Below are positions 1 through 64,000 of a stretch of DNA of 64,000 nucleotides, one piece after another. The notes below the pieces were generated by a model that was not told the origin of the DNA, searched no databases, and saw nothing but the letters and a program-made list of their open reading frames with translations. The stretch comes from Roseivivax sediminis (lineage in GTDB: Bacteria; Pseudomonadota; Alphaproteobacteria; Rhodobacterales; Rhodobacteraceae): positions 1 through 64,000 of the forward strand of contig NZ_FOMS01000005.1 in the NCBI RefSeq assembly GCF_900112685.1, read 5' to 3'. The position numbers and the translations under genes were made by a program. Every line of letters starts with the position of its first letter. The first letter of the stretch is position 1.

Positions 1-2
1 AG

Positions 3-257
3 GCCACGCGAAAGATCTCCCGATCGCGGTACGAGCACGCGCGCCAGAAAGCCCGAGAGATCGCCAAGACCGATGCCTATGTCACTTCGGGATACGCCCG
101 GAAGAAAGTCGAGATGCTCTTCGCTCACCTGAAGCGCATTCTTGGCCTCGACCGCCTTCGCCTCAGGGGACCAAATGGCGCCAAAGACGAGTTCCACATA
201 GCCGCAACCGTCCAGAACCTCCGCAAACTCGCCAAGCTGAGGCCTTCAGTGGCCTGA
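3..257 (+). CDS. IS1182-type transposase, C-terminal end (partial)
   Basis: The frame is open from the left edge and stops with TGA at 255-257, leaving 84 residues. The stretch KKVEMLFAHLKRILGLDRLR is typical of the last part of IS1182-family DDE transposases, where the Glu in VEMLF is the third acidic catalytic residue. The tail (AATVQNLRKLAKL) is also typical of the family. The protein would cut and join the ends of its own insertion sequence. The N-terminal part lies outside the window, so intactness cannot be judged. About 45 bases past the stop lies sequence resembling the terminal inverted repeat of such elements. Confidence 0.8.
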   Translation, partial: ATRKISRSRYEHARQKAREIAKTDAYVTSGYARKKVEMLFAHLKRILGLDRLRLRGPNGAKDEFHIAATVQNLRKLAKLRPSVA

Positions 258-302
258 GAAGTTGGCAGGACCGCAATGGCTATCCAGTCCACGGGAAAAC
301 TG

Positions 303-321
303 AGGCGAGTTTTTCAACAAC
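303..321. repeat. putative right end of the IS1182-type element
   Basis: The sequence gaggcgagtttttcaacaa, read on the other strand, is TTGTTGAAAAACTCGCCTC. This resembles the terminal repeats seen on IS1182-type elements and sits just downstream of the transposase stop. The matching left end is outside the window, so the exact boundary and any target duplication are unverified. Confidence 0.45.
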
Positions 322-410
322 ATCCGGACAAAGGGTGCATTCGCTGCGGATGCGCAGATGGCTGCTTCAGGTTTGGCGCACCGATAGGACATTGCAGCAG
401 GTCGCGCCGG

Positions 411-761
411 TTAGTCCGTATAGCTTTGGCAGGCATCAACTCCGTTGGCTGTCGAGGCAAGTAGCTGATCTGCATCACGGATGAGATCGGCGACCCGCCT
501 GTCCGCCAGACGATACCGAACGAAGCGGCCTTTGCTGCGGCGACTGACCAGCCCGCATTCCAGCAGACAGCGCAGATGGTTCGAGACGTTGGGCTGACCC
601 AAACCCGTATGCCCGACGATTTCCTGCACGTTGCGTTCGTCCGACACCAGCGCATCGAGGATCGTCAGACGGCTGGGATCGCTTAGGCCCCGGAAGAGCT
701 TTGCCCGCAGTTCCAGTGTATCGGGTGCCGAAAGATCGTCTTGAATGTTTTGCGCTGTCAT
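411..761 (-). CDS. cmtR: ArsR/SmtB-family metal sensor, CmtR-like
   Basis: This 116-residue winged-helix repressor starts at the ATG at 761 (MTAQNIQDD). It has the ArsR-family core (LFRGLSDPSRLTILDAL) and a recognition region GQPNVSNHLRCLLECGLV. Cys65 and Cys69 lie in that helix and Cys111 near the C-terminus. This layout matches the three cysteine ligands known for the cadmium/lead sensor CmtR of mycobacteria. It is divergent from a cation efflux gene 63 bases away and so very likely represses it until metal binds. The metal identity (Cd, Pb or another soft metal) is inferred from the cysteine layout, not shown. Confidence 0.85.
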   Translation of the reverse strand: MTAQNIQDDLSAPDTLELRAKLFRGLSDPSRLTILDALVSDERNVQEIVGHTGLGQPNVSNHLRCLLECGLVSRRSKGRFVRYRLADRRVADLIRDADQLLASTANGVDACQSYTD

Positions 762-778
762 ATCATTATCCACTGATA
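761..778. promoter_or_regulatory. candidate operator between cmtR and the CDF gene
   Basis: TATCA and TGATA form an inverted repeat separated by 8 bases (TATCATTATCCACTGATA). It overlaps the cmtR start and lies in the only intergenic space between the two divergent genes. ArsR-family repressors bind short AT-rich dyads in this position, so this is the best candidate for the operator. Confidence 0.5.
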
Positions 779-824
779 CGTTAGCAGCGTACCTTTTCGC
801 CCGCCACCACAAAAAGGATCGCAC

Positions 825-1676
825 ATGAGCCAGCCCGATAACAGCAAGTTGGCGACAGCCTCCTCCCCGATCCGAATGCGGGTGCAAGGCATGGACTGCG
901 CGAAAGATGCCGCCGAGATCGAGCGCGCGGCCCGGTCTGCGGGCGTGGCCGAAGGCGACGTGAAAGTGTCCGCCGCCACCCACATCATGACATTGCGGAT
1001 CGCGGACGGCGATCTGCCGAAAGTGCGGCCCGCGCTCGACGCGACCGGCTACGGTTTCGAGAAGATCGAGGACGGCGATACATCGTCCGATCCGGCCTAC
1101 AAGGACCCGAGCTATCGCCGCGCGCTCTGGATCGTGGTCGCGCTCAATCTCGGATACGGCGTGGTCGAAATGTTCGGCGGGTTCTTGTCCGGTTCGCAGG
1201 CGCTGAAGGCAGACGCGCTCGATTTTCTGGGCGATGGTGCGATCACGTTTCTGGGCCTGCTCGCCATCGGCTGGAGCCTGACATGGCGGGCGCGGTCGGC
1301 GATGATCCAAGGCGTGTTTCTGGGCCTTCTGGGCCTTGGCGTTGTCGGCAGCACGCTCTGGCGTGTCCTCAACCAGACCACGCCAGAAGCCGGGTTGATG
1401 GGAGCCTTCGCGGTAGGTGCGCTGATCGTAAACATCCTCGCGGTGCTGCCGCTGCTAAAGCACCGCAAGGGTGATGCCAATATGCGAGCCGTCTGGCTGT
1501 TCTCTCGCAACGACGCCATCGGCAACCTCGCCGTGGTCATCGCCGCCGGGCTGGTCGCGTGGCTTGGCAGTGCATGGCCCGACCTGATCGTCGCGTTCGC
1601 GATCGCGGGGCTTTTCCTGCATTCGTCGTGGATGATCATCCGCGATGCCCGGAGTGACTTGGTGGAAGCTGACTAA
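825..1676 (+). CDS. cation diffusion facilitator with N-terminal HMA-like domain
   Basis: The 283-residue protein begins with an HMA-like domain (residues about 15-80, RMRVQGMDCAKDAAEIE). A CDF-type membrane domain follows, with roughly five to six hydrophobic segments. The metal-site signatures in the membrane are DALDFLGD in the second segment and SRNDAIGN in the fifth, the Asp-rich pattern of CDF exporters. The usual GMDCxxC metal motif has lost its second Cys (GMDCAKD), so the N-terminal domain may no longer bind metal like a chaperone. The protein should export a divalent cation from cytoplasm to periplasm using the proton gradient. The divergent CmtR-like sensor suggests Cd or Zn-like substrates and metal-dependent induction. 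Confidence 0.8.
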   Translation: MSQPDNSKLATASSPIRMRVQGMDCAKDAAEIERAARSAGVAEGDVKVSAATHIMTLRIADGDLPKVRPALDATGYGFEKIEDGDTSSDPAYKDPSYRRALWIVVALNLGYGVVEMFGGFLSGSQALKADALDFLGDGAITFLGLLAIGWSLTWRARSAMIQGVFLGLLGLGVVGSTLWRVLNQTTPEAGLMGAFAVGALIVNILAVLPLLKHRKGDANMRAVWLFSRNDAIGNLAVVIAAGLVAWLGSAWPDLIVAFAIAGLFLHSSWMIIRDARSDLVEAD

Positions 1677-1788
1677 CTCCATCATGGTGCGACGCGCCGG
1701 ACGAAAGCCGACATTCGCGCGCCCCGCAGCATCGGTGAGTCTGGGCTCGAAGAAGACTTTCGCCGCGCCTGGTGCGAAGGTCCGCATT

Positions 1789-1812
1789 GGGCCGGCCGTT
1801 ACCGACCGGCCC
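1789..1812. terminator. hairpin between convergent CDF and integrase genes
   Basis: GGGCCGGCCG, loop TTAC, CGACCGGCCC form a 10-bp stem with one mismatch. It lies just before the 3' end of the leftward recombinase gene and after the rightward CDF gene, the expected place for a shared terminator. There is no clear T-run. Confidence 0.5.
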
Positions 1813-1818
1813 GGCTTC

Positions 1819-2451
1819 TCAGAGCTCCACCGCTTCAGCGATGGCGAGCGCATCTTCGAGCTCGACACCGAGGTAGCGCACCGTGCTATCCATCTTCATA
1901 TGGCCGAGCAGGAGTTGCACGGCGCGGAGGTTTCCAGTCTTGCGATATATCTGCGCCACCTTGGTTCGCCTCATGGAGTGAGTGCCATAGGCGCTTGGCT
2001 CGAGACCGATCGAAGTCACCCAGTCCCGCACGAGGCGGGCATATTGCCGTGTCGAGATATGTCGGCGTTCGTGAAAGCGCCCAGGCCAGAGGTGCTCAGA
2101 CCCGATCATCAGCGGAGCCTCGAGCCAAGCCGCGACGGCTTTTCTCGTCCCCTCGGTGATTTCGAAGCTGACCGGCCTCCGGGTTTTGCTCTGGACGATC
2201 GAGGCGCGGCGCTTCACTTGTCCGGCCGCATAGACGTCGGCGACCTTCAGCTTCACCAGGTCGCATCCGCGCAACTTGCTGTCGATGGCGAGATTGAAGA
2301 GCGCCAGCTCGCGAGTCTGCTGTGCGATCTCGAGGCGCACCCGGATCGCCCATACATGCTGCGGTTCGAGCGGACGCTTCTGGCCGACGATGCGGCCCTT
2401 GTTCCAAGCGGGGCGGCAAGCGCGGATGGCTGGCAGGTTTGCAGTCTGCAT
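1819..2451 (-). CDS. small tyrosine recombinase/integrase
   Basis: The start is taken at 2451 (MQTANLPAIRACRPAWNKGR), giving 210 residues, although the frame extends further upstream. The complete catalytic set of a tyrosine recombinase is visible: Arg61 (KLRGCDL), Lys89 (SKTRR), His158 and Arg161 (YGTHSMRR), His184 (LLGH) and Tyr193 (VRYLG). The protein is essentially only the catalytic domain, with a short N-terminus in place of the usual core-binding domain. This is a frequent type on alphaproteobacterial plasmids and islands. It sits at the end of the mer section and could have mobilised it, but no matching pair of att sites was proven. Confidence 0.85.
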   Translation of the reverse strand: MQTANLPAIRACRPAWNKGRIVGQKRPLEPQHVWAIRVRLEIAQQTRELALFNLAIDSKLRGCDLVKLKVADVYAAGQVKRRASIVQSKTRRPVSFEITEGTRKAVAAWLEAPLMIGSEHLWPGRFHERRHISTRQYARLVRDWVTSIGLEPSAYGTHSMRRTKVAQIYRKTGNLRAVQLLLGHMKMDSTVRYLGVELEDALAIAEAVEL

Positions 2452-2653
2452 GGTGGTTCCTCCGATCCACCACGCCCGCCACATCTTCGGCACCATGCCG
2501 ACGGCCGAGCATAGCAAACCTGCTGTGCCGCCCGACGATTCCGCAGCTGGAGCCTGCCGCGCTGCCGCATGACCGCTTCGAGCCCATACTGACCGCGACA
2601 CCGGATATGCAGTTCCCAAGTGCAGCAACGCGCGCCCCATCGAGGACGGCCCT

Positions 2654-2682
2654 TAGCTGCCGTTGTAAGATCGCGCAGCGAA
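2654..2682. repeat. left copy of a bipartite direct repeat flanking the mer operon
   Basis: TAGCTGCCGTT is followed after 10 unrelated bases by GCAGCGAA. The same two blocks with the same spacing occur at 7347-7375, so the two copies bracket the entire mer operon and merR in direct orientation. Confidence 0.55.
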
Positions 2683-2697
2683 AGGCTGCTGCTCGTT

Positions 2698-4044
2698 TCA
2701 GAACATCGAGCCGATATCGGAGGCTCCCGTCGGATAGGCCGCGGGCATCGACTTCACCTGTGCCGCCGTCAGCCCCAACTTGATCGCCAATGAGAAGACA
2801 TTGATCAGCTCGGCGTAGTCTGGGCCGAACATGTGCGCGCCGAGCACCTTGCCATCCTTGCCGGTAATGACCTTCGCGCCCGCATGGCTTTCGCCAAGCC
2901 GCTTCTGTGAGAACCAGCCCGAGGTGTCGGTAAAGCTGACATCGACTTCGCCCCTTTCTCGCGCCTCCTCCTCGAGGAGACCAACCCGGGCCAACTCGGG
3001 GATGGTAAACACGACGCTCGGCACGCCGGTGTAGTCGGGCTCGGTGCGCTTGTCCTTCTGCATGTTGGATGCGGCGATCTTACCCTCGAAGACCGCCACG
3101 GGGGTCAGCGGCTTGCCGGGGGAGGCGGCGGCGTCGCCGGCCGCGAAGATGCGCGGGTTCGACGGGGATTGCAGCCAGCGCGTGACCTTCACGCCGTCCT
3201 GCTCGGGCTCGATGGCCGCGGCGGCGAGGTCGAGGTGGTCGATGGCGGGCACCCTTCCGGCGCCGTGGACGAAGAGGTCGGCCTCGATGGCATGGTTCTC
3301 GTCCCTCTTCCGGTAGACCACCCGGTGAGCTCCCTCCGCCTCCTCGATCCGCTCGATCGCGGCCTCGGGGATGATCTCGATCCCGGCCGCGCGGCTGCGC
3401 TCGATCAGCATGTCGACAAGATCGGGATCGAACATCTTCAATTGCCGCGCACCACGGTCGAGGATCGTCACCTCCGCCCCCGCCCGCGCCGCGATATGGG
3501 CGAACTCGAAGGAGATGTAGCCGCCGCCGACGAAGACGATCCGGCGCGGCAGCTCGGCGAGGTTCAGGAAGTCGGTGCTGTCGATCAGCTTTTCGGCGCC
3601 GGGAAAGTCCAGCGGCCGCGGCTTTGCTCCTGTAGCGATCAGCGCGTGGCGGAAGCCGATCTCGCCATGACCTTCGATCTCGATCCGGTCTTCGGCAATG
3701 AAGCGGGCGCGGCCATGCAGCGTTTGCACCCCGGCCTCCTTCAGCCCGCTTTCCATGTTCTCGGGCACCGGGTCAGTGAAGCTCTCCTTGTGCTTCATCA
3801 GCGCCGGCCAGTCGATACGGGTCTCGCCCGTGATACCTTTGCCGGTCAGCCGCTGCGCGGCCTCGACCGCCTCGGCCCCGGCGCGGAGCATCTTTTTCGG
3901 GTCGCAGCCCCTGAGCGCGCAGGTGCCGCCGTAGGGAAGCTCGTCGACAATGGCGACCGACCAGCCGGCCTTGCTGCATTTCTTCGCGGCGTTGATCCCG
4001 GCCATGCCGGCGCCGATGACGATCAGGTCAAGTGTTTCGGTCAT
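2698..4044 (-). CDS. FAD-dependent pyridine-nucleotide disulfide oxidoreductase
   Basis: This 448-residue flavoprotein has an N-terminal FAD-binding site (VIGAGMAGINAA) and a redox disulfide in GGTCALRGCDPKK. The central NAD(P)H site is FVGGGYISFEFA, the second FAD site is IFAAGDAAAS, and a C-terminal dimerisation domain follows. It belongs to the glutathione reductase / mercuric reductase superfamily. Unlike the neighbouring MerA it lacks the C-terminal vicinal cysteines needed to deliver Hg(II), so it is probably not a second mercuric reductase. It is the last gene of the leftward mer operon, 48 bases beyond the membrane protein gene, which suggests a thiol-redox or metal-detoxification role. 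The substrate is unknown. Confidence 0.85.
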   Translation of the reverse strand: MTETLDLIVIGAGMAGINAAKKCSKAGWSVAIVDELPYGGTCALRGCDPKKMLRAGAEAVEAAQRLTGKGITGETRIDWPALMKHKESFTDPVPENMESGLKEAGVQTLHGRARFIAEDRIEIEGHGEIGFRHALIATGAKPRPLDFPGAEKLIDSTDFLNLAELPRRIVFVGGGYISFEFAHIAARAGAEVTILDRGARQLKMFDPDLVDMLIERSRAAGIEIIPEAAIERIEEAEGAHRVVYRKRDENHAIEADLFVHGAGRVPAIDHLDLAAAAIEPEQDGVKVTRWLQSPSNPRIFAAGDAAASPGKPLTPVAVFEGKIAASNMQKDKRTEPDYTGVPSVVFTIPELARVGLLEEEARERGEVDVSFTDTSGWFSQKRLGESHAGAKVITGKDGKVLGAHMFGPDYAELINVFSLAIKLGLTAAQVKSMPAAYPTGASDIGSMF

Positions 4045-4092
4045 ACATGCTCCTCGTTTCTCAAGTGTTGGGCTGGGGGTGCTCTGGGCTTT

Positions 4093-4455
4093 TCAGCGGT
4101 ATCTGCCCATGAAGCGCTCGCTCAGCCCCCAGATCGCCGCGGTGCCCCCGCCGACCGCGAGGCCGAGCCATTGCCATCCCTCGCCGCCCAACGGCACCAG
4201 CCCGGTGCCGTGGCCCAGCACTGGCAACGTCATTGCCAGCAGATAGGGCCCGGTGTAGCGGCAATGGACACGCCCGCAGCGTCGGGCGTTGAGCAGGCAG
4301 GCCCCGCCCATCCAGACCAGCGCCAAAAGCCAGATCACCGTCTTGGGGCCATCGGACAGCGGGATCGCCAGAAGCATGGCACCGAGGGGCGGCCACCAAG
4401 CGATGAAAGAGCCGCTGACCGAGCCAAGGAGATCGCGCGAAGACTTGTCACTCAT
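4093..4455 (-). CDS. mer-operon membrane protein of unknown function
   Basis: This 120-residue protein has about three to four hydrophobic segments: SFIAWWPPLGAMLLAIPL, TVIWLLALVWMGGACLL, YLLAMTLPVLGHG and WLGLAVGGGTAAIWGL. A conserved-looking loop between them, NARRCGRVHCRYTGP, has two cysteines and a histidine that could bind a soft metal. It lies between merA and the second flavoprotein gene, with only 3 bases between its start and the merA stop, so it is in the mer operon. I do not recognise a characterised family. A role in mercury handling is inferred from context only. Confidence 0.7.
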   Translation of the reverse strand: MSDKSSRDLLGSVSGSFIAWWPPLGAMLLAIPLSDGPKTVIWLLALVWMGGACLLNARRCGRVHCRYTGPYLLAMTLPVLGHGTGLVPLGGEGWQWLGLAVGGGTAAIWGLSERFMGRYR

Positions 4456-4458
4456 GGG

Positions 4459-5874
4459 TCACCCTGCGCAGCAACTTAGCGCGGCCACGTCCTTCTCGAA
4501 GGTCTGGGCGGCAAGCTTCAGCCCCTCCACCGTGGTGAGATAGGGCATGATTGTGTCGCCCAGCTCCTCGTAGGTGAGCCCCGCCTTGAGCGCCATCGCT
4601 GCCGTCTGGATGCTGTCTGCGCCCTCGGGGGCGAGGATCTGCGCGCCCAACAGCCGCTTGCTGCCTACCTCCGCCACCAGCTTGATCAGCCCGCGCGTGT
4701 CTCGAGCGGCGAGCGCGCGCGGCACGGCGTCGAGCGGCAGGACCGAGGTGATCACCTTGTGCCCGGCGGCCCGGGCCTGCGCCTCGCTCAGCCCCACGCC
4801 CGCCACCTGCGGGTCGGAGAACACCACCCAGGGCATCGTGCCATTGTCATAGCTGCGCGCTTCGCCCGCCACCGCGTTGCGGGCGGCGAGCTTGGCGCTA
4901 TAGGCCGCCATGTAGACGAACTGGTCGCGCCCGGTGACGTCGCCCGCCGCCCAGACATCCGGGTTGGCGGTGCGCATCTGCGCGTCGACGACGATCCCGC
5001 CACGCGGGTCAGTTTCGATCCCGGCGGCGCCGAGGTTCAAGCGATCGCTGTTAGCCACCCGGCCGGTAGCGAGCAGCAGCCGTTCGGCGTCGAAGCTCTC
5101 TCCGCCCGTTCCGGTCAGGCGGACACTGCCGCCGTCGCGCGCCACGCTCTCGTAGCCACTGACCCGCGCCAGGCGGATACCTTCCTCGGACAGGTAACCC
5201 TCCAAAGCATCGGAGACCTCGGGTTCGGCTTCCGGCAGCACGCCGCGGCGGCTGATCAGCGTCACTTCGACACCCGCACGAGCAAAGAGCTGCGCCAGTT
5301 CCACCCCGATATAGCCCGCGCCAAGAACCAGCATCGAGGCTGGCAGTTCGTCCATCTCCAGTGCCGAGGTGCTGTCGAGCGCGTCGACCGCCTCGATACC
5401 CGGGATCGCTGGCACATGTGGACGGGAACCGGTCGCAATGACGATCTTCGTTGCTGGAAGGGCCGTGCCGTCGACAGTGAGTTGGCCCTCGCCGTCGAAG
5501 CGGGCGCGGCCCTCTATGTAGTCGATGTTCTCGTGCTGCGGCAGAACGTCGGCATATTTCGCAACGCGCAACTCCTCCACCAGCGCCTGTTTCTGCGCCA
5601 CTGTCGCGGCCCAATCGGTCACGCGGGCCTCGGCCCCGATGCCGTCGAAGCGGCTCGCGGCGCGGGCGTGATGCAAGCTTTCCACCGCGCGGATCAACGC
5701 CTTAGAAGGCACGCAGCCCACGTTGACGCATGTGCCGCCGATGGTTCCGTTGCCGATCAAGGCGACCCGCGCCCCGGCTTCGGCGGCGGTGATCGCGGCC
5801 GAGAATCCCGCCGATCCGGCGCCGATCACGGCGAGGTCGTAGGCGCCGCCCTTGGGGGTGCAGCAATCTCTCAT
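4459..5874 (-). CDS. merA: mercuric reductase MerA
   Basis: The 471-residue enzyme reduces Hg(II) to volatile Hg(0) with NADPH in the cytoplasm. It shows the FAD site (VIGAGSAGFSAA), the active disulfide GGTCVNVGCVPSK (Cys49, Cys54) and the NADPH site VLGAGYIGVELA. It also has the second FAD site VWAAGDVTG, a YMAAYSAK segment, and the C-terminal vicinal pair SCCAG (Cys468, Cys469) that distinguishes MerA from related reductases. The N-terminal mercury-binding NmerA domain is absent; only a short MRDCCTPKGG leader with two cysteines remains. It is the fourth gene of the merTPFA operon and follows merF by 12 bases. Confidence 0.96.
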   Translation of the reverse strand: MRDCCTPKGGAYDLAVIGAGSAGFSAAITAAEAGARVALIGNGTIGGTCVNVGCVPSKALIRAVESLHHARAASRFDGIGAEARVTDWAATVAQKQALVEELRVAKYADVLPQHENIDYIEGRARFDGEGQLTVDGTALPATKIVIATGSRPHVPAIPGIEAVDALDSTSALEMDELPASMLVLGAGYIGVELAQLFARAGVEVTLISRRGVLPEAEPEVSDALEGYLSEEGIRLARVSGYESVARDGGSVRLTGTGGESFDAERLLLATGRVANSDRLNLGAAGIETDPRGGIVVDAQMRTANPDVWAAGDVTGRDQFVYMAAYSAKLAARNAVAGEARSYDNGTMPWVVFSDPQVAGVGLSEAQARAAGHKVITSVLPLDAVPRALAARDTRGLIKLVAEVGSKRLLGAQILAPEGADSIQTAAMALKAGLTYEELGDTIMPYLTTVEGLKLAAQTFEKDVAALSCCAG

Positions 5875-5886
5875 GTCAGTCTCTCT

Positions 5887-6117
5887 TCAGTTGATGCGTT
5901 GGCGCCGCCAAAGCGCGTAGAGGGTGATGCCGAGGAACAGCGCAAGCGCAGGCAGGAGCACGAAGTCGAGCCAGCCAAGCACGGCCGACAGCCCGACCGC
6001 GCCCAGCAGGATCACGAGGATCGGCGTGAAGCAGCACAGCGCCGCGATAACAGTGCCGATCAGCCCGTATTTCAGAAGGCGGTCGTTTTTGCCCGAGGGT
6101 GTCTGGGGTTGGGTCAC
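5887..6117 (-). CDS. merF: mercury transport protein MerF
   Basis: This 76-residue inner-membrane protein has two hydrophobic helices. The vicinal cysteine pair (ALCCFTPILV, Cys28-Cys29) lies in the first helix, the Hg(II) site known for MerF. It ends with a basic cytoplasmic tail (LWRRQRIN). It overlaps merP by 4 bases (ATGA), implying translational coupling. With MerT it passes mercuric ion from the periplasm to MerA. The co-occurrence of both MerT and MerF gives two parallel importers. Confidence 0.92.
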   Translation of the reverse strand: MTQPQTPSGKNDRLLKYGLIGTVIAALCCFTPILVILLGAVGLSAVLGWLDFVLLPALALFLGITLYALWRRQRIN

Positions 6118-6410
6118 GATCCGCCCCCGGCGACGAGAGACGCTCCGTAACCGACGCCGGTCACAGCCGCGATCAAGGCTTCGGGATCAATGACGGCGTC
6201 GTCATATTGCAGCAGGTAAGTGCCGTCCTTGGCCCCGCCCTCGGTGAACTCGGCGATCTTGACGGTTTCTACTTTTTTTAGAGCGCTGGCGACGATGTAG
6301 CTACATGAAGGGCAGGTTAGCCCGGTGACGTGCAGCCTGGTCTCGGCCTCGTCCGCCAGCGACATCGCAGGGGCCAGCATCAGAGCTGTGGCAAGAAGGG
6401 TTTTTTTCAT
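6114..6410 (-). CDS. merP: periplasmic mercury-binding protein MerP
   Basis: The 98-residue precursor has a signal peptide (MKKTLLATALMLAPAMSLA) and one HMA fold with the motif GLTCPSCSYIV (Cys33, Cys36), which binds Hg(II) in the periplasm. MerP hands mercury to the cysteines of MerT and MerF. It lies between merT (13 bases upstream) and merF (4-base overlap) in the usual order of the operon. Confidence 0.95.
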   Translation of the reverse strand: MKKTLLATALMLAPAMSLADEAETRLHVTGLTCPSCSYIVASALKKVETVKIAEFTEGGAKDGTYLLQYDDAVIDPEALIAAVTGVGYGASLVAGGGS

Positions 6411-6423
6411 CGGAATCTCCGTA

Positions 6424-6819
6424 TCAGAAGGTCAAAATGCGCGGGGCGACGTGGGGGAAAACCAAGGCCAGCAGCACGACGGCCAATGCGCTCCAAAGAA
6501 GCGTCCGCATCACCCCGCGGTCCACCGGACGGGCGCAGGCACCAGTGCCGCATTCGACTGTGGACATCGGGCGATAGGCCTTCCAGAAGCCGTAGCCGAG
6601 TGCGGCGGCAGCGAGGGAGAAGGTGACCCATTTGTAGGCGTAAAGCGCCGTGAGCTGGCCGATGAACACGCCGGTGACGCCGAGGCTGACAAGCACCAGC
6701 GGCAGGATGCAACAGGAGGTCATTGCCAATGCGCCAAGCACACCTGCGCCCGTGGCGGCCCATCCAGCCCTGTCCGGTTGGTCTCCGGCCTGTCGCTCGG
6801 TCTCAGTCATCTCGCTCAT
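6424..6819 (-). CDS. merT: mercuric transport protein MerT
   Basis: The 131-residue inner-membrane protein has three hydrophobic segments. Vicinal cysteines sit in the first (ALAMTSCCILPLVL, Cys36-Cys37), and a cytoplasmic pair (VECGTGACARP, Cys90 and Cys95) lies between helices two and three. These are the four cysteines that relay Hg(II) from MerP to MerA. It is the first gene of the leftward mer operon, 32 bases from the -10 element of the MerR-controlled promoter. The N-terminal tail before the first helix is rather long and polar. Confidence 0.95.
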   Translation of the reverse strand: MSEMTETERQAGDQPDRAGWAATGAGVLGALAMTSCCILPLVLVSLGVTGVFIGQLTALYAYKWVTFSLAAAALGYGFWKAYRPMSTVECGTGACARPVDRGVMRTLLWSALAVVLLALVFPHVAPRILTF

Positions 6820-6851
6820 CGCTTCACCGTGGTTGCCGCTTGATGACAGGC

Positions 6852-6882
6852 AAGATAGGGTCTGTAGCGACTACAGGATCAA
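6852..6882 (-). promoter_or_regulatory. MerR-controlled promoter/operator of the mer operon
   Basis: Read on the minus strand, -35 TTGATC (6877-6882) and -10 TATCTT (6852-6857) are separated by 19 bases. This over-long spacer is typical of promoters that MerR untwists. The spacer contains the dyad CTGTAG-N3-CTACAG. It lies between merT and the divergent merR, so both genes are probably controlled here. Confidence 0.9.
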
Positions 6883-6893
6883 GGGGTTTTCTC

Positions 6894-7349
6894 ATGTCCG
6901 ACGATCACGCCATCGCGAGCGAGCTGAAGCGCTCCGACCTTGCGCGCCTGACCGGCTGCAATCTCGAGACGATCCGCTACTACGAGAACGTGGGCCTGAT
7001 GCCCGATCCGCCGCGCACGGAGTCGGGCCATCGCCGCTACGGCGCACCTCATGTGGAACGGCTGAACTTCGTAATGCGCGCCCGGGATCTGGGCTTCACC
7101 ATGGAGGAGATCCGCGGCCTGCTGTCCCTCGTCGATCGCGGTAGCCATACCTGCGCCGAGGTCGAACGAATGGGACGTCACCACCTCGACGTGGTCCGCG
7201 CGAAGATCCGCGACCTCCAGACGATCGAAGCCATTCTCGCCGGAACGATCGCACGCTGCACCGGCACCGACACCCCTGACTGCCCGTTGCTCGATGTTCT
7301 CAGCGAGGGCCAGGCCGTTCCAGAACGAGTAGTGAGGGCGTCCGAATAG
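6894..7349 (+). CDS. merR: mercury-responsive regulator MerR
   Basis: This 151-residue regulator starts at ATG 6894. It has an N-terminal MerR-type winged helix (LARLTGCNLETIRYYENVGL), a long dimerisation helix, and the mercury ligands Cys87 (SHTCAEV), Cys122 and Cys130 (ARCTGTDTPDC). The spacing of the last two is one residue shorter than in Tn21 MerR, as in many alphaproteobacterial forms. It is divergent from merT across a 19-bp-spacer promoter. It would repress the operon without mercury and activate it when Hg(II) bridges the dimer. Its stop codon lies inside the right-hand copy of the repeat that flanks the mer section. Confidence 0.95.
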   Translation: MSDDHAIASELKRSDLARLTGCNLETIRYYENVGLMPDPPRTESGHRRYGAPHVERLNFVMRARDLGFTMEEIRGLLSLVDRGSHTCAEVERMGRHHLDVVRAKIRDLQTIEAILAGTIARCTGTDTPDCPLLDVLSEGQAVPERVVRASE

Positions 7350-7375
7350 CTGCCGTTCATGGGAGGTGCAGCGAA
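7347..7375. repeat. right copy of the bipartite direct repeat flanking the mer operon
   Basis: TAGCTGCCGTT, 10 bases, GCAGCGAA: identical blocks and spacing to the copy at 2654-2682. The first TAG is the merR stop codon. Confidence 0.55.
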
Positions 7376-7454
7376 GGTCGGCTCTCCGCCCACTCTTGCG
7401 ATGGCATGCGCTGTCGCGGCGGCTGCGAAGCATGCGCAGCCAACTACAGGAAGG

Positions 7455-7484
7455 TCCGCAGAGCCGATCGACACGATCTGCGGA
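7455..7484. promoter_or_regulatory. compound stem-loop after merR
   Basis: TCCGCA ... TGCGGA encloses a second dyad GATCG-ACA-CGATC, with a five-base bulge (GAGCC) on the left arm. It lies 105 bases after merR and about 60 bases before the recombinase module. It could be a merR terminator (a TTCTTTTTG run follows 11 bases later) or an end of the recombinase element. Confidence 0.4.
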
Positions 7485-7546
7485 TACCCCCGGTTCTTTT
7501 TGTCACTCTGCGATCGGAACCATCTCCTGCAAAACAGGAGATGCCC

Positions 7547-8341
7547 ATGCTTCCCTTCACGCGATTTCACGCCGCGACGCTCCTCGACCTGCACACTTGG
7601 TCGACGCTTTCGCGCAACGAGGTGCGCCCCTTCCTTGCCCGGTTCGCCATTGAACCGCTCGGTCGAAAATTCCCGATGCTGAGAGTTTATGAGCAACTGC
7701 TCGGCGTAACCCCATCGGATCCCCTCGAAGACGACATGCTCGGCCGGGGCCTGGTGCGAGCAACGAAGGCAGCGGAGTGGTTCGGTGTCTCCGGCGACGT
7801 TCTCCTGGACCAGCTCCGCGCGCCCGGCAATTCATACCCCCCGCTCTACGCGTTGGGGCCGAAGCGAAATCTGATGCTGAGGGCGCAGGTCGAGCAGCTT
7901 CTGGCGAGCCCCAGAAACGCATTTCATGGCCTGGACCCGATCCCTGGACATGCTCTGCCCGCCTCGCGCCTGGCGCGGACCCTCGGGGTTCCGCAAGCCC
8001 GGATCGACGCGATGCTCGCGGACAAGGACGTTCTGCCCGCGCGCATCATCAGCCGGGGACGCGTCCGCTACATCCTCTCGGACGTGGCGCACAGGCTCGC
8101 GTCCTCAGGTGAGGACCGCGTCACGGAGGAAGACCCCCGGGCCGAGGAGACAATCGAAGACGGCTCGGAAGTCGCGCCTGGCGCCACCGTCGGCGCGCCT
8201 GACGGCCTGTTCGCGGAGACCACGGCCCGCGCTGCCGCCCAAGCCGAAACGCAGCTCTCCTGCACAGGATCCGGCGCAAATGCACGCCGAGGCGATGGCC
8301 TGCACGGTGCGCCGGTCGAGGCGAAACTGTCGGGAACATAA
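7547..8341 (+). CDS. putative DNA-binding protein of a recombinase module
   Basis: The chosen start, ATG 7547, has AGGAG six bases upstream; an in-frame ATG at 7541 touches the ribosome site. The 264-residue product has two segments that look like excisionase-type helix-turn-helices. These are TKAAEWFGVSGDVLLDQLRA with an adjacent LYALGPKRNLMLRAQVE, and SRLARTLGVPQARIDAMLA with RGRVRYILSDVAHRLAS. The last 75 residues are acidic and alanine-rich. I do not recognise a characterised family. It leads a rightward cluster with three recombinase-type genes, so a role as a targeting or directionality factor is plausible but inferred. Confidence 0.65.
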   Translation: MLPFTRFHAATLLDLHTWSTLSRNEVRPFLARFAIEPLGRKFPMLRVYEQLLGVTPSDPLEDDMLGRGLVRATKAAEWFGVSGDVLLDQLRAPGNSYPPLYALGPKRNLMLRAQVEQLLASPRNAFHGLDPIPGHALPASRLARTLGVPQARIDAMLADKDVLPARIISRGRVRYILSDVAHRLASSGEDRVTEEDPRAEETIEDGSEVAPGATVGAPDGLFAETTARAAAQAETQLSCTGSGANARRGDGLHGAPVEAKLSGT

Positions 8342-8344
8342 GGC

Positions 8345-8409
8345 GTCGCTTAGTTCCCGGATATTTCGACTCGAGTGCACATTTTCGCTTCGTGTGCACG
8401 CCAAGCGAC
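8345..8409. repeat. dyad with two GTGCAC palindromes between module genes
   Basis: GTCGCTT (8345-8351) and AAGCGAC (8403-8409) are inverted around two copies of the palindrome GTGCAC (8375-8380 and 8394-8399), spaced 19 bases start to start. It fills the 79-base gap between the first two genes of the recombinase module. It might be a recombinase binding site or an operator. Confidence 0.35.
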
Positions 8410-8420
8410 CAATCTCCTCA

Positions 8421-8918
8421 ATGAACCAGATGAAAGGAAATCCCTTGGTTCCCAAGACCAAATACCAAAGCCGCATCGTTGCGAACCCGCTCGCCCAGAC
8501 GCCATTCACGCTTCGGGAAGTGTTCGAGCACGAACCCGATCAGCGCCTACAGTCCGCCCTGCGCCGGCTCGAAACCGTCCTCGACAGGCCCCTCGAGAAG
8601 ATTCCCGCGGACATCGACTGGTTCGATGCGCACTTTCCGAGCGGCGGCTTCGACGGTGCCAAGGCACCCTGGACCAGTGCCCAAGCCTACCAAGCTTGGC
8701 GCAGCGCCGTCCGCCGCGCCATCCGGAGGTACATCTTCGCGCTCGGCACGTCCGTCATGCGGATCCGTCACGTCCAGGCGAGCCTTCTCTCCCGGACGAA
8801 TGCGCCCCCCCACTCCCCGATCCCGGCAGCCCAGCTTCTCGGGCACACTGGCGTCAAGCGCACCAGGGCCCTTTACGCGAATTTCCGCAAAACCGCAGCC
8901 GCACCTAAGTCCGACTGA
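8421..8918 (+). CDS. shortened tyrosine-recombinase relative
   Basis: The 165-residue protein resembles the N-terminal domain of the 611-residue recombinase two genes on. Both share the pattern W/LFDA-FPS, then an A-Y/W-R-VRR-IR segment (AYQAWRSAVRRAIRRYIF here). It then jumps to a recombinase C-terminal box, QLLGHTGVKRTRALYANFR, with the His and a Tyr that would be the nucleophile. The middle of the catalytic domain, with both catalytic Arg residues, is missing. It looks like an in-frame internal deletion of a larger recombinase, and it cannot recombine DNA alone. ATG 8421 has no clear ribosome site; a TTG at 8445 preceded by AAAGGAAA is an alternative start. Confidence 0.6.
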   Translation: MNQMKGNPLVPKTKYQSRIVANPLAQTPFTLREVFEHEPDQRLQSALRRLETVLDRPLEKIPADIDWFDAHFPSGGFDGAKAPWTSAQAYQAWRSAVRRAIRRYIFALGTSVMRIRHVQASLLSRTNAPPHSPIPAAQLLGHTGVKRTRALYANFRKTAAAPKSD

Positions 8919-8983
8919 GCCCCGAAATCGCGCGGCCGTCCGGAACGTCGGCCGCCTCCCTACAACCCGATAAGGAATACCGA

Positions 8984-10819
8984 ATGGGTTTTTTCTCAGA
9001 TGCCTCGCAGGTCGCCACGGCCGTTGCAGTGCCTACCTCAAAAACCATGCAAACGGTGTTCGACGAGACCGTCAACGAAACCGAACGCAACCGTATTGCG
9101 CGGGTGGCCGAGTATTTCAACGCACCACTTTCGACCCTGGATGGCGACGAGGTCGACCTCCTGGCCTGGTTCGACGCAAATTTTCCGTCGCTCAAGCAGA
9201 TCGGTGCCGGACCGTTGCCGGGTGCAGGTCGGAACTTCTGGAAGTCGAAGGGCAGCTATGGCAAGTGGCGCGAGGTCGTCCGCCGCCGGATCAGGACCAC
9301 CCTTGGTCTCGTCGCTGCGAAGATGGCATTGCGGGAGCGCATCGACGGCTGGACCCCTTTCCTGGCCCTCCTGGAAGATCTCTCGAAAGACCACGGTCCG
9401 GTGCATCCCGGAACCTTTGGCTCGATCCGCACCTTTTCCGACCGCGCAAGAGCGGCCGGTATCGACCCGATGGATCTGACCCCTGACATCGTTCCGCCCT
9501 TCCTGGATCAAATGCCCGCCCACGAGCGAGACGCGTCGGCAACAGCTCTCAGAGCGCTTGCCCGCCACCGCGTCTTCCCACAGATCGCAGCACATCTGCC
9601 ACCGGACTTCGACACGGACTACCTCGTTCCGACGGCCCGCACACCCGTGCCCGCCTCCGTGCGCAAAATGATCGCCGAGATGGTGGAAGCGGCACGCTAC
9701 GACCAGAGCACCTATGATGATGTCTCCGAGAGTTGCACCGAGAATTTCAACGCGCAAACGGCCGAGACCTACCGCGCCGCCTTGGTCGCACTGGCCCGGG
9801 CCGCACAGGAAACCGGCGTTGTGGACCTGGCGTCGTTGAACTGTCTCGACTCGCTGTTCGAGACCCCGGTTCGCATCGCCGCCATCCGACATTGGATCGA
9901 CCAGTCCGAAACGGATGCCGGGTTCAGTCTTCGGAGCGCCGCAGATTACGTCCGCATCGTCGCCCAAATCGGCAAGGCTAATGGCCTCAAGACCAAGAAG
10001 TGGCTGAAGAACTTGAAGAAGAATCCGCACCTGCAGGAGGGACATGCGTCGGGCGAGAAGATGTCCCCCAAAAACAGGACCTTCTGCGAGGACCTCATCC
10101 ATAATCCAACCGATGTCCGGACCTTTCTCCGGCAGCACGTGCTCTACCAGGAGCGAGCGAAGGACATCCTCGCGACGGACAAGGTCTTGACCAAAACGCA
10201 ACTGCGCGATGCTCGGCGGCTTGCCACCTGCGCCGCCTTCTCCGCGCTGGCAATCCGTGGCGCCGGCCTGCGGAAAGGCAGTGCGCTGGCTGCAGAGTGT
10301 AGCGGCACCGGGCAGAATTTTTTCCGCAAGGCGATGGGCGAGAACAAATTCTTCGAACTGAGGATCCCCATCAAGGACATGAAAGGCGAGTATGTTGAGC
10401 TGCCCCCCATCCACATCCGGGATGACAAGTATTGCGGCTATGAGGTGCTCGATTGGTATCTGACCACAGCGCGGCCGCTCTTCGACTTCGCGAACAAGGA
10501 CTATTGTAAAAAGAAAAAATGCGCGAGGGCTTCTCATCTGTTCGTTTCGGAGCGATCCGCGCGCCCCCTGTCCGGGTCCATGCTCTACAAATGGCTAACC
10601 CGAAGCAGCGCAGAGATCGGCCTGCCGATGTTCCCGCACAATTTCCGGCATGGCTTCGCAACGCTGCTGCTCGCGCGGAATTGGAGCAACCGAGGGCGGG
10701 CAGCCGCGTATCTCGGCTGCTCGGTCGGCGTGCTCGACACCTATTACGGGTGGATCGACAAGCGGCAGAAGCTCGAGGAAGTGCAGGATCTCCTGGCGGA
10801 GGCTCTGGCCGGAAAATGA
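8984..10819 (+). CDS. large site-specific tyrosine recombinase (611 aa)
   Basis: The C-terminal third carries phage-integrase signatures: Arg430 in GAGLRKGSAL, Lys-containing strand IKDMKGEYVELP, His552-Asn-Phe-Arg555-His556 in HNFRHGFATLLL, and Tyr587/Tyr588 in LDTYYGWIDKR. The second catalytic His of box II is Cys here (YLGCSVG), an unusual substitution. About 400 residues precede the catalytic domain, with an N-terminal region shared with the shortened protein upstream and probable SAM-like core-binding segments. The stop overlaps the next recombinase start by ATGA, so the two are translated together. It resembles two-recombinase systems such as Tn554 in logic, but the target site is unknown. 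Confidence 0.8.
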   Translation: MGFFSDASQVATAVAVPTSKTMQTVFDETVNETERNRIARVAEYFNAPLSTLDGDEVDLLAWFDANFPSLKQIGAGPLPGAGRNFWKSKGSYGKWREVVRRRIRTTLGLVAAKMALRERIDGWTPFLALLEDLSKDHGPVHPGTFGSIRTFSDRARAAGIDPMDLTPDIVPPFLDQMPAHERDASATALRALARHRVFPQIAAHLPPDFDTDYLVPTARTPVPASVRKMIAEMVEAARYDQSTYDDVSESCTENFNAQTAETYRAALVALARAAQETGVVDLASLNCLDSLFETPVRIAAIRHWIDQSETDAGFSLRSAADYVRIVAQIGKANGLKTKKWLKNLKKNPHLQEGHASGEKMSPKNRTFCEDLIHNPTDVRTFLRQHVLYQERAKDILATDKVLTKTQLRDARRLATCAAFSALAIRGAGLRKGSALAAECSGTGQNFFRKAMGENKFFELRIPIKDMKGEYVELPPIHIRDDKYCGYEVLDWYLTTARPLFDFANKDYCKKKKCARASHLFVSERSARPLSGSMLYKWLTRSSAEIGLPMFPHNFRHGFATLLLARNWSNRGRAAAYLGCSVGVLDTYYGWIDKRQKLEEVQDLLAEALAGK

Positions 10820-12195
10820 CCCGTCATGTCATCCTCGCAAAGCCGCACTGGCAACCCAACGCGGCTTCTCCCATCCTGCTGGGCATGCCGCTCGCGGAGT
10901 TGCAGGCACTCGACAGCCTGGTCGAGTTCATGATCGAACATGGCTGCGCGGAACTCACGCCGTCCGACTGCCGGGTCTGGGCTCGCCTCAATGACGGCGC
11001 CGCCGCCATCGGCAATGCCGTCGCGGCAATGATCAAGACCGACGGTCCCGAAGCCCTGCCGCTTGCGTCCCTGCGTGCGGCAGAACAGTCCCTGACCGCT
11101 TGCACGCGCTTCGCCGGAATCTCGCGTGAGCCGCGTCGCGACTATGAACGGACCATCTCACTCTATCCAGAAGACCTTCCGGCGGAATGGCAACAGCACC
11201 TGGCCCGGATCCGGGACCGCAGAGAAGATGGCGAAATCAAGCTGGTGCCGGATCTCTACGACCGCATGACCCGGAAGCTCTGCCAATACGGCTGGTATCT
11301 GCGGGAAAGCGGGCTGGCGCAGGACTTCGAAATAGCCTCGCTCCGAAAATTCTATACCTATGAGACGACGAGAATTTCCGCCCGGGGCGCGCCACTGAGC
11401 ACCTCAACCATCATCGCGACATTCGCCGATCTCAGGGACTTCCTCCGGCTCTCGAAGGCCTACCCGAAGCCCCTGATCAAGCAAATCGACAAGCTTCTCC
11501 AGAAGCTGCGGGACCGGGCCAGCGTCGAGACGGCGCAGAAGTTCGCAGCCCTCGCCGCGATCGATATCACGACGATTCATCCGCGCGCCGAAGCAGTCCT
11601 CGCAGAGATCGTAAAGCAAACCAACCCGGCAAGGCGAGCCATCAAGCGCAATAGAGCCATGGCAATCGCGGTGCCGCCGCTGACCCCGCTCCGCCGCGAA
11701 TGGCATGATCTCAGGTTCGGCCGGGACCTGGTCTGGACCGAGGGCCGTTACCGCCTCCGGGACTACAAGCTCCGCAAGACCCGGCATCGTCCCGGCCGAG
11801 AGGAATACCCCGGTTCGGTGCATCCGAGCGTATGTCATTTCGTCGACGCCCGCCTGCTTCAGGATGATGACCCGAAATATCTCGATACCTTTCGCGAGAT
11901 CGCCGAGCAGCACGAATGGCCGCTATTCGTCCATCCCGACGGCACGCCCGTTGCCGAGAATTACGTGTCGCAGGTCTGGTCCTCGGAGTTCGGAACCGGC
12001 GCTCACATTTGCAGGTCCATCGTCTACGACGTGGTGTTCGCCATCAGCGAGGACGCGACGCTGGCCGGCATGTTGATGAATGACCACACCTCGCAGCAGG
12101 CGCGGAAGAAATACACCGGCGACCGCGCCAAACAGGCCTCCCTCGCAGCCGCCGGAAAGGAGATCGACGACATCTTCGATGCCTACAATGGATGA
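10816..12195 (+). CDS. site-specific tyrosine recombinase (459 aa)
   Basis: It starts within the stop of the preceding recombinase gene (ATGA). All core catalytic residues can be placed: Arg293 (PLRREWHDLRFG), a Lys-bearing strand (YKLRKTRHRPG), His397 and Arg400 (AHICRSIVYDVVF), His424 (MNDHTS) and Tyr433 (ARKKYTGDRA). A long helical N-terminal part (about 290 residues) should bind the core site. With the 611-residue partner it makes a pair of unequal recombinases, as in Tn554-like or recombinase-in-trio elements, yet the gene sizes and the extra small genes differ from those. It ends 70 bases before a convergent copper-section gene. Confidence 0.8.
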   Translation: MTRHVILAKPHWQPNAASPILLGMPLAELQALDSLVEFMIEHGCAELTPSDCRVWARLNDGAAAIGNAVAAMIKTDGPEALPLASLRAAEQSLTACTRFAGISREPRRDYERTISLYPEDLPAEWQQHLARIRDRREDGEIKLVPDLYDRMTRKLCQYGWYLRESGLAQDFEIASLRKFYTYETTRISARGAPLSTSTIIATFADLRDFLRLSKAYPKPLIKQIDKLLQKLRDRASVETAQKFAALAAIDITTIHPRAEAVLAEIVKQTNPARRAIKRNRAMAIAVPPLTPLRREWHDLRFGRDLVWTEGRYRLRDYKLRKTRHRPGREEYPGSVHPSVCHFVDARLLQDDDPKYLDTFREIAEQHEWPLFVHPDGTPVAENYVSQVWSSEFGTGAHICRSIVYDVVFAISEDATLAGMLMNDHTSQQARKKYTGDRAKQASLAAAGKEIDDIFDAYNG

Positions 12196-12265
12196 CGTGG
12201 AGACTCCGCGCGATACCGCAACGCAGATTGTAGACGAGACAGTCCGGGTGCCGTCACGCTCGCCG

Positions 12266-13108
12266 TCAGCCGCACGACCAGAAACCCCGGTAGCCTGCAG
12301 TCAGCCCCGCATCGAGGGCGAAGGTCAGTTCCGCGTTCCCCCGCCAGTCCGCGTCGTCTCCGAGCGGCCGAACCTCAATCTCCATGCCATCGGAGGCAAA
12401 GCCGGCCTTGCCATCGGACGATTGCAGACCGACAAGGACACCATTGAGCTTGGTCACGGCTTCGCCGTCCGGTCCGGACCACAGGATGGGGTCGGCCTCG
12501 GGACTGCGGTTGAAGCGGCATGCGCCCGGCGCGTCGATGACCCGGCTCGCCTCCTCCTCGGGGAGCGGCGAAAGGTCAAGTTTGGAAATCAGGGTGTTGT
12601 TCAGGGCGTCCTCGACGCTGCCCGGTTCGGCGGCGGGGTCTTCGTAGATGTCGTTGACCAGGTTGCCGCCGGAGACATCCGCGATCAGATGGCGCATCTG
12701 TGCGATCTCCTTGCGCTGCGCGGCGATGATCTCGTCGGCGAGCTTGCGCACGCGCGCGTCCTCGATCCCGGCCCGCTCCGACGTCATGACCGCGATGGAA
12801 TGGTGCGGGATCATCGCACGCATGTAGCTGGGCCCGCTGACGGTGACCTGGCTGCGCACCAGCCAGAGAGATCCGGCAAAGACGACCGCCGCGCCAAGAA
12901 AGATGGCGATGTTCAGCGCTTTGCTCGAATACATTGCCAGCATGAAGGACAGCATCACGATGGCCATCGTTGTCCCCATCAGGATGGCCATGTAGGCGCG
13001 CGTCTCGGAAAAGAAGAGATGCTCCCACGCGTAGGTGTTCAGATACATCAGGACGAACATGATGATCGTCGAAGTCGCGATCATCAGACCAAACCGAATA
13101 TAGGACAT
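12266..13108 (-). CDS. membrane-anchored DUF305 protein
   Basis: The 280-residue protein has three N-terminal membrane helices (about residues 5-25, 35-60 and 68-86). A periplasmic DUF305 motif follows, with MRAMIPHHSIAVMTSERAG near residue 100 and QMRHLIADVS. DUF305 proteins such as CopM bind copper through His and Met residues. A further domain of about 110 residues (from LISKLDLSPL to the end) ends with an acidic and Trp-containing stretch I do not recognise. It is the last gene of the leftward copper block and stands alone. A copper or silver sequestration role is inferred from the family and the neighbours. Confidence 0.75.
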   Translation of the reverse strand: MSYIRFGLMIATSTIIMFVLMYLNTYAWEHLFFSETRAYMAILMGTTMAIVMLSFMLAMYSSKALNIAIFLGAAVVFAGSLWLVRSQVTVSGPSYMRAMIPHHSIAVMTSERAGIEDARVRKLADEIIAAQRKEIAQMRHLIADVSGGNLVNDIYEDPAAEPGSVEDALNNTLISKLDLSPLPEEEASRVIDAPGACRFNRSPEADPILWSGPDGEAVTKLNGVLVGLQSSDGKAGFASDGMEIEVRPLGDDADWRGNAELTFALDAGLTAGYRGFWSCG

Positions 13109-13205
13109 GTCGCCTCCTCAATTGCCTTTAATTGAGTGTGAAACAACACTCCCGCGCTGGAGGGTTCCCCTTGTCGAACCTCGGGCCGGGTCTGGGACCG
13201 ACGGC

Positions 13206-13826
13206 TCAAACCCGTCGGAGCACAGCGAACTCGAAGTTTTGGGTTACCCCTCCCGGCGTCTCGTGCCGGTGCCTTCGCGTGTCCAGGAGCGAGAACTCAG
13301 GTGCGAAGAAGTCCGACAGATCGTCCGCGGACCAGCGCCTCACCGGCAGGCCGCTGCACCGCTCGGGGCCGTCTGGCGCGAAGGTGCCTATGATCGCCAC
13401 GGATCCGGGCACGGTGGCCGCCAGCATCGCCCGGCGATAGGCCTCCTGGCCGGACTCCGACACGAGGAAGTGCATCACCGCCCGATCATGCCAGACATCC
13501 CAGTGACGGGCCGGCTTCCAAGTAGTGACGTCGGCCACGATGAAACCGACCCGATCCGCCAAGGAGGCGAGGCGCTTTCTCGTCCGCGCGAGCGCCGATT
13601 CGGAGATATCCAGGATCGACAGGTCGCGATAGCCTGACGCCAAGAGCGCATCCGCAAGGCGCGAAGCCCCGCCGCCGATGTCGATGACCGATGCCGCGTT
13701 GCCGCCGCCGTGGCGCTCTATCAGATCAAGGCTTGGCTGCGGCACCGCCTGGAACCAGGACACGGCCTCTTCTTCGCGCGACTCGTAGACCGCATCCCAG
13801 TGCGCTCTGTCCCCGGTTCCCGTCAG
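13206..13826 (-). CDS. class I SAM-dependent methyltransferase
   Basis: The protein (206 residues) shows HWDAVYESR at the start, the SAM-binding motif VIDIGGGASRLAD, ILDISESALAR, then FIVADVTTW and WHDRAVMHFL. No ATG or GTG fits. The best start is a CTG at 13826 that overlaps the cueR stop (CTGA) and has GGGAG five bases upstream; a start inside cueR at 13895 is the alternative. It is translationally coupled to cueR in the copA-cueR operon. The substrate is unknown. Small methyltransferases of this kind recur next to thiol and metal-stress genes, but no function is claimed. Confidence 0.75.
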   Translation of the reverse strand: MTGTGDRAHWDAVYESREEEAVSWFQAVPQPSLDLIERHGGGNAASVIDIGGGASRLADALLASGYRDLSILDISESALARTRKRLASLADRVGFIVADVTTWKPARHWDVWHDRAVMHFLVSESGQEAYRRAMLAATVPGSVAIIGTFAPDGPERCSGLPVRRWSADDLSDFFAPEFSLLDTRRHRHETPGGVTQNFEFAVLRRV

Positions 13827-14248
13827 CGGACTCCCTCTGATGCACTGGCCGCCTCTTCCGGAACATCCTTCGCCAGGTCCTCCAGAATCGGGCAATCCGG
13901 GCGGTGGTCGCCCGCGCAGGCATGGATCAGGTGACCAAGCGTCGTGCGCATCGACTGGAGTTGCGCGATCTTGTCGTCGATCTGGTGCAGGTGCTCTTCC
14001 GCGACGCGCTTGACCTGCCCGCTCTCGCGGCTCTCGTCCTCGTAGAGGGCGATCAGGGTGCGGCAGTCCTCGATGGTGAAGCCCAGCGCGCGGGCGCGGC
14101 CGAGGAAGGCCAGCTTGTGCAGGTCCTGTTCGCGGAACCGGCGATAGCCGTTCTCGCCGCGCTGCGGGCGGATCAGGCCGATCTCCTCGTAGTAGCGGAT
14201 CGTCTTGGCGGGCAGGCCCGAGCGTTGGGCGACGTCTCCGATGTTCAT
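13823..14248 (-). CDS. cueR: Cu(I)-responsive MerR-family regulator CueR
   Basis: The 141-residue regulator has a MerR winged helix (MNIGDVAQRSGLPAKTIRYY), a dimerisation helix and the metal loop ACAGDHRPDCP with Cys111 and Cys119, the two ligands typical of CueR. It lies 13 bases after copA and is transcribed with it. It should activate promoters that have 19-base spacers when Cu(I) or Ag(I) binds. Four promoters with the shared box TTGACCTTCCA occur in this window (copA, copZ, the DUF2933-like gene and the second copper ATPase) and are the probable targets. Confidence 0.92.
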   Translation of the reverse strand: MNIGDVAQRSGLPAKTIRYYEEIGLIRPQRGENGYRRFREQDLHKLAFLGRARALGFTIEDCRTLIALYEDESRESGQVKRVAEEHLHQIDDKIAQLQSMRTTLGHLIHACAGDHRPDCPILEDLAKDVPEEAASASEGVR

Positions 14249-14261
14249 GGCAGTCCTCCTT

Positions 14262-16769
14262 TCACTCTGCGGGCGCGTGCGCCGCGTGGGCGGCCGGGCG
14301 TGCTATGGCGCGCTCGTCCATGGCGGGCGCGATGCGGCGCAGGCGCAGCGCGTTGGTCAGCACGAAGACCGACGAAAGCGCCATGGCCCCGGCGGCCAGC
14401 ATCGGCGAGAGCAGCAGGCCGAAGGCCGGGTAGAGCACGCCTGCCGCGACCGGGATCAGCGCGGTGTTGTAGCCGAAGGCCCAGAACAGGTTCTCGCGGA
14501 TGTTGCGCATGGTGCGGGTCGAGACCTCGAAGGCGTTGACCACGCCGCGCAGGTCGCCGGACATGAGCACCACGTCGGCGGACTCGATCGCCACGTCCGT
14601 GCCGGTGCCGATGGCGATGCCGACGTCGGCATGCGCCAGCGCGGGCGCGTCGTTGATGCCGTCGCCGACGAAGGCGACCTGGCGGTGCCCCTCGCGCAGC
14701 TCATCGAGCGCGGCGACCTTGCCGTCGGGCAGGACGCCCGCGATGACATGGTCGATGCCAGTCTCGCGCGCGATGGCCTCTGCCGTCTCGCGTTTGTCGC
14801 CGGTGATCATCGCGACGGTCAGGCCCTTGTCATGCAGCGCGGCGATGGCGGCGCGGCTGGCGGGCTTCACGGGGTCGGCCACGCCGATGACCGCGGCGAT
14901 GCGGCCGTCGATGGCGGCAAAGAGCGCGGTGCGGCCGCGGCTGGCAAGCTCGGTCTCGCGCGCCGCGAGCGCGCCGGTCTCGATGCCCTCGCGGGCCATC
15001 AGGCGGTCGGCGCCGACCAGCACCTCGGCGCCGTCCACCGTGGCGCGGACGCCGTGGCCGGTGACGGAGGTGAAATCCGTGGCCTCGGCGCGCGGGGCGC
15101 CCTCTGCCCGGGCGGCGCGGACGACGGCCTCGGCGATGGGGTGCTCGGAGCGCGACTCGACCGCCGCGACCTTCGACAGCACGTCGGCCCGGTCGACCCC
15201 CTCGGCCAGCACGAGGTCGGTCATCTCGGGCCGTCCCTCGGTCACGGTGCCGGTCTTGTCGAGCGCCACGACGCCCACGGAGGCGAGCTGCTGCAGCGCG
15301 TTACCCTTGCGGAAGAGGACGCCCATCTCGGCGGCGCGGCCGGTGCCGACCATGATCGAGGTCGGCGTCGCGAGGCCCATGGCGCAGGGGCATGCGATGA
15401 TGAGAACCGAGACCCCGGCCACCAGCGCCAGCGTCACCGCGGGCGACGGGCCGAAGACCAGCCAGACCAGCACGGTCAGCAGCGCCGCCGACATGACGGC
15501 GGGCACGAACCACAGGGTGATGCGGTCGACCAGCCCCTGGATCGGCAGCTTGGCGCCCTGCGCCTCCTCGACCATGCGGATGATCTGCGACAGCGTGGTG
15601 TCGGCGCCGACGCGGGTGGCGCGGAAGGTCAGGCTGCCCGCGCCGTTCACGGTGCCGCCGGTGATGGCATCGCCCGGGCCCTTCTCGGCCGGGACCGGCT
15701 CGCCGGTGAGCATGCTTTCGTCGACGTGGCTGGAGCCCTCGGTGACCTCGCCGTCCACGGCGATGCGCTCGCCCGGCCGCACGAGGACCATGTCGCCGGT
15801 CGCGAGGTCATCGACCGAGACCTCGACGCTTTCGCCGTCGCGCAGGACGCGGGCGGTGCGGACCTGCAGGCCCAGCAGCTTGCGGATCGCCGCGCCGGTG
15901 CGGCCCTTGGCGCGCGCCTCGAGGAAGCGCCCGAGCAGGATCAGCACGACGATGACGGCGGCGGCCTCGAAGTAGACGGCGCGCACCGCCTCGGGGAGCA
16001 GCGCCGGAAGGAAGGTCGCCACGACCGAGTAGAGGTAGGCCGCCCCGGTGCCCACGGCGACGAGGCTGTTCATGTCGGGCGCGCCCTTGAGCAGCGCCGG
16101 GATGCCCTTGCGGTAGAACATGCGCCCGGGGCCCGCGAGGACCAGCGTGGTCAGCACGAACTGCAGCACCCAGCTGGTCTGCTGGCCGATGGTCGCGTCG
16201 ATCCAGTGGTGCACGGCGGGAAGGACGTGCCCGCCCATCTCGACCAGGAAGACCGGCAGGGCGAGCGCGGCGGCGAGCGCCGTCTGGCGCAGGAGGCCGC
16301 GCGCCTCCTCTTCCTTGCGGGCGCCGCGGTCCTCGCCGCCGGAGGCCTCGGCCACCGTGGCGGGGTAGCCCATCTCGGCGCTGGCGGCGGTCAGGTCAGA
16401 GGGCGTGACCGCGCCCTCGGCGTAGGTCACCGTCGCGGTTTCCGAGGCGAGGTTCACGTTCACTTCGAGCACGCCCGGCACGGCCTCGAGCGCCTTGTCG
16501 ACGCGACCCACGCAGGAGGCGCAGGACATCGACTCGACGTTCAGCGTCACCTTCGCCCGGCGCGCCGGGTAGCCCAGGTCGTCGAGCGCCTCGACCGCTG
16601 CGCCTACACGCGCGGGATCGTCGACGGTCATGCGGGCGGTTTCCGAGGCGAGGTTGACCGAGACGTCATGGACCCCCTCCAGCGCCGCCAGGCCACGATC
16701 CACGCGCCCCACGCAGGAGGCGCAGGACATACCCTCGACGGAGAGAGTGACGGGCGTTGGTTCGGGCAT
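14262..16769 (-). CDS. copA: Cu(I)-exporting P1B-type ATPase CopA
   Basis: The start at 16769 ([11 protein letters not shown]) is preferred because AAGGAGG lies five bases upstream; an ATG 15 bases earlier has no spaced ribosome site. The 835-residue pump has two HMA domains (GMSCASC and SMSCASC) and eight expected membrane helices. The Cu(I) motif is [10 protein letters not shown], the phosphorylation site [11 protein letters not shown], and the actuator region is [20 protein letters not shown] provides the HP motif and [17 protein letters not shown] the hinge. It exports cytoplasmic Cu(I) to the periplasm. It is first in an operon with cueR and a methyltransferase gene, driven by a CueR-type promoter. 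Confidence 0.96.
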
Positions 16770-16801
16770 GACGGCCTCCTTCATTCCTCTTGGCTGCCCC
16801 T

Positions 16802-16832
16802 CATGTGGGGCCTCCAGTCACTGGAAGGTCAA
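16802..16832 (-). promoter_or_regulatory. CueR-type promoter of copA
   Basis: On the minus strand -35 TTGACC (16827-16832), a 19-base spacer with the dyad CTTCCAG-TGA-CTGGAGG, and a weak -10 CACATG (16802-16807). The 19-base spacer and the dyad are the hallmark of MerR/CueR-activated promoters. Confidence 0.85.
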
Positions 16833-16869
16833 GCGTGCGGATGAATTTTCTTCGCGGTGACCGGCCCTC

Positions 16870-16900
16870 TTGACCTTCCACCCGCTGGAATCCTCATATC
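16870..16900 (+). promoter_or_regulatory. CueR-type promoter of copZ
   Basis: TTGACC (16870-16875), 19-base spacer containing TTCCA-N5-TGGAA, and -10 CATATC (16895-16900). It is back to back with the copA promoter, 37 bases apart, so one regulator can fire both genes. Confidence 0.85.
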
Positions 16901-16931
16901 TGCGGCGAAGCAAACGCAAGGAGACGTCGCA

Positions 16932-17132
16932 ATGCAATTCAATGTGCCCGACATGCGCTGCGGCCACTGCACGGCTGCCATCGAGAAATCGGTCAAGGCC
17001 GCCGACCCCGGCGCCGATGTCGCCTGCGACCTGGACACGCACCGGGTCAGCATCAACAGCGTCCTCGCGCCGGAGCAGGTGAGCGCGGCGATCAAGGACG
17101 CGGGCTACGACGCACAGCAGGTCAGCGCCTGA
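16932..17132 (+). CDS. copZ: copper chaperone CopZ-like HMA protein
   Basis: The 66-residue protein is a single HMA domain with the motif PDMRCGHCTAAIEKS and the usual beta-alpha repeats ending in AAIKDAGYDAQ. AAGGAGA lies eight bases before ATG 16932. It should bind Cu(I) in the cytoplasm and deliver it to the divergently encoded CopA. Its promoter is CueR-type. It stands as a single gene and converges on the DsbA-like gene 40 bases further on. Confidence 0.9.
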   Translation: MQFNVPDMRCGHCTAAIEKSVKAADPGADVACDLDTHRVSINSVLAPEQVSAAIKDAGYDAQQVSA

Positions 17133-17172
17133 CCATGGCCCGCGCCGGTCATCGCTGGCGCAGAGCTTACCG

Positions 17173-17904
17173 TCACTGCGAAGAATCGCGTGCCTCGCTC
17201 ACCAGATCGGAGAGACGCTCTTTCTCGACGAAGCCGGGCACGAGCGCGTCGCCGATGACGAAGGACGGCGTCCCATTGAACCCGAGCGCCTGCGTCAGGC
17301 GCATCGAGGTTTCAATGTGCTCGGCAACTTCCTGGGCCTCCATGTCCTGTCTCAGTTGATCCAGGTCCAGCCCGACGTCTTCGGCGACACGCATGACTGA
17401 GGCTTCGTTCGCGCGGCCATCAATCGCCATCATCGCCCAGTGAAAGTCTTCGTACTTGCCTTGCGCACGGGCCGCGAGCGCCGCCTTGGCGGCAAAGACG
17501 GATCCTTCGCCGAGGATGGGCCATTCGCGGTAGACGAGCCGGACGTTCGGGTCTTCCTCGATCAGGGCCCGGATCTCCGGTTTTGCGCGGCGGCAATAGG
17601 GGCAGTTGTAGTCGAAGAACTCCACCACGGTCACATCGCCGTCCGGGTTGCCGAGCACGGGCGCGTTCGGATCATGCTCGATCAGGTCACGCTGGTTGCG
17701 CAGCACGTCCGACTGGTTCTGGGCCTGGGCATCCGCCTGCCGCTGTTCGAGCAGCGCGACCGCCTCCATGATGATCTCGGGGTTCTCGCGTATCGCCTCG
17801 AGGACCAGTTCCTTGACCCGCGCCTCGTCAAGCTCCTGGGAGAGCGCAGGCATCGGCAGCAGGGCTGCCATCGCCAGCGCAAGGATCGGTTTCTTCAGCG
17901 TCAT
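17173..17904 (-). CDS. DsbA-family periplasmic thiol-disulfide protein
   Basis: The start at 17904 (MTLKKPILALAMAALLPMPA) follows the upstream stop by one base and has GGAG about eight bases before it. The 243-residue protein has a signal peptide, a helical N-terminal region (about residues 20-75), then a thioredoxin fold with FFDYNCPYCRRAKPE as the CxxC active site. The cis-Pro loop is near FNGTPSFVIGD. This architecture matches the Com1/ScsC-like branch of DsbA proteins. It follows the cytochrome c and multicopper oxidase genes in one operon, so it probably protects or oxidises thiols of copper-exposed periplasmic proteins. Confidence 0.88.
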   Translation of the reverse strand: MTLKKPILALAMAALLPMPALSQELDEARVKELVLEAIRENPEIIMEAVALLEQRQADAQAQNQSDVLRNQRDLIEHDPNAPVLGNPDGDVTVVEFFDYNCPYCRRAKPEIRALIEEDPNVRLVYREWPILGEGSVFAAKAALAARAQGKYEDFHWAMMAIDGRANEASVMRVAEDVGLDLDQLRQDMEAQEVAEHIETSMRLTQALGFNGTPSFVIGDALVPGFVEKERLSDLVSEARDSSQ

Positions 17905-17905
17905 T

Positions 17906-18373
17906 TCAGTTCGCTCCATTGTCCGCTTTCGTTCGTTCTGCCTGGGCTTGTTTCACGTCTTCGGGCCAGGTCGAGCGGATGTAACCCAGAATGTTTCGGA
18001 TCTGTTGATCCGTCAGGCTGTCACCGAAACCCGGCATGCCACTGCCGAATTCCATGCCACGTTGCGCCATCAGGGCCTCTCCGCCCAGCTTGGTATAGTC
18101 GAACAGGACGCTGTCCGGGTGATGCCAGGTATGACCCGTCTCGTCATGCGGCGGCGCCGGCAGACGCCCATCGGGGCCGGGTGAGCGCCAGTCGGGCTGG
18201 CCCTCAAGCTCGGCTCCGTGGCAGGAGGCGCAGTTCTCGGCGTAGAGCGCCTTGCCTTCGGCGATGTCCACCGGCGCCGCAGAGGCATTCTCGGTCGTCC
18301 CCTGCCCGAGGACGAACCAGAAGCCCGCAGCCGCAAGAACCGCGAAGACTGTCCCGATGACAACGCCCCTCAT
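17906..18373 (-). CDS. monohaem c-type cytochrome
   Basis: The start at 18373 overlaps the multicopper oxidase stop (ATGA). The 155-residue protein has an N-terminal membrane anchor or signal (VVIGTVFAVLAAAGFWFVLG), the haem motif CASCHG and a likely Met ligand in SGMPGFGDSLTDQQI. This fold is the class I small cytochrome c. It is placed directly after the multicopper oxidase, so it may supply or accept electrons for oxidation at the copper site. An ATG 15 bases upstream is also possible. Confidence 0.88.
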   Translation of the reverse strand: MRGVVIGTVFAVLAAAGFWFVLGQGTTENASAAPVDIAEGKALYAENCASCHGAELEGQPDWRSPGPDGRLPAPPHDETGHTWHHPDSVLFDYTKLGGEALMAQRGMEFGSGMPGFGDSLTDQQIRNILGYIRSTWPEDVKQAQAERTKADNGAN

Positions 18374-19761
18374 GTGACCCGCACCCATGTCGTCATGCCC
18401 GAGGCCGCGTGACCGAGCATGTGGCAGTGGAACAGCCAGTCGCCGGGATTGTCGACGGTGAAGGCGATCTCGCGCGTCTCCCTGCCGCCAACAAGGATCG
18501 TGTCCCGAAGCGGTCCCAACGCGCCGTCCTCGGACACCTCTCGGAAATGCATGCCGTGCAGGTGCATGGCGTGGGGAAAAACGGTGTCGTTGACGATCTC
18601 CAGCAGCACGGTCTCGCCCAGCCCCAAGTCGGCCAGCGGCGTATCTGTCATCTCTGCCACGCCGTTGAATGCCCAGAACCGACCCGCGGCCGCCAATTCG
18701 CGGAAAGCCATGCGTTCGCCGTTCAGGATGGCGGAGTCCATGCGCCCCATCGCGCCGCCCGACATGACGAGCCGCAGCGGAGTCGCCCCGGCCAGGTCCG
18801 GCAGATCCATCTTCGGGTTCGGCGGCAGGGCCACGGGCGCCGCGCGCCGCGTCTGGCTGGCCGTGCCCGACACAGTGAAAACGACCTGCGAAAAATTCTC
18901 GGCATCGCCGACATGGACCAGGTCTGCCGTTTCCCCTTCTTCTGCCAAAACGTCGACGATCAGGTCCGTCCGCTGTGCCGGGCCAAGGACAAGGACATGC
19001 TCCACCGGGGCTGGCGTGGCGAGCGGCATCCCGTCCAGGGCCACGATCCAGCCCTCCAGCCCCGACAGCTTCAGCGGGAAAATCCGGGCGTTCGATGCGT
19101 TGATCAGTCGCAGGCGCAGCCGCTCGTGCCGTCGCACGGGCAGCGACAGGTTGTAACGCCCGTTGGTGGTGACGTAATTCCCGGTGCGTCCGCCGTGGCT
19201 CATCATCATGGGATGGTCGAAACTGTCGTCGATCTGGCCTGTCTCGGGGTTCAGCAACCAGTCGTCGAGAACGAGCACCTCTTCACGATCGACATCCGGC
19301 GCCCCGGCCTCCTCGACGATCAGCGGGCCATGCAGCCCGCGTGCCACCTGTTCCCAGGACCTGTTGTGCGCGTGATACCAGTAGGTCCCGGCATCCGGCG
19401 TCACGAAATCGTAGTCGAAGGTGCCGCCTGGCGCGACGGCGTCCTGCGTCAGGCCTGATACCCCGTCCATCGCATTGTCGATGCGGATCCCGTGCCAGTG
19501 GATCGAACTGGCCTGCGGCAGGTCGTTGACAAAGCGCCGGCGCAGGCGCTGGCCCTGCCCCACCCGGATCTCGCGTCCCGGGATGGTGCCGCCATAGCCC
19601 CAGACCTCGGTCTGCGGGTAACTGTCGGGCAGCAATTGAAGCCGAGCGACCTGAGCCGCGAGTTCGGGGATCTCCTCGGCGGCGAAGAGCCCCCGCGGGA
19701 GGCCCGCGCCAAGCCCAGCAAGTCCGGCCAGCTTCAGGGCATCACGCCTTGTGGGTGTCAT
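18370..19761 (-). CDS. multicopper oxidase, periplasmic
   Basis: The 463-residue enzyme starts with a twin-arginine signal (MTPTRRDALKLAGLAGLG). The four copper-ligand motifs are present: SSIHWHGIRI, YWYHAHNRS, HAMHLHGMHF and WLFHCHMLGHAASGM. These build one type 1 site and the trinuclear cluster. A Met- and Gly-containing stretch (VMSGGAMGRMDS) could be a substrate copper site. It resembles CueO/CopA-type cuprous oxidases that oxidise Cu(I) in the periplasm with oxygen. It starts an operon-like run with cytochromes on both sides. Folding before Tat export is expected. Confidence 0.92.
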   Translation of the reverse strand: MTPTRRDALKLAGLAGLGAGLPRGLFAAEEIPELAAQVARLQLLPDSYPQTEVWGYGGTIPGREIRVGQGQRLRRRFVNDLPQASSIHWHGIRIDNAMDGVSGLTQDAVAPGGTFDYDFVTPDAGTYWYHAHNRSWEQVARGLHGPLIVEEAGAPDVDREEVLVLDDWLLNPETGQIDDSFDHPMMMSHGGRTGNYVTTNGRYNLSLPVRRHERLRLRLINASNARIFPLKLSGLEGWIVALDGMPLATPAPVEHVLVLGPAQRTDLIVDVLAEEGETADLVHVGDAENFSQVVFTVSGTASQTRRAAPVALPPNPKMDLPDLAGATPLRLVMSGGAMGRMDSAILNGERMAFRELAAAGRFWAFNGVAEMTDTPLADLGLGETVLLEIVNDTVFPHAMHLHGMHFREVSEDGALGPLRDTILVGGRETREIAFTVDNPGDWLFHCHMLGHAASGMTTWVRVT

Positions 19762-19805
19762 CGGTTCATTCCTTTCAGAGCGGGGCCGATGGCCCCGCCG
19801 TTTTC

Positions 19806-20759
19806 TCAGTCGATCCGGGTCTTCCGCTCTGCGGACCCCCCTTCTTCCTTCACGATGTCGTCTGCCCCGCCTACCTCCGCGTCGAACAGGTAGATCGCCA
19901 TCGCCTCGCGATCCTGTGGAGACAGGAACCGCGTGCCTTCGCGGACGACCTCGGCCATGCTGCCGCCAAAGGCGTCGCCCGAGGGCGTGAGGCCCGATTG
20001 CAGCGCATAGGCCAGCGACGAGACCGTCCATCCGTTCTGTTCGAGGTCTTCGGCCCGGATGGACGGCGCCTTGCTGCCGCCCGGAAGCTCGGCATTGCCG
20101 GCGAAGACGGCGCCAAGGTCGCGGCCGCCCGCCAGGTTCCGCGGCGTGTGGCAGGCCCCGCAATGCGCCGCGCCGCGCACGAGTTCGCGGCCCCGGTTCC
20201 ACGCGTCGCTGCGATCCGGCACAGGCTCTGACTTAGGCTCGTAGAAAAACGCGGCGCGCCAGAGTTTCAACCCCCACCGCTGGTCGAAGGGAAAGCTCAC
20301 GTCATGATAGGGCGCGGGCTCGGCCACCGGCGCCACGGTCTGGAACGCTGCCCAGAGATCGGCGATGTCCTGGTCCGAGAACTCCGCGTAGAACGGATAG
20401 GGGAAGGCCGGGAAATAAGGTTCGCCGTCCGGGCCTATGCCCTGGCGAACCGCCTTGGCAAAGCTCTCTGCCGTCCAGTCTCCGATCCCGTGCTCCGGGT
20501 CCGGGGTCAGGTTCGACGGGTAGAAGGTGCCGAAATCCGTCTCGAGCGGAGCGCCGCCCGCCAGGGGAGCGCCTCCTGCCTCGAAATTCGAATGACAGGC
20601 GATGCAGCCGCTGGCGCGCGCCAGGTAGGCACCCCTGTCGACGTTACCCTCCAGCTCGATCGGCGCGGGTGCGCTGCCGACCGGCCATGCGATCACCGCG
20701 GCCAGGGCGGCGCCGCCAAGCGCCGCCGCCCCGACCGACCAATAGATTATCCGACGCAT
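19806..20759 (-). CDS. dihaem c-type cytochrome, membrane-anchored
   Basis: The 317-residue protein has an N-terminal hydrophobic anchor (WSVGAAALGGAALAAVIAW) and two haem motifs, SGCIACHSNFE and AHCGACHTPRN. Likely Met or His axial ligands lie further on (for example GGSMAEVV). It resembles the dihaem cytochrome subunits of alcohol and gluconate-type dehydrogenases. It lies 44 bases upstream of the multicopper oxidase gene and 2 bases after the cytochrome c-prime gene. The electron-transfer partner is unknown, but its position suggests a link to the copper oxidase. Confidence 0.88.
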   Translation of the reverse strand: MRRIIYWSVGAAALGGAALAAVIAWPVGSAPAPIELEGNVDRGAYLARASGCIACHSNFEAGGAPLAGGAPLETDFGTFYPSNLTPDPEHGIGDWTAESFAKAVRQGIGPDGEPYFPAFPYPFYAEFSDQDIADLWAAFQTVAPVAEPAPYHDVSFPFDQRWGLKLWRAAFFYEPKSEPVPDRSDAWNRGRELVRGAAHCGACHTPRNLAGGRDLGAVFAGNAELPGGSKAPSIRAEDLEQNGWTVSSLAYALQSGLTPSGDAFGGSMAEVVREGTRFLSPQDREAMAIYLFDAEVGGADDIVKEEGGSAERKTRID

Positions 20760-20761
20760 GG

Positions 20762-21370
20762 TCAGTCGTCTTCCGCCCGGAACCGCGAATGGCAGGCCGA
20801 GCAGACCTGCGTCGTCATGTTGAACGCCGCATCGGCCGGCATTTCGGCGATGTCCTCCGCGCTCATCATGTCGGACGCGTCATCGCCCATCATGCCCGAG
20901 CCAGAGCCCATCATGGACCCGCTTCCCATCATGGAGCCGGACCCCATGCCGGAGCTGCCTCCCATCATGGATCCTGCGCCCATGTTGCCGCCACCCGCCA
21001 TGCCGTTGCCGGCGGCGCCTTCCAGGCCCTCGCCGTAGACGTCGAGCAACCTCGCAAGCTCCTCGAACCGCTCCCAGTCCGACCAGATCACGTCCTTGGC
21101 TTCGGAGGGTGCCCCGTCGGAGCCTTCCGGGAACAGCTCGGTCAGGGCCTCGCCCGAATGCTCCTGGAAGGTGCGCGCGGCGTCGCGCATGACATCGGCG
21201 TCATACTCGGCCTCGCCCTGCATCATCGGGGTGACCGTCTTCACGGCGTTGCCCATGGCCTTCATTGCTTCCATGCGTTCCTTGACGATGCCCGTCGCGC
21301 CGCTGTGTGCGAGGGCGGCCGCCGCCGTTCCAGTCACGGCGATTGCTGCCAGAATGGTCGTTCTCTTCAT
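20762..21370 (-). CDS. cytochrome c-prime family protein with Met/Gly-rich insert
   Basis: The start at 21370 (MKRTTILAAIAV) gives a good signal peptide. The 202-residue protein has the four-helix cytochrome c-prime pattern (RMEAMKAMGNAVK, helix with WSDWERFEELARLL) and the C-terminal haem motif TTQVCSACHSRFR (Cys190, Cys193, His194). Between helices three and four it carries about 45 residues of repeated Gly-Ser-Met units (for example GSMMGSGSMMGSGSG). Such Met clusters bind Cu(I) in other copper proteins. Cytochromes c-prime normally bind NO or CO, so the insert makes this a candidate copper-linked variant. It is part of the cytochrome run. Confidence 0.85.
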   Translation of the reverse strand: MKRTTILAAIAVTGTAAAALAHSGATGIVKERMEAMKAMGNAVKTVTPMMQGEAEYDADVMRDAARTFQEHSGEALTELFPEGSDGAPSEAKDVIWSDWERFEELARLLDVYGEGLEGAAGNGMAGGGNMGAGSMMGGSSGMGSGSMMGSGSMMGSGSGMMGDDASDMMSAEDIAEMPADAAFNMTTQVCSACHSRFRAEDD

Positions 21371-21413
21371 CGTATCGTTACTCCGTCGTCCTGAATTCCG
21401 GTTCATGGGTTGT

Positions 21414-21758
21414 TCAGGAATGCCGGCGCGGCGGCGGGAGGTCCATGTCGGGGCGAACGTCGTCAACCATGTGGAACGGCGTGAGGTATGCCGTCGTGGT
21501 GACGAATTCAGGCGGCGTGATGTCCACCGCCAGGATGAAAACGGCGGCCGTGAAGCAGTCGAGCCCGGGATGGCAATGCCCCGCGCCCTCCTCGTCCGAC
21601 TGGTGGACCGGTGAGTCATGTGCCTCATGCAGGGCCGCCGAGCGGGACGGCGCGTGATCGTCCGCGTGAGCCGACGCGGTATCGGGCACGCCCGCCACGA
21701 ACATCACGGCAAGCAGAACCAGGGCGTTCAGCAATCCGTTCGCACGCCGCAGGATCAT
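21414..21758 (-). CDS. small secreted His-rich protein, unknown
   Basis: The 114-residue product has a signal or anchor (LLNALVLLAVMFVAGVPDTASA) followed by a His/Asp-rich stretch (HADDHAPSRSAALHEAHDS) and a central AGHCHPGLDC with two Cys. Its start overlaps the stop of the upstream cytochrome c gene. I do not recognise a named family; it is reminiscent of small secreted proteins in copper loci. The residue content suggests periplasmic metal binding, which is inference. A second secreted Cys/His protein lies at 36890-37267. Confidence 0.6.
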   Translation of the reverse strand: MILRRANGLLNALVLLAVMFVAGVPDTASAHADDHAPSRSAALHEAHDSPVHQSDEEGAGHCHPGLDCFTAAVFILAVDITPPEFVTTTAYLTPFHMVDDVRPDMDLPPPRRHS

Positions 21759-22216
21759 CACTCGATCCCGTTTGCCCGCTGCAGTTCGCGGACATAGGCC
21801 ACGACCATCTTGACGTCGCCCGGCGTCACGCCTTCGACCGGGGGCATGTTGCCGAAATCCCAATGATGCGACCGCACCCCGTTCTGAGCCGCCGCGACAA
21901 ACGCCATGTCGGAATGATGGCTCGGCTCGTAGATCTTATGAACCAGTGGCGGCGCGACTCCATTCTGTCCGGCTGCGCTCTGACCGTGGCAACTGGAACA
22001 CTTGGCCTCGAAGATCTTCTTCCCCAGTTGGGCGTTGCCGGAAAGCTCTTCCGGCAGGCTGACCTCCGCAATCGGAGCGCCTTCGGCAACCTCACTGATG
22101 TCAGGCGGTGTCATCGAATGCCCCGTCGGCGCGGCCGCGGGCTGCAGGAACTGCCAGCCCGCAATTCCAAACCCCCCGGCCAGAACGACGGCCACCATCA
22201 CGGTCAGCTTGTCCAT
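21758..22216 (-). CDS. c-type cytochrome, membrane-anchored
   Basis: The 152-residue protein has an N-terminal helix (LTVMVAVVLAGGFGIAGW), the haem motif AKCSSCHGQSAAGQNG and a Met-containing distal loop (FGNMPPVEGV). This fits a class I small cytochrome c. It is the first gene of the leftward cytochrome operon after the L,D-transpeptidase gene (29-base gap). Its electron partner is not evident, but the run of four cytochromes with a multicopper oxidase suggests a dedicated periplasmic chain. Confidence 0.87.
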   Translation of the reverse strand: MDKLTVMVAVVLAGGFGIAGWQFLQPAAAPTGHSMTPPDISEVAEGAPIAEVSLPEELSGNAQLGKKIFEAKCSSCHGQSAAGQNGVAPPLVHKIYEPSHHSDMAFVAAAQNGVRSHHWDFGNMPPVEGVTPGDVKMVVAYVRELQRANGIE

Positions 22217-22245
22217 GTACCTGTCTTTCTTTCTCTTTCCGAAAC

Positions 22246-22812
22246 TCAGATGAGCTTGACCTGGATTCCTACGGGCGCCCTTTCATAGACCTCCTCGATC
22301 TGCCGGTTGTAGAGGCCGATACAACCGCTCGAGGAGCGGCGCCCGATCTTGCGCGTGTCCTGCGTGCCGTGGATCCGGTAGTACTGCCACGAGAGATAAA
22401 GCGCGCGCGTGCCGAGCGGATTGCGCGGGTCGCCGCCTTCGACGTAAGCGGGCAAGGTCGGATCGCGCTCCCGCATCGACGCCGTGGGGCCCCAGCCCGG
22501 GTTCTCGCGTTTTTCGACAACCTCGGTGTAGCCGCGGCGGGTGAGGTCCTCGGTCAGCGGGACGGAGGTCGGGTAGATGCGCATCTCGCCGTCTCCCGTC
22601 CAGTGCTGGAGCATCCTCGACGTGGTGTCGGCGATGATGATGCCGTTTCCGATCCGGTCGAAGTGATCGCGCCAGTCGTGCGTGCGGAACGACGAAATGT
22701 TGCGCCGCGCCTTATCGGCGGCGGCGTGAACGATACCCGGCGTGGCTATCAGGGCGAGAGCACCGCCGATCAGTCCGCGCCGGTTCAAGTTGATCGAACG
22801 ATCTGCCTTCAT
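22246..22812 (-). CDS. L,D-transpeptidase (YkuD domain), Tat-exported
   Basis: The 188-residue protein starts at 22812. It has a twin-arginine-like signal (NLNRRGLIGGALALIA) and a YkuD domain with the catalytic motif IHGTQDTRKIGRRSSSGCIGL, where the Cys in SSGC is the nucleophile and the His in HGT assists. Such enzymes make 3-3 peptidoglycan cross-links or attach proteins to the wall. It leads the leftward run that includes the cytochromes and is divergent from a CueR-boxed gene. Copper is known to inhibit L,D-transpeptidases in other bacteria, so an extra island-borne copy is suggestive. Confidence 0.9.
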   Translation of the reverse strand: MKADRSINLNRRGLIGGALALIATPGIVHAAADKARRNISSFRTHDWRDHFDRIGNGIIIADTTSRMLQHWTGDGEMRIYPTSVPLTEDLTRRGYTEVVEKRENPGWGPTASMRERDPTLPAYVEGGDPRNPLGTRALYLSWQYYRIHGTQDTRKIGRRSSSGCIGLYNRQIEEVYERAPVGIQVKLI

Positions 22813-22914
22813 CTGCCTGTGTCCTTCTTCCTTGCCTGTTCCAAGAAGATGAATACCCGAGAAGGTGCGTGCGACAACCTGACAAGCCTGCGAGAAATGT
22901 ATCGGTTTGTATCC

Positions 22915-22945
22915 TTGACCTTCCACTCCGGGAGGGCGGCAAATG
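22915..22945 (+). promoter_or_regulatory. CueR-type promoter upstream of the DUF2933-like gene
   Basis: TTGACC (22915-22920), 19-base spacer with TTCC-ACTCC-GGGAGG, weak -10 CAAATG (22940-22945). It shares TTGACCTTCCA with three other sites in the window. Because the -10 covers the ATG at 22943, the downstream start at 22976 is preferred for the gene. Confidence 0.7.
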
Positions 22946-22975
22946 AAGCGACAATTTCTGAAGGATGAGGCGACC

Positions 22976-23314
22976 ATGATACACGCAAATCGACCTGGCA
23001 ACCCCCAAGGCAACAAGCTCATGCGATACGGCATGATGGCCTGCTGCGCGGTCATGCTGATCCCCGTCGGCGCATTCTTCGTTACGGGAGGTAGCGTTTC
23101 AGGTCTCTGGGCCAATGCCGGGATTTTCGCCCCGTTGATCCTGTGCGCCGGGGGCCATGTTGTCATGCACAGGATGATGGGCAAGTCCTGCCATGGGGAC
23201 GGTGAAACAGCTCCCAAGCTCATCGCTGAGTCCATACCGGTTGCCGACGATCGGCCAGGGAACGAAAGTCGGACGGGGAGCCCGGGTGTCCACGCCACAA
23301 GTCTTGAAGGTTAG
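22976..23314 (+). CDS. DUF2933-like small membrane protein
   Basis: The 112-residue protein starts at ATG 22976, five bases after GAGG. It has two hydrophobic helices (YGMMACCAVMLIPVGAFFV and GIFAPLILCAGGHVVMHRMM), with vicinal Cys in the first and a CxGGHVVMHRMMG segment in the second. This is the layout of DUF2933 proteins found in copper and silver operons. A cytoplasmic tail of about 35 residues follows. It has its own CueR-like promoter. The two Cys and the His/Met residues may bind metal, but the family role is not known. Confidence 0.72.
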   Translation: MIHANRPGNPQGNKLMRYGMMACCAVMLIPVGAFFVTGGSVSGLWANAGIFAPLILCAGGHVVMHRMMGKSCHGDGETAPKLIAESIPVADDRPGNESRTGSPGVHATSLEG

Positions 23315-23504
23315 CGCATTGCTGCTTGCGCTCGGCGGATGCTCGGCCTCTCTTGCCGAGTGCTTTCGCGATACCGGCGCGCTGTCGACCCGGGAAGAGG
23401 GTGTCGCTCTTCCCCGGGGGTGTCGCGTGACGGACAGAACGGGCACGGACTTGCGAAGGCTCGAATGCGATGACGGCCGCCAGGGCTTCGTGTTTGGGTC
23501 ATGA
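23286..23504 (+). CDS. small putative lipoprotein
   Basis: A GTG start at 23286 has GGGGAG five bases upstream and overlaps the end of the preceding gene. The 72-residue product has a lipoprotein-like signal (VLKVSALLLALGGCSA) and a mature part with three more Cys (AECFRDTG, PRGCRVTD, LECDDG). I do not recognise a family. It lies between the DUF2933-like gene and scsB in the same direction, so it is probably in a copper-induced operon and lives in the periplasm or on a membrane. Confidence 0.55.
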   Translation: MSTPQVLKVSALLLALGGCSASLAECFRDTGALSTREEGVALPRGCRVTDRTGTDLRRLECDDGRQGFVFGS

Positions 23505-23640
23505 TCCCCCCTGTCGAAGACGACAGCGATCACGCGACTACGGGTCCTGTTCTGCCGGTGGCGTTGCAACGAGCTTCACGGCATGTCCGCTTGTCCGGGA
23601 GATCGCCGATCCTTTCCCGCCACTTACGAAATCCCGAAAG

Positions 23641-25569
23641 ATGCTCCATAACATGCTGACGACATTTCGTTTCGTCATGGTCATTGCGGCCGCGGCGCTC
23701 GGCACTGCCCCAGCCGTCCATGCCGCGTCCTCGCAGCCATATGAGTCCCCCGCCGTCACGGCGCGGTTGATCTCTGCCCAGGACGGAGTGCCCGACAGCG
23801 GCCGAACCTTATCAGGGGGGCTGGACCTGGACCTTGGCGACGGTTGGAAGACCTACTGGCGGTCACCAGGTGAAGTCGGCATCTCACCATCGGTGGATTG
23901 GGCGGGATCGGAGAACATCGCGGAGGTGGAATTCCTCTGGCCCGCCCCTGAGCGCTTCACGGCCTTCGGTATCGAGAACTTCGGCTACCACGGCGAAGTC
24001 GTCTTCCCGCTCCGGATCGAACTCGCACGACCGGGAGAGCCGGCAAAGCTTGAGGCGCAAGTCTCGCTGCTCGTCTGTTCAGACGTCTGCGTGCCGCGGG
24101 ATTTCCACCTGAGCCTCGATCTGCCGGCCAGTAACGGAATCGATCAGCCGGTCGCCGACCGTATCGCCGGCTTTCTGGCGCGCGTTCCAGCTGAGGGGGA
24201 CGGCATCGGCGTCGATCAGGCGCTTTTCCATCTCGACAACCAGACGACCGCGCTCACCATCTCGCTTCGCAGCGCCACACCGTTCAAGGACCCGGACGTC
24301 TTCCCGGAACTCGGCGCAGACAACGCTCTCGGCAAACCCGATGTCCGGCTTGGCGACGGCGGGCGCAGAATGTGGGCCACGCTGCCGGTCCTTTCGACCG
24401 ACGACGCGACGCTTCACGATCCGGTCCTCACGGTGACAGACGGCCCGGACCGAGCCTTCACCGTCACGCCGGACCGTGCTGCCGAAGCCCCTGCCCCACC
24501 TTTCAGCATCGCGACCGCCGCCCCCGGCATCGAAACCCTGATCTGGATCGCACTGGTCGCTTTCCTCGGGGGACTGATCCTGAACGTCATGCCCTGCGTG
24601 CTGCCGGTCCTCTCGATAAAGCTCTCGACGGTCATGAAACACGGCGAGCAGGATAGGCGCACGGTGCGCGCGGGCTTCCTCGCCGCCGCCGGGGGCGCCC
24701 TGACATTCATGTGGGGGCTGGCGCTGATCCTCTTCCTGTTGCAGCGGGCCGGTGTCGTGGTCGGCTGGGGGCTGCAATTCCAGAACCCGCTGTTCCTTGC
24801 GGCGATGGTGCTGCTGCTGTCGGTTTTCTCTGCCAACATGCTGGGCGGTTTCGAGTTCAGCCTGCCCTCCGGCCTGCAGACGCGGCTGGCGAATTCCGGA
24901 CGCGGACACGGGCATGCCGCGGATTTCCTGACCGGCATGTTCGGCGCTGTCATGGCGACGCCATGTTCGGCCCCGTTCCTCGGGACGGCCATCGCCTTCG
25001 CACTGGCCGGGCGAGGTATCGATATCTTCATCGTCTTCACCAGCCTCGGGATCGGGCTGGCCGTGCCGTACCTCCTGGTCGCAGCCGTGCCGGGCGCCAT
25101 TTCGCTCCTGCCGAAGCCCGGGCGCTGGATGGTGGCGTTGAGGTTTCTCCTCGGGGGCCTGCTCATGGCCACGGTGGCCTGGCTTCTCTGGGTGATGGCA
25201 GGTGTGGCCGGGACAGCCGCGGCAGCTGCCGTAGGCGGGCTGGCGCTGGCGCTGGCGGTCACTCTCTCCGTCCCACGTCTGCCCTCGGCCGCCCGCTGGC
25301 CGATCGTCGCCGCATGCGCCGGGCTGCCCCTGATCGCAGTTCCCCAGTTGACCAAAACGGAAGCGACCGAAGTCGCGGTCTCTTCGCTCAGCTGGATGCC
25401 CTTCGACCGGGCGGAAATCGCGCGGCGCGTGTCGCGCGGAGAGGTCGTCTTCGTCGATGTCACGGCCGACTGGTGCCTCACCTGCAAGGCCAACAAGCTT
25501 CGAGGTTCGGGTCAGCCAGCATCTCGTCCGGCTCCACGGCATTCGCCAGCCCAGGCAACCCCAGCATGA
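23641..25569 (+). pseudogene. scsB: scsB/dsbD-like thiol-disulfide membrane reductase, 3' truncated
   Basis: The protein has a signal peptide and an N-terminal immunoglobulin-like domain with a redox pair (LLVCSDVCVPRDF). A DsbD-type membrane domain with eight or so helices follows (LNVMPCVLPVLSIK and MATPCSAPFLGTA carry the two redox Cys). The C-terminal thioredoxin domain begins with VTADWCLTCKANK and then stops making sense at about 25498: the remaining 24 residues are unrelated, because the DNA turns into the reverse strand of ccmH. ScsB passes electrons from the cytoplasm to periplasmic Dsb-type proteins and protects against copper. Loss of most of the thioredoxin domain makes function doubtful. 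ATG 23653 is an alternative start. Confidence 0.85.
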
Positions 25570-25594
25570 TGATCAGAAACAGGGCCCGGATCAT
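25478..25594 (-). pseudogene. ccmH: ccmH 5' fragment, truncated
   Basis: The ATG at 25594 overlaps the ccmG stop (ATGA), as is usual in ccm operons. The first 33 residues (signal MIRALFLIIMLGLPGLANA, then VEPDEMLADPNLEA) match the beginning of CcmH, the haem-lyase component with a CxxC site. The sequence then runs into antisense scsB and stops at 25478 after five meaningless residues. The conserved RCPVCQNQ site is lost, so no functional CcmH is made from this locus. Confidence 0.8.
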
Positions 25595-26157
25595 GAGCCC
25601 AACTCCCGATCAAGGGCCCCGGCCTGGGTCAGTGCGGTGGTGAACTTCGCGACAGCCTCCTCCCCCACGATGGGGCCGACATAGCGGTAGAGCACCGTCC
25701 CATCGCGGCCGACGATGAAGGTTTCGGGGACGCCGGATATGCCCCATTCGATGCCCGCGCGTCCTGAACGATCCGAGCCGATCCGCGCGTAGGGGTTGCC
25801 CAGATCCGAGAGCCAGGTCGCGGCGTCCTTGGGTTCGTCCTTGTAATTGATCCCGAAGAGACGCAGGCCGTAACGCTCGACGAACCGCGTCAGCACGGCA
25901 TGCTCGGCCTTGCACGGGACGCACCACGAGGCGAAGACGTTGATGACCACGGGGCCCGGGGTGTCCGTCAGGTCTGCGCGCCCCAGGCCCGGCACATCGA
26001 CACCGGGAACGGAAGGCAGATCGAATTCCGGTGCGGGCTGCGAAATCAGGACCGACGGAATTTCGCTCGGGTCGCGTTCGGGATTCAGCCCCCAGAGGAA
26101 AAATCCTCCGAGCACTACGGCGACAGCCAACGGCACCACTGCAAACAGGCGTTTCAT
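25591..26157 (-). CDS. ccmG: cytochrome c biogenesis thioredoxin CcmG/DsbE
   Basis: The 188-residue protein has a single N-terminal anchor (VVPLAVAVVLGGFFLWGL) and a periplasmic thioredoxin fold with VINVFASWCVPCKAEHAVL as active site, plus the CcmG-type insertion and cis-Pro segment GISGVPETFIVGRDG. It reduces the haem-binding cysteines of apocytochromes before haem attachment. It lies between ccmF and the truncated ccmH. This gene itself looks intact, although both partners around it are damaged. Confidence 0.93.
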   Translation of the reverse strand: MKRLFAVVPLAVAVVLGGFFLWGLNPERDPSEIPSVLISQPAPEFDLPSVPGVDVPGLGRADLTDTPGPVVINVFASWCVPCKAEHAVLTRFVERYGLRLFGINYKDEPKDAATWLSDLGNPYARIGSDRSGRAGIEWGISGVPETFIVGRDGTVLYRYVGPIVGEEAVAKFTTALTQAGALDRELGS

Positions 26158-26165
26158 GGGGTCTC

Positions 26166-28166
26166 CTATTCTGCAGGCAGGCGCAGGTCGCCATGGGGGC
26201 GGGTTCGGCGCGGCACCCCCACGCGCAGCCTCCGATCCGATAGCGAGAGCGCGCCGCCTGCCACCAGCATCAAGGCACCGAGCCAGATGAAATTGACCAG
26301 CGGTTCGTAGAGAATACGCAGCGTCCAGGCTTCGCCGCTGGCCGCATCTTCCGAGGCGGGCTCACTGATCGAAGCATAAAGATCGCCCGCAAGTGTCGAC
26401 CGGATCGCAGATTCCGTGGTCGTGCTTTGCGCCACGGGATAGCTCCGCCGCTCCGGGTAGAGCGTTGTCACCGGCTCGCCGTCTCGCCGGACCTCGAGCC
26501 TGCCGCGATCCGCGATGTAATTCGGGCCGCGCAGACGCTCGGCACCGGTAAAGGTCACGTCGAATCCGGCGATCGTTACGTCGGTCCCCGGCGTGACGAA
26601 GACGATCTCTTCGCTCTTCCAAGCGCTTGATCCGATCATGCCGATCATTGCCACGGCGAGGCCGACGTGCGCCAGCGTCATGCCCTGCGATGCACGCGGC
26701 AGATTGCGCGCCCGGCGCAGCGTCTCGCTCAGAGGAGCTTCCATGAATTTGATCCGCAACGCCCATTCCCGGAGAGTCGCCAGAAGCAGTCATACCGCGA
26801 TCAGAATGGAAACATAGGCCAGGAAAGGACCGCCGCTGATCAGGTACCAGACGGCGAGAGTGACAAGAACCGCCAGCCCGGCGACGAACCGGACCCGTTG
26901 AAGAACGCCGGCAAGATCCGCGCGCTTCCATGACAGGAAGGGGCCGGCACCCATGAAAAGGCCGAGCACGAGCATCATGGGCACGAACGCCGCGTTGAAG
27001 AAGGGCGGTCCGACGGAGATCTTGTCGCCCGTGAGGGCCTCGAGGAGCAAGGGATACAAGGTTCCGAACAGGACGGTTCCGGTTGCGGCCGCCAGGATCA
27101 GATTATTGACCAAAAGCCCGGCCTCGCGGCTGATTGGACGGAACAATCCGCCGCCCTCCATGACCGGCGCGCGCCAGGCGTAGAGCGTCAGCGAGCCGCC
27201 GATGGAAAGAGCCAGGAGTCCGAGGATGTAGATCCCCCGCTCCGGATCCACGGCGAAGGCATGGACCGAGGTTAGCAGCCCCGAGCGCACGATGAAGGTG
27301 CCCAGAAGCGACAGCGAGAACGTCAGGATGGCCAGGAGAATGGTCCAGCTTTTGAATGCATCGCGTTTCTCGGTCACGATGGCCGAATGCAGGAGTGCCG
27401 TGCCGAGCAACCAGGGCATAAAGCTGACGTTCTCGACCGGATCCCAGAACCACCAGCCGCCCCAGCCCAGCTCGTAATAGGCCCACCACGACCCAAGGGC
27501 GATCCCCGCGGTCAGGCTCATCCATGCGGCCAGGGTCCAGGGCCGGACCCATCGCGCCCAGGCGGCATCGATGCGTCCCTCGATCAGGGCCGCGACGGCG
27601 AAGGAAAACACGATCGAGAACCCGACATAGCCGAAATAGAGCAAGGGCGGATGCATCGCGAGCCCCACGTCCTGCAGCAGGGGATTGAGGTCGCTGCCGT
27701 CCGCGGGAGGCGGGAATACGCGGTCGAACGGATTGGAGGTGAACAGCAGGAAAGACAGGAACCCGACGCTGATCCAGGCCTGCACGGACAGCGTGCGCGC
27801 CTTCGTGGCTGCCGGGATGTTCGATCCCAGCACGGCCACGCCGGCACCGAATACCGTCAGGATCAGCACCCAAAGAAGCAACGAGCCTTCGTGACTGCCC
27901 CAGGTCCCCGCGATCTTGAACAGCAGTGGCTTCAGGGAATGCGAGTTCTCCGCCACGTTCCTGACGGTGAAGTCGCTGACCACGAATGACCGCATCAGCG
28001 CCGCGAAGGCCACTCCAACGAAAAACACCTGCCCGATCGCGGAAGACCGGGCAGACTGCATCCACCGCACGTTGCCGCGTGAGGCCCCGAGGATTGGCAG
28101 GACGCTCTGGACCACAGCGAGAGACAAGGCCAACGCGAGGGCGAAATGCCCGATTTCAGGTATCAT
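26166..28166 (-). pseudogene. ccmF: ccmF interrupted by an in-frame TGA
   Basis: CcmF is the membrane haem lyase of system I cytochrome c maturation. The first 458 codons encode its N-terminal bulk with the haem-handling motif [16 protein letters not shown] and many membrane helices. They end at a TGA (26790-26792) after ILIAV. The same frame continues without a shift (LLLATLREWALRIKFMEAPL) through the C-terminal 207 codons to 26166, with SQGMTLAHVGLA and a last helix. Restoring one codon, most simply TGG (Trp), gives about 666 residues, the normal length. A single nonsense change therefore splits the gene. Readthrough or a sequencing error cannot be excluded. Confidence 0.88.
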
Positions 28167-28221
28167 GATGTCTGTCCCTCTGTCTGTCTTTCACTGGTCC
28201 TGATGCGTCACGCCTCGCGCC

Positions 28222-28533
28222 TCACTCCTCGAGCGCGGCCTTCCGCCGCCGGAACTCCTCTTCGTCGATCTCGCCTTTCGCCAGACGCTGACGCAGGATT
28301 TCGAGCGCGTCCGAGGACTTGCCGCCGGTGCCGCTGTTGTCACGCAGCCAGTGAACAGCCAGCACGATCAGGGCGATGATCACGCCCCAGAAGACCAGCA
28401 TCATCAGGCCGCCGAAGACGCCGTAGCCGCCGCCCCACATCATGTGCCCGTCCCATGAGCCGTCGGGATCGGCCAGGGCCGTCGAGGCGGCAAGGCTCGC
28501 AAGGGCGGTCATGCTCCAGAGTTTGAAGGTCAT
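28222..28533 (-). CDS. small membrane protein with SHOCT domain
   Basis: The 103-residue protein has a signal-like N-terminus (LWSMTALASLAASTALA), a Gly/Trp-rich linker, one membrane helix (LMMLVFWGVIIALIVLAVHWL) and a C-terminal SHOCT motif (ILRQRLAKGEIDEEEFRRRK). SHOCT proteins are common small helpers of unknown function near metal and envelope-stress genes. Its start overlaps the histidine kinase stop by 4 bases, so it is in the two-component operon. Confidence 0.85.
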   Translation of the reverse strand: MTFKLWSMTALASLAASTALADPDGSWDGHMMWGGGYGVFGGLMMLVFWGVIIALIVLAVHWLRDNSGTGGKSSDALEILRQRLAKGEIDEEEFRRRKAALEE

Positions 28534-29939
28534 CGTTCTCTCCTTTCTTCAGGTGGTTTCGGGGCGAGCGGGATCGAGACCGCCGCGCGCAGCCCGCCGG
28601 TTTCCCGGTTTCCAAGGGTGATGTCACCGCCATGCGCCTGGACGATTGTCCGCGCGATCGACAGACCCAGGCCGTGTCCCCCGGTTTCGCGCGAACGCGA
28701 CTCCTCGATCCGGTAGAAGGGGTCGAAGACCTTCTCGATCTTGTCCCGGGGAATGCCGGGGCCATCGTCCTCGACCGTCACCACGAGGGTATCGCCCTGG
28801 CGTTTCCAACCGACCGTGGCGCCGCCCCCGTAGCGGTCGGCGTTTTCGATCACGTTGCGCAGCGCCCGCCGCATGGCGTTCGGCCGCAGGCGCGCTTCGA
28901 TCCGGGGGCCCGCGTCGATGACGAACCCGCCGCGCATGTCCGCGCACAGAGCCTCGAGGAAATCGTGCAGATCGACGGTCTCGGGCTGCTCGGACCCGGT
29001 CAGCCCGCGCGCGAAGGTCAGCGTCGCATCGACCATGCCCTGCATTTCCTCGACCGAGGCGACGAGGCTGTCGCGCGTTTCGGTGTCGTCGACCATCTCG
29101 GCCTGCACGCGCATCGCGGTCAGCGGCGAGCGCAGGTCATGCCCCAGCGCGGCCAGCATCCGCGTCCGGTCGCCCACGAAGCGGGTCAGGCGGTCCTGCA
29201 TGCGGTTGAAGGCCCCGGTCAGGTCGCGCACTTCGGTCGGTCCCGCCACGGGAAGCTCGGCCACGTCCTCGCCGCGACCAAGGCTGTCGGCCGCGCGGGC
29301 CAGCCGCCGCAACGGGCCGGTCAGGCGCGTCATGACGAACCAGATCACCACGACGAGCAGAAGCCCCGCCGACATGGCGAAGGTCAGCATCGAGTAAAGC
29401 GGCCACTGGATCGGCGGACGCTCAAACCGGGTTCCGACGTTCAGCCACTGTCCGCCCCGGATCGCGATGGAGAGGTTCATCTCGACCGCCGTCAATTCGC
29501 CCCGCATCATCGCCATGTGCATGTCGGTCATTTCACGCGACAGGTTCGGCAACGGCATCAGTTGGCCTTCGACCTCGTGCAGTTCGACACGGATATCGCG
29601 GCTGTAGCTGTCGTCGAGCAGGGTCCGGATCCGGGTTTCGACAAGACCGCCGTCGGAATGATCCGAATGCTGAACCGATGCGATTCCGGACAGATCGAAG
29701 CGCACGAGCGGCGAATTCGCGGCCCTGACGATCGAAGGGTGAAGGTCGGACGGCGCCTCCTCGATCAGCCGCGCCACGTTCGCCGCCCGGCCTGCCGCCT
29801 CGAACCCCAGGGCGGCGCGGATCGCAAGGCTTCGCTCATCGGCAAAGAGAAACAGGCTGACCAGTTGGCCCGCGACAAGTGCCGCGACGACGAGCAGAAT
29901 CAACTGGACCCGCAGTGAACTGATATGTCGCGAGATCAC
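28530..29939 (-). CDS. sensor histidine kinase of a copper-type two-component system
   Basis: A GTG start at 29939 overlaps the response regulator stop (GTGA), giving 469 residues. It has a membrane helix (LILLVVAALVAGQLVSLFLF), a periplasmic sensor region of about 150 residues with Met/His-containing stretches (MTDMHMAMMRG), a second helix (AGLLLVVVIWFVM) and a HAMP domain. The phosphoacceptor box is LAALGHDLRSPLTAM, and the ATPase motifs are NVIENADRYG, EDDGPGIP and HGLGLSIA. The cognate regulator is immediately upstream. The Met-rich sensor and neighbours suggest copper or silver sensing in the periplasm, an inference. Confidence 0.9.
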   Translation of the reverse strand: MISRHISSLRVQLILLVVAALVAGQLVSLFLFADERSLAIRAALGFEAAGRAANVARLIEEAPSDLHPSIVRAANSPLVRFDLSGIASVQHSDHSDGGLVETRIRTLLDDSYSRDIRVELHEVEGQLMPLPNLSREMTDMHMAMMRGELTAVEMNLSIAIRGGQWLNVGTRFERPPIQWPLYSMLTFAMSAGLLLVVVIWFVMTRLTGPLRRLARAADSLGRGEDVAELPVAGPTEVRDLTGAFNRMQDRLTRFVGDRTRMLAALGHDLRSPLTAMRVQAEMVDDTETRDSLVASVEEMQGMVDATLTFARGLTGSEQPETVDLHDFLEALCADMRGGFVIDAGPRIEARLRPNAMRRALRNVIENADRYGGGATVGWKRQGDTLVVTVEDDGPGIPRDKIEKVFDPFYRIEESRSRETGGHGLGLSIARTIVQAHGGDITLGNRETGGLRAAVSIPLAPKPPEERRER

Positions 29940-30658
29940 GCCTGCTCCTCCACGTCCGTGGCCAGGCAATAGCCGCCGTTGCGCACCGTCCTGATGATCC
30001 TCGGACGCAGGACATCCGGCTCGATCTTGCGGCGCAGGCGGCTGATCTGGTTGTCGATCGTCCGGTCGAGCGGTCCCGCCGTGCGGCCCGCCGTCAGGTC
30101 GAGCAGCTGGTCGCGGCTCAGCACCATCCGCGCGCGCTCGAGCATGACGACCAGCAGCCGGAACTCGGAGTCGGTGAGAGGGATCTCGCCCTGATCGTCG
30201 TCGATGAGGATCTGCCGGTCGGTGTCGAGCACGAGATGCTCGAACCGCACCTTCCGCCCGGCCAGCTTGCCGGCGAGGGGCTCACCCCGGCTGCTCCGCC
30301 GCAGGACAGACCTGATCCGAGCCAGCAGTTCGCGCGGGTTGAACGGCTTGGCGAGGTAGTCGTCGGCCCCAATCTCGAGCCCTGCGATACGGTCCGGCTC
30401 TTCTCCGAGAGCGGTCAGCATGATGACCGGCACCGCGCCCTCGGCGGCCAGCCTGCGGCAAGCCGAGAGCCCGTCTTCGCCGGGCATCATCACGTCCAAA
30501 ACGACGAGATCGAAATGACCGGCCGCGAGCTTCGCATCCATGTCGGCGGCGTCCTTCGCCGCGGTCGCGCGCATCCCGTTCTTCGCGAGATAGCGCGTCA
30601 CGCTCTCGCGGATCTGCGCGTGATCGTCCACGACAAGAATATGCGGAGGCTGGCCCAT
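29936..30658 (-). CDS. OmpR-family response regulator
   Basis: The 240-residue regulator has a receiver domain with acidic pocket VVDDH and the phosphoacceptor in DLVVLDVMMPGEDG. It also has conserved Thr (VIMLTALG) and Lys (YLAKPFNPREL), then a winged-helix output domain (ILIDDDQGEIPLTDSEFRLL, RTIDNQISRLRRKI). It is first in an operon with its kinase, the SHOCT protein and ccm genes, and divergent from a Met-rich EF-hand gene that may be its target. Direct and inverted repeats lie in the divergent promoter. Confidence 0.92.
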   Translation of the reverse strand: MGQPPHILVVDDHAQIRESVTRYLAKNGMRATAAKDAADMDAKLAAGHFDLVVLDVMMPGEDGLSACRRLAAEGAVPVIMLTALGEEPDRIAGLEIGADDYLAKPFNPRELLARIRSVLRRSSRGEPLAGKLAGRKVRFEHLVLDTDRQILIDDDQGEIPLTDSEFRLLVVMLERARMVLSRDQLLDLTAGRTAGPLDRTIDNQISRLRRKIEPDVLRPRIIRTVRNGGYCLATDVEEQA

Positions 30659-30700
30659 GCCCTTGATTTTACCGGAATGGAGGACCGGGTTTCATCAATG

Positions 30701-30756
30701 GATTTGTAGCGGATTGTATCAGGCACCCGCTCTGCGACAGACCGTTACAATTCCGC
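30701..30756. promoter_or_regulatory. candidate response-regulator binding region
   Basis: GATTTGTA (30701) and GATTGTAT (30712) are direct repeats 11 bases apart, the spacing favoured by OmpR-type regulators. GCGGATTGTA (30709-30718) and TTACAATTCCGC (30745-30756) also form an imperfect inverted repeat. The region lies between the regulator gene and the EF-hand gene. Confidence 0.45.
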
Positions 30757-30829
30757 TGATGCACTCACATTCAATTTTGCGCAATCATTCCCACGTCATG
30801 GGCATCGACCCAGAGAACAGGAGGATTCC

Positions 30830-31462
30830 ATGCCGACACTCGCAAGAACAGCAAGCATTGCCGCGATCACCGTGCTGATCGCCGGAGCGGCCCTGGCCGA
30901 CAGCGGCCACCACGATCGCGATGGCTCGGGGCCTCGCATGGGCGCCGACGAGCCGCGCATGGGCCGCGGCGCCATGCCGATGGGCGGCGACGGGCAAGAG
31001 ATGATGGAGCACATGATGCGCATGATGATGCAGATGCACGGCTCGGATGCGATGGGCCCGGGCATGGGCTTCATGGGCGGCCCCGGCATGGGCGGAATGT
31101 CCATGATGGACCGCGACATGATGCAGATGATGATGCTCCCGGACATGATGAACGACATGCCCGGGAGCATGCCCGGCCGGATGATGCAGTCGCGCCTCGA
31201 GGACTACGACGCGGATGGCGACGGCGCGCTGGACCTCGACGAGTTCGCCGAGTGGCACGCCGCGATGCTGCGCGAGACCATGGTCGACCGCTTCCAGCAT
31301 CTTGACGCGGACGGTGACGGCACGATCACCTCGGGGGAAATGAAGGCCCTTGCCGGCCGCGTGGCCCGGATGCGCGGCGGCGACCCGGACAGGCGGCCGA
31401 TGATGCAGGGCGATGACACGGGCGACCGCCCGATGATGCAGGGCATGCCGGACCAGAACTGA
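30830..31462 (+). CDS. secreted Met-rich EF-hand protein
   Basis: The 210-residue protein has a signal peptide (ARTASIAAITVLIAGAALA) and then about 100 residues extraordinarily rich in Met, Gly and His (for example EMMEHMMRMMMQMHGSDAM). Two canonical EF-hand loops follow, DADGDGALDLDEF and DADGDGTITSGEM. A Met-containing tail (RPMMQG twice) closes it. Met clusters are typical of periplasmic Cu(I)/Ag(I) binders such as PcoE or CopM-like proteins, while EF-hands bind calcium. The combination suggests a copper sponge with a calcium-set structure. It is divergent from the two-component operon. Confidence 0.8.
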   Translation: MPTLARTASIAAITVLIAGAALADSGHHDRDGSGPRMGADEPRMGRGAMPMGGDGQEMMEHMMRMMMQMHGSDAMGPGMGFMGGPGMGGMSMMDRDMMQMMMLPDMMNDMPGSMPGRMMQSRLEDYDADGDGALDLDEFAEWHAAMLRETMVDRFQHLDADGDGTITSGEMKALAGRVARMRGGDPDRRPMMQGDDTGDRPMMQGMPDQN

Positions 31463-31534
31463 ATCGGCTGCACTGCGTTGACCCATGGCCCGGTCCGCCC
31501 GACCGGGCCCGACCCTTCGGAAAGGAGCAGTTCC

Positions 31535-31921
31535 ATGAGCTACACGCACGACCGCCTGCTGAAAGGCGTCTCCATCGACGATGCCGAGGCGCGCCTCCGC
31601 GCGTCACTCTCGGATGCCGGCTTCGGCGTGCTGACCCAGATCGACGTCCGGGAGACGATGAAGAAGAAGATCGGCGCCGAAATGGACGGCTACCGCATCC
31701 TCGGCGCCTGCAACCCGAAGATGGCCTACGAGGCGATCGGGATCGAGCCCCGCGTCGGCGCCATGCTGCCCTGCAACGTGATCCTGCGCGAGACCGATGG
31801 CGGGACCGAGATCAGCGCGATCGACCCCGTCGCCTCGATGACGGCCATCGACAACGACGACCTGCACACCGTCGCCGGCCAGGTCCGCGACATGCTGGTC
31901 GGTGCCGTCGATGCCGCCTGA
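31535..31921 (+). CDS. DUF302 protein
   Basis: The 128-residue protein starts at ATG 31535 with AAAGGAG eight bases before. The DUF302 pattern is visible: DRLLKGVSIDDAEARLRASL, FGVLTQIDVRETMKKKIG, YRILGACNPKMAYEAI and VGAMLPCNVILRE. The two conserved Cys lie in the latter two segments. DUF302 proteins are small cytoplasmic proteins of unknown role that often sit in copper or redox loci. It lies between the EF-hand gene and an ion-channel-like gene in a rightward run that ends in a copper ATPase. Confidence 0.85.
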   Translation: MSYTHDRLLKGVSIDDAEARLRASLSDAGFGVLTQIDVRETMKKKIGAEMDGYRILGACNPKMAYEAIGIEPRVGAMLPCNVILRETDGGTEISAIDPVASMTAIDNDDLHTVAGQVRDMLVGAVDAA

Positions 31922-31933
31922 TCCCGTCCGGTC

Positions 31934-32368
31934 ATGACACTTGCCGCGATTGCCATAGGAGTGGGCCTCGTCGCCCTCGTGGGCCTTGTCCACCACTACG
32001 CCCTCTACTCCCTGGGACGCGCGGCGCCGCGGCCGGATTCCAGCTCGACGCTGGCGATACAGTCGACCTTCATTGGTCTGCTGCTTCTCCACGTCGCCGA
32101 GATCCTGGGCCTCGCCGCGGCGAACCGGTGGCTGCTGGGCTGGGACGGCTTGGGCGGACCCGCCTCCGCCCCGCTGTCCTGGGCCGACCTCATCTACCTG
32201 ACCGGGGTGAACTTCACCACGCTGGGCTACACGCAGATCGAGCTGGCCGGTGACATCAGGATCGTGACCATGCTTCAATCCTTGGGCGGCTTCATGATCC
32301 TGACATGGTCGGCCACCTACCTCTTCACCGTGTGCCAGAGGAACTGGCGACGCGCCGAGAACGAATGA
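31934..32368 (+). CDS. two-helix ion-channel-like membrane protein
   Basis: The 144-residue protein has an N-terminal helix (AAIAIGVGLVALVGLVHHYAL), a second helix (SSTLAIQSTFIGLLLLHVAEI), then a pore-like loop and last helix (LIYLTGVNFTTLGYTQIELAG, GGFMILTWSATYLFTV). The loop resembles a potassium-channel filter, but TLGYT replaces TxGYG, so selectivity may be altered. It falls in the Ion_trans_2-like group often seen in bacterial resistance clusters. Its stop overlaps the next start by ATGA. Confidence 0.7.
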   Translation: MTLAAIAIGVGLVALVGLVHHYALYSLGRAAPRPDSSSTLAIQSTFIGLLLLHVAEILGLAAANRWLLGWDGLGGPASAPLSWADLIYLTGVNFTTLGYTQIELAGDIRIVTMLQSLGGFMILTWSATYLFTVCQRNWRRAENE

Positions 32369-33081
32369 CAAAAGCCACGGGGAAGCGGACACTCAGGATC
32401 GTCGCGGCGGGCGCCGGGGTCCTTCTGCTGGCCGCGTTGGTCGTGGCCTGGCTGACCGGCTGGCCGCCCGATGGCCTCGACCGAGAGACCGTCGCCCGCT
32501 GGGTCGCGGGCGCCGGACCGTGGGGGCCACTTGCCGTGATCGGCCTGATGACGGCGGCGGTCGTGGCCAGCCCGCTGCCCAGTGCGCCGATCGCGCTCGC
32601 CGCCGGGGCGGCCTACGGACATTACGCGGGTGCGGCCTATGTCGCGCTCGGCTCCGAGCTCGGCGCGGTCTCGGCCTTTCTCATCGCGCGCGGGGCCGGC
32701 CGCGGCGTGGTCGAGCGCATGCTCGGGGACAAGCGCGACTACAGCCTGCTCGGCTCGCAGAACGCGCTGACGCTGACCGTCTTCGTCAGCCGCCTGCTGC
32801 CCTTCGTGTCCTTCGACGCGATGAGCTACGCCGCCGGGCTGAGCCGCCTGCACTTCTGGCGCTTCGCGCTGGCCACCCTGGCCGGGATCCTGCCGGCAAG
32901 CTTCGTGCTCGCGCACTTCGGCAGCGTGGCCGTGGAGGGCGATTTCGGCACGGCGGAATGGATCATCCTCGGCCTCGGGCTGCTGACCGCGGTGCCGCTC
33001 GTGCTGATGGCCCTGCGCGGCGGAACGGGAGCGAGCCAACGGCAGACCGAACAGACACAACACAAGGAACACATCGGATGA
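32365..33081 (+). CDS. TVP38/TMEM64 (VTT-domain) membrane protein
   Basis: The 238-residue protein has about five or six hydrophobic segments and the VTT/DedA-like pattern: WGPLAVIGLMTAAVVASPLPSA, GAAYGHYAGAAYVALGSELG, FLIARGAGRG and FVSRLLPFVSFDAMSYAAGL. VTT proteins are thought to move lipids or small solutes across membranes. It overlaps both neighbours by ATGA. Such genes often sit near mercuric reductase-type or metal ATPase genes, but no specific role can be assigned. Confidence 0.82.
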   Translation: MTKATGKRTLRIVAAGAGVLLLAALVVAWLTGWPPDGLDRETVARWVAGAGPWGPLAVIGLMTAAVVASPLPSAPIALAAGAAYGHYAGAAYVALGSELGAVSAFLIARGAGRGVVERMLGDKRDYSLLGSQNALTLTVFVSRLLPFVSFDAMSYAAGLSRLHFWRFALATLAGILPASFVLAHFGSVAVEGDFGTAEWIILGLGLLTAVPLVLMALRGGTGASQRQTEQTQHKEHIG

Positions 33082-34397
33082 GCTCCGACTATCGGAAAGA
33101 CAGCATCACGCTTCTCGACGCCATCGCAATGGGCACCGGCGTGATGATCGGCGCCGGCATCCTCGCGCTGACAGGGCAGATCGCCGACCTGGCCGGCCCG
33201 CTCTTTCCCTTCGCCTTCATCGCCGGCGCGGTCGTGACCGCCTTCAGCGCCTATACCTACATCAAGATGTCGAACGCCTACCCCTCGGCGGGCGGGATCG
33301 GGATGATCCTGCAGAAGGCTTATGGGCCCACCACCGTCGCCGCCGGCGCCGCGCTGCTGATGGCGCTTTCGATGGTGATCAATGAAAGCCTCGTGGCGCG
33401 GACCTTCGCCAACTACCTGCTGCGCGGTCTCGACATGCCCCGCGACACCTGGCTGGTGCCCGCGATCAGTGTCGGCGTGATCTTCTTCGCGTGGCTGGTC
33501 AACATCTCGGGGAACCGTTCGGTCGGGTGGCTGTCGGTCCTCATGGCCGCCCTCAAGGTCGGGGGCATCACGCTCTTCGGCGCGGCGGCGCTCTGGGCCG
33601 GCGGGTTCAGCTTCGAGGCCACGGGCCGCGGCGGCGAAACGACGGGTGCAGCCGGCTTCGTCGCCTCGATGGCGCTGGCCATCCTCGCCTTCAAGGGCTT
33701 CACCACCATCACCAACAGCGGCGCCGAGATCACCAAGCCGCACCGCAACGTCGGCCGCGCCATCGTCATCTCCATCGCGGTCTGCACGCTGGTCTACCTG
33801 CTGGTCGCCTTTGCCGTCGGCAGCAGTCTGCCGCTCGACCGGATCGTGGCTGCCAAGGACTATGCCTTGGCCGAGGCCGCCGAACCCGCGCTCGGGCGCA
33901 CCGGCTTCTACCTCACAGTCGCGCTTGCACTGGTTGCCACGGCTTCGGGCCTGATTGCGAGCGTCTTTGCCGTGTCGCGGATGCTGGCGATGCTCACCGA
34001 CATGAAGATGATCCCGCACAGCCATTTCGGGATGCCCGGCGTGATCCGCGACCACACGCTGGTCTACACGGTGGTGATCGCCTCCCTGCTGACCGTCTTC
34101 TTCGACCTCAGCCGCATCGCCTCGCTCGGGGCGTTCTTCTACCTGGTCATGGACATCCTCATCCACTGGGGCGTCTTCCGGAACCTGCGCGACGAAGTCG
34201 GCGCCCGCGGCTGGATCCTGCTGACGGCCATCGGGCTCGACGCCGTGGTGCTTGCTGCTTTCGCGGCGATGAAATGGCAGGCAGACCCGTCGATCGTGCT
34301 GATCGCCGTCACCGCGATGGCGGTGGTCTTCCTCTTCGAGCACGTTTTCCTGCGACTGCGCCCACCGCCGCGGCATCACCATCGACATGGCGCTTGA
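33078..34397 (+). CDS. APC-superfamily amino acid permease
   Basis: The 439-residue membrane protein has about twelve helices with APC hallmarks: [20 protein letters not shown] in the first helix, [21 protein letters not shown] in the sixth, and a His-rich end (RHHHRHGA). Amino acid or polyamine exchange is the usual role. It is coupled to the VTT protein gene by ATGA. Its stop codon lies inside the -35 element of the CueR-type promoter that drives the next gene. The substrate is not predictable. Confidence 0.85.
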
Positions 34398-34424
34398 CCT
34401 TCCAGTTACCGGATGCCCCATCAA
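34394..34424 (+). promoter_or_regulatory. CueR-type promoter of the second copper ATPase
   Basis: TTGACC (34394-34399), 19-base spacer with TTCCAG-TTA-CCGGAT, -10 CATCAA (34419-34424). The dyad is weaker than at copA, but the TTGACCTTCCA block is identical. Confidence 0.72.
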
Positions 34425-34447
34425 GACGATGTGAAAGGGAGTCGGTC

Positions 34448-36796
34448 ATGTCCGAACACGCGAAACACCAGCACCACCACGATCACGGCGCCCCTGCCCC
34501 CGACGGGGCCGAAACCGCGAAAGACCCGGTCTGCGGCATGACCGTCGAGGTCAAGGGCGATACCCGCAATCAGGATTTCGGCGGCGAGACCTATCATTTC
34601 TGCTCGGAGGGCTGCGAGGAGAAGTTCAGGGCGGACCCGTGGTTCTATGCCTCGGGAAACGCCGACAAGGCCGATCAGCAGGCACAGCCCGGCACGCAAT
34701 GGACCTGCCCGATGCACCCCGAGATCGTGCGCGACGAACCCGGCGCATGCCCGATCTGCGGCATGGCACTGGAGCCCATGGTGCCCAGCGACGAGCCCTC
34801 CGAGGAACTCACCGATTTCACCCGCCGCATGTGGATCAGCGCGGCTGCCGCCGTGCCTCTCATCATCCTGACCATGGGCGAGCTGGTGGGCCTGCCGGTG
34901 CGCGACTGGATCGGCCACCGCGTCGCCACCTACGTCGAATTCCTCCTCGCAACGCCAATCGTGCTCTGGGCTGCACTGCCGTTCTTCAAACGCGGCCTCG
35001 ATTCCTTCCGTAACATGTCGCCCAACATGTGGACGCTGATCTCGCTCGGTGTCGGCGCGGCCTATGTCTACTCGCTCTTCGCGACCTTCCTGCCGGGGGT
35101 CTTCCCGATGGAATACCGGATGGGCGAAGGCGTCGGGACCTATTTCGAGGCGGCGGTCGTGATCGTCGCGCTGATCTTCGTGGGCCAGGTGCTCGAGCTG
35201 CGCGCCCGCGAGCGCACCGGCGACGCGATCCGCGCGCTGCTGGACCTCGCCCCCAAGACCGCGCGGCGCATCCTGCCGGACGGGACCGAATACGATGCCC
35301 CGCTCGAGAACGTGGTCGCAGGCGACATGCTGCGCGTCCGCCCCGGCGACAGCATCCCCGTGGATGCCGAGGTGGTCGAGGGCCGCTCTTCGGTCGACGA
35401 AAGTATGATCACCGGCGAGCCGGTCCCGGTCGAGAAGACCGAAGGCGACCGCGTCACCGGCGGCACGATCAACAGGAACGGCACGCTGGCGATCCGCGCG
35501 ACGCAGGTGGGCGCCGACACCGTGCTGGCCCAGATCGTCGACATGGTCGCGGGCGCCCGCCGGTCGCGCGCGCCGATCCAGGGCCTCGCCGACCGCGTGT
35601 CCGCGATCTTCGTGCCCACGGTGGTCGGCATCGCGGTGCTCGCCTTCTTCACCTGGTTGGCTTTCGGTCCGGAGCCGGCCCTCGCCTTCGCCATCGCCTC
35701 GGCGGTCTCGGTTCTCATCATCGCCTGTCCCTGCGCGCTCGGGCTCGCGACGCCGATTTCGATCACCACCGCCGCCGGGCGCGGCGCGCAGGCGGGCGTG
35801 CTCATCAAGGACGCCGAGGCGCTCGAGCGCATGGCGCGGGTCGACACCGTGATCGTCGACAAGACCGGCACGCTGACCATGGGCAAGCCCAGTCTGACCG
35901 ACGTGGTCGCGCTCGGGCAGACCGACGAGGCCGAAGTGCTCGCCCTTGCCGCGGCCCTCGAGCGCGGCTCGGAACATCCCTTGGCCGAAGCGATCGTGCA
36001 GGGCGCGCGGGAGCGCAACGCGGAACGGCGCGACGTCACCGACTTCGACGCGGTCACCGGCAAGGGCGTCACGGGCCGCGTTTCCGGCCGGGACGTGGCC
36101 CTCGGCAACCGCGCGCTGATGGAGGCGCTGAAGATCGACGCCGCCTCCGCCGAGGACAGCGCCGACGCCCTGCGCGCGGACGGCAAGACGGCGATGTATG
36201 TGGCGGTGGACGGCACCCTCGTCGGCCTCGTGGCCGTGGCCGACCCGATCAAGGAGACGACCGAGGGCGCGATCCGCGACCTGCACGCGCTCGGGCTGCG
36301 GGTCATCATGGCGACCGGCGACAACCAGCGCACCGCCGAGGCCGTCGCGCGCCATCTCGGCATCGACGATGTGCGCGCCGGCGTCCTGCCCCAGGACAAG
36401 AAGGCGCTGGTCGAGGAGCTGCGCGCGCAGGGCGCCTATATCGCCATGGCGGGCGACGGCGTGAACGACGCCCCTGCCCTCGCCGCGGCGGACGTCGGCA
36501 TCGCCATGGGCACCGGCGCGGACGTCGCGGTCGAGAGCGCCGGGATCACCCTGCTGGGCGGTGATCTCGTCGGCATCGTCCGCGCCCGCAAGCTGGCCAC
36601 CGCGACGCTGCGCAACATCAAGGAGAACCTCTTCTTCGCCTTTGCCTACAACGCCGCCGGCGTGCCCGTCGCGGCCGGGATCCTCTATCCCTTCATCGGA
36701 TTGCTTTTGTCGCCCATGATCGCGGCGGCGGCGATGAGCCTGTCCTCCGTCTCGGTCATCACCAACGCGCTGCGCCTGCGCCGGGTGAAGCTTTGA
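34448..36796 (+). CDS. P1B-type copper ATPase with YHS and CPMHP/CPICGM domains
   Basis: This 782-residue pump lacks HMA domains. It has a His-rich start (HQHHHDHGA), a YHS domain (DPVCGMTVE ... [12 protein letters not shown]), then a heavy-metal-binding segment [21 protein letters not shown]. The catalytic core holds the metal motif [42 protein letters not shown] and [16 protein letters not shown]. This architecture is typical of a second class of CopA/CopB-like copper or silver exporters that may receive metal from other donors. A CueR-like promoter precedes it. It probably adds capacity at high copper, complementing CopA at 14262-16769. Confidence 0.93.
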
Positions 36797-36889
36797 CGCC
36801 CCCCTCATCACGCGCGCGTGACTGGCAGTGAAAGCTGCGTGAAGATACCTCTTGCCTGTTCCTTTGGACGCGGCATTCTTCGCCGCACG

Positions 36890-37267
36890 ATGAAAAAGCT
36901 CCGCGCGCTCATGACAAGATACGTGCTCGTCCTGGCCCTTCTGGTGCTCGGGGGGGAAACCGTGATGGCGCGGGCCGCGGCGCTGGACTGCGTATCGAGG
37001 ACCGCCCCCACCGTCACCGTCATGCAGGATGTGCATGAGACGCACCGGCTCCACGCCGATCACGCGGCGGCAGAGCAGACAGACACGTCTGACACGCAAT
37101 CGGCGCCCGGCATATGTTGCATCGGCATGTGCGGTCTTGCCATGAACCTTTTGCCGCATGTGGACCGGACTGAGTCCACCCTCATCATCGCACGGCATCA
37201 CGGGATGAGTGAGATCGGCGCGAACCTCGTCGATCCCAAAGGCCCGAGGAAATCGCCCAAGGGCTGA
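36890..37267 (+). CDS. small secreted Cys/His protein, CopL-like
   Basis: The start at 36890 (MKKLRALMTRYVLVLALLVL) gives a signal peptide; the 125-residue product carries a His-rich stretch (HETHRLHADHAAAEQ) and a hydrophobic Cys cluster APGICCIGMCGLAM. It resembles the small CopL-like or DUF2946-type proteins of copper loci, though I cannot assign it firmly. It follows the second copper ATPase by 93 bases and may share its transcript. A palindrome TCACGCGCGCGTGA lies at 36808-36821 between the two. Confidence 0.62.
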   Translation: MKKLRALMTRYVLVLALLVLGGETVMARAAALDCVSRTAPTVTVMQDVHETHRLHADHAAAEQTDTSDTQSAPGICCIGMCGLAMNLLPHVDRTESTLIIARHHGMSEIGANLVDPKGPRKSPKG

Positions 37268-37304
37268 GTGTCCCATGCCGGCTCCGCCGGCACGCGCGAC
37301 ACTC
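37266..37304. terminator. nested hairpin after the CopL-like gene
   Basis: GAGTGTC (37266-37272) pairs with GACACTC (37298-37304), enclosing a second perfect stem TGCCGGC-TCC-GCCGGCA. It starts at the stop codon of the CopL-like gene. There is no T-run, so it may be a weak terminator or an mRNA-stability element. Confidence 0.55.
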
Positions 37305-37321
37305 ATCCCAGGAAGCATTCC

Positions 37322-37558
37322 ATGATATTCCGAATTGCGGCCACGGTGCCGCTTGTTCTGGCCGACTGCGCAACGTTGCCGGACCTTCCCGAGACCGCCG
37401 CTCTCATCGAGCCGGCGGTGTCGCTGCAAACCGCCCCGCCGCCGACCCACGCCATCGTCACGCAAAAGTCCCGACGGATCGAGGCACCCGCCGACTGGCG
37501 GAGCCTTGCCTCGGCGCGGACCCGGCGGCGCCGGTCGCGGTCCTCGCCGACCCCGTGA
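37322..37558 (+). pseudogene. N-terminal fragment of an outer-membrane-type lipoprotein
   Basis: The 78-residue frame starts like a lipoprotein (FRIAATVPLVLADCATLPDLPET) and continues with a Pro-rich segment and KSRRIEAPADWRSL, reminiscent of the beginning of TolC-type efflux lipoproteins. The lipobox reads LADC instead of LAGC, which would block processing, and after WRSL the sequence turns into Arg/Ser-rich nonsense. No continuation of a TolC domain was found. It is best regarded as a decayed remnant of a copper-efflux component. Confidence 0.5.
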
Positions 37559-37906
37559 ACCACGACGAACGCGATGCGGTTCGGCGGGCCGACATGCGCC
37601 TGCGCGTAAATGCGCAGGTGCGGCAGGTCGCGGTTGGCAGCCCGCAAGGCATTCTGGGACCAGCCCAAGCGATCAGGCGGGTATCCTGTATGCGAGCGCA
37701 TGTCGCTCCTCTTGCTCCATGCAATGGAGCTTGGCCAAATCGGGCATCGACGAAACCGAGAACCTTTTCCCTCGGTCAGGTCCCGCGCGCGACATGATGT
37801 GTCGGCATTTCTCGATCAACGACAATCGCCGACGACGGCCAAATGTTGTTGCTATTTTTCTGCTACTTGACTCTGCGAGGCGTATTATTCAATTAAGATC
37901 AATGAC
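37559..37906. other. gap with AT-rich end of the island
   Basis: No gene is supported. The last 80 bases before 37920 (37835-37920) are clearly richer in A and T than the surroundings (for example cgtattattcaattaagatc). This is what one expects near the end of an integrated element, next to the dusA fragment. Confidence 0.5.
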
Positions 37907-37987
37907 CTACGAAGCGTTGCTCCAATCCATCATGGGTGCAACGGACAGGCGCGCGGCGCTGTGAAGATCAATTCTCTCTTGATTCAT
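37907..37987 (-). pseudogene. dusA: dusA 5' fragment (integration-site half)
   Basis: The frame MNQERIDLHSAARLSVAPMM continues with DW and matches the N-terminus of tRNA-dihydrouridine synthase A, whose hallmark start is RLSVAPMMDWTDRHC. After GATTGGA (37921) the match ends and the frame reads SNAS and stops. The 5' end of dusA is a documented integration target of prophages and genomic islands, which leave exactly such a short fragment at one end. The original promoter side of dusA lies to the right, so the inserted DNA lies to the left. Confidence 0.75.
37921..37936. other. putative dusA attachment core
   Basis: TCCAATCCATCATGGG is the reverse complement of CCCATGATGGATTGGA, the codons for the PMMDW segment of DusA. 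Homology to dusA ends at its left border, so the crossover lay within or next to it. Confidence 0.55.
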
Positions 37988-38247
37988 TGCTCTTCCGACT
38001 GGTGGCGCAGTGCTGTGTTGGTAGCTCAAGAGCCGCGATTGCCGTCGTTCCCGGCAAAAGGGCCTATCAATGCAGGCCCGCTCGAAGTCCTGTAGGCCCG
38101 AGCCGTCGGGGCATAGCACCTCGCAGGCTTCGACGCAAAGGTCTGAACCGCGCAGATGGCGGCAAGGCGCGACAGGACGCAGACCTTGCAAAGCTGGCGC
38201 GAGTCGCCTGGTTTCCGATAGCACGTCTTGCCGCGTACTTCTTCGCG

Positions 38248-39573
38248 TCATCCCATGGGCCATTCCGGGTGCAGCCGATCAATGACCAGAGCATGCGCAT
38301 GGCTACGTTTGCCTCCGTGTTCTGCAAGATGCGGGTGATCGGGGGCAAGATCGTCGTGCCGATGGAGCATTGTCTCCGGATCTCCCAAAGGCCAAAATCG
38401 CGCCGCGGAGACAATGCCAAACGTGGCCAAGAGGCCGAGGCCGACGAGAGCCGCCGGCGCACCGGCCACCGTCATCAGCGCCCCGGCCAGCGGATAAGTG
38501 AGGAGCCAGCAGGCGTGGCTGAGCGCGAACTGCGCGGCAAATAAGGCCGGGCGATCCTCTGGATGGGAAGACCGGCGCAAGAGCCGGCCCGACGGCGTGA
38601 GAACGGCGGAGTAACCGATCCCCGCAACGAACCATGCCGTAAGCAGCAATCCCCAGCTGAGCCCAGCCATCGGAATGAGCGTCGCGAGAAGCAGCAGCGT
38701 TGCGGCAAGGACGATTGCGCCCGCCAGCATCACAGCACGGTCCGAGACCCGGTCGAGTACGCGCGGCAAGCCGAGCGCGGCAAGCATGGAGCCTGCGCCG
38801 AAAGCGAACATGGTCCAGGCCAGTGCGCTCCCGCCGAGTCCGAGCTCGCCACGCACCAGAACCACTGAATTCACCAGAACCATCGCTCCGCCCGCCGCGG
38901 CCGACAGGTTCAGCGCAAGAAGCCCGCGAAGGCGGGGCGTCGCGAGATAGATCCGCATTCCGCGCGTCGAGCGGTCGTATATGCCGCGCGGCTCCGATGG
39001 CTGCGGGCTCGGCAGCAGGACCGAGACGACCAGTGCCGCCGAGGCGACAAAGCCCACGACCGTGCCGAGAAACAGCGCGTTGTAGGACATGACCGCGAGC
39101 AGGAGACCGGCGAGCATTGGGCTGACGATGTTCTCGAGATCGTAGGCCAATCGCGAGAGAGACAGGGCGCGCGTGTAGCGAGCTTCCTCAGGCAGCACGT
39201 CGGGAATCGTCGCCTGGAAGGTCGGGGTGAACGCGGCCGAAGCCGATTGCAGCAGGAAGATGAGGACGTAGACCTGCCAGATCTCGGTGACGAAGGGCAG
39301 ACAGAGCGCCGCGCCGGCCCGGACCAAGTCCAGTGCAACCAACGTCGCCCTACGCGGCACACATTCGGCGAAGGCTCCCGCGACCGGCGCGATGCCGACA
39401 TAGGCCACCATCTTGATCGTGAAGACCGCTCCGAGGACGAGCCCGGCCCGTTCGCCGGCAAGATCGTAGGCGAGAAGCCCGAGCGCCACCGTGGCAAGGC
39501 CGGTGCCGAGCAGGGCCACGACCTGGGCGAGGAACAGGTGCCGGTAGGTGCGGTCGCCGAGGATAGACAGCAT
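38248..39573 (-). CDS. nreB: MFS nickel/cobalt efflux protein, NreB-like
   Basis: The 441-residue major facilitator has about twelve helices, with a typical start (YRHLFLAQVVALLGTGLATVALGL) and loop motif (VPRRATLVALDLVRAG). The last 45 residues are rich in His and Asp (MLHRHDDLAPDHPHLAEHGGKRSHAHALV), as in NreB/NrsD-type nickel exporters where the tail binds metal. It lies 7 bases after a gene for an RcnR-family sensor, the known nreA-nreB pairing. It should use the proton gradient to export Ni(II) and perhaps Co(II). Confidence 0.85.
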   Translation of the reverse strand: MLSILGDRTYRHLFLAQVVALLGTGLATVALGLLAYDLAGERAGLVLGAVFTIKMVAYVGIAPVAGAFAECVPRRATLVALDLVRAGAALCLPFVTEIWQVYVLIFLLQSASAAFTPTFQATIPDVLPEEARYTRALSLSRLAYDLENIVSPMLAGLLLAVMSYNALFLGTVVGFVASAALVVSVLLPSPQPSEPRGIYDRSTRGMRIYLATPRLRGLLALNLSAAAGGAMVLVNSVVLVRGELGLGGSALAWTMFAFGAGSMLAALGLPRVLDRVSDRAVMLAGAIVLAATLLLLATLIPMAGLSWGLLLTAWFVAGIGYSAVLTPSGRLLRRSSHPEDRPALFAAQFALSHACWLLTYPLAGALMTVAGAPAALVGLGLLATFGIVSAARFWPLGDPETMLHRHDDLAPDHPHLAEHGGKRSHAHALVIDRLHPEWPMG

Positions 39574-39580
39574 GATGTTC

Positions 39581-39841
39581 TCAAAGGTAGCGTGAGATCG
39601 TCTTGAGTTCGGCGCGATCGGCCTCCGAGCCCTCGGCGTCGAGACAATGGTCGATATGGTCGTGGATCAGCGCCCGCTTGGCGTTCGTCACCGCGTTCTC
39701 GACCGCCTGGAGCTGCTGTGCCACGTCGAGGCAGGGTTTTCCGGACTCGAGCATCCCGATGACCGAGCGAAGATGTCCGTCGGCGCGTTTCAGTCGTGCG
39801 ATCAGGGCGGGATGGCTTCGGTGAATATGAGGGTCTGACAT
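39581..39841 (-). CDS. nreA: RcnR/CsoR-family metal-sensing repressor, NreA-like
   Basis: The start at 39841 (MSDPHIHRSHPALIARLKRA) gives 86 residues. The family pattern is complete: N-terminal His residues, LKRADGHLRSVIGMLESGKPCLDVAQQL with the conserved Cys, and KRALIHDHIDHCLD with the His ligands. These match the His/Cys ligand set of the RcnR and NreA nickel/cobalt sensors rather than copper CsoR. It represses nreB, its neighbour. A GC-box dyad lies 11 bases upstream of its start. Confidence 0.88.
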   Translation of the reverse strand: MSDPHIHRSHPALIARLKRADGHLRSVIGMLESGKPCLDVAQQLQAVENAVTNAKRALIHDHIDHCLDAEGSEADRAELKTISRYL

Positions 39842-40270
39842 TGGGCGACGGTATCCCCCAGGGGGGGATGGAGCAAGACCACGGGAGACACGCTGTACGA
39901 GAGACGACGGAAGCAGGACCGGCGCTTCGCACATTCGTGGCGCCGCTGTGCCTCGCGGTCCCTGGTATCTTGCGCCCTACCGGCGACGTCCCCATGCGCC
40001 GTCCATCTGCGAGACATTCCAGACGCATACAGAGGTGATTGCCGAGCAAGGGCATTCTCGCGGGGTCGAGCAACATCTCGCGTGGACAATGCACCGGCCG
40101 AGTGACGACAGCACCGATCGCGGCCACAGCCAACCGCGTTAAGGAATGCAGTCGCGAGGCGAAGATATTTCCAAATTGCGAACGCGGCGAGTTGGGCTGA
40201 GCCTGTGCGCAAACGAGTCGGCGGCCTGCGCCGGGTGGCTCTCTTTCACGGACAGAAGGGAGCGGATCGG
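39842..40270. other. intergenic region between nreA and the FMN oxidase gene
   Basis: Apart from the operator at 39852-39869 nothing is recognised. It is the shared upstream region of two divergent genes and should hold a promoter for each. Confidence 0.5.
39852..39869. promoter_or_regulatory. NreA/RcnR-type operator
   Basis: TATCCCCCAGGGGGGGAT is a dyad of G/C tracts flanked by AT ends, the form bound by RcnR-family repressors (a G-tract between AT steps). It precedes the nreA-nreB operon. Confidence 0.75.
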
Positions 40271-41410
40271 ATGGTAAGAGCGCCAATTTCCTCGACCGAC
40301 CTGCGCGCACGCGCAAAAGCCCGCCTTCCTCGCTTCGCCTTCGATTATATCGACGGCGGCGCCGGAGAGGAGGACGCACTTGCGCGCAGCAGACAGGCCT
40401 ACCGCGAGACCTGCTTGCGCCCGCGCGTGCTGGTCGGCTCGGTATCACCTGCCGACCTGACCCAAGCATGGCTCGGGCAGTCCTGGGCGCAGCCCTTCGG
40501 GATCGCGCCGCTGGGCCTGCCCGCGCTGGCGTGGCCCGGTGCGGACCTCGCCCTCGCCCGTGCCGCCGAGGCCGCGGGAGTGCCATTCGTGACGGCGACG
40601 CCCGGCACCGCGACGCTCGAGGCTGTGCGGGACGCCGCGCCGACCCGGTCGGCCTTCCAGCTTTACGTTGGGGCCTCGGCCGAAATCACCGAGGATCTGA
40701 TCGCCCGCGCCGAACGGGCGGGATACCGCACGTTGGTCGTCACGGCGGACGTGCCGCGCGCAGGCAAGCGTCTGCGCGATCTTCGGAACGGGTTCGGCCT
40801 GCCGCTGCGTTTCACGCCGCGCCTTGCCGCAGACCTCGCCTTGCATCCGCGCTGGAGCCTGGCGACCTTGCGCGCCGGTGCGCCGCGCCTTGCAAACTTC
40901 GCCACCTATGCCGAGGCCGGTGCCGGGGCGCAGACGCTCGCGCAGCTGATGGCGCGGCAGAGCTCCGGGCGGCTGGACTGGGATGTGCTCGGGCAGATCC
41001 GCGCGAGGTGGAGCGGGGCGCTGGTGCTGAAGGGAGTTCTCGACCCGGACGATACCGAGCGCGCTGTGAAGGCCGGCGTGGACGCGATCCATGTCTCGAG
41101 CCACGGCGGGCGGCAACTGGACGGCGCGCCGGCGACCCTCGATGCGCTCCGCACGATCCGCGCGACTGTGCCCTTGGATGTGCCGCTGGCCGTGGACGGG
41201 GGCGTGCGCTCGGGCGAGGACATCCTGAAGGCGCTGGAGGCGGGGGCCGATTTCGTCTTTCTGGGACGGCCGTTCCTCTACGCGATGGCAGCCGAAGGCA
41301 AAGGCGGACCGGCGGCCCTGATAGAGATGCTTGCCGCCGAACTCGAAGCGGCCATGGCCCAGACCGGACGCCGCAGCGTCGCGGAGATAAGGAGCGGGGC
41401 CTCCGGCTGA
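40271..41410 (+). CDS. FMN-dependent alpha-hydroxy acid oxidase/dehydrogenase
   Basis: The 379-residue TIM-barrel protein belongs to the lactate/mandelate/glycolate oxidase family. It starts typically (FAFDYIDGGAGEEDAL), has the FMN segments FGIAPLGLPALAWPGADLAL and ALVLKGVLDP, and the catalytic motif SSHGGRQLDGAPATLDAL with active His and Arg, then VDGGVRSGEDILKAL. It oxidises an L-2-hydroxy acid to the 2-oxo acid; lldD, mdlB and glycolate oxidase remain possible. It is followed by a strong hairpin terminator, so it is a separate unit from the cluster downstream. Confidence 0.88.
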   Translation: MVRAPISSTDLRARAKARLPRFAFDYIDGGAGEEDALARSRQAYRETCLRPRVLVGSVSPADLTQAWLGQSWAQPFGIAPLGLPALAWPGADLALARAAEAAGVPFVTATPGTATLEAVRDAAPTRSAFQLYVGASAEITEDLIARAERAGYRTLVVTADVPRAGKRLRDLRNGFGLPLRFTPRLAADLALHPRWSLATLRAGAPRLANFATYAEAGAGAQTLAQLMARQSSGRLDWDVLGQIRARWSGALVLKGVLDPDDTERAVKAGVDAIHVSSHGGRQLDGAPATLDALRTIRATVPLDVPLAVDGGVRSGEDILKALEAGADFVFLGRPFLYAMAAEGKGGPAALIEMLAAELEAAMAQTGRRSVAEIRSGASG

Positions 41411-41909
41411 CCGGTGCGCCCCGCAAGCGGTGCAGCTTTCCGGCCCGGAGGCCGGATTTGCCGATCCCGGTCGGTGGTGGATGCGCGCGCGAGGTCATGA
41501 AGGGGTGGCGTCAATTTGAATCAGGCTTGCCGTTGATTGCCCGCCCAAAATTTAGGCGAAGGCTCTTTAGTGGAAATTCAATTGTCCGGCGCATGTGCCG
41601 CCCGAACAGCGGAGTGGAGCCGGACCGGCACCGATGCGGAAGAGCGACGCCACGCGACGTCGCTGGCGCGCGAGGTGCGTTCCATATTAAATACAGTGCG
41701 ATAGACCGGACCCGACAGCGCGCGTCCGAAACCGCGCGGCATGGCTGCGGCAACAGTCTCTTACCCATGCTAAGGTATTTCCTTCTTTCCTCTCTCCCCC
41801 GGGTTCCAGCAGGTTCAGCCTCGACAGCGGCAGTCGCGCCGGGGCGTTCAATTCCGTTCCGACCGACAATCCAATTGCCGCGACGAACGCGCTAATTCGG
41901 GAAGTGGAC
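41411..41909. other. 499-base intergenic region
   Basis: It begins with a terminator (41439-41459). No gene is supported. The middle (41510-41590) is relatively AT-rich (for example ccaaaatttaggcg, gtggaaattcaattg) and probably contains the promoter of the rightward catabolic cluster that begins at 41910. Confidence 0.45.
41439..41459 (+). terminator. terminator after the FMN oxidase gene
   Basis: TCCGGCC-CGGA-GGCCGGA forms a perfect 7-bp stem with a 4-base loop followed by TTTG. It lies 28 bases after the stop codon. Confidence 0.7.
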
Positions 41910-43160
41910 ATGACAGTCGAAAAGATCGACACAGTGGTCGTCGGAGCGGGCCAGGCCGGAATCGCGATGAGCGAACACCTCACGGCCATGGATATTCCGC
42001 ACGTCGTGCTTGAGCGGAACAGGGTTGCCGAGGCCTGGCGCACGCAGCGCTGGGATTCTCTGGTGGCCAACGGCCCGGCATGGCACGACCGTTTTCCGAA
42101 CCTCGAATTCGACGACGTGGCGCCCGACACCTTCCCGCCGAAGGAGCGCATGGCGCGCTACTTCGAGGACTATGCCCGAATGATCGACGCACCGATCCGC
42201 ACCGGCGTCGTGGTCAAGCGGGTGCGCAAGCTCGACGGCAAGCCGGGCTTCTCGGTCTCCACCTCCGAGGGCGAGTTCGAGGCGCAGCGCGTGGTCGCCG
42301 CCACCGGCCCTTTCCAGGTGCCGAGCGTGCCCGACATCGTGCCCGAGGAGGCCGGCGTCACGCAGATGCACTCGTCCGAGTACCGCAATCCCGAGGCGCT
42401 GCCCGAGGGCGCGGTGATGGTCGTGGGCGGCGGCGCGTCAGGCTGCCAGATCGCCGAGGAGCTGCGCCGTTCGGGCCGGGAGGTCTTCCTGTCGATCGGA
42501 GAGCATTACCGCCCGCCGCGCTCCTACCGGAACCGCGACTACGTCTGGTGGCTGGGCGTTCTCGGCAAGTGGGACGAGATCAAGACCACCCCCAAGAAGA
42601 AGCACGTCGCCTTCGCCGTCAGCGGTTATGACGGCGGCCGGACGGTGGACTTCCGGCGTCTCGGCAACATGGGCATCACGGTGCTGGGCATGACCGAGGG
42701 CTACGAGGATGGCGTGATCCGGATCGCCGACGACCTCGTCGACAACCTGCTGGAGGGCGACCGCGCCTATCTCGACGTGCTGCGCGAGGCCGACGAATAC
42801 GTCGTGCGCAACGGAATCGACCTGCCGCCCGAGCCCGAGGCGTGGGAGATCGAGCCCGACCCGGCCTGCGTCACCGACCCGGTGCGCGCGGTGGACCTCA
42901 AGGCTGAGAACGTGTCCACGATCATCTGGGCGACGGGCTTTCGCTTCGACTTCTCGTGGCTCGACGTGAACGCCTTTCACGAGGACGGCACGCCCTTCCA
43001 CAAGCGGGGCATCTCGGCCGAGAACGGCATCTACTTCCTCGGCCTGCCCGAGCTGACCAACCGCGCGTCCTCGTTCATCTACGGCTGCTGGTACGACGCC
43101 AAGTACATCGCCACGCATATCGGCGTGCAGCGCAATTACACGGCCTACGAAAAGACCTGA
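41910..43160 (+). CDS. flavin-containing monooxygenase
   Basis: The 416-residue protein has an FAD site (VVVGAGQAGIAMSEHL) and an NADPH site (VMVVGGGASGCQIAEELRR). A WATGFRFDF segment, typical of the flavin monooxygenase/CzcO group, lies near the end. Such enzymes hydroxylate N- or S-atoms or perform Baeyer-Villiger reactions. It is first in a rightward cluster with ABC transporter genes, so it may oxygenate the imported substrate (perhaps an amine). The substrate is unknown. Confidence 0.88.
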   Translation: MTVEKIDTVVVGAGQAGIAMSEHLTAMDIPHVVLERNRVAEAWRTQRWDSLVANGPAWHDRFPNLEFDDVAPDTFPPKERMARYFEDYARMIDAPIRTGVVVKRVRKLDGKPGFSVSTSEGEFEAQRVVAATGPFQVPSVPDIVPEEAGVTQMHSSEYRNPEALPEGAVMVVGGGASGCQIAEELRRSGREVFLSIGEHYRPPRSYRNRDYVWWLGVLGKWDEIKTTPKKKHVAFAVSGYDGGRTVDFRRLGNMGITVLGMTEGYEDGVIRIADDLVDNLLEGDRAYLDVLREADEYVVRNGIDLPPEPEAWEIEPDPACVTDPVRAVDLKAENVSTIIWATGFRFDFSWLDVNAFHEDGTPFHKRGISAENGIYFLGLPELTNRASSFIYGCWYDAKYIATHIGVQRNYTAYEKT

Positions 43161-43200
43161 GACGCCCCCCGCGTCCCGCCCAGCCAGAAGGATCCGACCC

Positions 43201-43647
43201 ATGCAGACCGTCATGTTCCTCAACGGCCCGAACGCCAACCTCTACGGGCTCGACCCGAGCGGCACCTATGGCAGCGACAGCTTTCCGGCGATCGAGGCCG
43301 CCTGCCACGCCCGCGCCGAAGAGCTGGGCTTCAAGCTCGATTTCCGGCAGTCGAACCACGAGGGCGTGCTGATCGACTGGGTGCAGGAGGCGCGGCAGAG
43401 CTGCGCGGGCCTGATGATCAACGCGGCCGGGCTGACCTATACCTCGATCGCGCTGCTCGATGCGCTGCTGGCGTTCGACGGGCCGATCCTCGAATGCCAC
43501 ATGAGCAATATCTGGAAGCGCGAGCCCTTCCGGCACCAGTCCTACATGTCGAAGGCTGCGACCGGCGTGATCGCGGGGCTGGGCCTGCAGGGCTACCTGC
43601 TGGGGCTGACCGCCATGCGCGATCTGATCGCGGACCCGGCGACATGA
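43201..43647 (+). CDS. type II 3-dehydroquinate dehydratase-like protein, atypical active site
   Basis: The 148-residue protein clearly has the AroQ fold: LNGPNANLYG, INAAGLTYTSIALLDAL, ECHMSNIWKREPFRHQSY and ATGVIAGLGLQGYLLGL. Two catalytic residues are changed. The flexible-loop Arg (GRREP in M. tuberculosis, Arg19) is replaced because the loop reads YGLDPSGTYG, and the His of THTS (His81) is Tyr here (TYTS). The Asn, the HxSN His and the two late Arg residues remain. It sits between a monooxygenase and a 2-hydroxyacid dehydrogenase gene and is coupled to the latter by ATGA. It may act on another substrate. Confidence 0.85.
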   Translation: MQTVMFLNGPNANLYGLDPSGTYGSDSFPAIEAACHARAEELGFKLDFRQSNHEGVLIDWVQEARQSCAGLMINAAGLTYTSIALLDALLAFDGPILECHMSNIWKREPFRHQSYMSKAATGVIAGLGLQGYLLGLTAMRDLIADPAT

Positions 43648-44579
43648 CCGACACGCTGGTCTTCTGCAGCGGGCCGGACCCGTTCGACGCCTGGCGGGAC
43701 GCGCTTGCGCCGCTTCTGGGCGACGACGTGCGGATCGAGGATGCGGACGCCGTGACCGATCCCGATGCCGTGCGCTTCGCGCTGGTCTGGATGCCGCCCG
43801 AGGGGTTCTTTGCCCGGTTCCCGAACCTCGAGCTGGTCATCAACCTTGGCGCGGGCGTCGACCGGCTGGTGGCGAGAAGCGACCTGCCGAACGTGCCGAT
43901 CACGCGGCTGTCGGACCCCGAGATGGGTAAGATGATGGCCGGTTTCGCGCTCTTCGCGGTGCTGCGCCATGCCCGCGAGATCCCGCATTTCGAGGCGGCG
44001 CAGGCGCGGAAGGAATGGGCCTATCGCCACCCGCGCGCCGCCAACGAGATCACCGTCGCGGTGCTTGGACTGGGCGAACTGGGTGCGATGGCCGCGACCG
44101 AAGTTGCGCGGCAGGGATTCGACACCCACGGCTGGGCGACGCGCCCCCGGGAATTGCCCGGTGTCACGGTCCATTGCGGCGACGACGCTCTGCCGGACCT
44201 TCTGGGCCGCGCCGACATCGTCGTGTGCATGCTGCCGCTGACCCCGGCCACCGCCGAGCGGCTCGACACGGCGGCCTTCGCCGCGATGAAGCGGGGGGCA
44301 GCCTTCATCAACCTTTCGCGCGGGGAGGTGGTGGACGAGGCCGCACTGGTGGACGCGTTGCGGAACGAGCACCTTTCGGGCGCGACGCTCGACGTCTTCA
44401 CGCACGAGCCGCTGGCCCCGGATCATCCGCTCTGGACGCTGCCGGGTGTGCTCATCACCCCGCATCTCGCCTCGGTGGCGCTGCCCAAAAGTGCCGCACC
44501 GCAGATCGCACGCAATATCCGCGCTGTGCAGAGAGGCGAGGATTTGGTCAACGAGGTCTCGCGCATGCGCGGATATTAG
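43644..44579 (+). CDS. D-2-hydroxyacid dehydrogenase (GhrA-like)
   Basis: The 311-residue enzyme has the NAD(P) site VAVLGLGELGAMAA and catalytic residues in the usual order: INLSRGEVVDEAALV (Arg), DVFTHEPLAPDHPLW (Glu region) and ITPHLASV (His). The short N-terminal half (VINLGAGVDRL) fits glyoxylate/hydroxypyruvate reductase A. It reduces a 2-oxo acid to the D-hydroxy acid or the reverse. It is coupled to the dehydroquinase-like gene. In this cluster it probably handles the carbon skeleton released after oxidation. Confidence 0.87.
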   Translation: MTDTLVFCSGPDPFDAWRDALAPLLGDDVRIEDADAVTDPDAVRFALVWMPPEGFFARFPNLELVINLGAGVDRLVARSDLPNVPITRLSDPEMGKMMAGFALFAVLRHAREIPHFEAAQARKEWAYRHPRAANEITVAVLGLGELGAMAATEVARQGFDTHGWATRPRELPGVTVHCGDDALPDLLGRADIVVCMLPLTPATAERLDTAAFAAMKRGAAFINLSRGEVVDEAALVDALRNEHLSGATLDVFTHEPLAPDHPLWTLPGVLITPHLASVALPKSAAPQIARNIRAVQRGEDLVNEVSRMRGY

Positions 44580-44977
44580 GCGTTCGCAAAAGACGCGGAT
44601 TCAGCCGAATCTAGGCACCGCTTCGCTGCGCTGAATCAGGAAACAAAAACAGTCATCTAATGGCCTAAGTCGGCGCAGCCTAAGCAGCGATTTGGAATTT
44701 GCAATTATTCCGCCGGCTGGCCTTCGGGCAGCTTTCGCAGGACAGACGCGCAGGCCGACAGGAGAAGACGAACCACGACAGCGCGGGACGAGAAGACGAC
44801 CCGCATCCGCCCCTCCGGCCACGGTCGCCGTCCTGCGCGCGAGACCGGGCCGACCCCATCCCGATTCCCCGCGGGCACCGAACGCCGGGCGGGGATGTCG
44901 TCGGATCATGCCGATCCGGCCTATCAAGGCGTGACCGCAGAACGACGCCTAACACAACCAACCATAGGGAACCGAAG
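44580..44977. other. 398-base intergenic region
   Basis: It starts with a stem-loop (44598-44637) after the dehydrogenase gene. The rest is GC-rich with no supported gene. It separates the enzyme genes from the ABC transporter and must hold the transporter promoter, none of which was clear. Confidence 0.45.
44598..44637 (+). terminator. stem-loop after the hydroxyacid dehydrogenase gene
   Basis: GATTCAGC (44598-44605) pairs with GCTGAATC (44630-44637); an inner CGAA/TTCG adds to the stem. An A-rich stretch (ggaaacaaaaac) follows. It may be a terminator, or part of an old insertion sequence end. Confidence 0.4.
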
Positions 44978-46003
44978 ATGAAACGCCTCCTCTTGTCCGC
45001 AACGGCGCTGAGCCTGCTCGCGCCCGCAGCCTTTGCCGAAACCCTTGTCGTCAGCAGCTGGGGCGGCAGCTTCCGCGACCTGATCGACCAAACCATCGCC
45101 GAGAAGTTCACCGAAGAAACCGGCGTCGAGGTCGAGTTCATCACCGGCGGCACCATCGACCGGCTGAACCAGGCCCGCCTGAGCCGCGACACGCCGGAAA
45201 GCGACGTGACCTTCACGACCTCGCATATCGGCTGGCTCTACGCCAATGACGGCCTGTTCGAGGAACTCGACATGTCGCAGATCCCGAACGCCGAGAACCT
45301 CGTGGAGCAGGCGGCGATCAGCCCCTACCACATCGGTGCCTGGGCCTACGTCTACACCATCGGCTACCTGCCCGACCTCGTACCCGAAGGCGTCACCTTC
45401 GACAGCTGGAACGACCTGTGGTCGCCCGAGCTCGAGGGCATGCTGGCCGCGCCGGACTTCGACCCTTCCCACATCATCGCCGCGGCGGCGGAGCTCGAGG
45501 GCGTCGACATCGAGAACTGGCAGGAGGCGTCGAACAAGCTTCTGGAGCTGAAACCGAACTTCCGCGCCTTCTACACCAACGACGCGAACTCGCAGCAACT
45601 GCTGTCGAGCGGCGAGACCCCGGTGCAGGTCATCCTGTCGATGAACGCCTACCACATGCAGTCGCAGGGCCTCGACGTGCAACTTGCCATTCCCGAAGAG
45701 GGCGCGGTGCTGGGCGTCGACACCATGGGCATCACCGCCGGCACCGATAAGGCGGAGCTGGCCTACCAGTTCATCAACGCCGCGCTCGACCCCGAGGTGC
45801 AGGCCGAGATCGCCGAGATCAAGAAGGGCAGCCCGGTCGTGTCGAACGTCGAGCTTCCCGCCGAGCTGGCGGACCTTCCCGGCATCTTCACCACGCCCGA
45901 GCAGTGGGACAGCCAGACACTCATCATCCCGCACGAGCTGCGCGCGGAGAAGACCGCCGAATGGCGTCAGTGGTTCTCGGAGAACATGATCGCCGGCAAC
46001 TGA
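44978..46003 (+). CDS. ABC transporter substrate-binding protein, polyamine type
   Basis: The 341-residue precursor has a signal peptide (MKRLLLSATALSLLAPAAFA) and then the family start ETLVVSSWGGSFRDLIDQTI of PotD/PotF-like (class F) binding proteins. Conserved segments such as LSMNAYHMQSQGLDV and GVDTMGITAGTD fit. It captures an organic cation or related compound in the periplasm and delivers it to the permease pair downstream. A hairpin follows the gene, a common way to raise binding-protein levels. Confidence 0.88.
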   Translation: MKRLLLSATALSLLAPAAFAETLVVSSWGGSFRDLIDQTIAEKFTEETGVEVEFITGGTIDRLNQARLSRDTPESDVTFTTSHIGWLYANDGLFEELDMSQIPNAENLVEQAAISPYHIGAWAYVYTIGYLPDLVPEGVTFDSWNDLWSPELEGMLAAPDFDPSHIIAAAAELEGVDIENWQEASNKLLELKPNFRAFYTNDANSQQLLSSGETPVQVILSMNAYHMQSQGLDVQLAIPEEGAVLGVDTMGITAGTDKAELAYQFINAALDPEVQAEIAEIKKGSPVVSNVELPAELADLPGIFTTPEQWDSQTLIIPHELRAEKTAEWRQWFSENMIAGN

Positions 46004-46012
46004 ACCCAGACG

Positions 46013-46037
46013 GCCCCGGCGGCGGCGTCGCCGGGGC
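46013..46037 (+). terminator. attenuating stem-loop after the binding-protein gene
   Basis: GCCCCGGCG and CGCCGGGGC form a perfect 9-bp stem with a 7-base loop, 10 bases past the stop codon and before the permease gene. Such elements stabilise the upstream mRNA and lower downstream expression. Confidence 0.7.
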
Positions 46038-46067
46038 ACCCCTTTCCAAGGACCAAAGCCCATCCCG

Positions 46068-46919
46068 ATGAAGAAGCGCCCCTTCCTCGCGTGGTTCGTC
46101 TCGCCCTCGGCCCTGATCGCCTTCGGGATCGCGGCCTCGTTCCTCGCCATCGCCCAGTACAGCCTGCGCGCCCATGTGCCGGGTGCACTCGAACCGGGCG
46201 GCTTCACGCTCGACAACTTCACCACGCTGTGGAAGGCGGTCTATGGCCGGGCCTTCCTGAACACCGTTCTGCTATGTTTCTGGACCGCGCTGTTCACTCT
46301 GCTGATCGGCTATCCGCTGGCCTACGCGATGGTCCGTCACCCGTCGCCGCGCCTGCGCAGCGCGCTCTTGCTGGTGTCCCTGACGCCGCTTTTCCTGGGC
46401 GAAATCGTGCGGACCTATTCGTGGATCATCGTCCTCGGCAACCGCGGGTTCGTGAACGGCATGCTGATGGAAATCGGGCTGATCGACCGGCCCATCGACT
46501 TCATGTTCACGCTCGGCGGCGTGGTCATCGCGCTGGTGCACTTCACCCTTCCGATCGTGGTGGTGATGCTGGCGGCGGCGCTGGCGCATATCGACCGCAA
46601 CCTCGAACGCGCGGCCACGTCGCTCGGCGCCGGGCGCATCCGGGTGTTCCTGACGGTGACGCTGCCGCTGTCGATTCCGGGCATCGTCGCGGCGACCTCG
46701 ACCGCCTTCGCGTGGACCTTCTCGGCCTTCGCGACGCCGCAGATGATCGGCGGCGGGCAGGTGCAGACGATCTCCACGATGGTCTACCAGGTCGGTTTCG
46801 CCTCCTTCAACTTCCCGCTGGCCGCGTCGCTGTCGCTGGTCGGGCTGGCCTTCACCGTGGCCGTGCTGGCGCTGTTCAACCTCGGGATCCGCCGCCTCGA
46901 AAAGATCGGAGCGCACTGA
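46068..46919 (+). CDS. ABC transporter permease 1 (PotB-like)
   Basis: The 283-residue membrane protein has six helices and the conserved cytoplasmic EAA loop (DRNLERAATSLGAGRIRVFLTV). It begins with WFVSPSALIAFGIAASFLA. This is the first of the two permease subunits of the polyamine/opine/phosphonate import group. It ends one base before the second permease start. Confidence 0.9.
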   Translation: MKKRPFLAWFVSPSALIAFGIAASFLAIAQYSLRAHVPGALEPGGFTLDNFTTLWKAVYGRAFLNTVLLCFWTALFTLLIGYPLAYAMVRHPSPRLRSALLLVSLTPLFLGEIVRTYSWIIVLGNRGFVNGMLMEIGLIDRPIDFMFTLGGVVIALVHFTLPIVVVMLAAALAHIDRNLERAATSLGAGRIRVFLTVTLPLSIPGIVAATSTAFAWTFSAFATPQMIGGGQVQTISTMVYQVGFASFNFPLAASLSLVGLAFTVAVLALFNLGIRRLEKIGAH

Positions 46920-46920
46920 G

Positions 46921-47719
46921 ATGAAGAAGAGCCTTCTCGACCACGTGCTGGACTGGACCGGGCGCATCGTGCTCACGGCGATCGTGGGCTTCGTGCTCCT
47001 GCCCTTCGTCGTCGTCGCCATCGCGTCGCTCAATGAAAGCGCGATCCTGTCCTTTCCGCCCGACAGCCTGTCGCTGCGCTGGTACGCCAACGCCTTCGAA
47101 TACCGCGACTTTGCCGAGGGGCTGGTGAACTCTCTCAAGATCGCGGCGTTCGGCGCGCTGATCGCCCTGGTCGCGGGCGCGGGGTTCGCCTACGTGCTCG
47201 ACCGCTACGATTTCGCGCTCAAGGGACTGCTGAACGGCGTGCTGATGTCGCCGCTCATCATCCCCAACTTCACCATCGGCCTCGGCCTTCTGATCCTGTC
47301 GGCGGCCGCGTCGCTGCCGCGCACGATGTGGCTGGTGGTGGCGGTGCACGTCATCATCGTGCTGCCCTTCGTGGTGCGGTCGGTCTACGTCTCGCTCAAG
47401 AACTTCGAGCGCGGCTACGAGAACGCGGCCGAGAGCCTCGGCGCGACTCCGGGCCGCGTGCTGCTGACGATCACGCTGCCGCTGCTGATGCCGGGGCTGA
47501 TCTCGGGCGGGCTCTTTGCCGCGATCCTGTCGTTCAACGAATTCACCGCCTCGCTCTTCGTGGTGAACCAGCGCACCCAGACGCTGCCGGTCGCCATGTA
47601 CAACTACGTCCGCGAATACGCCGACCCGACGCTGGCGGCGGTGTCGGTGATCTACGTCGTCGTGGTCGCGGTGACGCTGCTGGCCGTCCACAAACTCTTC
47701 CGCCTCGAAAAGGTGCTCA

Positions 47720-47730
<11 letters not shown>
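46921..47730 (+). CDS. ABC transporter permease 2 (PotC-like)
   Basis: The 269-residue membrane protein has six helices and the EAA loop (FERGYENAAESLGATPGRVLLTI). The pattern SFPPDSLSLRWYANAF after the first helix is typical of PotC-like subunits. It pairs with permease 1. Its last 11 bases overlap the ATPase gene start. Confidence 0.9.
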
Positions 47731-48846
<1,116 letters not shown>

Positions 48847-48850
<4 letters not shown>

Positions 48851-49848
48851 ACGCCGTCATGCAAGCCGTCATCGCCACCGCCACCGGCGGTCCCGACGTG
48901 CTGGAGCTGGTCGAGCGCCCGCTGCCCGCGCCGGGTGCCGGCGAGGTCCTGATCCGCACCGCCGCGGCCGGGGTGAACCGCCCCGACGTGATGCAGCGCA
49001 CCGGCGCGCTGCCCGCCCCGCCGGACGCGCCCGATATCTTCGGCCTCGAGGTCGCGGGCGAGGTCGTCGCAATGGGCGAGGGGGTCGATCCTGCGCTCGG
49101 CGGCGCGCAGGTCATGGCGCTGGTGAAGGGCGGCGGCTATGCCGGCTTCACGGTGGCCAAGGCCGCGCAATGCCTCTCCGTGCCGGCAGGCATTGACCTG
49201 CAGGACGCCGCGGCGCTGCCCGAGGGCCTCTTCACGATCTGGCACAATCTCTTTGACCGCGGTGCGCTTCGCCCCGGGTCGCGGGTGCTGATCGAAGGCG
49301 GCGCCGGCGGCATCGGAACGCTCGCGATCCAGCTGGCCTGCGCCTGGGGCGCCGACGTCTTCGCGACCGCGGGCGGCCCGGAGAAATGCGCGCGGATCGA
49401 GGCCCTGGGCGCGTCCGCCATCGACTACCGCACGGCGGACCTGACCGAAGAGGTCCTGCGTCTGACCGGCGGCGCGGGCGTCGACGTCGTGCTAGACATC
49501 CTCGGCGGCGAGGCGGTCAACCGGCATCTTGCCTGCATGGCCCCCGGCGGGCGGCATATCGGCCTGTCCTTCATGCAGGGCATGGTGGCGCCGGTGGACC
49601 TCGGGCTGGTCATGCGCAAGGGCCTGTGGCTCAGCTCCTCCACCCTGCGCCCCAAGAGCGACGAGGAGAAAGCCGACATCGCCGAGGACGTCCGCACGCA
49701 CCTGCTGCCGCTGCTGGGCGCCGGCGGCGTGCGGCCGGTCATGTCGGCGGCGCTGCCGCTGAGCCAGGCGGCCGAGGCGCACCGGATTCTTGAAAGCGAC
49801 GGCAACGTCGGCAAGATCGTCCTGACCTGCAACGAGGAGGCGGCATGA
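48847..49848 (+). CDS. zinc-independent quinone oxidoreductase (MDR family)
   Basis: The 333-residue enzyme of the medium-chain dehydrogenase family has GAGEVLIRTAAAGVNRPDVM, the NADPH site LIEGGAGGIGTLAIQLA and the typical end GGVRPVMSAALPLSQAAEAH. Catalytic and structural zinc ligands are absent, as in quinone oxidoreductase and PIG3-type enzymes. It may reduce an enone or quinone intermediate. It is coupled by ATGA to both neighbours, so it belongs to the transporter operon. Confidence 0.88.
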
Positions 49849-50456
49849 CCTTGACGCTCTACTGGGGCTCCGCCTCTCCGTTCGTCCGCAAGGTCATGGC
49901 CGTCGTGCACGAACTGGGCGCCGAGGCCGATATCGAGTTCCGCGACAGCGCCGCCCATCCGGTCGAGCGCGATGCGCGGATCAAGGCGTTCAACCCGCTG
50001 GCCAAGGTGCCCGCGGCAGAGACCGACGACGGAACGCCGCTCTACGACAGCCGGGTGATCTGCGAGTACCTCGACGCCACCCATGGCGGCGGCCTCTTTC
50101 CCGCCCCCGGCCCGGTGCGCTGGACCGCGCTCCGGCGGCAGGCACTGGCGGACGGATGCCTCGATGCGGCGCTCCTGATCCGGTACGAGACGCTTATCCG
50201 CCCCGAGGCGCACCAGTGGCCGCTCTGGGTGGAGAAGCAGCGCGAGAAGGTCTTCGATGCGGTGGACGCCATGGCGGCCGATGTGCCCGGCCCGGACTGC
50301 CACGACATCGGGGCGATCTCGATGGCCTGCGCGCTCGGCTGGCTGGAGTTCCGGTTCCCGGACCTCGACTGGAAGACCGACCGCCCGGCGCTCGCCGACT
50401 GGCAGGCCGTCTTCGACACACGCCCGGCCATGGCGGCCACGCGCCCCTACGCCTGA
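49845..50456 (+). CDS. glutathione S-transferase family protein
   Basis: The 203-residue protein has an N-terminal thioredoxin-fold domain (TLYWGSASPFVRKVMAVVHEL, with SPFVRK in the place of the catalytic Ser/Cys; NPLAKVPA cis-Pro; YDSRVICEYLD glutathione contact) and a helical C-terminal domain. It could conjugate or remove glutathione from an electrophilic intermediate. It is the last gene coupled by ATGA in the transporter operon; a hairpin follows. Confidence 0.88.
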   Translation: MTLTLYWGSASPFVRKVMAVVHELGAEADIEFRDSAAHPVERDARIKAFNPLAKVPAAETDDGTPLYDSRVICEYLDATHGGGLFPAPGPVRWTALRRQALADGCLDAALLIRYETLIRPEAHQWPLWVEKQREKVFDAVDAMAADVPGPDCHDIGAISMACALGWLEFRFPDLDWKTDRPALADWQAVFDTRPAMAATRPYA

Positions 50457-50462
50457 TCCCCG

Positions 50463-50489
50463 GATCCGGCCCCTGCGCGGGCCGGGATC
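50463..50489 (+). terminator. hairpin after the GST gene
   Basis: GATCCGGCCC and GGGCCGGGATC form a stem of about 10 bp with one bulge and a 6-base loop. It lies 6 bases after the stop codon; no T-run follows, so it may only partly end the transcript. Confidence 0.5.
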
Positions 50490-50543
50490 GTCCCTCACTC
50501 ACCTCGGCCGTTTCACACCCCAGCACAGAGGACAGCCAAGCAG

Positions 50544-50960
50544 ATGGCGCATCTTCGTCACCGCAAGTTCAACACCTCCGACACCTACCCCGAGCAGAAC
50601 CTCGACAACGACCTGTCGCAGGCGGTGGTTGCCAAGGGCGGCACCACGATCTTCCTGCGCGGCCAGTGCCCGCAGGACCTCGACACGGCGCAGAACATCG
50701 ACAGCCACGACCCGGTGGAGCAGACCCACAAGGTGATGGGCAACATCAAGCAGCTGGTCGAGGAGTGCGGCGGCGAGATGCAGCACGTCACCAAGCTGGT
50801 GGTCTACCTGACCGACGTGCGCCACCGCGAGGCCGTCTACCGGACCATGGGCGAATACATCAAAGGCGTCTTCCCGGTCTGCACCGGGCTCGTCGTCGTC
50901 GCGCTCGCCCGGCCCGAATGGCTGGTGGAGATCGACGCCACGGCGGTCATTCCGGACTGA
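50544..50960 (+). CDS. RidA family (enamine/imine deaminase)
   Basis: The 138-residue protein has the RidA/YjgF/UK114 fold, with ARPEWLVEIDATAVIP carrying the conserved Arg that binds the carboxylate of imines, and the central segment TIFLRGQCPQDL. RidA-type proteins hydrolyse reactive enamines/imines to ketones and ammonia. Its presence supports a pathway producing an imine, such as oxidation of an amine or amino acid. Confidence 0.9.
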   Translation: MAHLRHRKFNTSDTYPEQNLDNDLSQAVVAKGGTTIFLRGQCPQDLDTAQNIDSHDPVEQTHKVMGNIKQLVEECGGEMQHVTKLVVYLTDVRHREAVYRTMGEYIKGVFPVCTGLVVVALARPEWLVEIDATAVIPD

Positions 50961-51024
50961 CCCCGGGCGGCGGCCGCATTTCGACATCCACACAGGGAGG
51001 GGCCCCGAGGCTCCGGGAGTTCAC

Positions 51025-51699
51025 ATGACCTTTTCCATCATCGGCCACTGTACGGAGACCGGCATGTTCGGCGTGGCGATTTCCTCTTCATCGCCGGCGG
51101 TCGCGGCGCGCTGTTCCTACGCCCGCGCCGGCGTCGGTGCGGTGGCCTCGCAGAACGTCACCGACCCGCGCCTCGGGCCGCACGCCCTGGATCTCATGGA
51201 GCGCGGCGCGAGCCCGCACGAGGCGCTGTCGATCCTGGAGCGGCGCGGCGCGCACATGAGCTACCGGCAGGTGCTTGCCGTGGACGCCTCGGGACAGACG
51301 GCGATCTATTCGGGCTCGCAAGTGCTGGGCATGTGGTCCGAGGCGCAGGGCCGCGACGCGGCGGCGGCTGGCAACTTGCTGGCGGATGCGGGCGTCCCCG
51401 AGGTCATGGTCCAGCACTTCGCCAACTCGTCGGGGCATCTGGGCACGCGGCTCGTCGGCGCCCTGCGCGCGGGCCTCGATGCGGGCGGCGAGGCCGGGCC
51501 GGTCCATTCGGCGGGGCTCCTGCTGGTGGACAAGGAAAGCTGGCCCTATGCCGAGCTGCGGATCGACTGGACCGAGAACTGTCCGATCGCGGCGCTCGAG
51601 ACCGCCTGGGAGGTCTACGCGCCGCAGGCCGAGGCGTATGTCTCGCGCGCGCTTGATCCCGCTGCGGCGCCTTCTTACGGCGTACCGGGCGACGAATGA
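51025..51699 (+). CDS. DUF1028 protein
   Basis: The 224-residue protein begins with the DUF1028 hallmark TFSIIGHCTETGMFGVAISSSS and continues with GVGAVASQNVTDPRLGPHAL. The fold is related to Ntn hydrolases. Members are often near amidase, RidA and transporter genes, which suggests an amide- or peptide-hydrolysing role, not proven. It is 65 bases from RidA in the same direction. Confidence 0.88.
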   Translation: MTFSIIGHCTETGMFGVAISSSSPAVAARCSYARAGVGAVASQNVTDPRLGPHALDLMERGASPHEALSILERRGAHMSYRQVLAVDASGQTAIYSGSQVLGMWSEAQGRDAAAAGNLLADAGVPEVMVQHFANSSGHLGTRLVGALRAGLDAGGEAGPVHSAGLLLVDKESWPYAELRIDWTENCPIAALETAWEVYAPQAEAYVSRALDPAAAPSYGVPGDE

Positions 51700-51760
51700 T
51701 GTAGGATGCAGGCGGCGCGGACCATCGCCGCCTGCACCACCAGCGGAAAGTACACGGATC

Positions 51761-52687
51761 ATGCCCCTTCGGTTCACCCTGCGACAGTTAGAGTACTTCA
51801 TCGCCGTGGGCGAGGCCGGCAGCATCGCGCTGGCCGCCGACAAGGTTAACGTCACGGCGCCATCGATGTCCTCGGCCATCGCGCAGCTCGAGGCGGGTTT
51901 TGGCGTGCAGCTCTTCACGCGGCGCCATTCCCAGGGATCGGTCCTCACGCCCACGGGCGAGCGGTTCATCGAACAGGCCCGCCTGGTGATCGAGGCCGCC
52001 GACAAGCTCAACGACATGGCCAACATCTACACCGGCAGCGTACGCGGCTCGCTGCGCGTCGGATGCATGCGGACCTTCGTGCAGGTAATGGTTCCGCAGT
52101 TGCGCCGCAGCTTCGAGGACCAGTATGAAAACGTAGATTTCGGGCAATTGGAGCTGGACCAGGCGCAAATCTTCGAGGCTCTGCGGTCGTCCCGGATCGA
52201 CGTGGCGCTGACCTACGACCTGTCGTTGCCCAGCGACATCGATTTTCAGCCGCTGCGATCGCTGCCGCCCTATGTCATGGTCGACGTGGCTCACCCGCTG
52301 GCCTCGCGGCGAGAGGTGAGCGCGGCCGACCTCGTGGATCACGACATGGTACTGCTCGACCTGCCGCACAGTTCGGATTACTTTCTGTCTCTGTTCCGCG
52401 CGCTCGGCCGCCGACCGCGCATCGCGGAGCGCACGGCCGAGGTTTCGGTGCAGCGCAGCCTCGTCGCCAACGGTTTCGGCTTCGGCATTTCGAACATGCG
52501 GACGGTCGCCGACTCGGCAATGGACGGCAAGCCGCTCAAGTTCATCCCGCTCGACAGCGAGGTGCCGCCGCTTCAGCTCGGCATCGCCATGTCGCGTGCG
52601 GCGCATGTCTCACGCACTATCCAGGCCTTCATCGACCATTGTCACGAGGCCGCCGACGCCGGGAAGCTGCCCGGCATCTCGTCCTGA
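51761..52687 (+). CDS. LysR-family transcriptional regulator
   Basis: The 308-residue regulator has the N-terminal helix-turn-helix (FTLRQLEYFIAVGEAGSIAL, then VTAPSMSSAIAQLE) and a periplasmic-binding-like effector domain (GSLRVGCMRTFVQVM, FGISNMRTVAD). It lies within the cluster in the same direction as its putative targets, not divergent, so autoregulation by readthrough is possible. The inducer is unknown. Confidence 0.9.
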   Translation: MPLRFTLRQLEYFIAVGEAGSIALAADKVNVTAPSMSSAIAQLEAGFGVQLFTRRHSQGSVLTPTGERFIEQARLVIEAADKLNDMANIYTGSVRGSLRVGCMRTFVQVMVPQLRRSFEDQYENVDFGQLELDQAQIFEALRSSRIDVALTYDLSLPSDIDFQPLRSLPPYVMVDVAHPLASRREVSAADLVDHDMVLLDLPHSSDYFLSLFRALGRRPRIAERTAEVSVQRSLVANGFGFGISNMRTVADSAMDGKPLKFIPLDSEVPPLQLGIAMSRAAHVSRTIQAFIDHCHEAADAGKLPGISS

Positions 52688-52704
52688 CCGGAGGGTTATT
52701 CAAG

Positions 52705-53883
52705 ATGCCCGAGATCGACGACATCCTCGCCCGCCTCGTCGCGTTTCCCACCGTCTCGCGCCAGTCGAACCTCGCGCTGCTGGACTACGTCGAGGGCCTG
52801 CTCGCCCCGGCGGGCGCTCGGCTCGAGCGGTTCGAGAGCGAGGATGGCACCCGCGCCAACCTCTGGGCCAGCCTCGGACCCGCAGGCTCGGGCGGCATAG
52901 TGTTGTCGGGGCACAGCGACGTGGTCCCCGTGACAGGCCAGGAGTGGCGCACCGACCCCTTCGCGCTGCACCGCGCCGACGGCCGACTTTACGGTCGCGG
53001 CACCGCGGACATGAAGGGCTTTCTGGCCGTGGCCATCCACGCCATGCTGGGCGCGGCCGAGCGCACGCTGGCGCTGCCCCTGCACCTCGCGATCTCGTAC
53101 GACGAAGAGATTGGCTGTCTCGGCGTGCGCGGCATGCTCGACGCGCTCGGGGGGCGCCCCGAGCGTCCGGCGCTGTGCCTGATCGGAGAACCGACCGGTA
53201 TGCGTATCGCCACCGGACACAAGGGAAAGCGCGCGCTGCGGGCCTGCTGTCGCGGGCAGAGCGGCCATTCCGCGCTGGCGCCCGAGGCGCTGAACGCACT
53301 GCATCTGGGCGCCGATTTCATCACCCGGCTTCGCGCGCGTCAGGAGCGGCTCGCATCCTCCGGCGCCCGCGATACGGCCTACGACGTGCCCTACTCGACG
53401 ATCCATGTGGGCCTGATGCAGGGTGGCAAAGCGCTCAACATCGTACCCGAGAGCTGCGCGATCGAGTTGGAGATACGGCATCTCGCGGCCGACGACCCCG
53501 ACGCGATGATCGCCGATATAGCCGGGGACGCCGAAGCGGTGGCCGCGCCGCACCGGAACCGCTTCCCCGAGGCCCGGATCGAGATCGAAGATGTCTCGGG
53601 ATATCCTGGACTCGACACACCCAAGGAGGCGGGTTCCGTAGGGCTTCTGACGAAGCTGCTCGAGGGCGACGCCGCGCCGATCAAGGTTGCGTTCGGGACC
53701 GAGGGCGGCCTCTTCCGCGATGCGCTCGGATGTCCGACGCTGGTGTGCGGGCCGGGCCACATGGTTCAGGGCCACAAGCCCGACGAGTTCGTTACCGAGG
53801 CGCAGCTGGCGGAGTGCGACGCGTTTCTCGACCGCATCGTCGGTCTACTCGAAGAGGGCACGGAGCCGATGCTGGCACCGTGA
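52705..53883 (+). CDS. M20 metallopeptidase, ArgE-like deacylase
   Basis: The 392-residue enzyme has the metal-binding residues of M20 hydrolases: VLSGHSDVVPVTG (His), GRGTADMKGFLA (Asp), ISYDEEIGCLG (catalytic and metal Glu), IGEPTG (Glu) and CGPGHMVQGHKPDEFV (His). It resembles acetylornithine deacetylase ArgE, but here it is the last gene of a catabolic cluster. It more likely removes an acyl group from an amide substrate than serving arginine synthesis. Confidence 0.88.
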   Translation: MPEIDDILARLVAFPTVSRQSNLALLDYVEGLLAPAGARLERFESEDGTRANLWASLGPAGSGGIVLSGHSDVVPVTGQEWRTDPFALHRADGRLYGRGTADMKGFLAVAIHAMLGAAERTLALPLHLAISYDEEIGCLGVRGMLDALGGRPERPALCLIGEPTGMRIATGHKGKRALRACCRGQSGHSALAPEALNALHLGADFITRLRARQERLASSGARDTAYDVPYSTIHVGLMQGGKALNIVPESCAIELEIRHLAADDPDAMIADIAGDAEAVAAPHRNRFPEARIEIEDVSGYPGLDTPKEAGSVGLLTKLLEGDAAPIKVAFGTEGGLFRDALGCPTLVCGPGHMVQGHKPDEFVTEAQLAECDAFLDRIVGLLEEGTEPMLAP

Positions 53884-53945
53884 CAGCCAGCGGTGCTGCG
53901 GTGGGCCAGGTAACCCGACATGGAACTGAATAAGTGTCGGCCCCC

Positions 53946-54017
53946 TGCCCCACCGTGGCCCAGCTGCGTCGGGTGGTCGCTGTAGCGCTCGCCAACAAGG
54001 TTGCGCGGATCGCCTGA
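53946..54017 (+). pseudogene. IS110-family transposase remnant
   Basis: The frame reads CPTVAQLRRVVAVALANKVARIA and then TGA. The segment VAVALANKVARI(A/W) is characteristic of the C-terminal part of IS110/IS116-type transposases, where Trp usually follows RIA; here TGA takes its place. Only some 24 codons remain. Confidence 0.45.
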
Positions 54018-54438
54018 CCCCTTCTGCGCCGCCGCGAGGTTCACGCCGCTCCGACCTGTCGAGAAGGCCGGCGCATGGAGCGTGCGAAGCCGAAGAAAGA
54101 CGACATACCGGCCGATCGGTGGATCAGGGTACTCGACTGGGAAACCTCGAACATTCCGCGCGCAAAACTGATTGCTCGATCCGCGGACTTCACCCGGCGC
54201 ACCGAACAGATTCGCAAGGAAAAGACCGTGGACAAGACGGCTCTTCGCATAGACGCGCCACGACATTCCTTGCGCAGCGAAGGTTGTCCAGACGCGGACC
54301 CAGCGACGCGGTGATCAGAGGTCCGGCACGCTTGCGCAATTCTTGGGCGCGACGGTTCTGGTGCAATTTCACACTCCGCAAACCCAACATTAAAATTCAA
54401 CAGATTCAGAATGATAAGGCTCACCCAAGGGAAAATCT

Positions 54439-54501
54439 ATGTCATGCAAAGGAATATTTGAGTTGTTGGTTTTTTTGGCAGTAGCGAGCATTGCAGCGTG
54501 A
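54439..54501 (+). CDS. possible 20-residue hydrophobic peptide
   Basis: ATG 54439, with AAGGGA nine bases upstream, opens a frame for MSCKGIFELLVFLAVASIAA and then stops at 54499. The peptide is hydrophobic and begins with one Cys. It lies 110 bases before the TRAP operon and could be a leader peptide, or chance. Confidence 0.25.
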   Translation: MSCKGIFELLVFLAVASIAA

Positions 54502-54613
54502 TCGGTGCAAGGCTGCGCAGCAATATCCCAGGGCTCGCTTTCCCGAGAAACCGATCGAAAAAGTGTCCTACGAATTGGACCAGAGAAAATCGTGTCCCAA
54601 CAGGAGACAAGAG

Positions 54614-55582
54614 ATGAATAGATACTTGCCACTGGCCCTCGCGGCGGCCGTGACTGCCTTCGCCGCACCATCGGCCATTGCTCAGACCGATCTGAGAATG
54701 GCGGTCGAAACTCCGCCTGGCGATCCCCTGAACGTCATGCTCTCGACATTTCGAGACGAGATCGAAGCTGCCGGCGGTTTCACACCGGATTACTACGAGA
54801 GCGGTGCGCTCGGCGACGAGGCCGCGCTGACCGAGCTGCTCCGCGCCGGACAGGTGGACGTGGTGCCTATCGGGTCCGACGTGGTCGAACTCGACAGCAA
54901 GTTCGCCGTCTTCGACCTGCCGTTCCTGTTCGACGACAAGACCGTTGCCCGAGAGGCGCTCGACGGAGAGCTGGGCGAGATGCTTGCCACCTCCCTGCGC
55001 GAGACCAACGATTTGCAGGTGCTGGCCTTCGGCGAGCTCGGCTTCCGGGCGATCAGCAACTCCGTCCGCCCGATCAACACGCCCGAGGACCTCGAGGGGC
55101 TGAAGCTGCGCACCCCCGGATCACAGACCCGGATCATGGCCTTCGAGGCGCTCGGCGCGGCCCCGACGCCGATGGCGCTGGGAGAGGTCTACGTCGCCCT
55201 GCGACAGGGCGTGATCGACGGGCAGGAAAACCCGTTGTCGGTGGTCAAGGAATTCTCTTTCGACGAGGTGCAGGACTACGTCTCCCTGACCAATCACGTC
55301 TACACGCCGATTACGCTCGCCATGTCGGGCTCGACCTGGGATGAGCTGAGCGCCGAGGAACAGGAGACGGTGATGGCCGCCGCGCAAGCCGGCGCCGAGG
55401 CGACCCGAACGCTTTCGGACGAGAGCGATGCGTCCCTCGTCGCTGAATTCGAGGAAGCCGGGATGGAGGTGAACACCCCCGATATCGCCGCCTTCAAGGA
55501 GGCCGCGGCCCCGCTTCGCGCTGACTTTGCCGAGATCGTCGGCGAGGATTTCCTGAGCCAGGTCGAGAGCAGCCTCGAATGA
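54614..55582 (+). CDS. dctP: TRAP transporter substrate-binding protein DctP
   Basis: The 322-residue precursor has a signal peptide (MNRYLPLALAAAVTAFAAPS) and the DctP family pattern. DLPFLFDDKTVARE, LKLRTPGSQTRIMAFEALGA (with the carboxylate-binding Arg) and VYVALRQGVIDGQENPLSVV are all clear. AGGAGA lies before the ATG. It binds an organic acid in the periplasm for the DctQM channel. It is coupled by ATGA to the racemase-superfamily gene. Confidence 0.92.
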   Translation: MNRYLPLALAAAVTAFAAPSAIAQTDLRMAVETPPGDPLNVMLSTFRDEIEAAGGFTPDYYESGALGDEAALTELLRAGQVDVVPIGSDVVELDSKFAVFDLPFLFDDKTVAREALDGELGEMLATSLRETNDLQVLAFGELGFRAISNSVRPINTPEDLEGLKLRTPGSQTRIMAFEALGAAPTPMALGEVYVALRQGVIDGQENPLSVVKEFSFDEVQDYVSLTNHVYTPITLAMSGSTWDELSAEEQETVMAAAQAGAEATRTLSDESDASLVAEFEEAGMEVNTPDIAAFKEAAAPLRADFAEIVGEDFLSQVESSLE

Positions 55583-56379
55583 ATACCAACGACATCGCAC
55601 AGAACGGGGGCCGCAAGGCTCCCGCTTTCGCCTATGACGGCTATGGCGAGCGGGCCCGTATCGGCCTGATCTTCATGGCCTCGTCGGTCGTCATGGAAAA
55701 CGAGATGTGGGCGATGGCCCCGCGCGGGGTGTCGGTCCACACGACGCGCATCAAGCTGCCCAAGGTGAACGTCGAGGGCATCCAGGCGATGATGGATGCG
55801 CCGCAGCTCGAAGAGGCGGCGCGCCTTCTCGCCTCTGCCCCGATCGACGTGCTCTGCTTCGGCGGCACGTCGGGATCGTTCCTGCACGGCACCGCCTACG
55901 ACGAAGCCCTGACCGCCAAACTGAAGAACTGGGCACCGGGCATCGCCGTGAACACGGCCTCGACCGGCTCTCTCGCAGCGCTGAAGGCATTGGACGTCGG
56001 GCCCGTGGTCCTGGCCACGCCCTACGTGGACGCGGTCCACGAACGGGCGATCCGGTGGTTGGGCGAGAATGGGCACGAGGTGCTCGCCTCCGACAATCTC
56101 CGCATCGACGAGGACCAGGCGCTGGCCGAGGTGCCGCTAGAGAAGATTTTCGACATGGTCTGCGCGATGGATCACCCGGACGCCGAGGCGGTCTTCATCA
56201 GCTGCACCAATTTCCGCTCTGCCGCCGTGATCGGCGCACTTGAAGAAGAGCTGGGAAAACCGGTGGTGAGCGCGGTTCAGGCGTCCTTCTGGCACGCCCT
56301 GAGACTCGCGGGGGTCGAGGACGACTGTCCTGACTACGGACGGCTCTTCCGCTGCGGTCTGCCGGGGGTCGGGGCATGA
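55579..56379 (+). CDS. Asp/Glu racemase-superfamily enzyme, arylmalonate-decarboxylase-like
   Basis: The 266-residue protein has the two half-sites of the Asp/Glu racemase and maleate isomerase superfamily. The second has the catalytic Cys (VFISCTNFRSAAVIGAL). The first, where isomerases have Cys, reads VLCFGGTSGSFLHG with Gly in place of that Cys. A Gly at this site plus a single Cys is the arrangement known for arylmalonate decarboxylase. It is embedded between TRAP transporter genes with ATGA overlaps on both sides, so it should act on the imported organic acid. Confidence 0.8.
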   Translation: MNTNDIAQNGGRKAPAFAYDGYGERARIGLIFMASSVVMENEMWAMAPRGVSVHTTRIKLPKVNVEGIQAMMDAPQLEEAARLLASAPIDVLCFGGTSGSFLHGTAYDEALTAKLKNWAPGIAVNTASTGSLAALKALDVGPVVLATPYVDAVHERAIRWLGENGHEVLASDNLRIDEDQALAEVPLEKIFDMVCAMDHPDAEAVFISCTNFRSAAVIGALEEELGKPVVSAVQASFWHALRLAGVEDDCPDYGRLFRCGLPGVGA

Positions 56380-56888
56380 TCGGGGCCAAGCGCTTTTTCT
56401 CCGGCACGACCGGCCGGGCGCCGCTACCGCCGGTCCTGAGCCACGCGCTCGAGGTGCTGGCGGCAGGGTTGATGGCAATCATCACGCTGCTTGTGCTGGC
56501 CAATGCGCTTGGCCGCTATCTCTTCAGCTCGCCACTGCCCTGGACCGAAGAGGCGGTGATCTCGGTGATGATCTGGATCGCGTCCGTCGGCCTGCTGCTG
56601 GGGGCGATGCGCGGCACGCTGATTACCTGCGACGTGCTGGTCCTGCGACTGCCGCCGGCCGGGCGGCGCTGTCTGGAGGGGGCCTGCGGCATTGTCGGGG
56701 CCGCGGCGCTCGGCTTCTTCGCCTGGCAGATCCGGGGCTACCTCGGCCTCTTCGGCGGAGATGTTTCACCGATCCTGCGGCTCCCCAAGGGCCTGGGCAT
56801 CTCGGCGCTCATGGTCTCGATGGCGGGGATAGCGCTGGTCCTGATCTGGCGGGCCATACGCGCTGCCCTTCGGGCGGTCCGGCCATGA
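56376..56888 (+). CDS. dctQ: TRAP transporter small permease DctQ
   Basis: The 170-residue membrane protein has four helices and the DctQ pattern NALGRYLFSSPLPWTEEAVIS. It joins the large permease to form the channel. It overlaps its neighbours by ATGA on both sides. Confidence 0.9.
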   Translation: MIGAKRFFSGTTGRAPLPPVLSHALEVLAAGLMAIITLLVLANALGRYLFSSPLPWTEEAVISVMIWIASVGLLLGAMRGTLITCDVLVLRLPPAGRRCLEGACGIVGAAALGFFAWQIRGYLGLFGGDVSPILRLPKGLGISALMVSMAGIALVLIWRAIRAALRAVRP

Positions 56889-58168
56889 TGGGACTGGCCC
56901 TCTGGACCATCGCGACGCTGTGCGTTCTGGCGCTCGCGGGCTTTCCGATCATCGTGGCGCTGGCCAGTTCGGTGATGTTCTTCCTCACCTTCTCCGGCGG
57001 CTGGATGCTGGCAATGCCGCAACAGACGCTGACCGGTCTGTCCGACGCCATTCTCGTCACGCTGCCGCTTTTCATCCTGGCAGGCGGTATCATGAACGCG
57101 GGCGGTATCGCCGACCGGCTGTTTGCCTTTGCGGGCGCGCTCCTCGGCTGGATGCGGGGTGGCCTTGCGCATGTGAACGTGGGGGTGAGCCTCATGTTCG
57201 GCGGGATGATCGGCACCTCGGTCGCCGATCTTGCTGGCAGCGGGTCGGTGGTGATCCCCAAGATGAAAGCCGCGGGCTACCCTGGACCCTTCGCCGCGGC
57301 TCTGACGGCGACGACCTCGGGGGTCGGCGTGCTGGTCCCCCCGTCATCGCCGATGATCCTCTATTCGGCGGTGACCGGCACCTCCCTCGGCGCATTGTTT
57401 CTTGCCGGTGCAGTGCCCGGCCTGCTGATGGCGCTTGTACTCATGGGCACCGTCGCGATCCTCGCGCGCAAGCACGGCTGGAAACCGGCGCAAGGCTTCA
57501 CCTGGGGCGAGCTTCTGCGGACGGGCCGCGCGGCGGTCCTGCCGATGGGGATGCCGGCACTGATCCTCGGCGGGCTGGTTTTCGGTCTCTTCACACCCTC
57601 CGAAGCAGGCGCGTTCGCGGTCGCCTACGCCCTCTTCCTGTCGATGGCGGTGTACCGCAGCCTTGACCTCAAGGGCCTCTACCGGGTCGCCGTCGATGCC
57701 GCGATCCTGACCGGTGAGGTGCTGATGGTGGTCGGGCTTTCGACCGCCCTCGGGTGGGCGTTGTCCCAGGCCCGCGTGCCGGTGGCGCTGGCCGATCTAA
57801 TGACTGTCCTGTTCCCGTTCGAGGCCGTCTTCCTTCAGGTTCTGGCCCTGCTGCTCCTGGCCCTGATCGCTGGGATGATCCTCGACCCGCTGATCCCGAT
57901 GATCATGCCCGTTCTGCTTCCGTCGTTGATGGCGCTGGACGTGGACCTTGTACATTTCGGGGTTCTGATGGTGGTGACCGTGGCGATTGGCCAGGTGACG
58001 CCACCCGTTGCCCTGGCGCTGCTTGTCGCCGCGCGCATCGGGCAGGAGGAGGTGGTTGCCGTCACCAAGGCCAACATGCCCTTCCTCGCGACGCTGATTG
58101 GGTTCCTGCTGCTCCTGGTCCTCGTGCCTTCAATCTCGCTCTGGCTTCCGGGGCTGTTGCAACGGTGA
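56885..58168 (+). CDS. dctM: TRAP transporter large permease DctM
   Basis: The 427-residue membrane protein has about twelve helices and DctM motifs such as GGIMNAGGIADRLFAFAGAL, GVSLMFGGMIGTSVADLAG and IPMIMPVLLPSLMAL. It uses the sodium gradient to import the ligand of DctP. It ends the operon, before a perfect 16-bp terminator some 410 bases on. Confidence 0.92.
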   Translation: MMGLALWTIATLCVLALAGFPIIVALASSVMFFLTFSGGWMLAMPQQTLTGLSDAILVTLPLFILAGGIMNAGGIADRLFAFAGALLGWMRGGLAHVNVGVSLMFGGMIGTSVADLAGSGSVVIPKMKAAGYPGPFAAALTATTSGVGVLVPPSSPMILYSAVTGTSLGALFLAGAVPGLLMALVLMGTVAILARKHGWKPAQGFTWGELLRTGRAAVLPMGMPALILGGLVFGLFTPSEAGAFAVAYALFLSMAVYRSLDLKGLYRVAVDAAILTGEVLMVVGLSTALGWALSQARVPVALADLMTVLFPFEAVFLQVLALLLLALIAGMILDPLIPMIMPVLLPSLMALDVDLVHFGVLMVVTVAIGQVTPPVALALLVAARIGQEEVVAVTKANMPFLATLIGFLLLLVLVPSISLWLPGLLQR

Positions 58169-58624
58169 TGGCGGCACCGTGTTGCAGACCATTCGTCGAG
58201 TGTTTCGAGCCGGGAGCGAACCACGGCGCCGCCGGGTTGCCAAATGGAAGGAACGTTTTCTGCAGCCAGATCTGAACGCTGCCCCTGTGGCATCGGTGAC
58301 CGGGCCGTGACGTATTTCCCGACGTCCAGCCGTTGCAGAAACGAATTCGCCGCGCGCGTTGGCGTTGTTGCGGACCTGCGTTCGCACGGCGCCAACCGGA
58401 TCATGTCGGGGTGCGGCCAGATCAGCAGCGCACCCCGCTTGCACTGCTGATCCTGGCGGCTACCGGATGTGAAACCCGCCGCTTGAAGGAGAGCAGACCT
58501 CATGATGGAGGAAGGTGGGGTCAGATAGACAGCTCCTATCCAAACCATGCAATGCCGGCTTCGAGAACCGACGCGAGAGATCGACACCCCGCAGAGACCT
58601 GCGGGGTGTCGATCACGTAGCCGC
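58169..58624. other. 456-base convergent intergenic region
   Basis: No gene is supported. It ends with a perfect long stem-loop (58579-58614). The rest is GC-rich and resembles scrambled remnants with no recognisable product. Confidence 0.5.
58579..58614. terminator. bidirectional terminator, 16-bp perfect stem
   Basis: GATCGACACCCCGCAG, loop AGAC, CTGCGGGGTGTCGATC. It lies between the rightward TRAP operon and the leftward GMC oxidoreductase gene, 10 bases from the latter's stop codon. Confidence 0.9.
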
Positions 58625-60193
58625 CTAGAGCGTCCCTTGGTTCATCTCGCTCGCAATGTGCTCGGCTTGACGTATCGCAAGTGCAACGATCGTGAGCGTT
58701 GGGTTCTCGGCCGCGCCAGTGGTGAACTGAGATCCGTCCGAAACATAGAGGTTCGGCACGTCATGCGCCCGGCCGTTGCGGTTCACGACACCGTCTTCGG
58801 GCCGCTCCGACATGCGGTTTGTTCCGAGGTTGTGCGTAGAGGGATAGGGCGGTGTCGGCAGGGTCCGCGTCGCACCGACCGCATCGTAGATCGCCGCGCC
58901 CTGTCTGTAGGCATGATCCCGCATCGCCTTGTCGTTCGGGTGGTCGCTGTAATTCACGTTCGCGACCTTGAGACCGAACCGATCCTCGGCATCCGAGAGC
59001 GTAACGCGGTTGCTTTCCTGCGGCATGTCCTCGCCCACGATCCACATCCCAGCCATGTTCTCGTAGCTGTCGAGCGCCGTGGTGAACTCGCGGCCCCATG
59101 CGCCCGGATCAAGGAACGCGGCCATGAATGGCAGACCAAGCGACAGCGTCTCGAGTTCGTAGCCACCGACGAAACCGCGCGACGGATCGTGCCGCGCCTC
59201 GTCCTGCACGATGCCGGCCATGGTCGTGCCGCGATACATGTGCACGGGCTTCTCGAAGATTCCGTAGACCGACCCGGTCAGGTGCCGCATGTAGTTCCTG
59301 CCGACCATCCCGGAGCTGTTGGCGAGGCCGTCGGGGAACATGGAGGAATGCGAGTTGAGCAGCAGGCGCGGGCTTTCGAAAGAATTGCCGGCCACGCAGA
59401 CGACGCGCGCGCGCTGCATCTGCAACTCCCCGGCTTCGTCGAAGTACTCGACACCGGTCACCTTGCCGCTGGCGTCGTGCAGGATCCGTGCGACGTGAGC
59501 CTTTTCACGGACTTCGAGGTAGCCCGTGGCCTCGCCGGCTGGAATGTCCGTGTACGCCGCCGACCACTTGGCGCCCCACTTGCAGCCCTGGAAACAGAAC
59601 CCGGTCTGCTGGCAGGCCATCCGTCCGGCGCGCTCCTGGCTGTTGATCGCCATCCGGCCGGTGTGGACCTCCTTGTAGCCGATCTTCTTCGCGCCGGCTT
59701 CGAACACCTTGAAGTTGTTGTTGCCGGGTAGGCCGGGGATGCCGTTGGTGCGCGTCACGCCAAGCTTGTCCTCGGCACGCGTATAGAACGGCGCCATCTC
59801 GTCTGCGTCGATCGGCCAGTCCAGAAGGTTCGCGCCCTCCACCTCGCCATAGCTCGAGCGGGCTTTCCATTCGTGCGGTTGAAAGCGGAGCGACGCGCCC
59901 GCCCAGTGGGTGGTTGTGCCGCCAACCGCCTTCACGATCCACGCCGGGAGGTTCGAGAAATCCTTGGCCACGCGCCAGTCGCCGGAGGTGGTGCGGGTGT
60001 CGGTCCAGGCGAGCTGACCAAAACTGGCCCACTCGTCGTTGACGTAATCGTCGGGCAGGTAGCGTCCGCCCGCCTCGAGCGCGACGACGCTCACGCCCTT
60101 CTGCGCGAGCTCGTTGGCCAGGACGCCACCGCCCGCGCCCGTGCCGATGATGACGACCACGTTGTCGTCGGTGAGTTCGAACGGTGCAACCAT
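58625..60193 (-). CDS. GMC-family flavin oxidoreductase
   Basis: The start at 60193 (MVAPFELTDDN) has a GGAGGAGA upstream (read on the minus strand). The 522-residue enzyme has the FAD site VIIGTGAGGGVLANEL, the KAVGGTTTHWAGASLRF segment, SFCV-like FCFQGCKWGAKW and the C-terminal active site (STHNLGTNRMSE; VSDGSQFTTGAAENPTLTIVAL). It fits the large subunit of gluconate/sorbitol-type dehydrogenases. The small subunit gene follows upstream in transcription (60211-60735), but no cytochrome subunit is present, so the electron acceptor must be elsewhere. Confidence 0.9.
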   Translation of the reverse strand: MVAPFELTDDNVVVIIGTGAGGGVLANELAQKGVSVVALEAGGRYLPDDYVNDEWASFGQLAWTDTRTTSGDWRVAKDFSNLPAWIVKAVGGTTTHWAGASLRFQPHEWKARSSYGEVEGANLLDWPIDADEMAPFYTRAEDKLGVTRTNGIPGLPGNNNFKVFEAGAKKIGYKEVHTGRMAINSQERAGRMACQQTGFCFQGCKWGAKWSAAYTDIPAGEATGYLEVREKAHVARILHDASGKVTGVEYFDEAGELQMQRARVVCVAGNSFESPRLLLNSHSSMFPDGLANSSGMVGRNYMRHLTGSVYGIFEKPVHMYRGTTMAGIVQDEARHDPSRGFVGGYELETLSLGLPFMAAFLDPGAWGREFTTALDSYENMAGMWIVGEDMPQESNRVTLSDAEDRFGLKVANVNYSDHPNDKAMRDHAYRQGAAIYDAVGATRTLPTPPYPSTHNLGTNRMSERPEDGVVNRNGRAHDVPNLYVSDGSQFTTGAAENPTLTIVALAIRQAEHIASEMNQGTL

Positions 60194-60210
60194 GTCAGTC
60201 TCCTCCCGCC

Positions 60211-60735
60211 TCAGATCCACGTGATGTCGTCGAAGCCGCGGTGCATGTAGCCGCCCTTTGAATACGACTCGCCCTGATAGCCGAAGATCGGCCACACCTC
60301 TTTCTGGTTGTAGAGGCCGGTGACGAGCCCGCCGCGCACGCGCTGGAAGAACTCGGTCTCCTGAATGCCGCGCAGGATGGCGACGCGGTCGGCCTCCCAG
60401 CCGACGTTCAGATAGCTGTCGAACCCCGCGGCACGCGATGTCTCCTCAAGCACCTCGATGCCGTCTTGTGCAAAATCGACCTCTTCGGGGACGTCGTAGC
60501 CCTTCATCGCGGCCGCGTAGTACTGATCCCCGATCCTGTCGTGGGGATAGATGTCGCGCGCCATCCGGACGAGGGTGGCGAAGCTCTCGGGCTTCATCGC
60601 GTCCATTTCCGTCGCCCACGCCCCATCGTGGCCGGCGACGAAGCCGGAACCGACGACGAGCCCGGCACCGGCCGCGACACCGCGCGACAGAAGCTGGCGA
60701 CGCGTCAGCGTTTTCAGAGACCGTGTCTCGATCAT
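60211..60735 (-). CDS. gluconate 2-dehydrogenase subunit 3 family protein
   Basis: The 174-residue protein has a twin-arginine signal (LTRRQLLSRGVAAGAGLVV) and the subunit-3 pattern (ATLVRMARDIYPHDRIGDQYY). It helps to export the flavoprotein partner encoded 17 bases downstream, which lacks its own signal, by piggy-back through the Tat system. It is transcribed first. Confidence 0.9.
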   Translation of the reverse strand: MIETRSLKTLTRRQLLSRGVAAGAGLVVGSGFVAGHDGAWATEMDAMKPESFATLVRMARDIYPHDRIGDQYYAAAMKGYDVPEEVDFAQDGIEVLEETSRAAGFDSYLNVGWEADRVAILRGIQETEFFQRVRGGLVTGLYNQKEVWPIFGYQGESYSKGGYMHRGFDDITWI

Positions 60736-60809
60736 GTTGGGCTCTCCTCCCTTGGGTGATGTTCGGCCCCGCGGCTCCTCTTCCGCGTTCGGGCCGGGAC
60801 GTCCTCACG

Positions 60810-61205
60810 TCATTTGAAGCGTCCGCTTCGCTCCAGCACTTCGATCTGGTAGCCGTCGGGGTCCGCGACGAAGAAGAAACGGCCGACCAGCGTGCCGCCC
60901 GGGGCGAATTCCACGAGTTTGCGCGGTGCCAGCCCCTCGCGCTCGAAGCGCGCATGCTCGGCGTCGAGATCCTCGACCGACACGGCCAGATGGCCGTAGC
61001 CGTCGCCGAGGTCGTAGGGCTCGGTCCGGTCCTTGTTGACCGTGAACTCGACCTCGAAGTCCGATTCCGCGTTCGACATGTAGACGAGCGTGAAATCGTC
61101 GAAGTCGAGCCGGTCCGCGACCTCCAGACCGAAAGCCTTCCGGTAGAATGCGACGGAGCGCTCCTCGTCGAGTACCCGGATCATGCTGTGTATGGCCTTC
61201 GCCAT
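60810..61205 (-). CDS. VOC-family (glyoxalase-like) protein
   Basis: The 131-residue protein has two beta-alpha-beta-beta-beta halves of the vicinal oxygen chelate fold, with IHSMIRVLDEERSVAFYRKAFG (metal His) and a C-terminal FFFVADPDGYQIEVLERS (metal Glu). It resembles lactoylglutathione lyase. It lies 74 bases upstream of the Tat-signal subunit gene in the same direction and could detoxify an aldehyde product, or be unrelated. Confidence 0.85.
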   Translation of the reverse strand: MAKAIHSMIRVLDEERSVAFYRKAFGLEVADRLDFDDFTLVYMSNAESDFEVEFTVNKDRTEPYDLGDGYGHLAVSVEDLDAEHARFEREGLAPRKLVEFAPGGTLVGRFFFVADPDGYQIEVLERSGRFK

Positions 61206-61302
61206 GCTTCCTCCTGTGGCGTGATAGGCTCACAGGATAGGCAAACCGGCCCCGGTCAGGGGTAGTAGACGGATACTACACGAGCGCGCCTTTGGTCGTA
61301 TG

Positions 61303-61593
61303 TCACTCCGCCGCGACGGCGAGGCCGGAGGCCGACGACTGACCGAGATGAATCAGGCAGGTCGTGCGCAGAAGCGAGGTGAAGTTCTCGGGCTCTCCGC
61401 GCAGTTCCAGAACTTCGGCATGCAGCGTCGACAGAAAGCAGGGCGTGGAGACACCTTCACCGGCGGCGATCTCGTCGAGCGTATCCCAGAACGCGTTTTC
61501 GAGCCTGATGCTCGTGCTCTGCCCGTTGAGACGGAGCCGCCGTGTGGTCGAGGCGTAGCGTACGGGATCTTGTCCCGCGAAGACTTGACACAT
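61303..61593 (-). CDS. ribbon-helix-helix domain protein
   Basis: The start at 61593 (MCQVFAGQDPVRYASTTRRL) is preferred; the frame continues upstream without sense. The 96-residue protein has a ribbon-helix-helix (RLRLNGQSTSIRLENAFWDTLDEIA) of the kind in small alphaproteobacterial regulators that begin CxVFxxxDP. It may bind DNA or modulate partner proteins; the targets are unknown. Confidence 0.8.
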   Translation of the reverse strand: MCQVFAGQDPVRYASTTRRLRLNGQSTSIRLENAFWDTLDEIAAGEGVSTPCFLSTLHAEVLELRGEPENFTSLLRTTCLIHLGQSSASGLAVAAE

Positions 61594-62457
61594 GGTAGAC
61601 CCCCCATCGTCTGCATTGCCCAAGCAAGCAGATACCAATCTTCTTCCAAGAAGCTTCCACGACAGTAACGAATGGTCAATTGCTACCAGCCCCGCCGGTC
61701 TCGTGCGTCTGACTGTCGAAAGCCGGCCCGACGGTCTTGACGACGGCGGCGCCCACAGCATGGCGAGGCGCGAGATCGCAGCCGGTCTCGGCGTCAGCCA
61801 CAATACGGCCCGACGAAACTGCGAAGCAATTCGTCAGAAGACGGCGCCACGCGCAGAGGCGAACTCGGCGCGCTAGCGCTGCGCCGAACGTCGCAGACCT
61901 GGCAGGCGAACACGGCGTTTCGCCGCATGGCGGGACCGGAGCGCATGCAGCGAAGTGCGGGACAGACCGGTTGGTGGGCAGGATCGCCGCATTTGCGGCG
62001 GCTTTCGTGCTGATGCACGAGGCAGGTTCCGCAGGGCGCGCCGTTCCACGAGTTCCCGACGGAACGCGCCGTCTCAGCGGGTCCTCTCCGATCCGCCGAG
62101 GTCCGGAGGACAGGCCCGGACAGGCTCGAGAACGCCAACCTCGCGCTGGACTTCCTTGCGGCGCAGGTGGCGGGCGGATCCCCCGCCCTGAGATCCGAGG
62201 TGCCGAAATCCTCGCCAACCTCCCGACCATCGCCGGCACGGACCCTTCGCGCGGCTCGGGGCTCCGGGCCGATATCGAGGCCATCTCCGTGTCTGGCGTG
62301 TTCGCATGTTCCGTTGTCACCGCGGGGGTGAGCCGCCGCCCCGCCCCGGCACGGCACGGCACCGGGATCTGGTGCGCGCGTAAGCGAGACTCCGACATCC
62401 GCCCCTCAGGCAAGCGTCGGACCGGCCCGGGCACCCGGGCCGGCGTGCGCCCCTTGG
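61594..62457. other. 864-base region without supported gene
   Basis: The right end holds the thiC terminator (62422-62443) and the left end the promoter side of the ribbon-helix-helix gene. Long open frames exist on both strands, but their composition (Arg, Ala and Gly-rich, no motif) fits GC-rich noncoding DNA. Confidence 0.5.
62422..62443 (-). terminator. terminator of thiC
   Basis: CCGGCCCGG-GCAC-CCGGGCCGG is a perfect 9-bp stem with a 4-base loop, 15 bases beyond the thiC stop codon on the minus strand. Confidence 0.65.

Positions 62458-64000
<1,543 letters not shown>

What the first reader, a model, noticed from the sequence alone, without database searches (positions are those of the whole stretch)
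7547..12195. Four-gene tyrosine-recombinase module of unfamiliar layout
Seen: a DNA-binding-like protein, an internally shortened recombinase, a 611-residue and a 459-residue tyrosine recombinase in one direction; the two large genes overlap by ATGA. Known: Tn554 carries two unequal recombinases and a small helper, and recombinase-in-trio elements carry three. Sizes and the extra genes here do not match either. Inference: a self-contained mobile element or integration machine placed between the mer and copper parts. This is the best candidate for an undescribed system in the window.
Basis: partly seen in the sequence, partly recalled or inferred. Interest (0 to 1): 0.75.

Follow-up and report, generated by a model that had tools for sequence, protein, structure and literature searches.

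The report
Two-recombinase operon inside a dusA island
A small gene set that looks built to cut and join DNA (a DNA-binding helper and two unlike recombinases) recurs in marine Rhodobacterales bacteria, here inside a larger island with copper-resistance genes; it resembles known multi-recombinase elements in plan, but matched neither of the two kinds it could be tested against.

Summary
The four reading frames are real. Three of them form a conserved operon: ORF1 (AlpA/excisionase-like HTH), ORF3 (611-aa tyrosine recombinase) and ORF4 (459-aa divergent tyrosine recombinase) stand in order on one strand in 34 of 41 loci scanned. Catalytic residues are kept: R-K-HxxR-Y in 15 of 15 rows for ORF3, R-K-R-Y in 14 of 14 for ORF4. 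ORF2 is not in the conserved set: it is an internally deleted tandem relative of ORF3, open and partly constrained in some genomes, frameshifted or gone in others. All significant relatives found lie in Rhodobacterales. The module is not shown to be a self-contained element between mer and copper genes. It lies inside a dusA-type island whose right end, at window 37.92 kb, abuts the displaced 5' end of dusA; the dusA body, with a conventional integrase beside it, is on another contig. The copper cargo accompanies the module in four other genomes; mer was not seen beside it in 16 other loci. Tn554-like and RIT proteins match only generically; GInt, SE and GMT proteins were not obtained. Verdict: a new variant of the multi-tyrosine-recombinase kind; ends and activity unproven.

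The parts
7367..7494 (.). left border zone: similarity to near relatives starts at 7367-7385 (L063, L064, L167), about 7480 (L066) or 7494 (L065, L067, L171), with different DNA to the left
   Evidence: blastn and alignment
7521..7543 (+). hairpin CATCTCCTG-CAAAA-CAGGAGATG that pairs the Shine-Dalgarno bases of ORF1; in other subfamilies the stem sequence varies with pairing kept
   Evidence: of 25 loci folded, SD-like bases all paired in 14, nearly all in L024 and L079, partly in L078; 8 loci show no SD-like motif there.
7547..8341 (+). ORF1, 264 aa, AlpA/excisionase-like helix-turn-helix protein; directionality or regulatory role inferred
8445..8918 (+). ORF2, shortened recombinase: N-terminal domain joined to a C-terminal RH..H..Y tail; internally deleted tandem relative of ORF3
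8984..10819 (+). ORF3, 611-aa tyrosine recombinase with a long N-terminal part; R430, K467, H552, R555, Y588 invariant
10816..12195 (+). ORF4, 459-aa divergent tyrosine recombinase; R293, K321, R400, Y433 invariant, H397 in 12 of 14 rows
12196..37506 (.). cargo including CueR-, copper P-ATPase-, CopZ- and multicopper-oxidase-like genes; syntenic with the module in G306 and G320 to about 37.5 kb, and in L167 and L171 as far as those loci reach (window 22192)
37507..37960 (.). conserved right-end segment of the island; also 0.7 kb after ORF4 in G201 and after the cargo in G306
37921..37987 (-). att core TCCAATCCATCATGGGTGC and the displaced 5' end of dusA (reverse strand reads ...SAARLSVAPMMDW)

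Best explanation
ORF1-ORF3-ORF4 is a recombination operon of two dissimilar, probably cooperating tyrosine recombinases with an AlpA/Xis-like HTH helper. By its make-up it most likely integrates and excises an element or sub-element through a mixed recombinase complex, with ORF1 as directionality factor. A 5' hairpin that hides ORF1's ribosome-binding site probably keeps the helper low until needed. ORF2 is a product of tandem duplication and internal deletion of the large recombinase gene. In this genome the module rides inside a dusA-type island, whose own insertion at dusA is most simply explained by the conventional integrase next to the dusA body. Shown here: gene conservation and order, intact catalytic residues, all significant relatives in Rhodobacterales, position beside a displaced dusA 5' end, predicted hairpin pairing. 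Inferred: continuity of the island across contigs, mixed complex, directionality role, translational gating, mobility.
For: All three genes in order on one strand in 34 of 41 loci; of the other seven, L069, L075 and L174 end at a contig edge, L023 is cut by an IS, L027 stands beside what I read as IS21-type genes, L071 and L074 are fragments. Catalytic residues invariant. dN/dS 0.14-0.22 for ORF3 and 0.08-0.14 for ORF4, 15 pairs each. HTH_17, AlpA and excisionase hits in some ORF1 relatives. Relatives of ORF3 on 8 Rhodobacterales plasmids and two modules in the own genome suggest horizontal spread. Different DNA abuts nearly the same left border in near relatives. Displaced dusA 5' end at window 37921; dusA body and a 436-aa Phage_integrase-family protein at G000:C17. 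In G121 one contig shows dusA, integrase, module and displaced dusA 5' end in a row over about 37 kb. Integrases similar to that 436-aa protein (E 1e-25) occur in 17 of 32 module-bearing and 52 of 362 other family genomes, Fisher p 1.5e-6.
Against: No excision, circle or empty site was seen. No terminal repeat common to the loci: the GGAACCATC inverted pair at both ends occurs in L063 and L067 only (p about 0.04-0.05); single longer matches in L073 (inverted, p 0.01) and L030 (direct, p 0.01) are unrelated to it. Conservation between members ends about at the genes. The dusA integrase could explain all movement of this island. ORF4 has no family hit and its model is poor (pLDDT 48, best Cre match E 0.25). 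The hairpin was not found in 8 of 25 loci, mostly the plasmid-type subfamily. ORF1 of L064 has an early stop in the aligned stretch.
Confidence: 0.58

Rival explanations
1. The module is itself the machine that inserts the whole island at dusA, and the conventional integrase at dusA belongs to a separate neighbouring island.
For: The displaced dusA end lies 1.1 kb (G201), 2.0 kb (L081) and 2.8 kb (L080) after ORF4, and the right-end segment is about as diverged as the module: 96% and 90% against 95% and 89% in G306 and G201. G306 and G320 have another integrase at dusA than the window's genome.
Against: The module's left border shows no dusA core. An integrase of this type lies beside dusA in 11 of 18 module-bearing genomes whose dusA region was read. 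G306 also holds a 95% piece of the window genome's 436-aa integrase on another contig, which could account for its right end. Module copies occur where dusA has no such integrase beside it (G006, G377, G182, G436, G171, G176) and on plasmids where none was found in the stretches read.
Confidence: 0.12
2. It is a far-diverged member of a known multi-recombinase family (GInt, SE, Tn554-like, RIT or GMT).
For: Same general make-up: unequal tyrosine recombinases plus a small helper, resistance cargo downstream (papers). A 125-137-aa protein follows ORF4 in L016, L073, L077 and L080, in the place of GinD. ORF3's profile gives 16.6 bits (E 1.6e-6 in a set of 11) to the 404-aa recombinase of the pNL1 Tn554-like element, which fits the shared catalytic domain.
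Against: All other scores of the three profiles against the pNL1 trio and two RIT trios of pHG1 are 9.3 bits or less. The HTH gene comes first, not last. No plasmid hit outside Rhodobacterales at 1e-5 among 72,556 records; at E 5 the outsiders found have E 0.2 or worse. GInt, SE and GMT proteins were not compared.
Confidence: 0.15
3. The operon is not a mover but a resident accessory of islands and plasmids, for example an inversion switch, dimer resolution or a defence function.
For: No termini or empty site found; conservation ends about at the genes.
Against: Two recombinases with an AlpA-like helper is the usual make-up of integration modules (established knowledge). No test for an inversion target was made.
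Confidence: 0.15

Closest known systems
dusA-specific genomic islands with their integrases (Farrugia et al. 2015, PMC4482086; abstract and sections 13, 15, 18 read)
   Same: For the island, not the module: insertion at the 5' end of dusA, displaced 5' fragment at the far end, replaced dusA start, integrase beside the dusA body, diverse cargo
   Different: The paper names the single integrase as the only universal feature; here a separate two-recombinase operon is present as well. The integrase here was not compared with the paper's proteins
GInt genomic islands (Bardaji et al. 2017, PMC5385486; abstract and Results read)
   Same: Recombinase operon at one end, variable cargo that can include copper and mercury resistance, several integrases plus a small helper
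   Different: ginABCD has three integrases with the helper last; here the HTH comes first and two recombinases are conserved. GinC lacks the first arginine; ORF3 and ORF4 both keep it
SE elements (Idola et al. 2023, PMC10214605; abstract, first part of Background, one Results section and passages seen)
   Same: Two unequal catalytic tyrosine recombinases
   Different: SE order is intA-tfp-intB plus srap, synteny blocks reported in Gammaproteobacteria only, 13-19 bp imperfect terminal inverted repeats
Tn554-like elements (pNL1 example; PMC3414803, passages and one section seen)
   Same: One long and one shorter tyrosine recombinase, overlapping genes in one direction, a small helper
   Different: In pNL1 the shorter recombinase is first and the helper last; only generic similarity by profile
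RIT elements (pHG1 examples; PMC3414803, passages seen)
   Same: Overlapping recombinase genes in one direction
   Different: Three recombinases of 314-412 aa in the two trios used, no HTH gene in the trio; profile scores at most 9.3 bits

Membership tests
GInt | operon ginABCD: three integrases followed by a small helper | tested here: not met
   Conserved order is HTH, recombinase, recombinase; ORF2 is a deleted duplicate. A similar small gene follows ORF4 in 4 of 25 loci examined
GInt | sequence homology to GinA-D | not tested
   No GInt protein sequence was obtained
GInt | flanking imperfect direct repeats of 10-17 nt | tested here: inconclusive
   Exact matches only, 70 nt before ORF1 against 250 nt after ORF4 in 24 loci: one direct 10-mer (L030, p 0.01); the right end of the unit is unknown
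SE | gene order intA-tfp-intB plus srap | tested here: not met
   Order differs: HTH first, then two adjacent recombinases
SE | 13-19 bp imperfect terminal inverted repeats | tested here: inconclusive
   Longest exact inverted match 10 nt (L073), 9 nt in L063, L066 and L067; imperfect repeats not sought
SE | sequence homology to IntA, Tfp, IntB, Srap | not tested
   No SE protein sequence was obtained
Tn554-like | TnpA, TnpB, TnpC homologues in the order short recombinase, long recombinase, helper | tested here: not met
   Order differs. Profiles A1-A3 against the pNL1 trio: 16.6 bits for ORF3 against the 404-aa recombinase, 2.2 bits or less otherwise
RIT | three overlapping recombinase genes ritA-B-C | tested here: not met
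   Two conserved recombinases; profiles against two pHG1 trios at most 9.3 bits
GMT (gamma-mobile-trio, recalled) | match to GMT family models | tested here: inconclusive
   No model with a GMT name is among the NCBIfam hits of ORF1, ORF3 and ORF4 relatives at E 0.1. NF040692, which I recalled as GMT-related and the tool names recomb_assoc, does not match the own genome. No GMT protein was compared
dusA-specific island (the surrounding island) | displaced dusA 5' end at one end; dusA with replaced 5' end and integrase at the other | tested here: met
   Window 37921 and G000:C17:38587-41130; the two ends are on different contigs, so continuity is inferred
Tyrosine recombinase superfamily (ORF3, ORF4) | R-K-HxxR-(H/W)-Y catalytic residues | tested here: met
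   ORF3 R, K, H, R, Y in 15 of 15 rows; ORF4 R, K, R, Y in 14 of 14, H in 12 of 14, and L072 and L073 outside the alignment also lack it; the later H/W position varies in both

The most novel reading that the evidence does not exclude
A previously undescribed class of integrative elements confined to Rhodobacterales: an obligate pair of unlike tyrosine recombinases with an AlpA-like switch whose synthesis is gated by an RNA hairpin, living as a second recombination system inside dusA islands and on plasmids, and in one lineage keeping a natural mini-recombinase (ORF2: N-terminal domain plus catalytic tail without the first arginine) as competitor or regulator.
Probability: 0.25. Interest if true: 0.7.

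Novelty: new variant of a known kind. Interest (0 to 1): 0.48.

Why it matters
Why several mobile elements need two or three different tyrosine recombinases is an open question. This family offers a compact, well-conserved two-recombinase case with intact catalytic residues in both partners, an attached directionality-type protein, and a natural series of ORF2 states. It is carried with copper-resistance genes in marine bacteria and would show how islands stack separate recombination systems.

Tried and rejected
Module bounded by terminal inverted repeats: GGAACCATC/GATGGTTCC around L063 and L067 looked promising but is absent at that place in the other 22 of 24 loci. Empty site through plasmid relatives: the one long flank match of L018, Sulfitobacter sp. 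SK025, stops beside an IS21; L016 gave only its sister module and transposase matches among the 12 rows listed of 101 records. Empty site through the left flank of G403: among 61 genomes only G403 itself matched over its length, four others over 27-41 bases. Viral contigs: no relative of ORF3. Phage records: none at E 0.01.

ORF0 (about 765 aa) as an obligatory part: it is left of ORF1 in L067, L070 and L171, with its tail in L065 and shorter similar frames in L029, L076 and L077; it is downstream in L017, L073, L078 and L079 and was not found in the window. Its structure model failed (pLDDT 42). The 8.5 kb block shared by L078 and L079 as a complete element: its right border coincides with a gene end and no 8-mer direct repeat was found. 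A first alignment of the hairpin region was out of register for L068 and was dropped; one search folded each locus alone with mononucleotide shuffles (z from +0.9 to -8.0; -1.7 for L070 and -1.9 for L024 are weak). No covariation count was made.

ORF2 as a plain pseudogene: not fully accepted. 7 of 10 pairs show synonymous excess at p below 0.015; the pairs are not independent and transition bias was not corrected. Against function: window-L063 shows none (p 0.59), L063 has lost the H and the Y of the tail, L066 is frameshifted, the window has TTG for ATG. The own second module (L025) was followed for gene content only.
Full report
What is there. Searches confirm the four reading frames and the ATGA overlap: ORF1 7547-8341, ORF2 8445-8918, ORF3 8984-10819, ORF4 10816-12195. 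Family searches of the window proteins give only weak generic recombinase hits for ORF3 (Phage_integrase 0.0036, Xer-type models 5e-6 to 3e-5, all below cut-off, plus a TarS_linker hit at 0.0036 that I take for chance) and nothing convincing for the others.

Conservation. ORF3 relatives occur in 9 of 101 near genomes, own genome included, and ORF4 relatives in 32 of 394 genomes of the family. Among 72,556 plasmid records ORF3 hits 8 and ORF4 5 at 1e-5, all Rhodobacterales; with the limit at E 5, ten more records appear, the best outsider at E 0.2. No phage record of 50,697 hits ORF3 at 0.01. A profile of ORF4 finds only the own genome among 385 genomes drawn from the class and among 299 from the phylum; the first look scores only four or five candidates per genome, so a distant relative could be missed. 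With profiles of the three families, 34 of 41 loci hold ORF1, ORF3 and ORF4 in this order on one strand. I count L070, whose ORF4 runs to the contig end and so is not in the ORF list; L022 has an IS between ORF1 and ORF3, and L029 has ORF4 split. The seven others are L023 and L027 (beside IS genes), L069, L075 and L174 (contig edge), L071 and L074 (fragments). Some of the 41 are near-duplicates (L065 and L171; window and L167), and 28 of the 41 contributed to, or are close to, the rows from which the profiles were built.

Catalysis. In the 15-row alignment of ORF3, R430, K467, H552, R555 and Y588 are invariant. In the 14-row alignment of ORF4, R293, K321, R400 and Y433 are invariant and H397 is present in 12; L072 and L073, outside that alignment, also lack this His. 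A nine-row model of ORF4 is poor (pLDDT 48), yet eight of its nine best PDB matches are Cre or its variant Tre, at E 0.25 or worse. The residue scheme is recalled. dN/dS is 0.14-0.22 for ORF3 and 0.08-0.14 for ORF4 over 15 pairs each, 0.15-0.39 for ORF1 over 10 pairs.

ORF1. Of 13 aligned members, four hit HTH_17 and one AlpA at 1.4e-7; excisionase and BldC-type models are hit weakly. The role as directionality factor is inferred from these families. Just upstream lies a hairpin that pairs the Shine-Dalgarno bases: of 25 loci folded, 14 have all SD-like bases paired, L024 and L079 nearly all, L078 in part; in the other 8, mostly the plasmid-type subfamily, no SD-like motif was found in that place. 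Stems differ between subfamilies with pairing kept (for example L072, L073, L030).

ORF2. It shares an N-terminal domain with ORF3 and ends in a recombinase-like tail. The same internal deletion is seen in window, L063, L064, L065 and L067, and a corresponding frame is open in L167 and L171. L066 is frameshifted, G006 keeps 38 codons, L068 only traces, L070 nothing. L073 carries an independent duplicate of its own ORF3 N-terminus at the same place. Pairs between the two clades show synonymous excess (p 2.5e-5 to 1.9e-2); window-L063 does not (p 0.59), and L063 has changed the histidine and tyrosine of the tail. So ORF2 arose by duplication and deletion and was probably translated for a time, or still is, in part of the lineage.

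Context. The window is the start of contig C5 of a 4.6 Mb genome. The nearest named relative is Pseudooceanicola marinus SY-2-17 (L167), 97.8% over window 7368-22192, where the locus ends; to its left lies an inverted copy of window 326-1795 instead of mer. Module and right-hand cargo are shared at 94-97% with L171 and G306 and at 83-88% with G320; G306 and G320 have insertions within it. Similar copper-region genes lie on the other side of the module in L068. Names of cargo genes rest: CueR and a copper P-ATPase above NCBIfam cut-offs, CopZ-like and multicopper-oxidase-like proteins; MerA at 4459-5874 is above its cut-off. The mer block 2698-7316 is about 81% like Phaeobacter plasmids and was not found beside the module in 16 other loci. 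At window 37507-37960 a segment recurs in G201, 0.7 kb after ORF4, and in G306 after the cargo; at 37921 it abuts the displaced 5' end of dusA. The dusA body of this genome is at C17:38587-39531, with a 5' end shared with G403 and G201, and a 436-aa Phage_integrase-family protein starts 0.3 kb away. This is the anatomy of dusA-specific islands (PMC4482086). The two ends are on different contigs, so continuity is inferred; in G121 the whole order is on one contig.

Is the module tied to dusA islands? Integrases similar to the 436-aa protein (E 1e-25) are found in 17 of 32 module-bearing and 52 of 362 other genomes (Fisher p 1.5e-6); not all need lie at dusA. Where dusA regions of module-bearing genomes were read, 11 of 18 have such an integrase beside dusA (in G201 with a stop near the contig end); G006, G377, G182, G436, G171 and G176 have none and G346 at most a fragment. 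The plasmid stretches read show none. So the link is preferential, not obligatory; relatedness of genomes was not corrected for.

Borders. In near relatives the left border falls at 7367-7385, about 7480 or 7494, with different DNA beyond. On the right, similarity fades within about 60 bases after the ORF4 stop unless the cargo is shared. No terminal repeat common to 24 loci was found. ORF0, a roughly 765-aa protein whose relatives score against the ORF3 profile (for example 2e-14 in L070), lies left of ORF1 in some loci, downstream in others, and in many was not found.

Comparison. GInt: abstract and Results read. SE: abstract, first part of Background, one Results section and passages. Tn554-like and RIT: passages and one section. 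Profile tests against the pNL1 Tn554-like trio and two pHG1 RIT trios give one generic score of 16.6 bits and 9.3 or less otherwise. The listings of the literature searches showed no paper describing this operon in Rhodobacterales; the library holds only open-licence papers.

Conclusion. A conserved two-recombinase operon of the multi-recombinase kind, in a variant layout, riding in a dusA-type island. What it moves, and whether it still does, is untested.

Noticed in passing
window 37921-37987: Displaced 5' end of dusA marks the right end of a dusA-type island that reaches leftwards beyond the start of the window.
   Followed up: yes
G000:C17:38587-41130 (L130): dusA body with an island-supplied 5' end and a 436-aa integrase; nearly the same 5' replacement in G403 and G201.
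   Followed up: partly
G000:C3 about 358500-362800 (L025): A second, distant copy of the three-gene module in the own genome.
   Followed up: partly
L171 4354-6648, L070 5285-7600, L078 13449-15542: ORF0, a large protein with distant similarity to the ORF3 profile, found near many modules at varying places.
   Followed up: partly
L016 11734-12147; also after ORF4 in L073, L077, L080: A small protein of about 125-137 aa follows ORF4 in four loci, in the position of GinD.
   Followed up: partly
L078 7752-16307 and L079: An 8.5 kb block at 89.7% identity holds module, small genes and ORF0 in different surroundings.
   Followed up: partly
L182 1443-5200 (pHG1 47442-51199): Two overlapping 626-aa genes (integrase, hypothetical protein) among RIT elements; the profiles of this report do not match them.
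   Followed up: no
L067 16414-19797, L078 16656-19476, L077 from about 12560 (all oriented): The same gene block (read as nnrS/pseudoazurin by eye) lies downstream of three otherwise unlike modules.
   Followed up: no
window 326-1795: Present in inverted orientation directly left of the module in Pseudooceanicola marinus SY-2-17 (L167 5059-6527, 99%).
   Followed up: no
window 2698-7316: Mercury-resistance block about 81% identical to Phaeobacter plasmids, abutting the module.
   Followed up: partly
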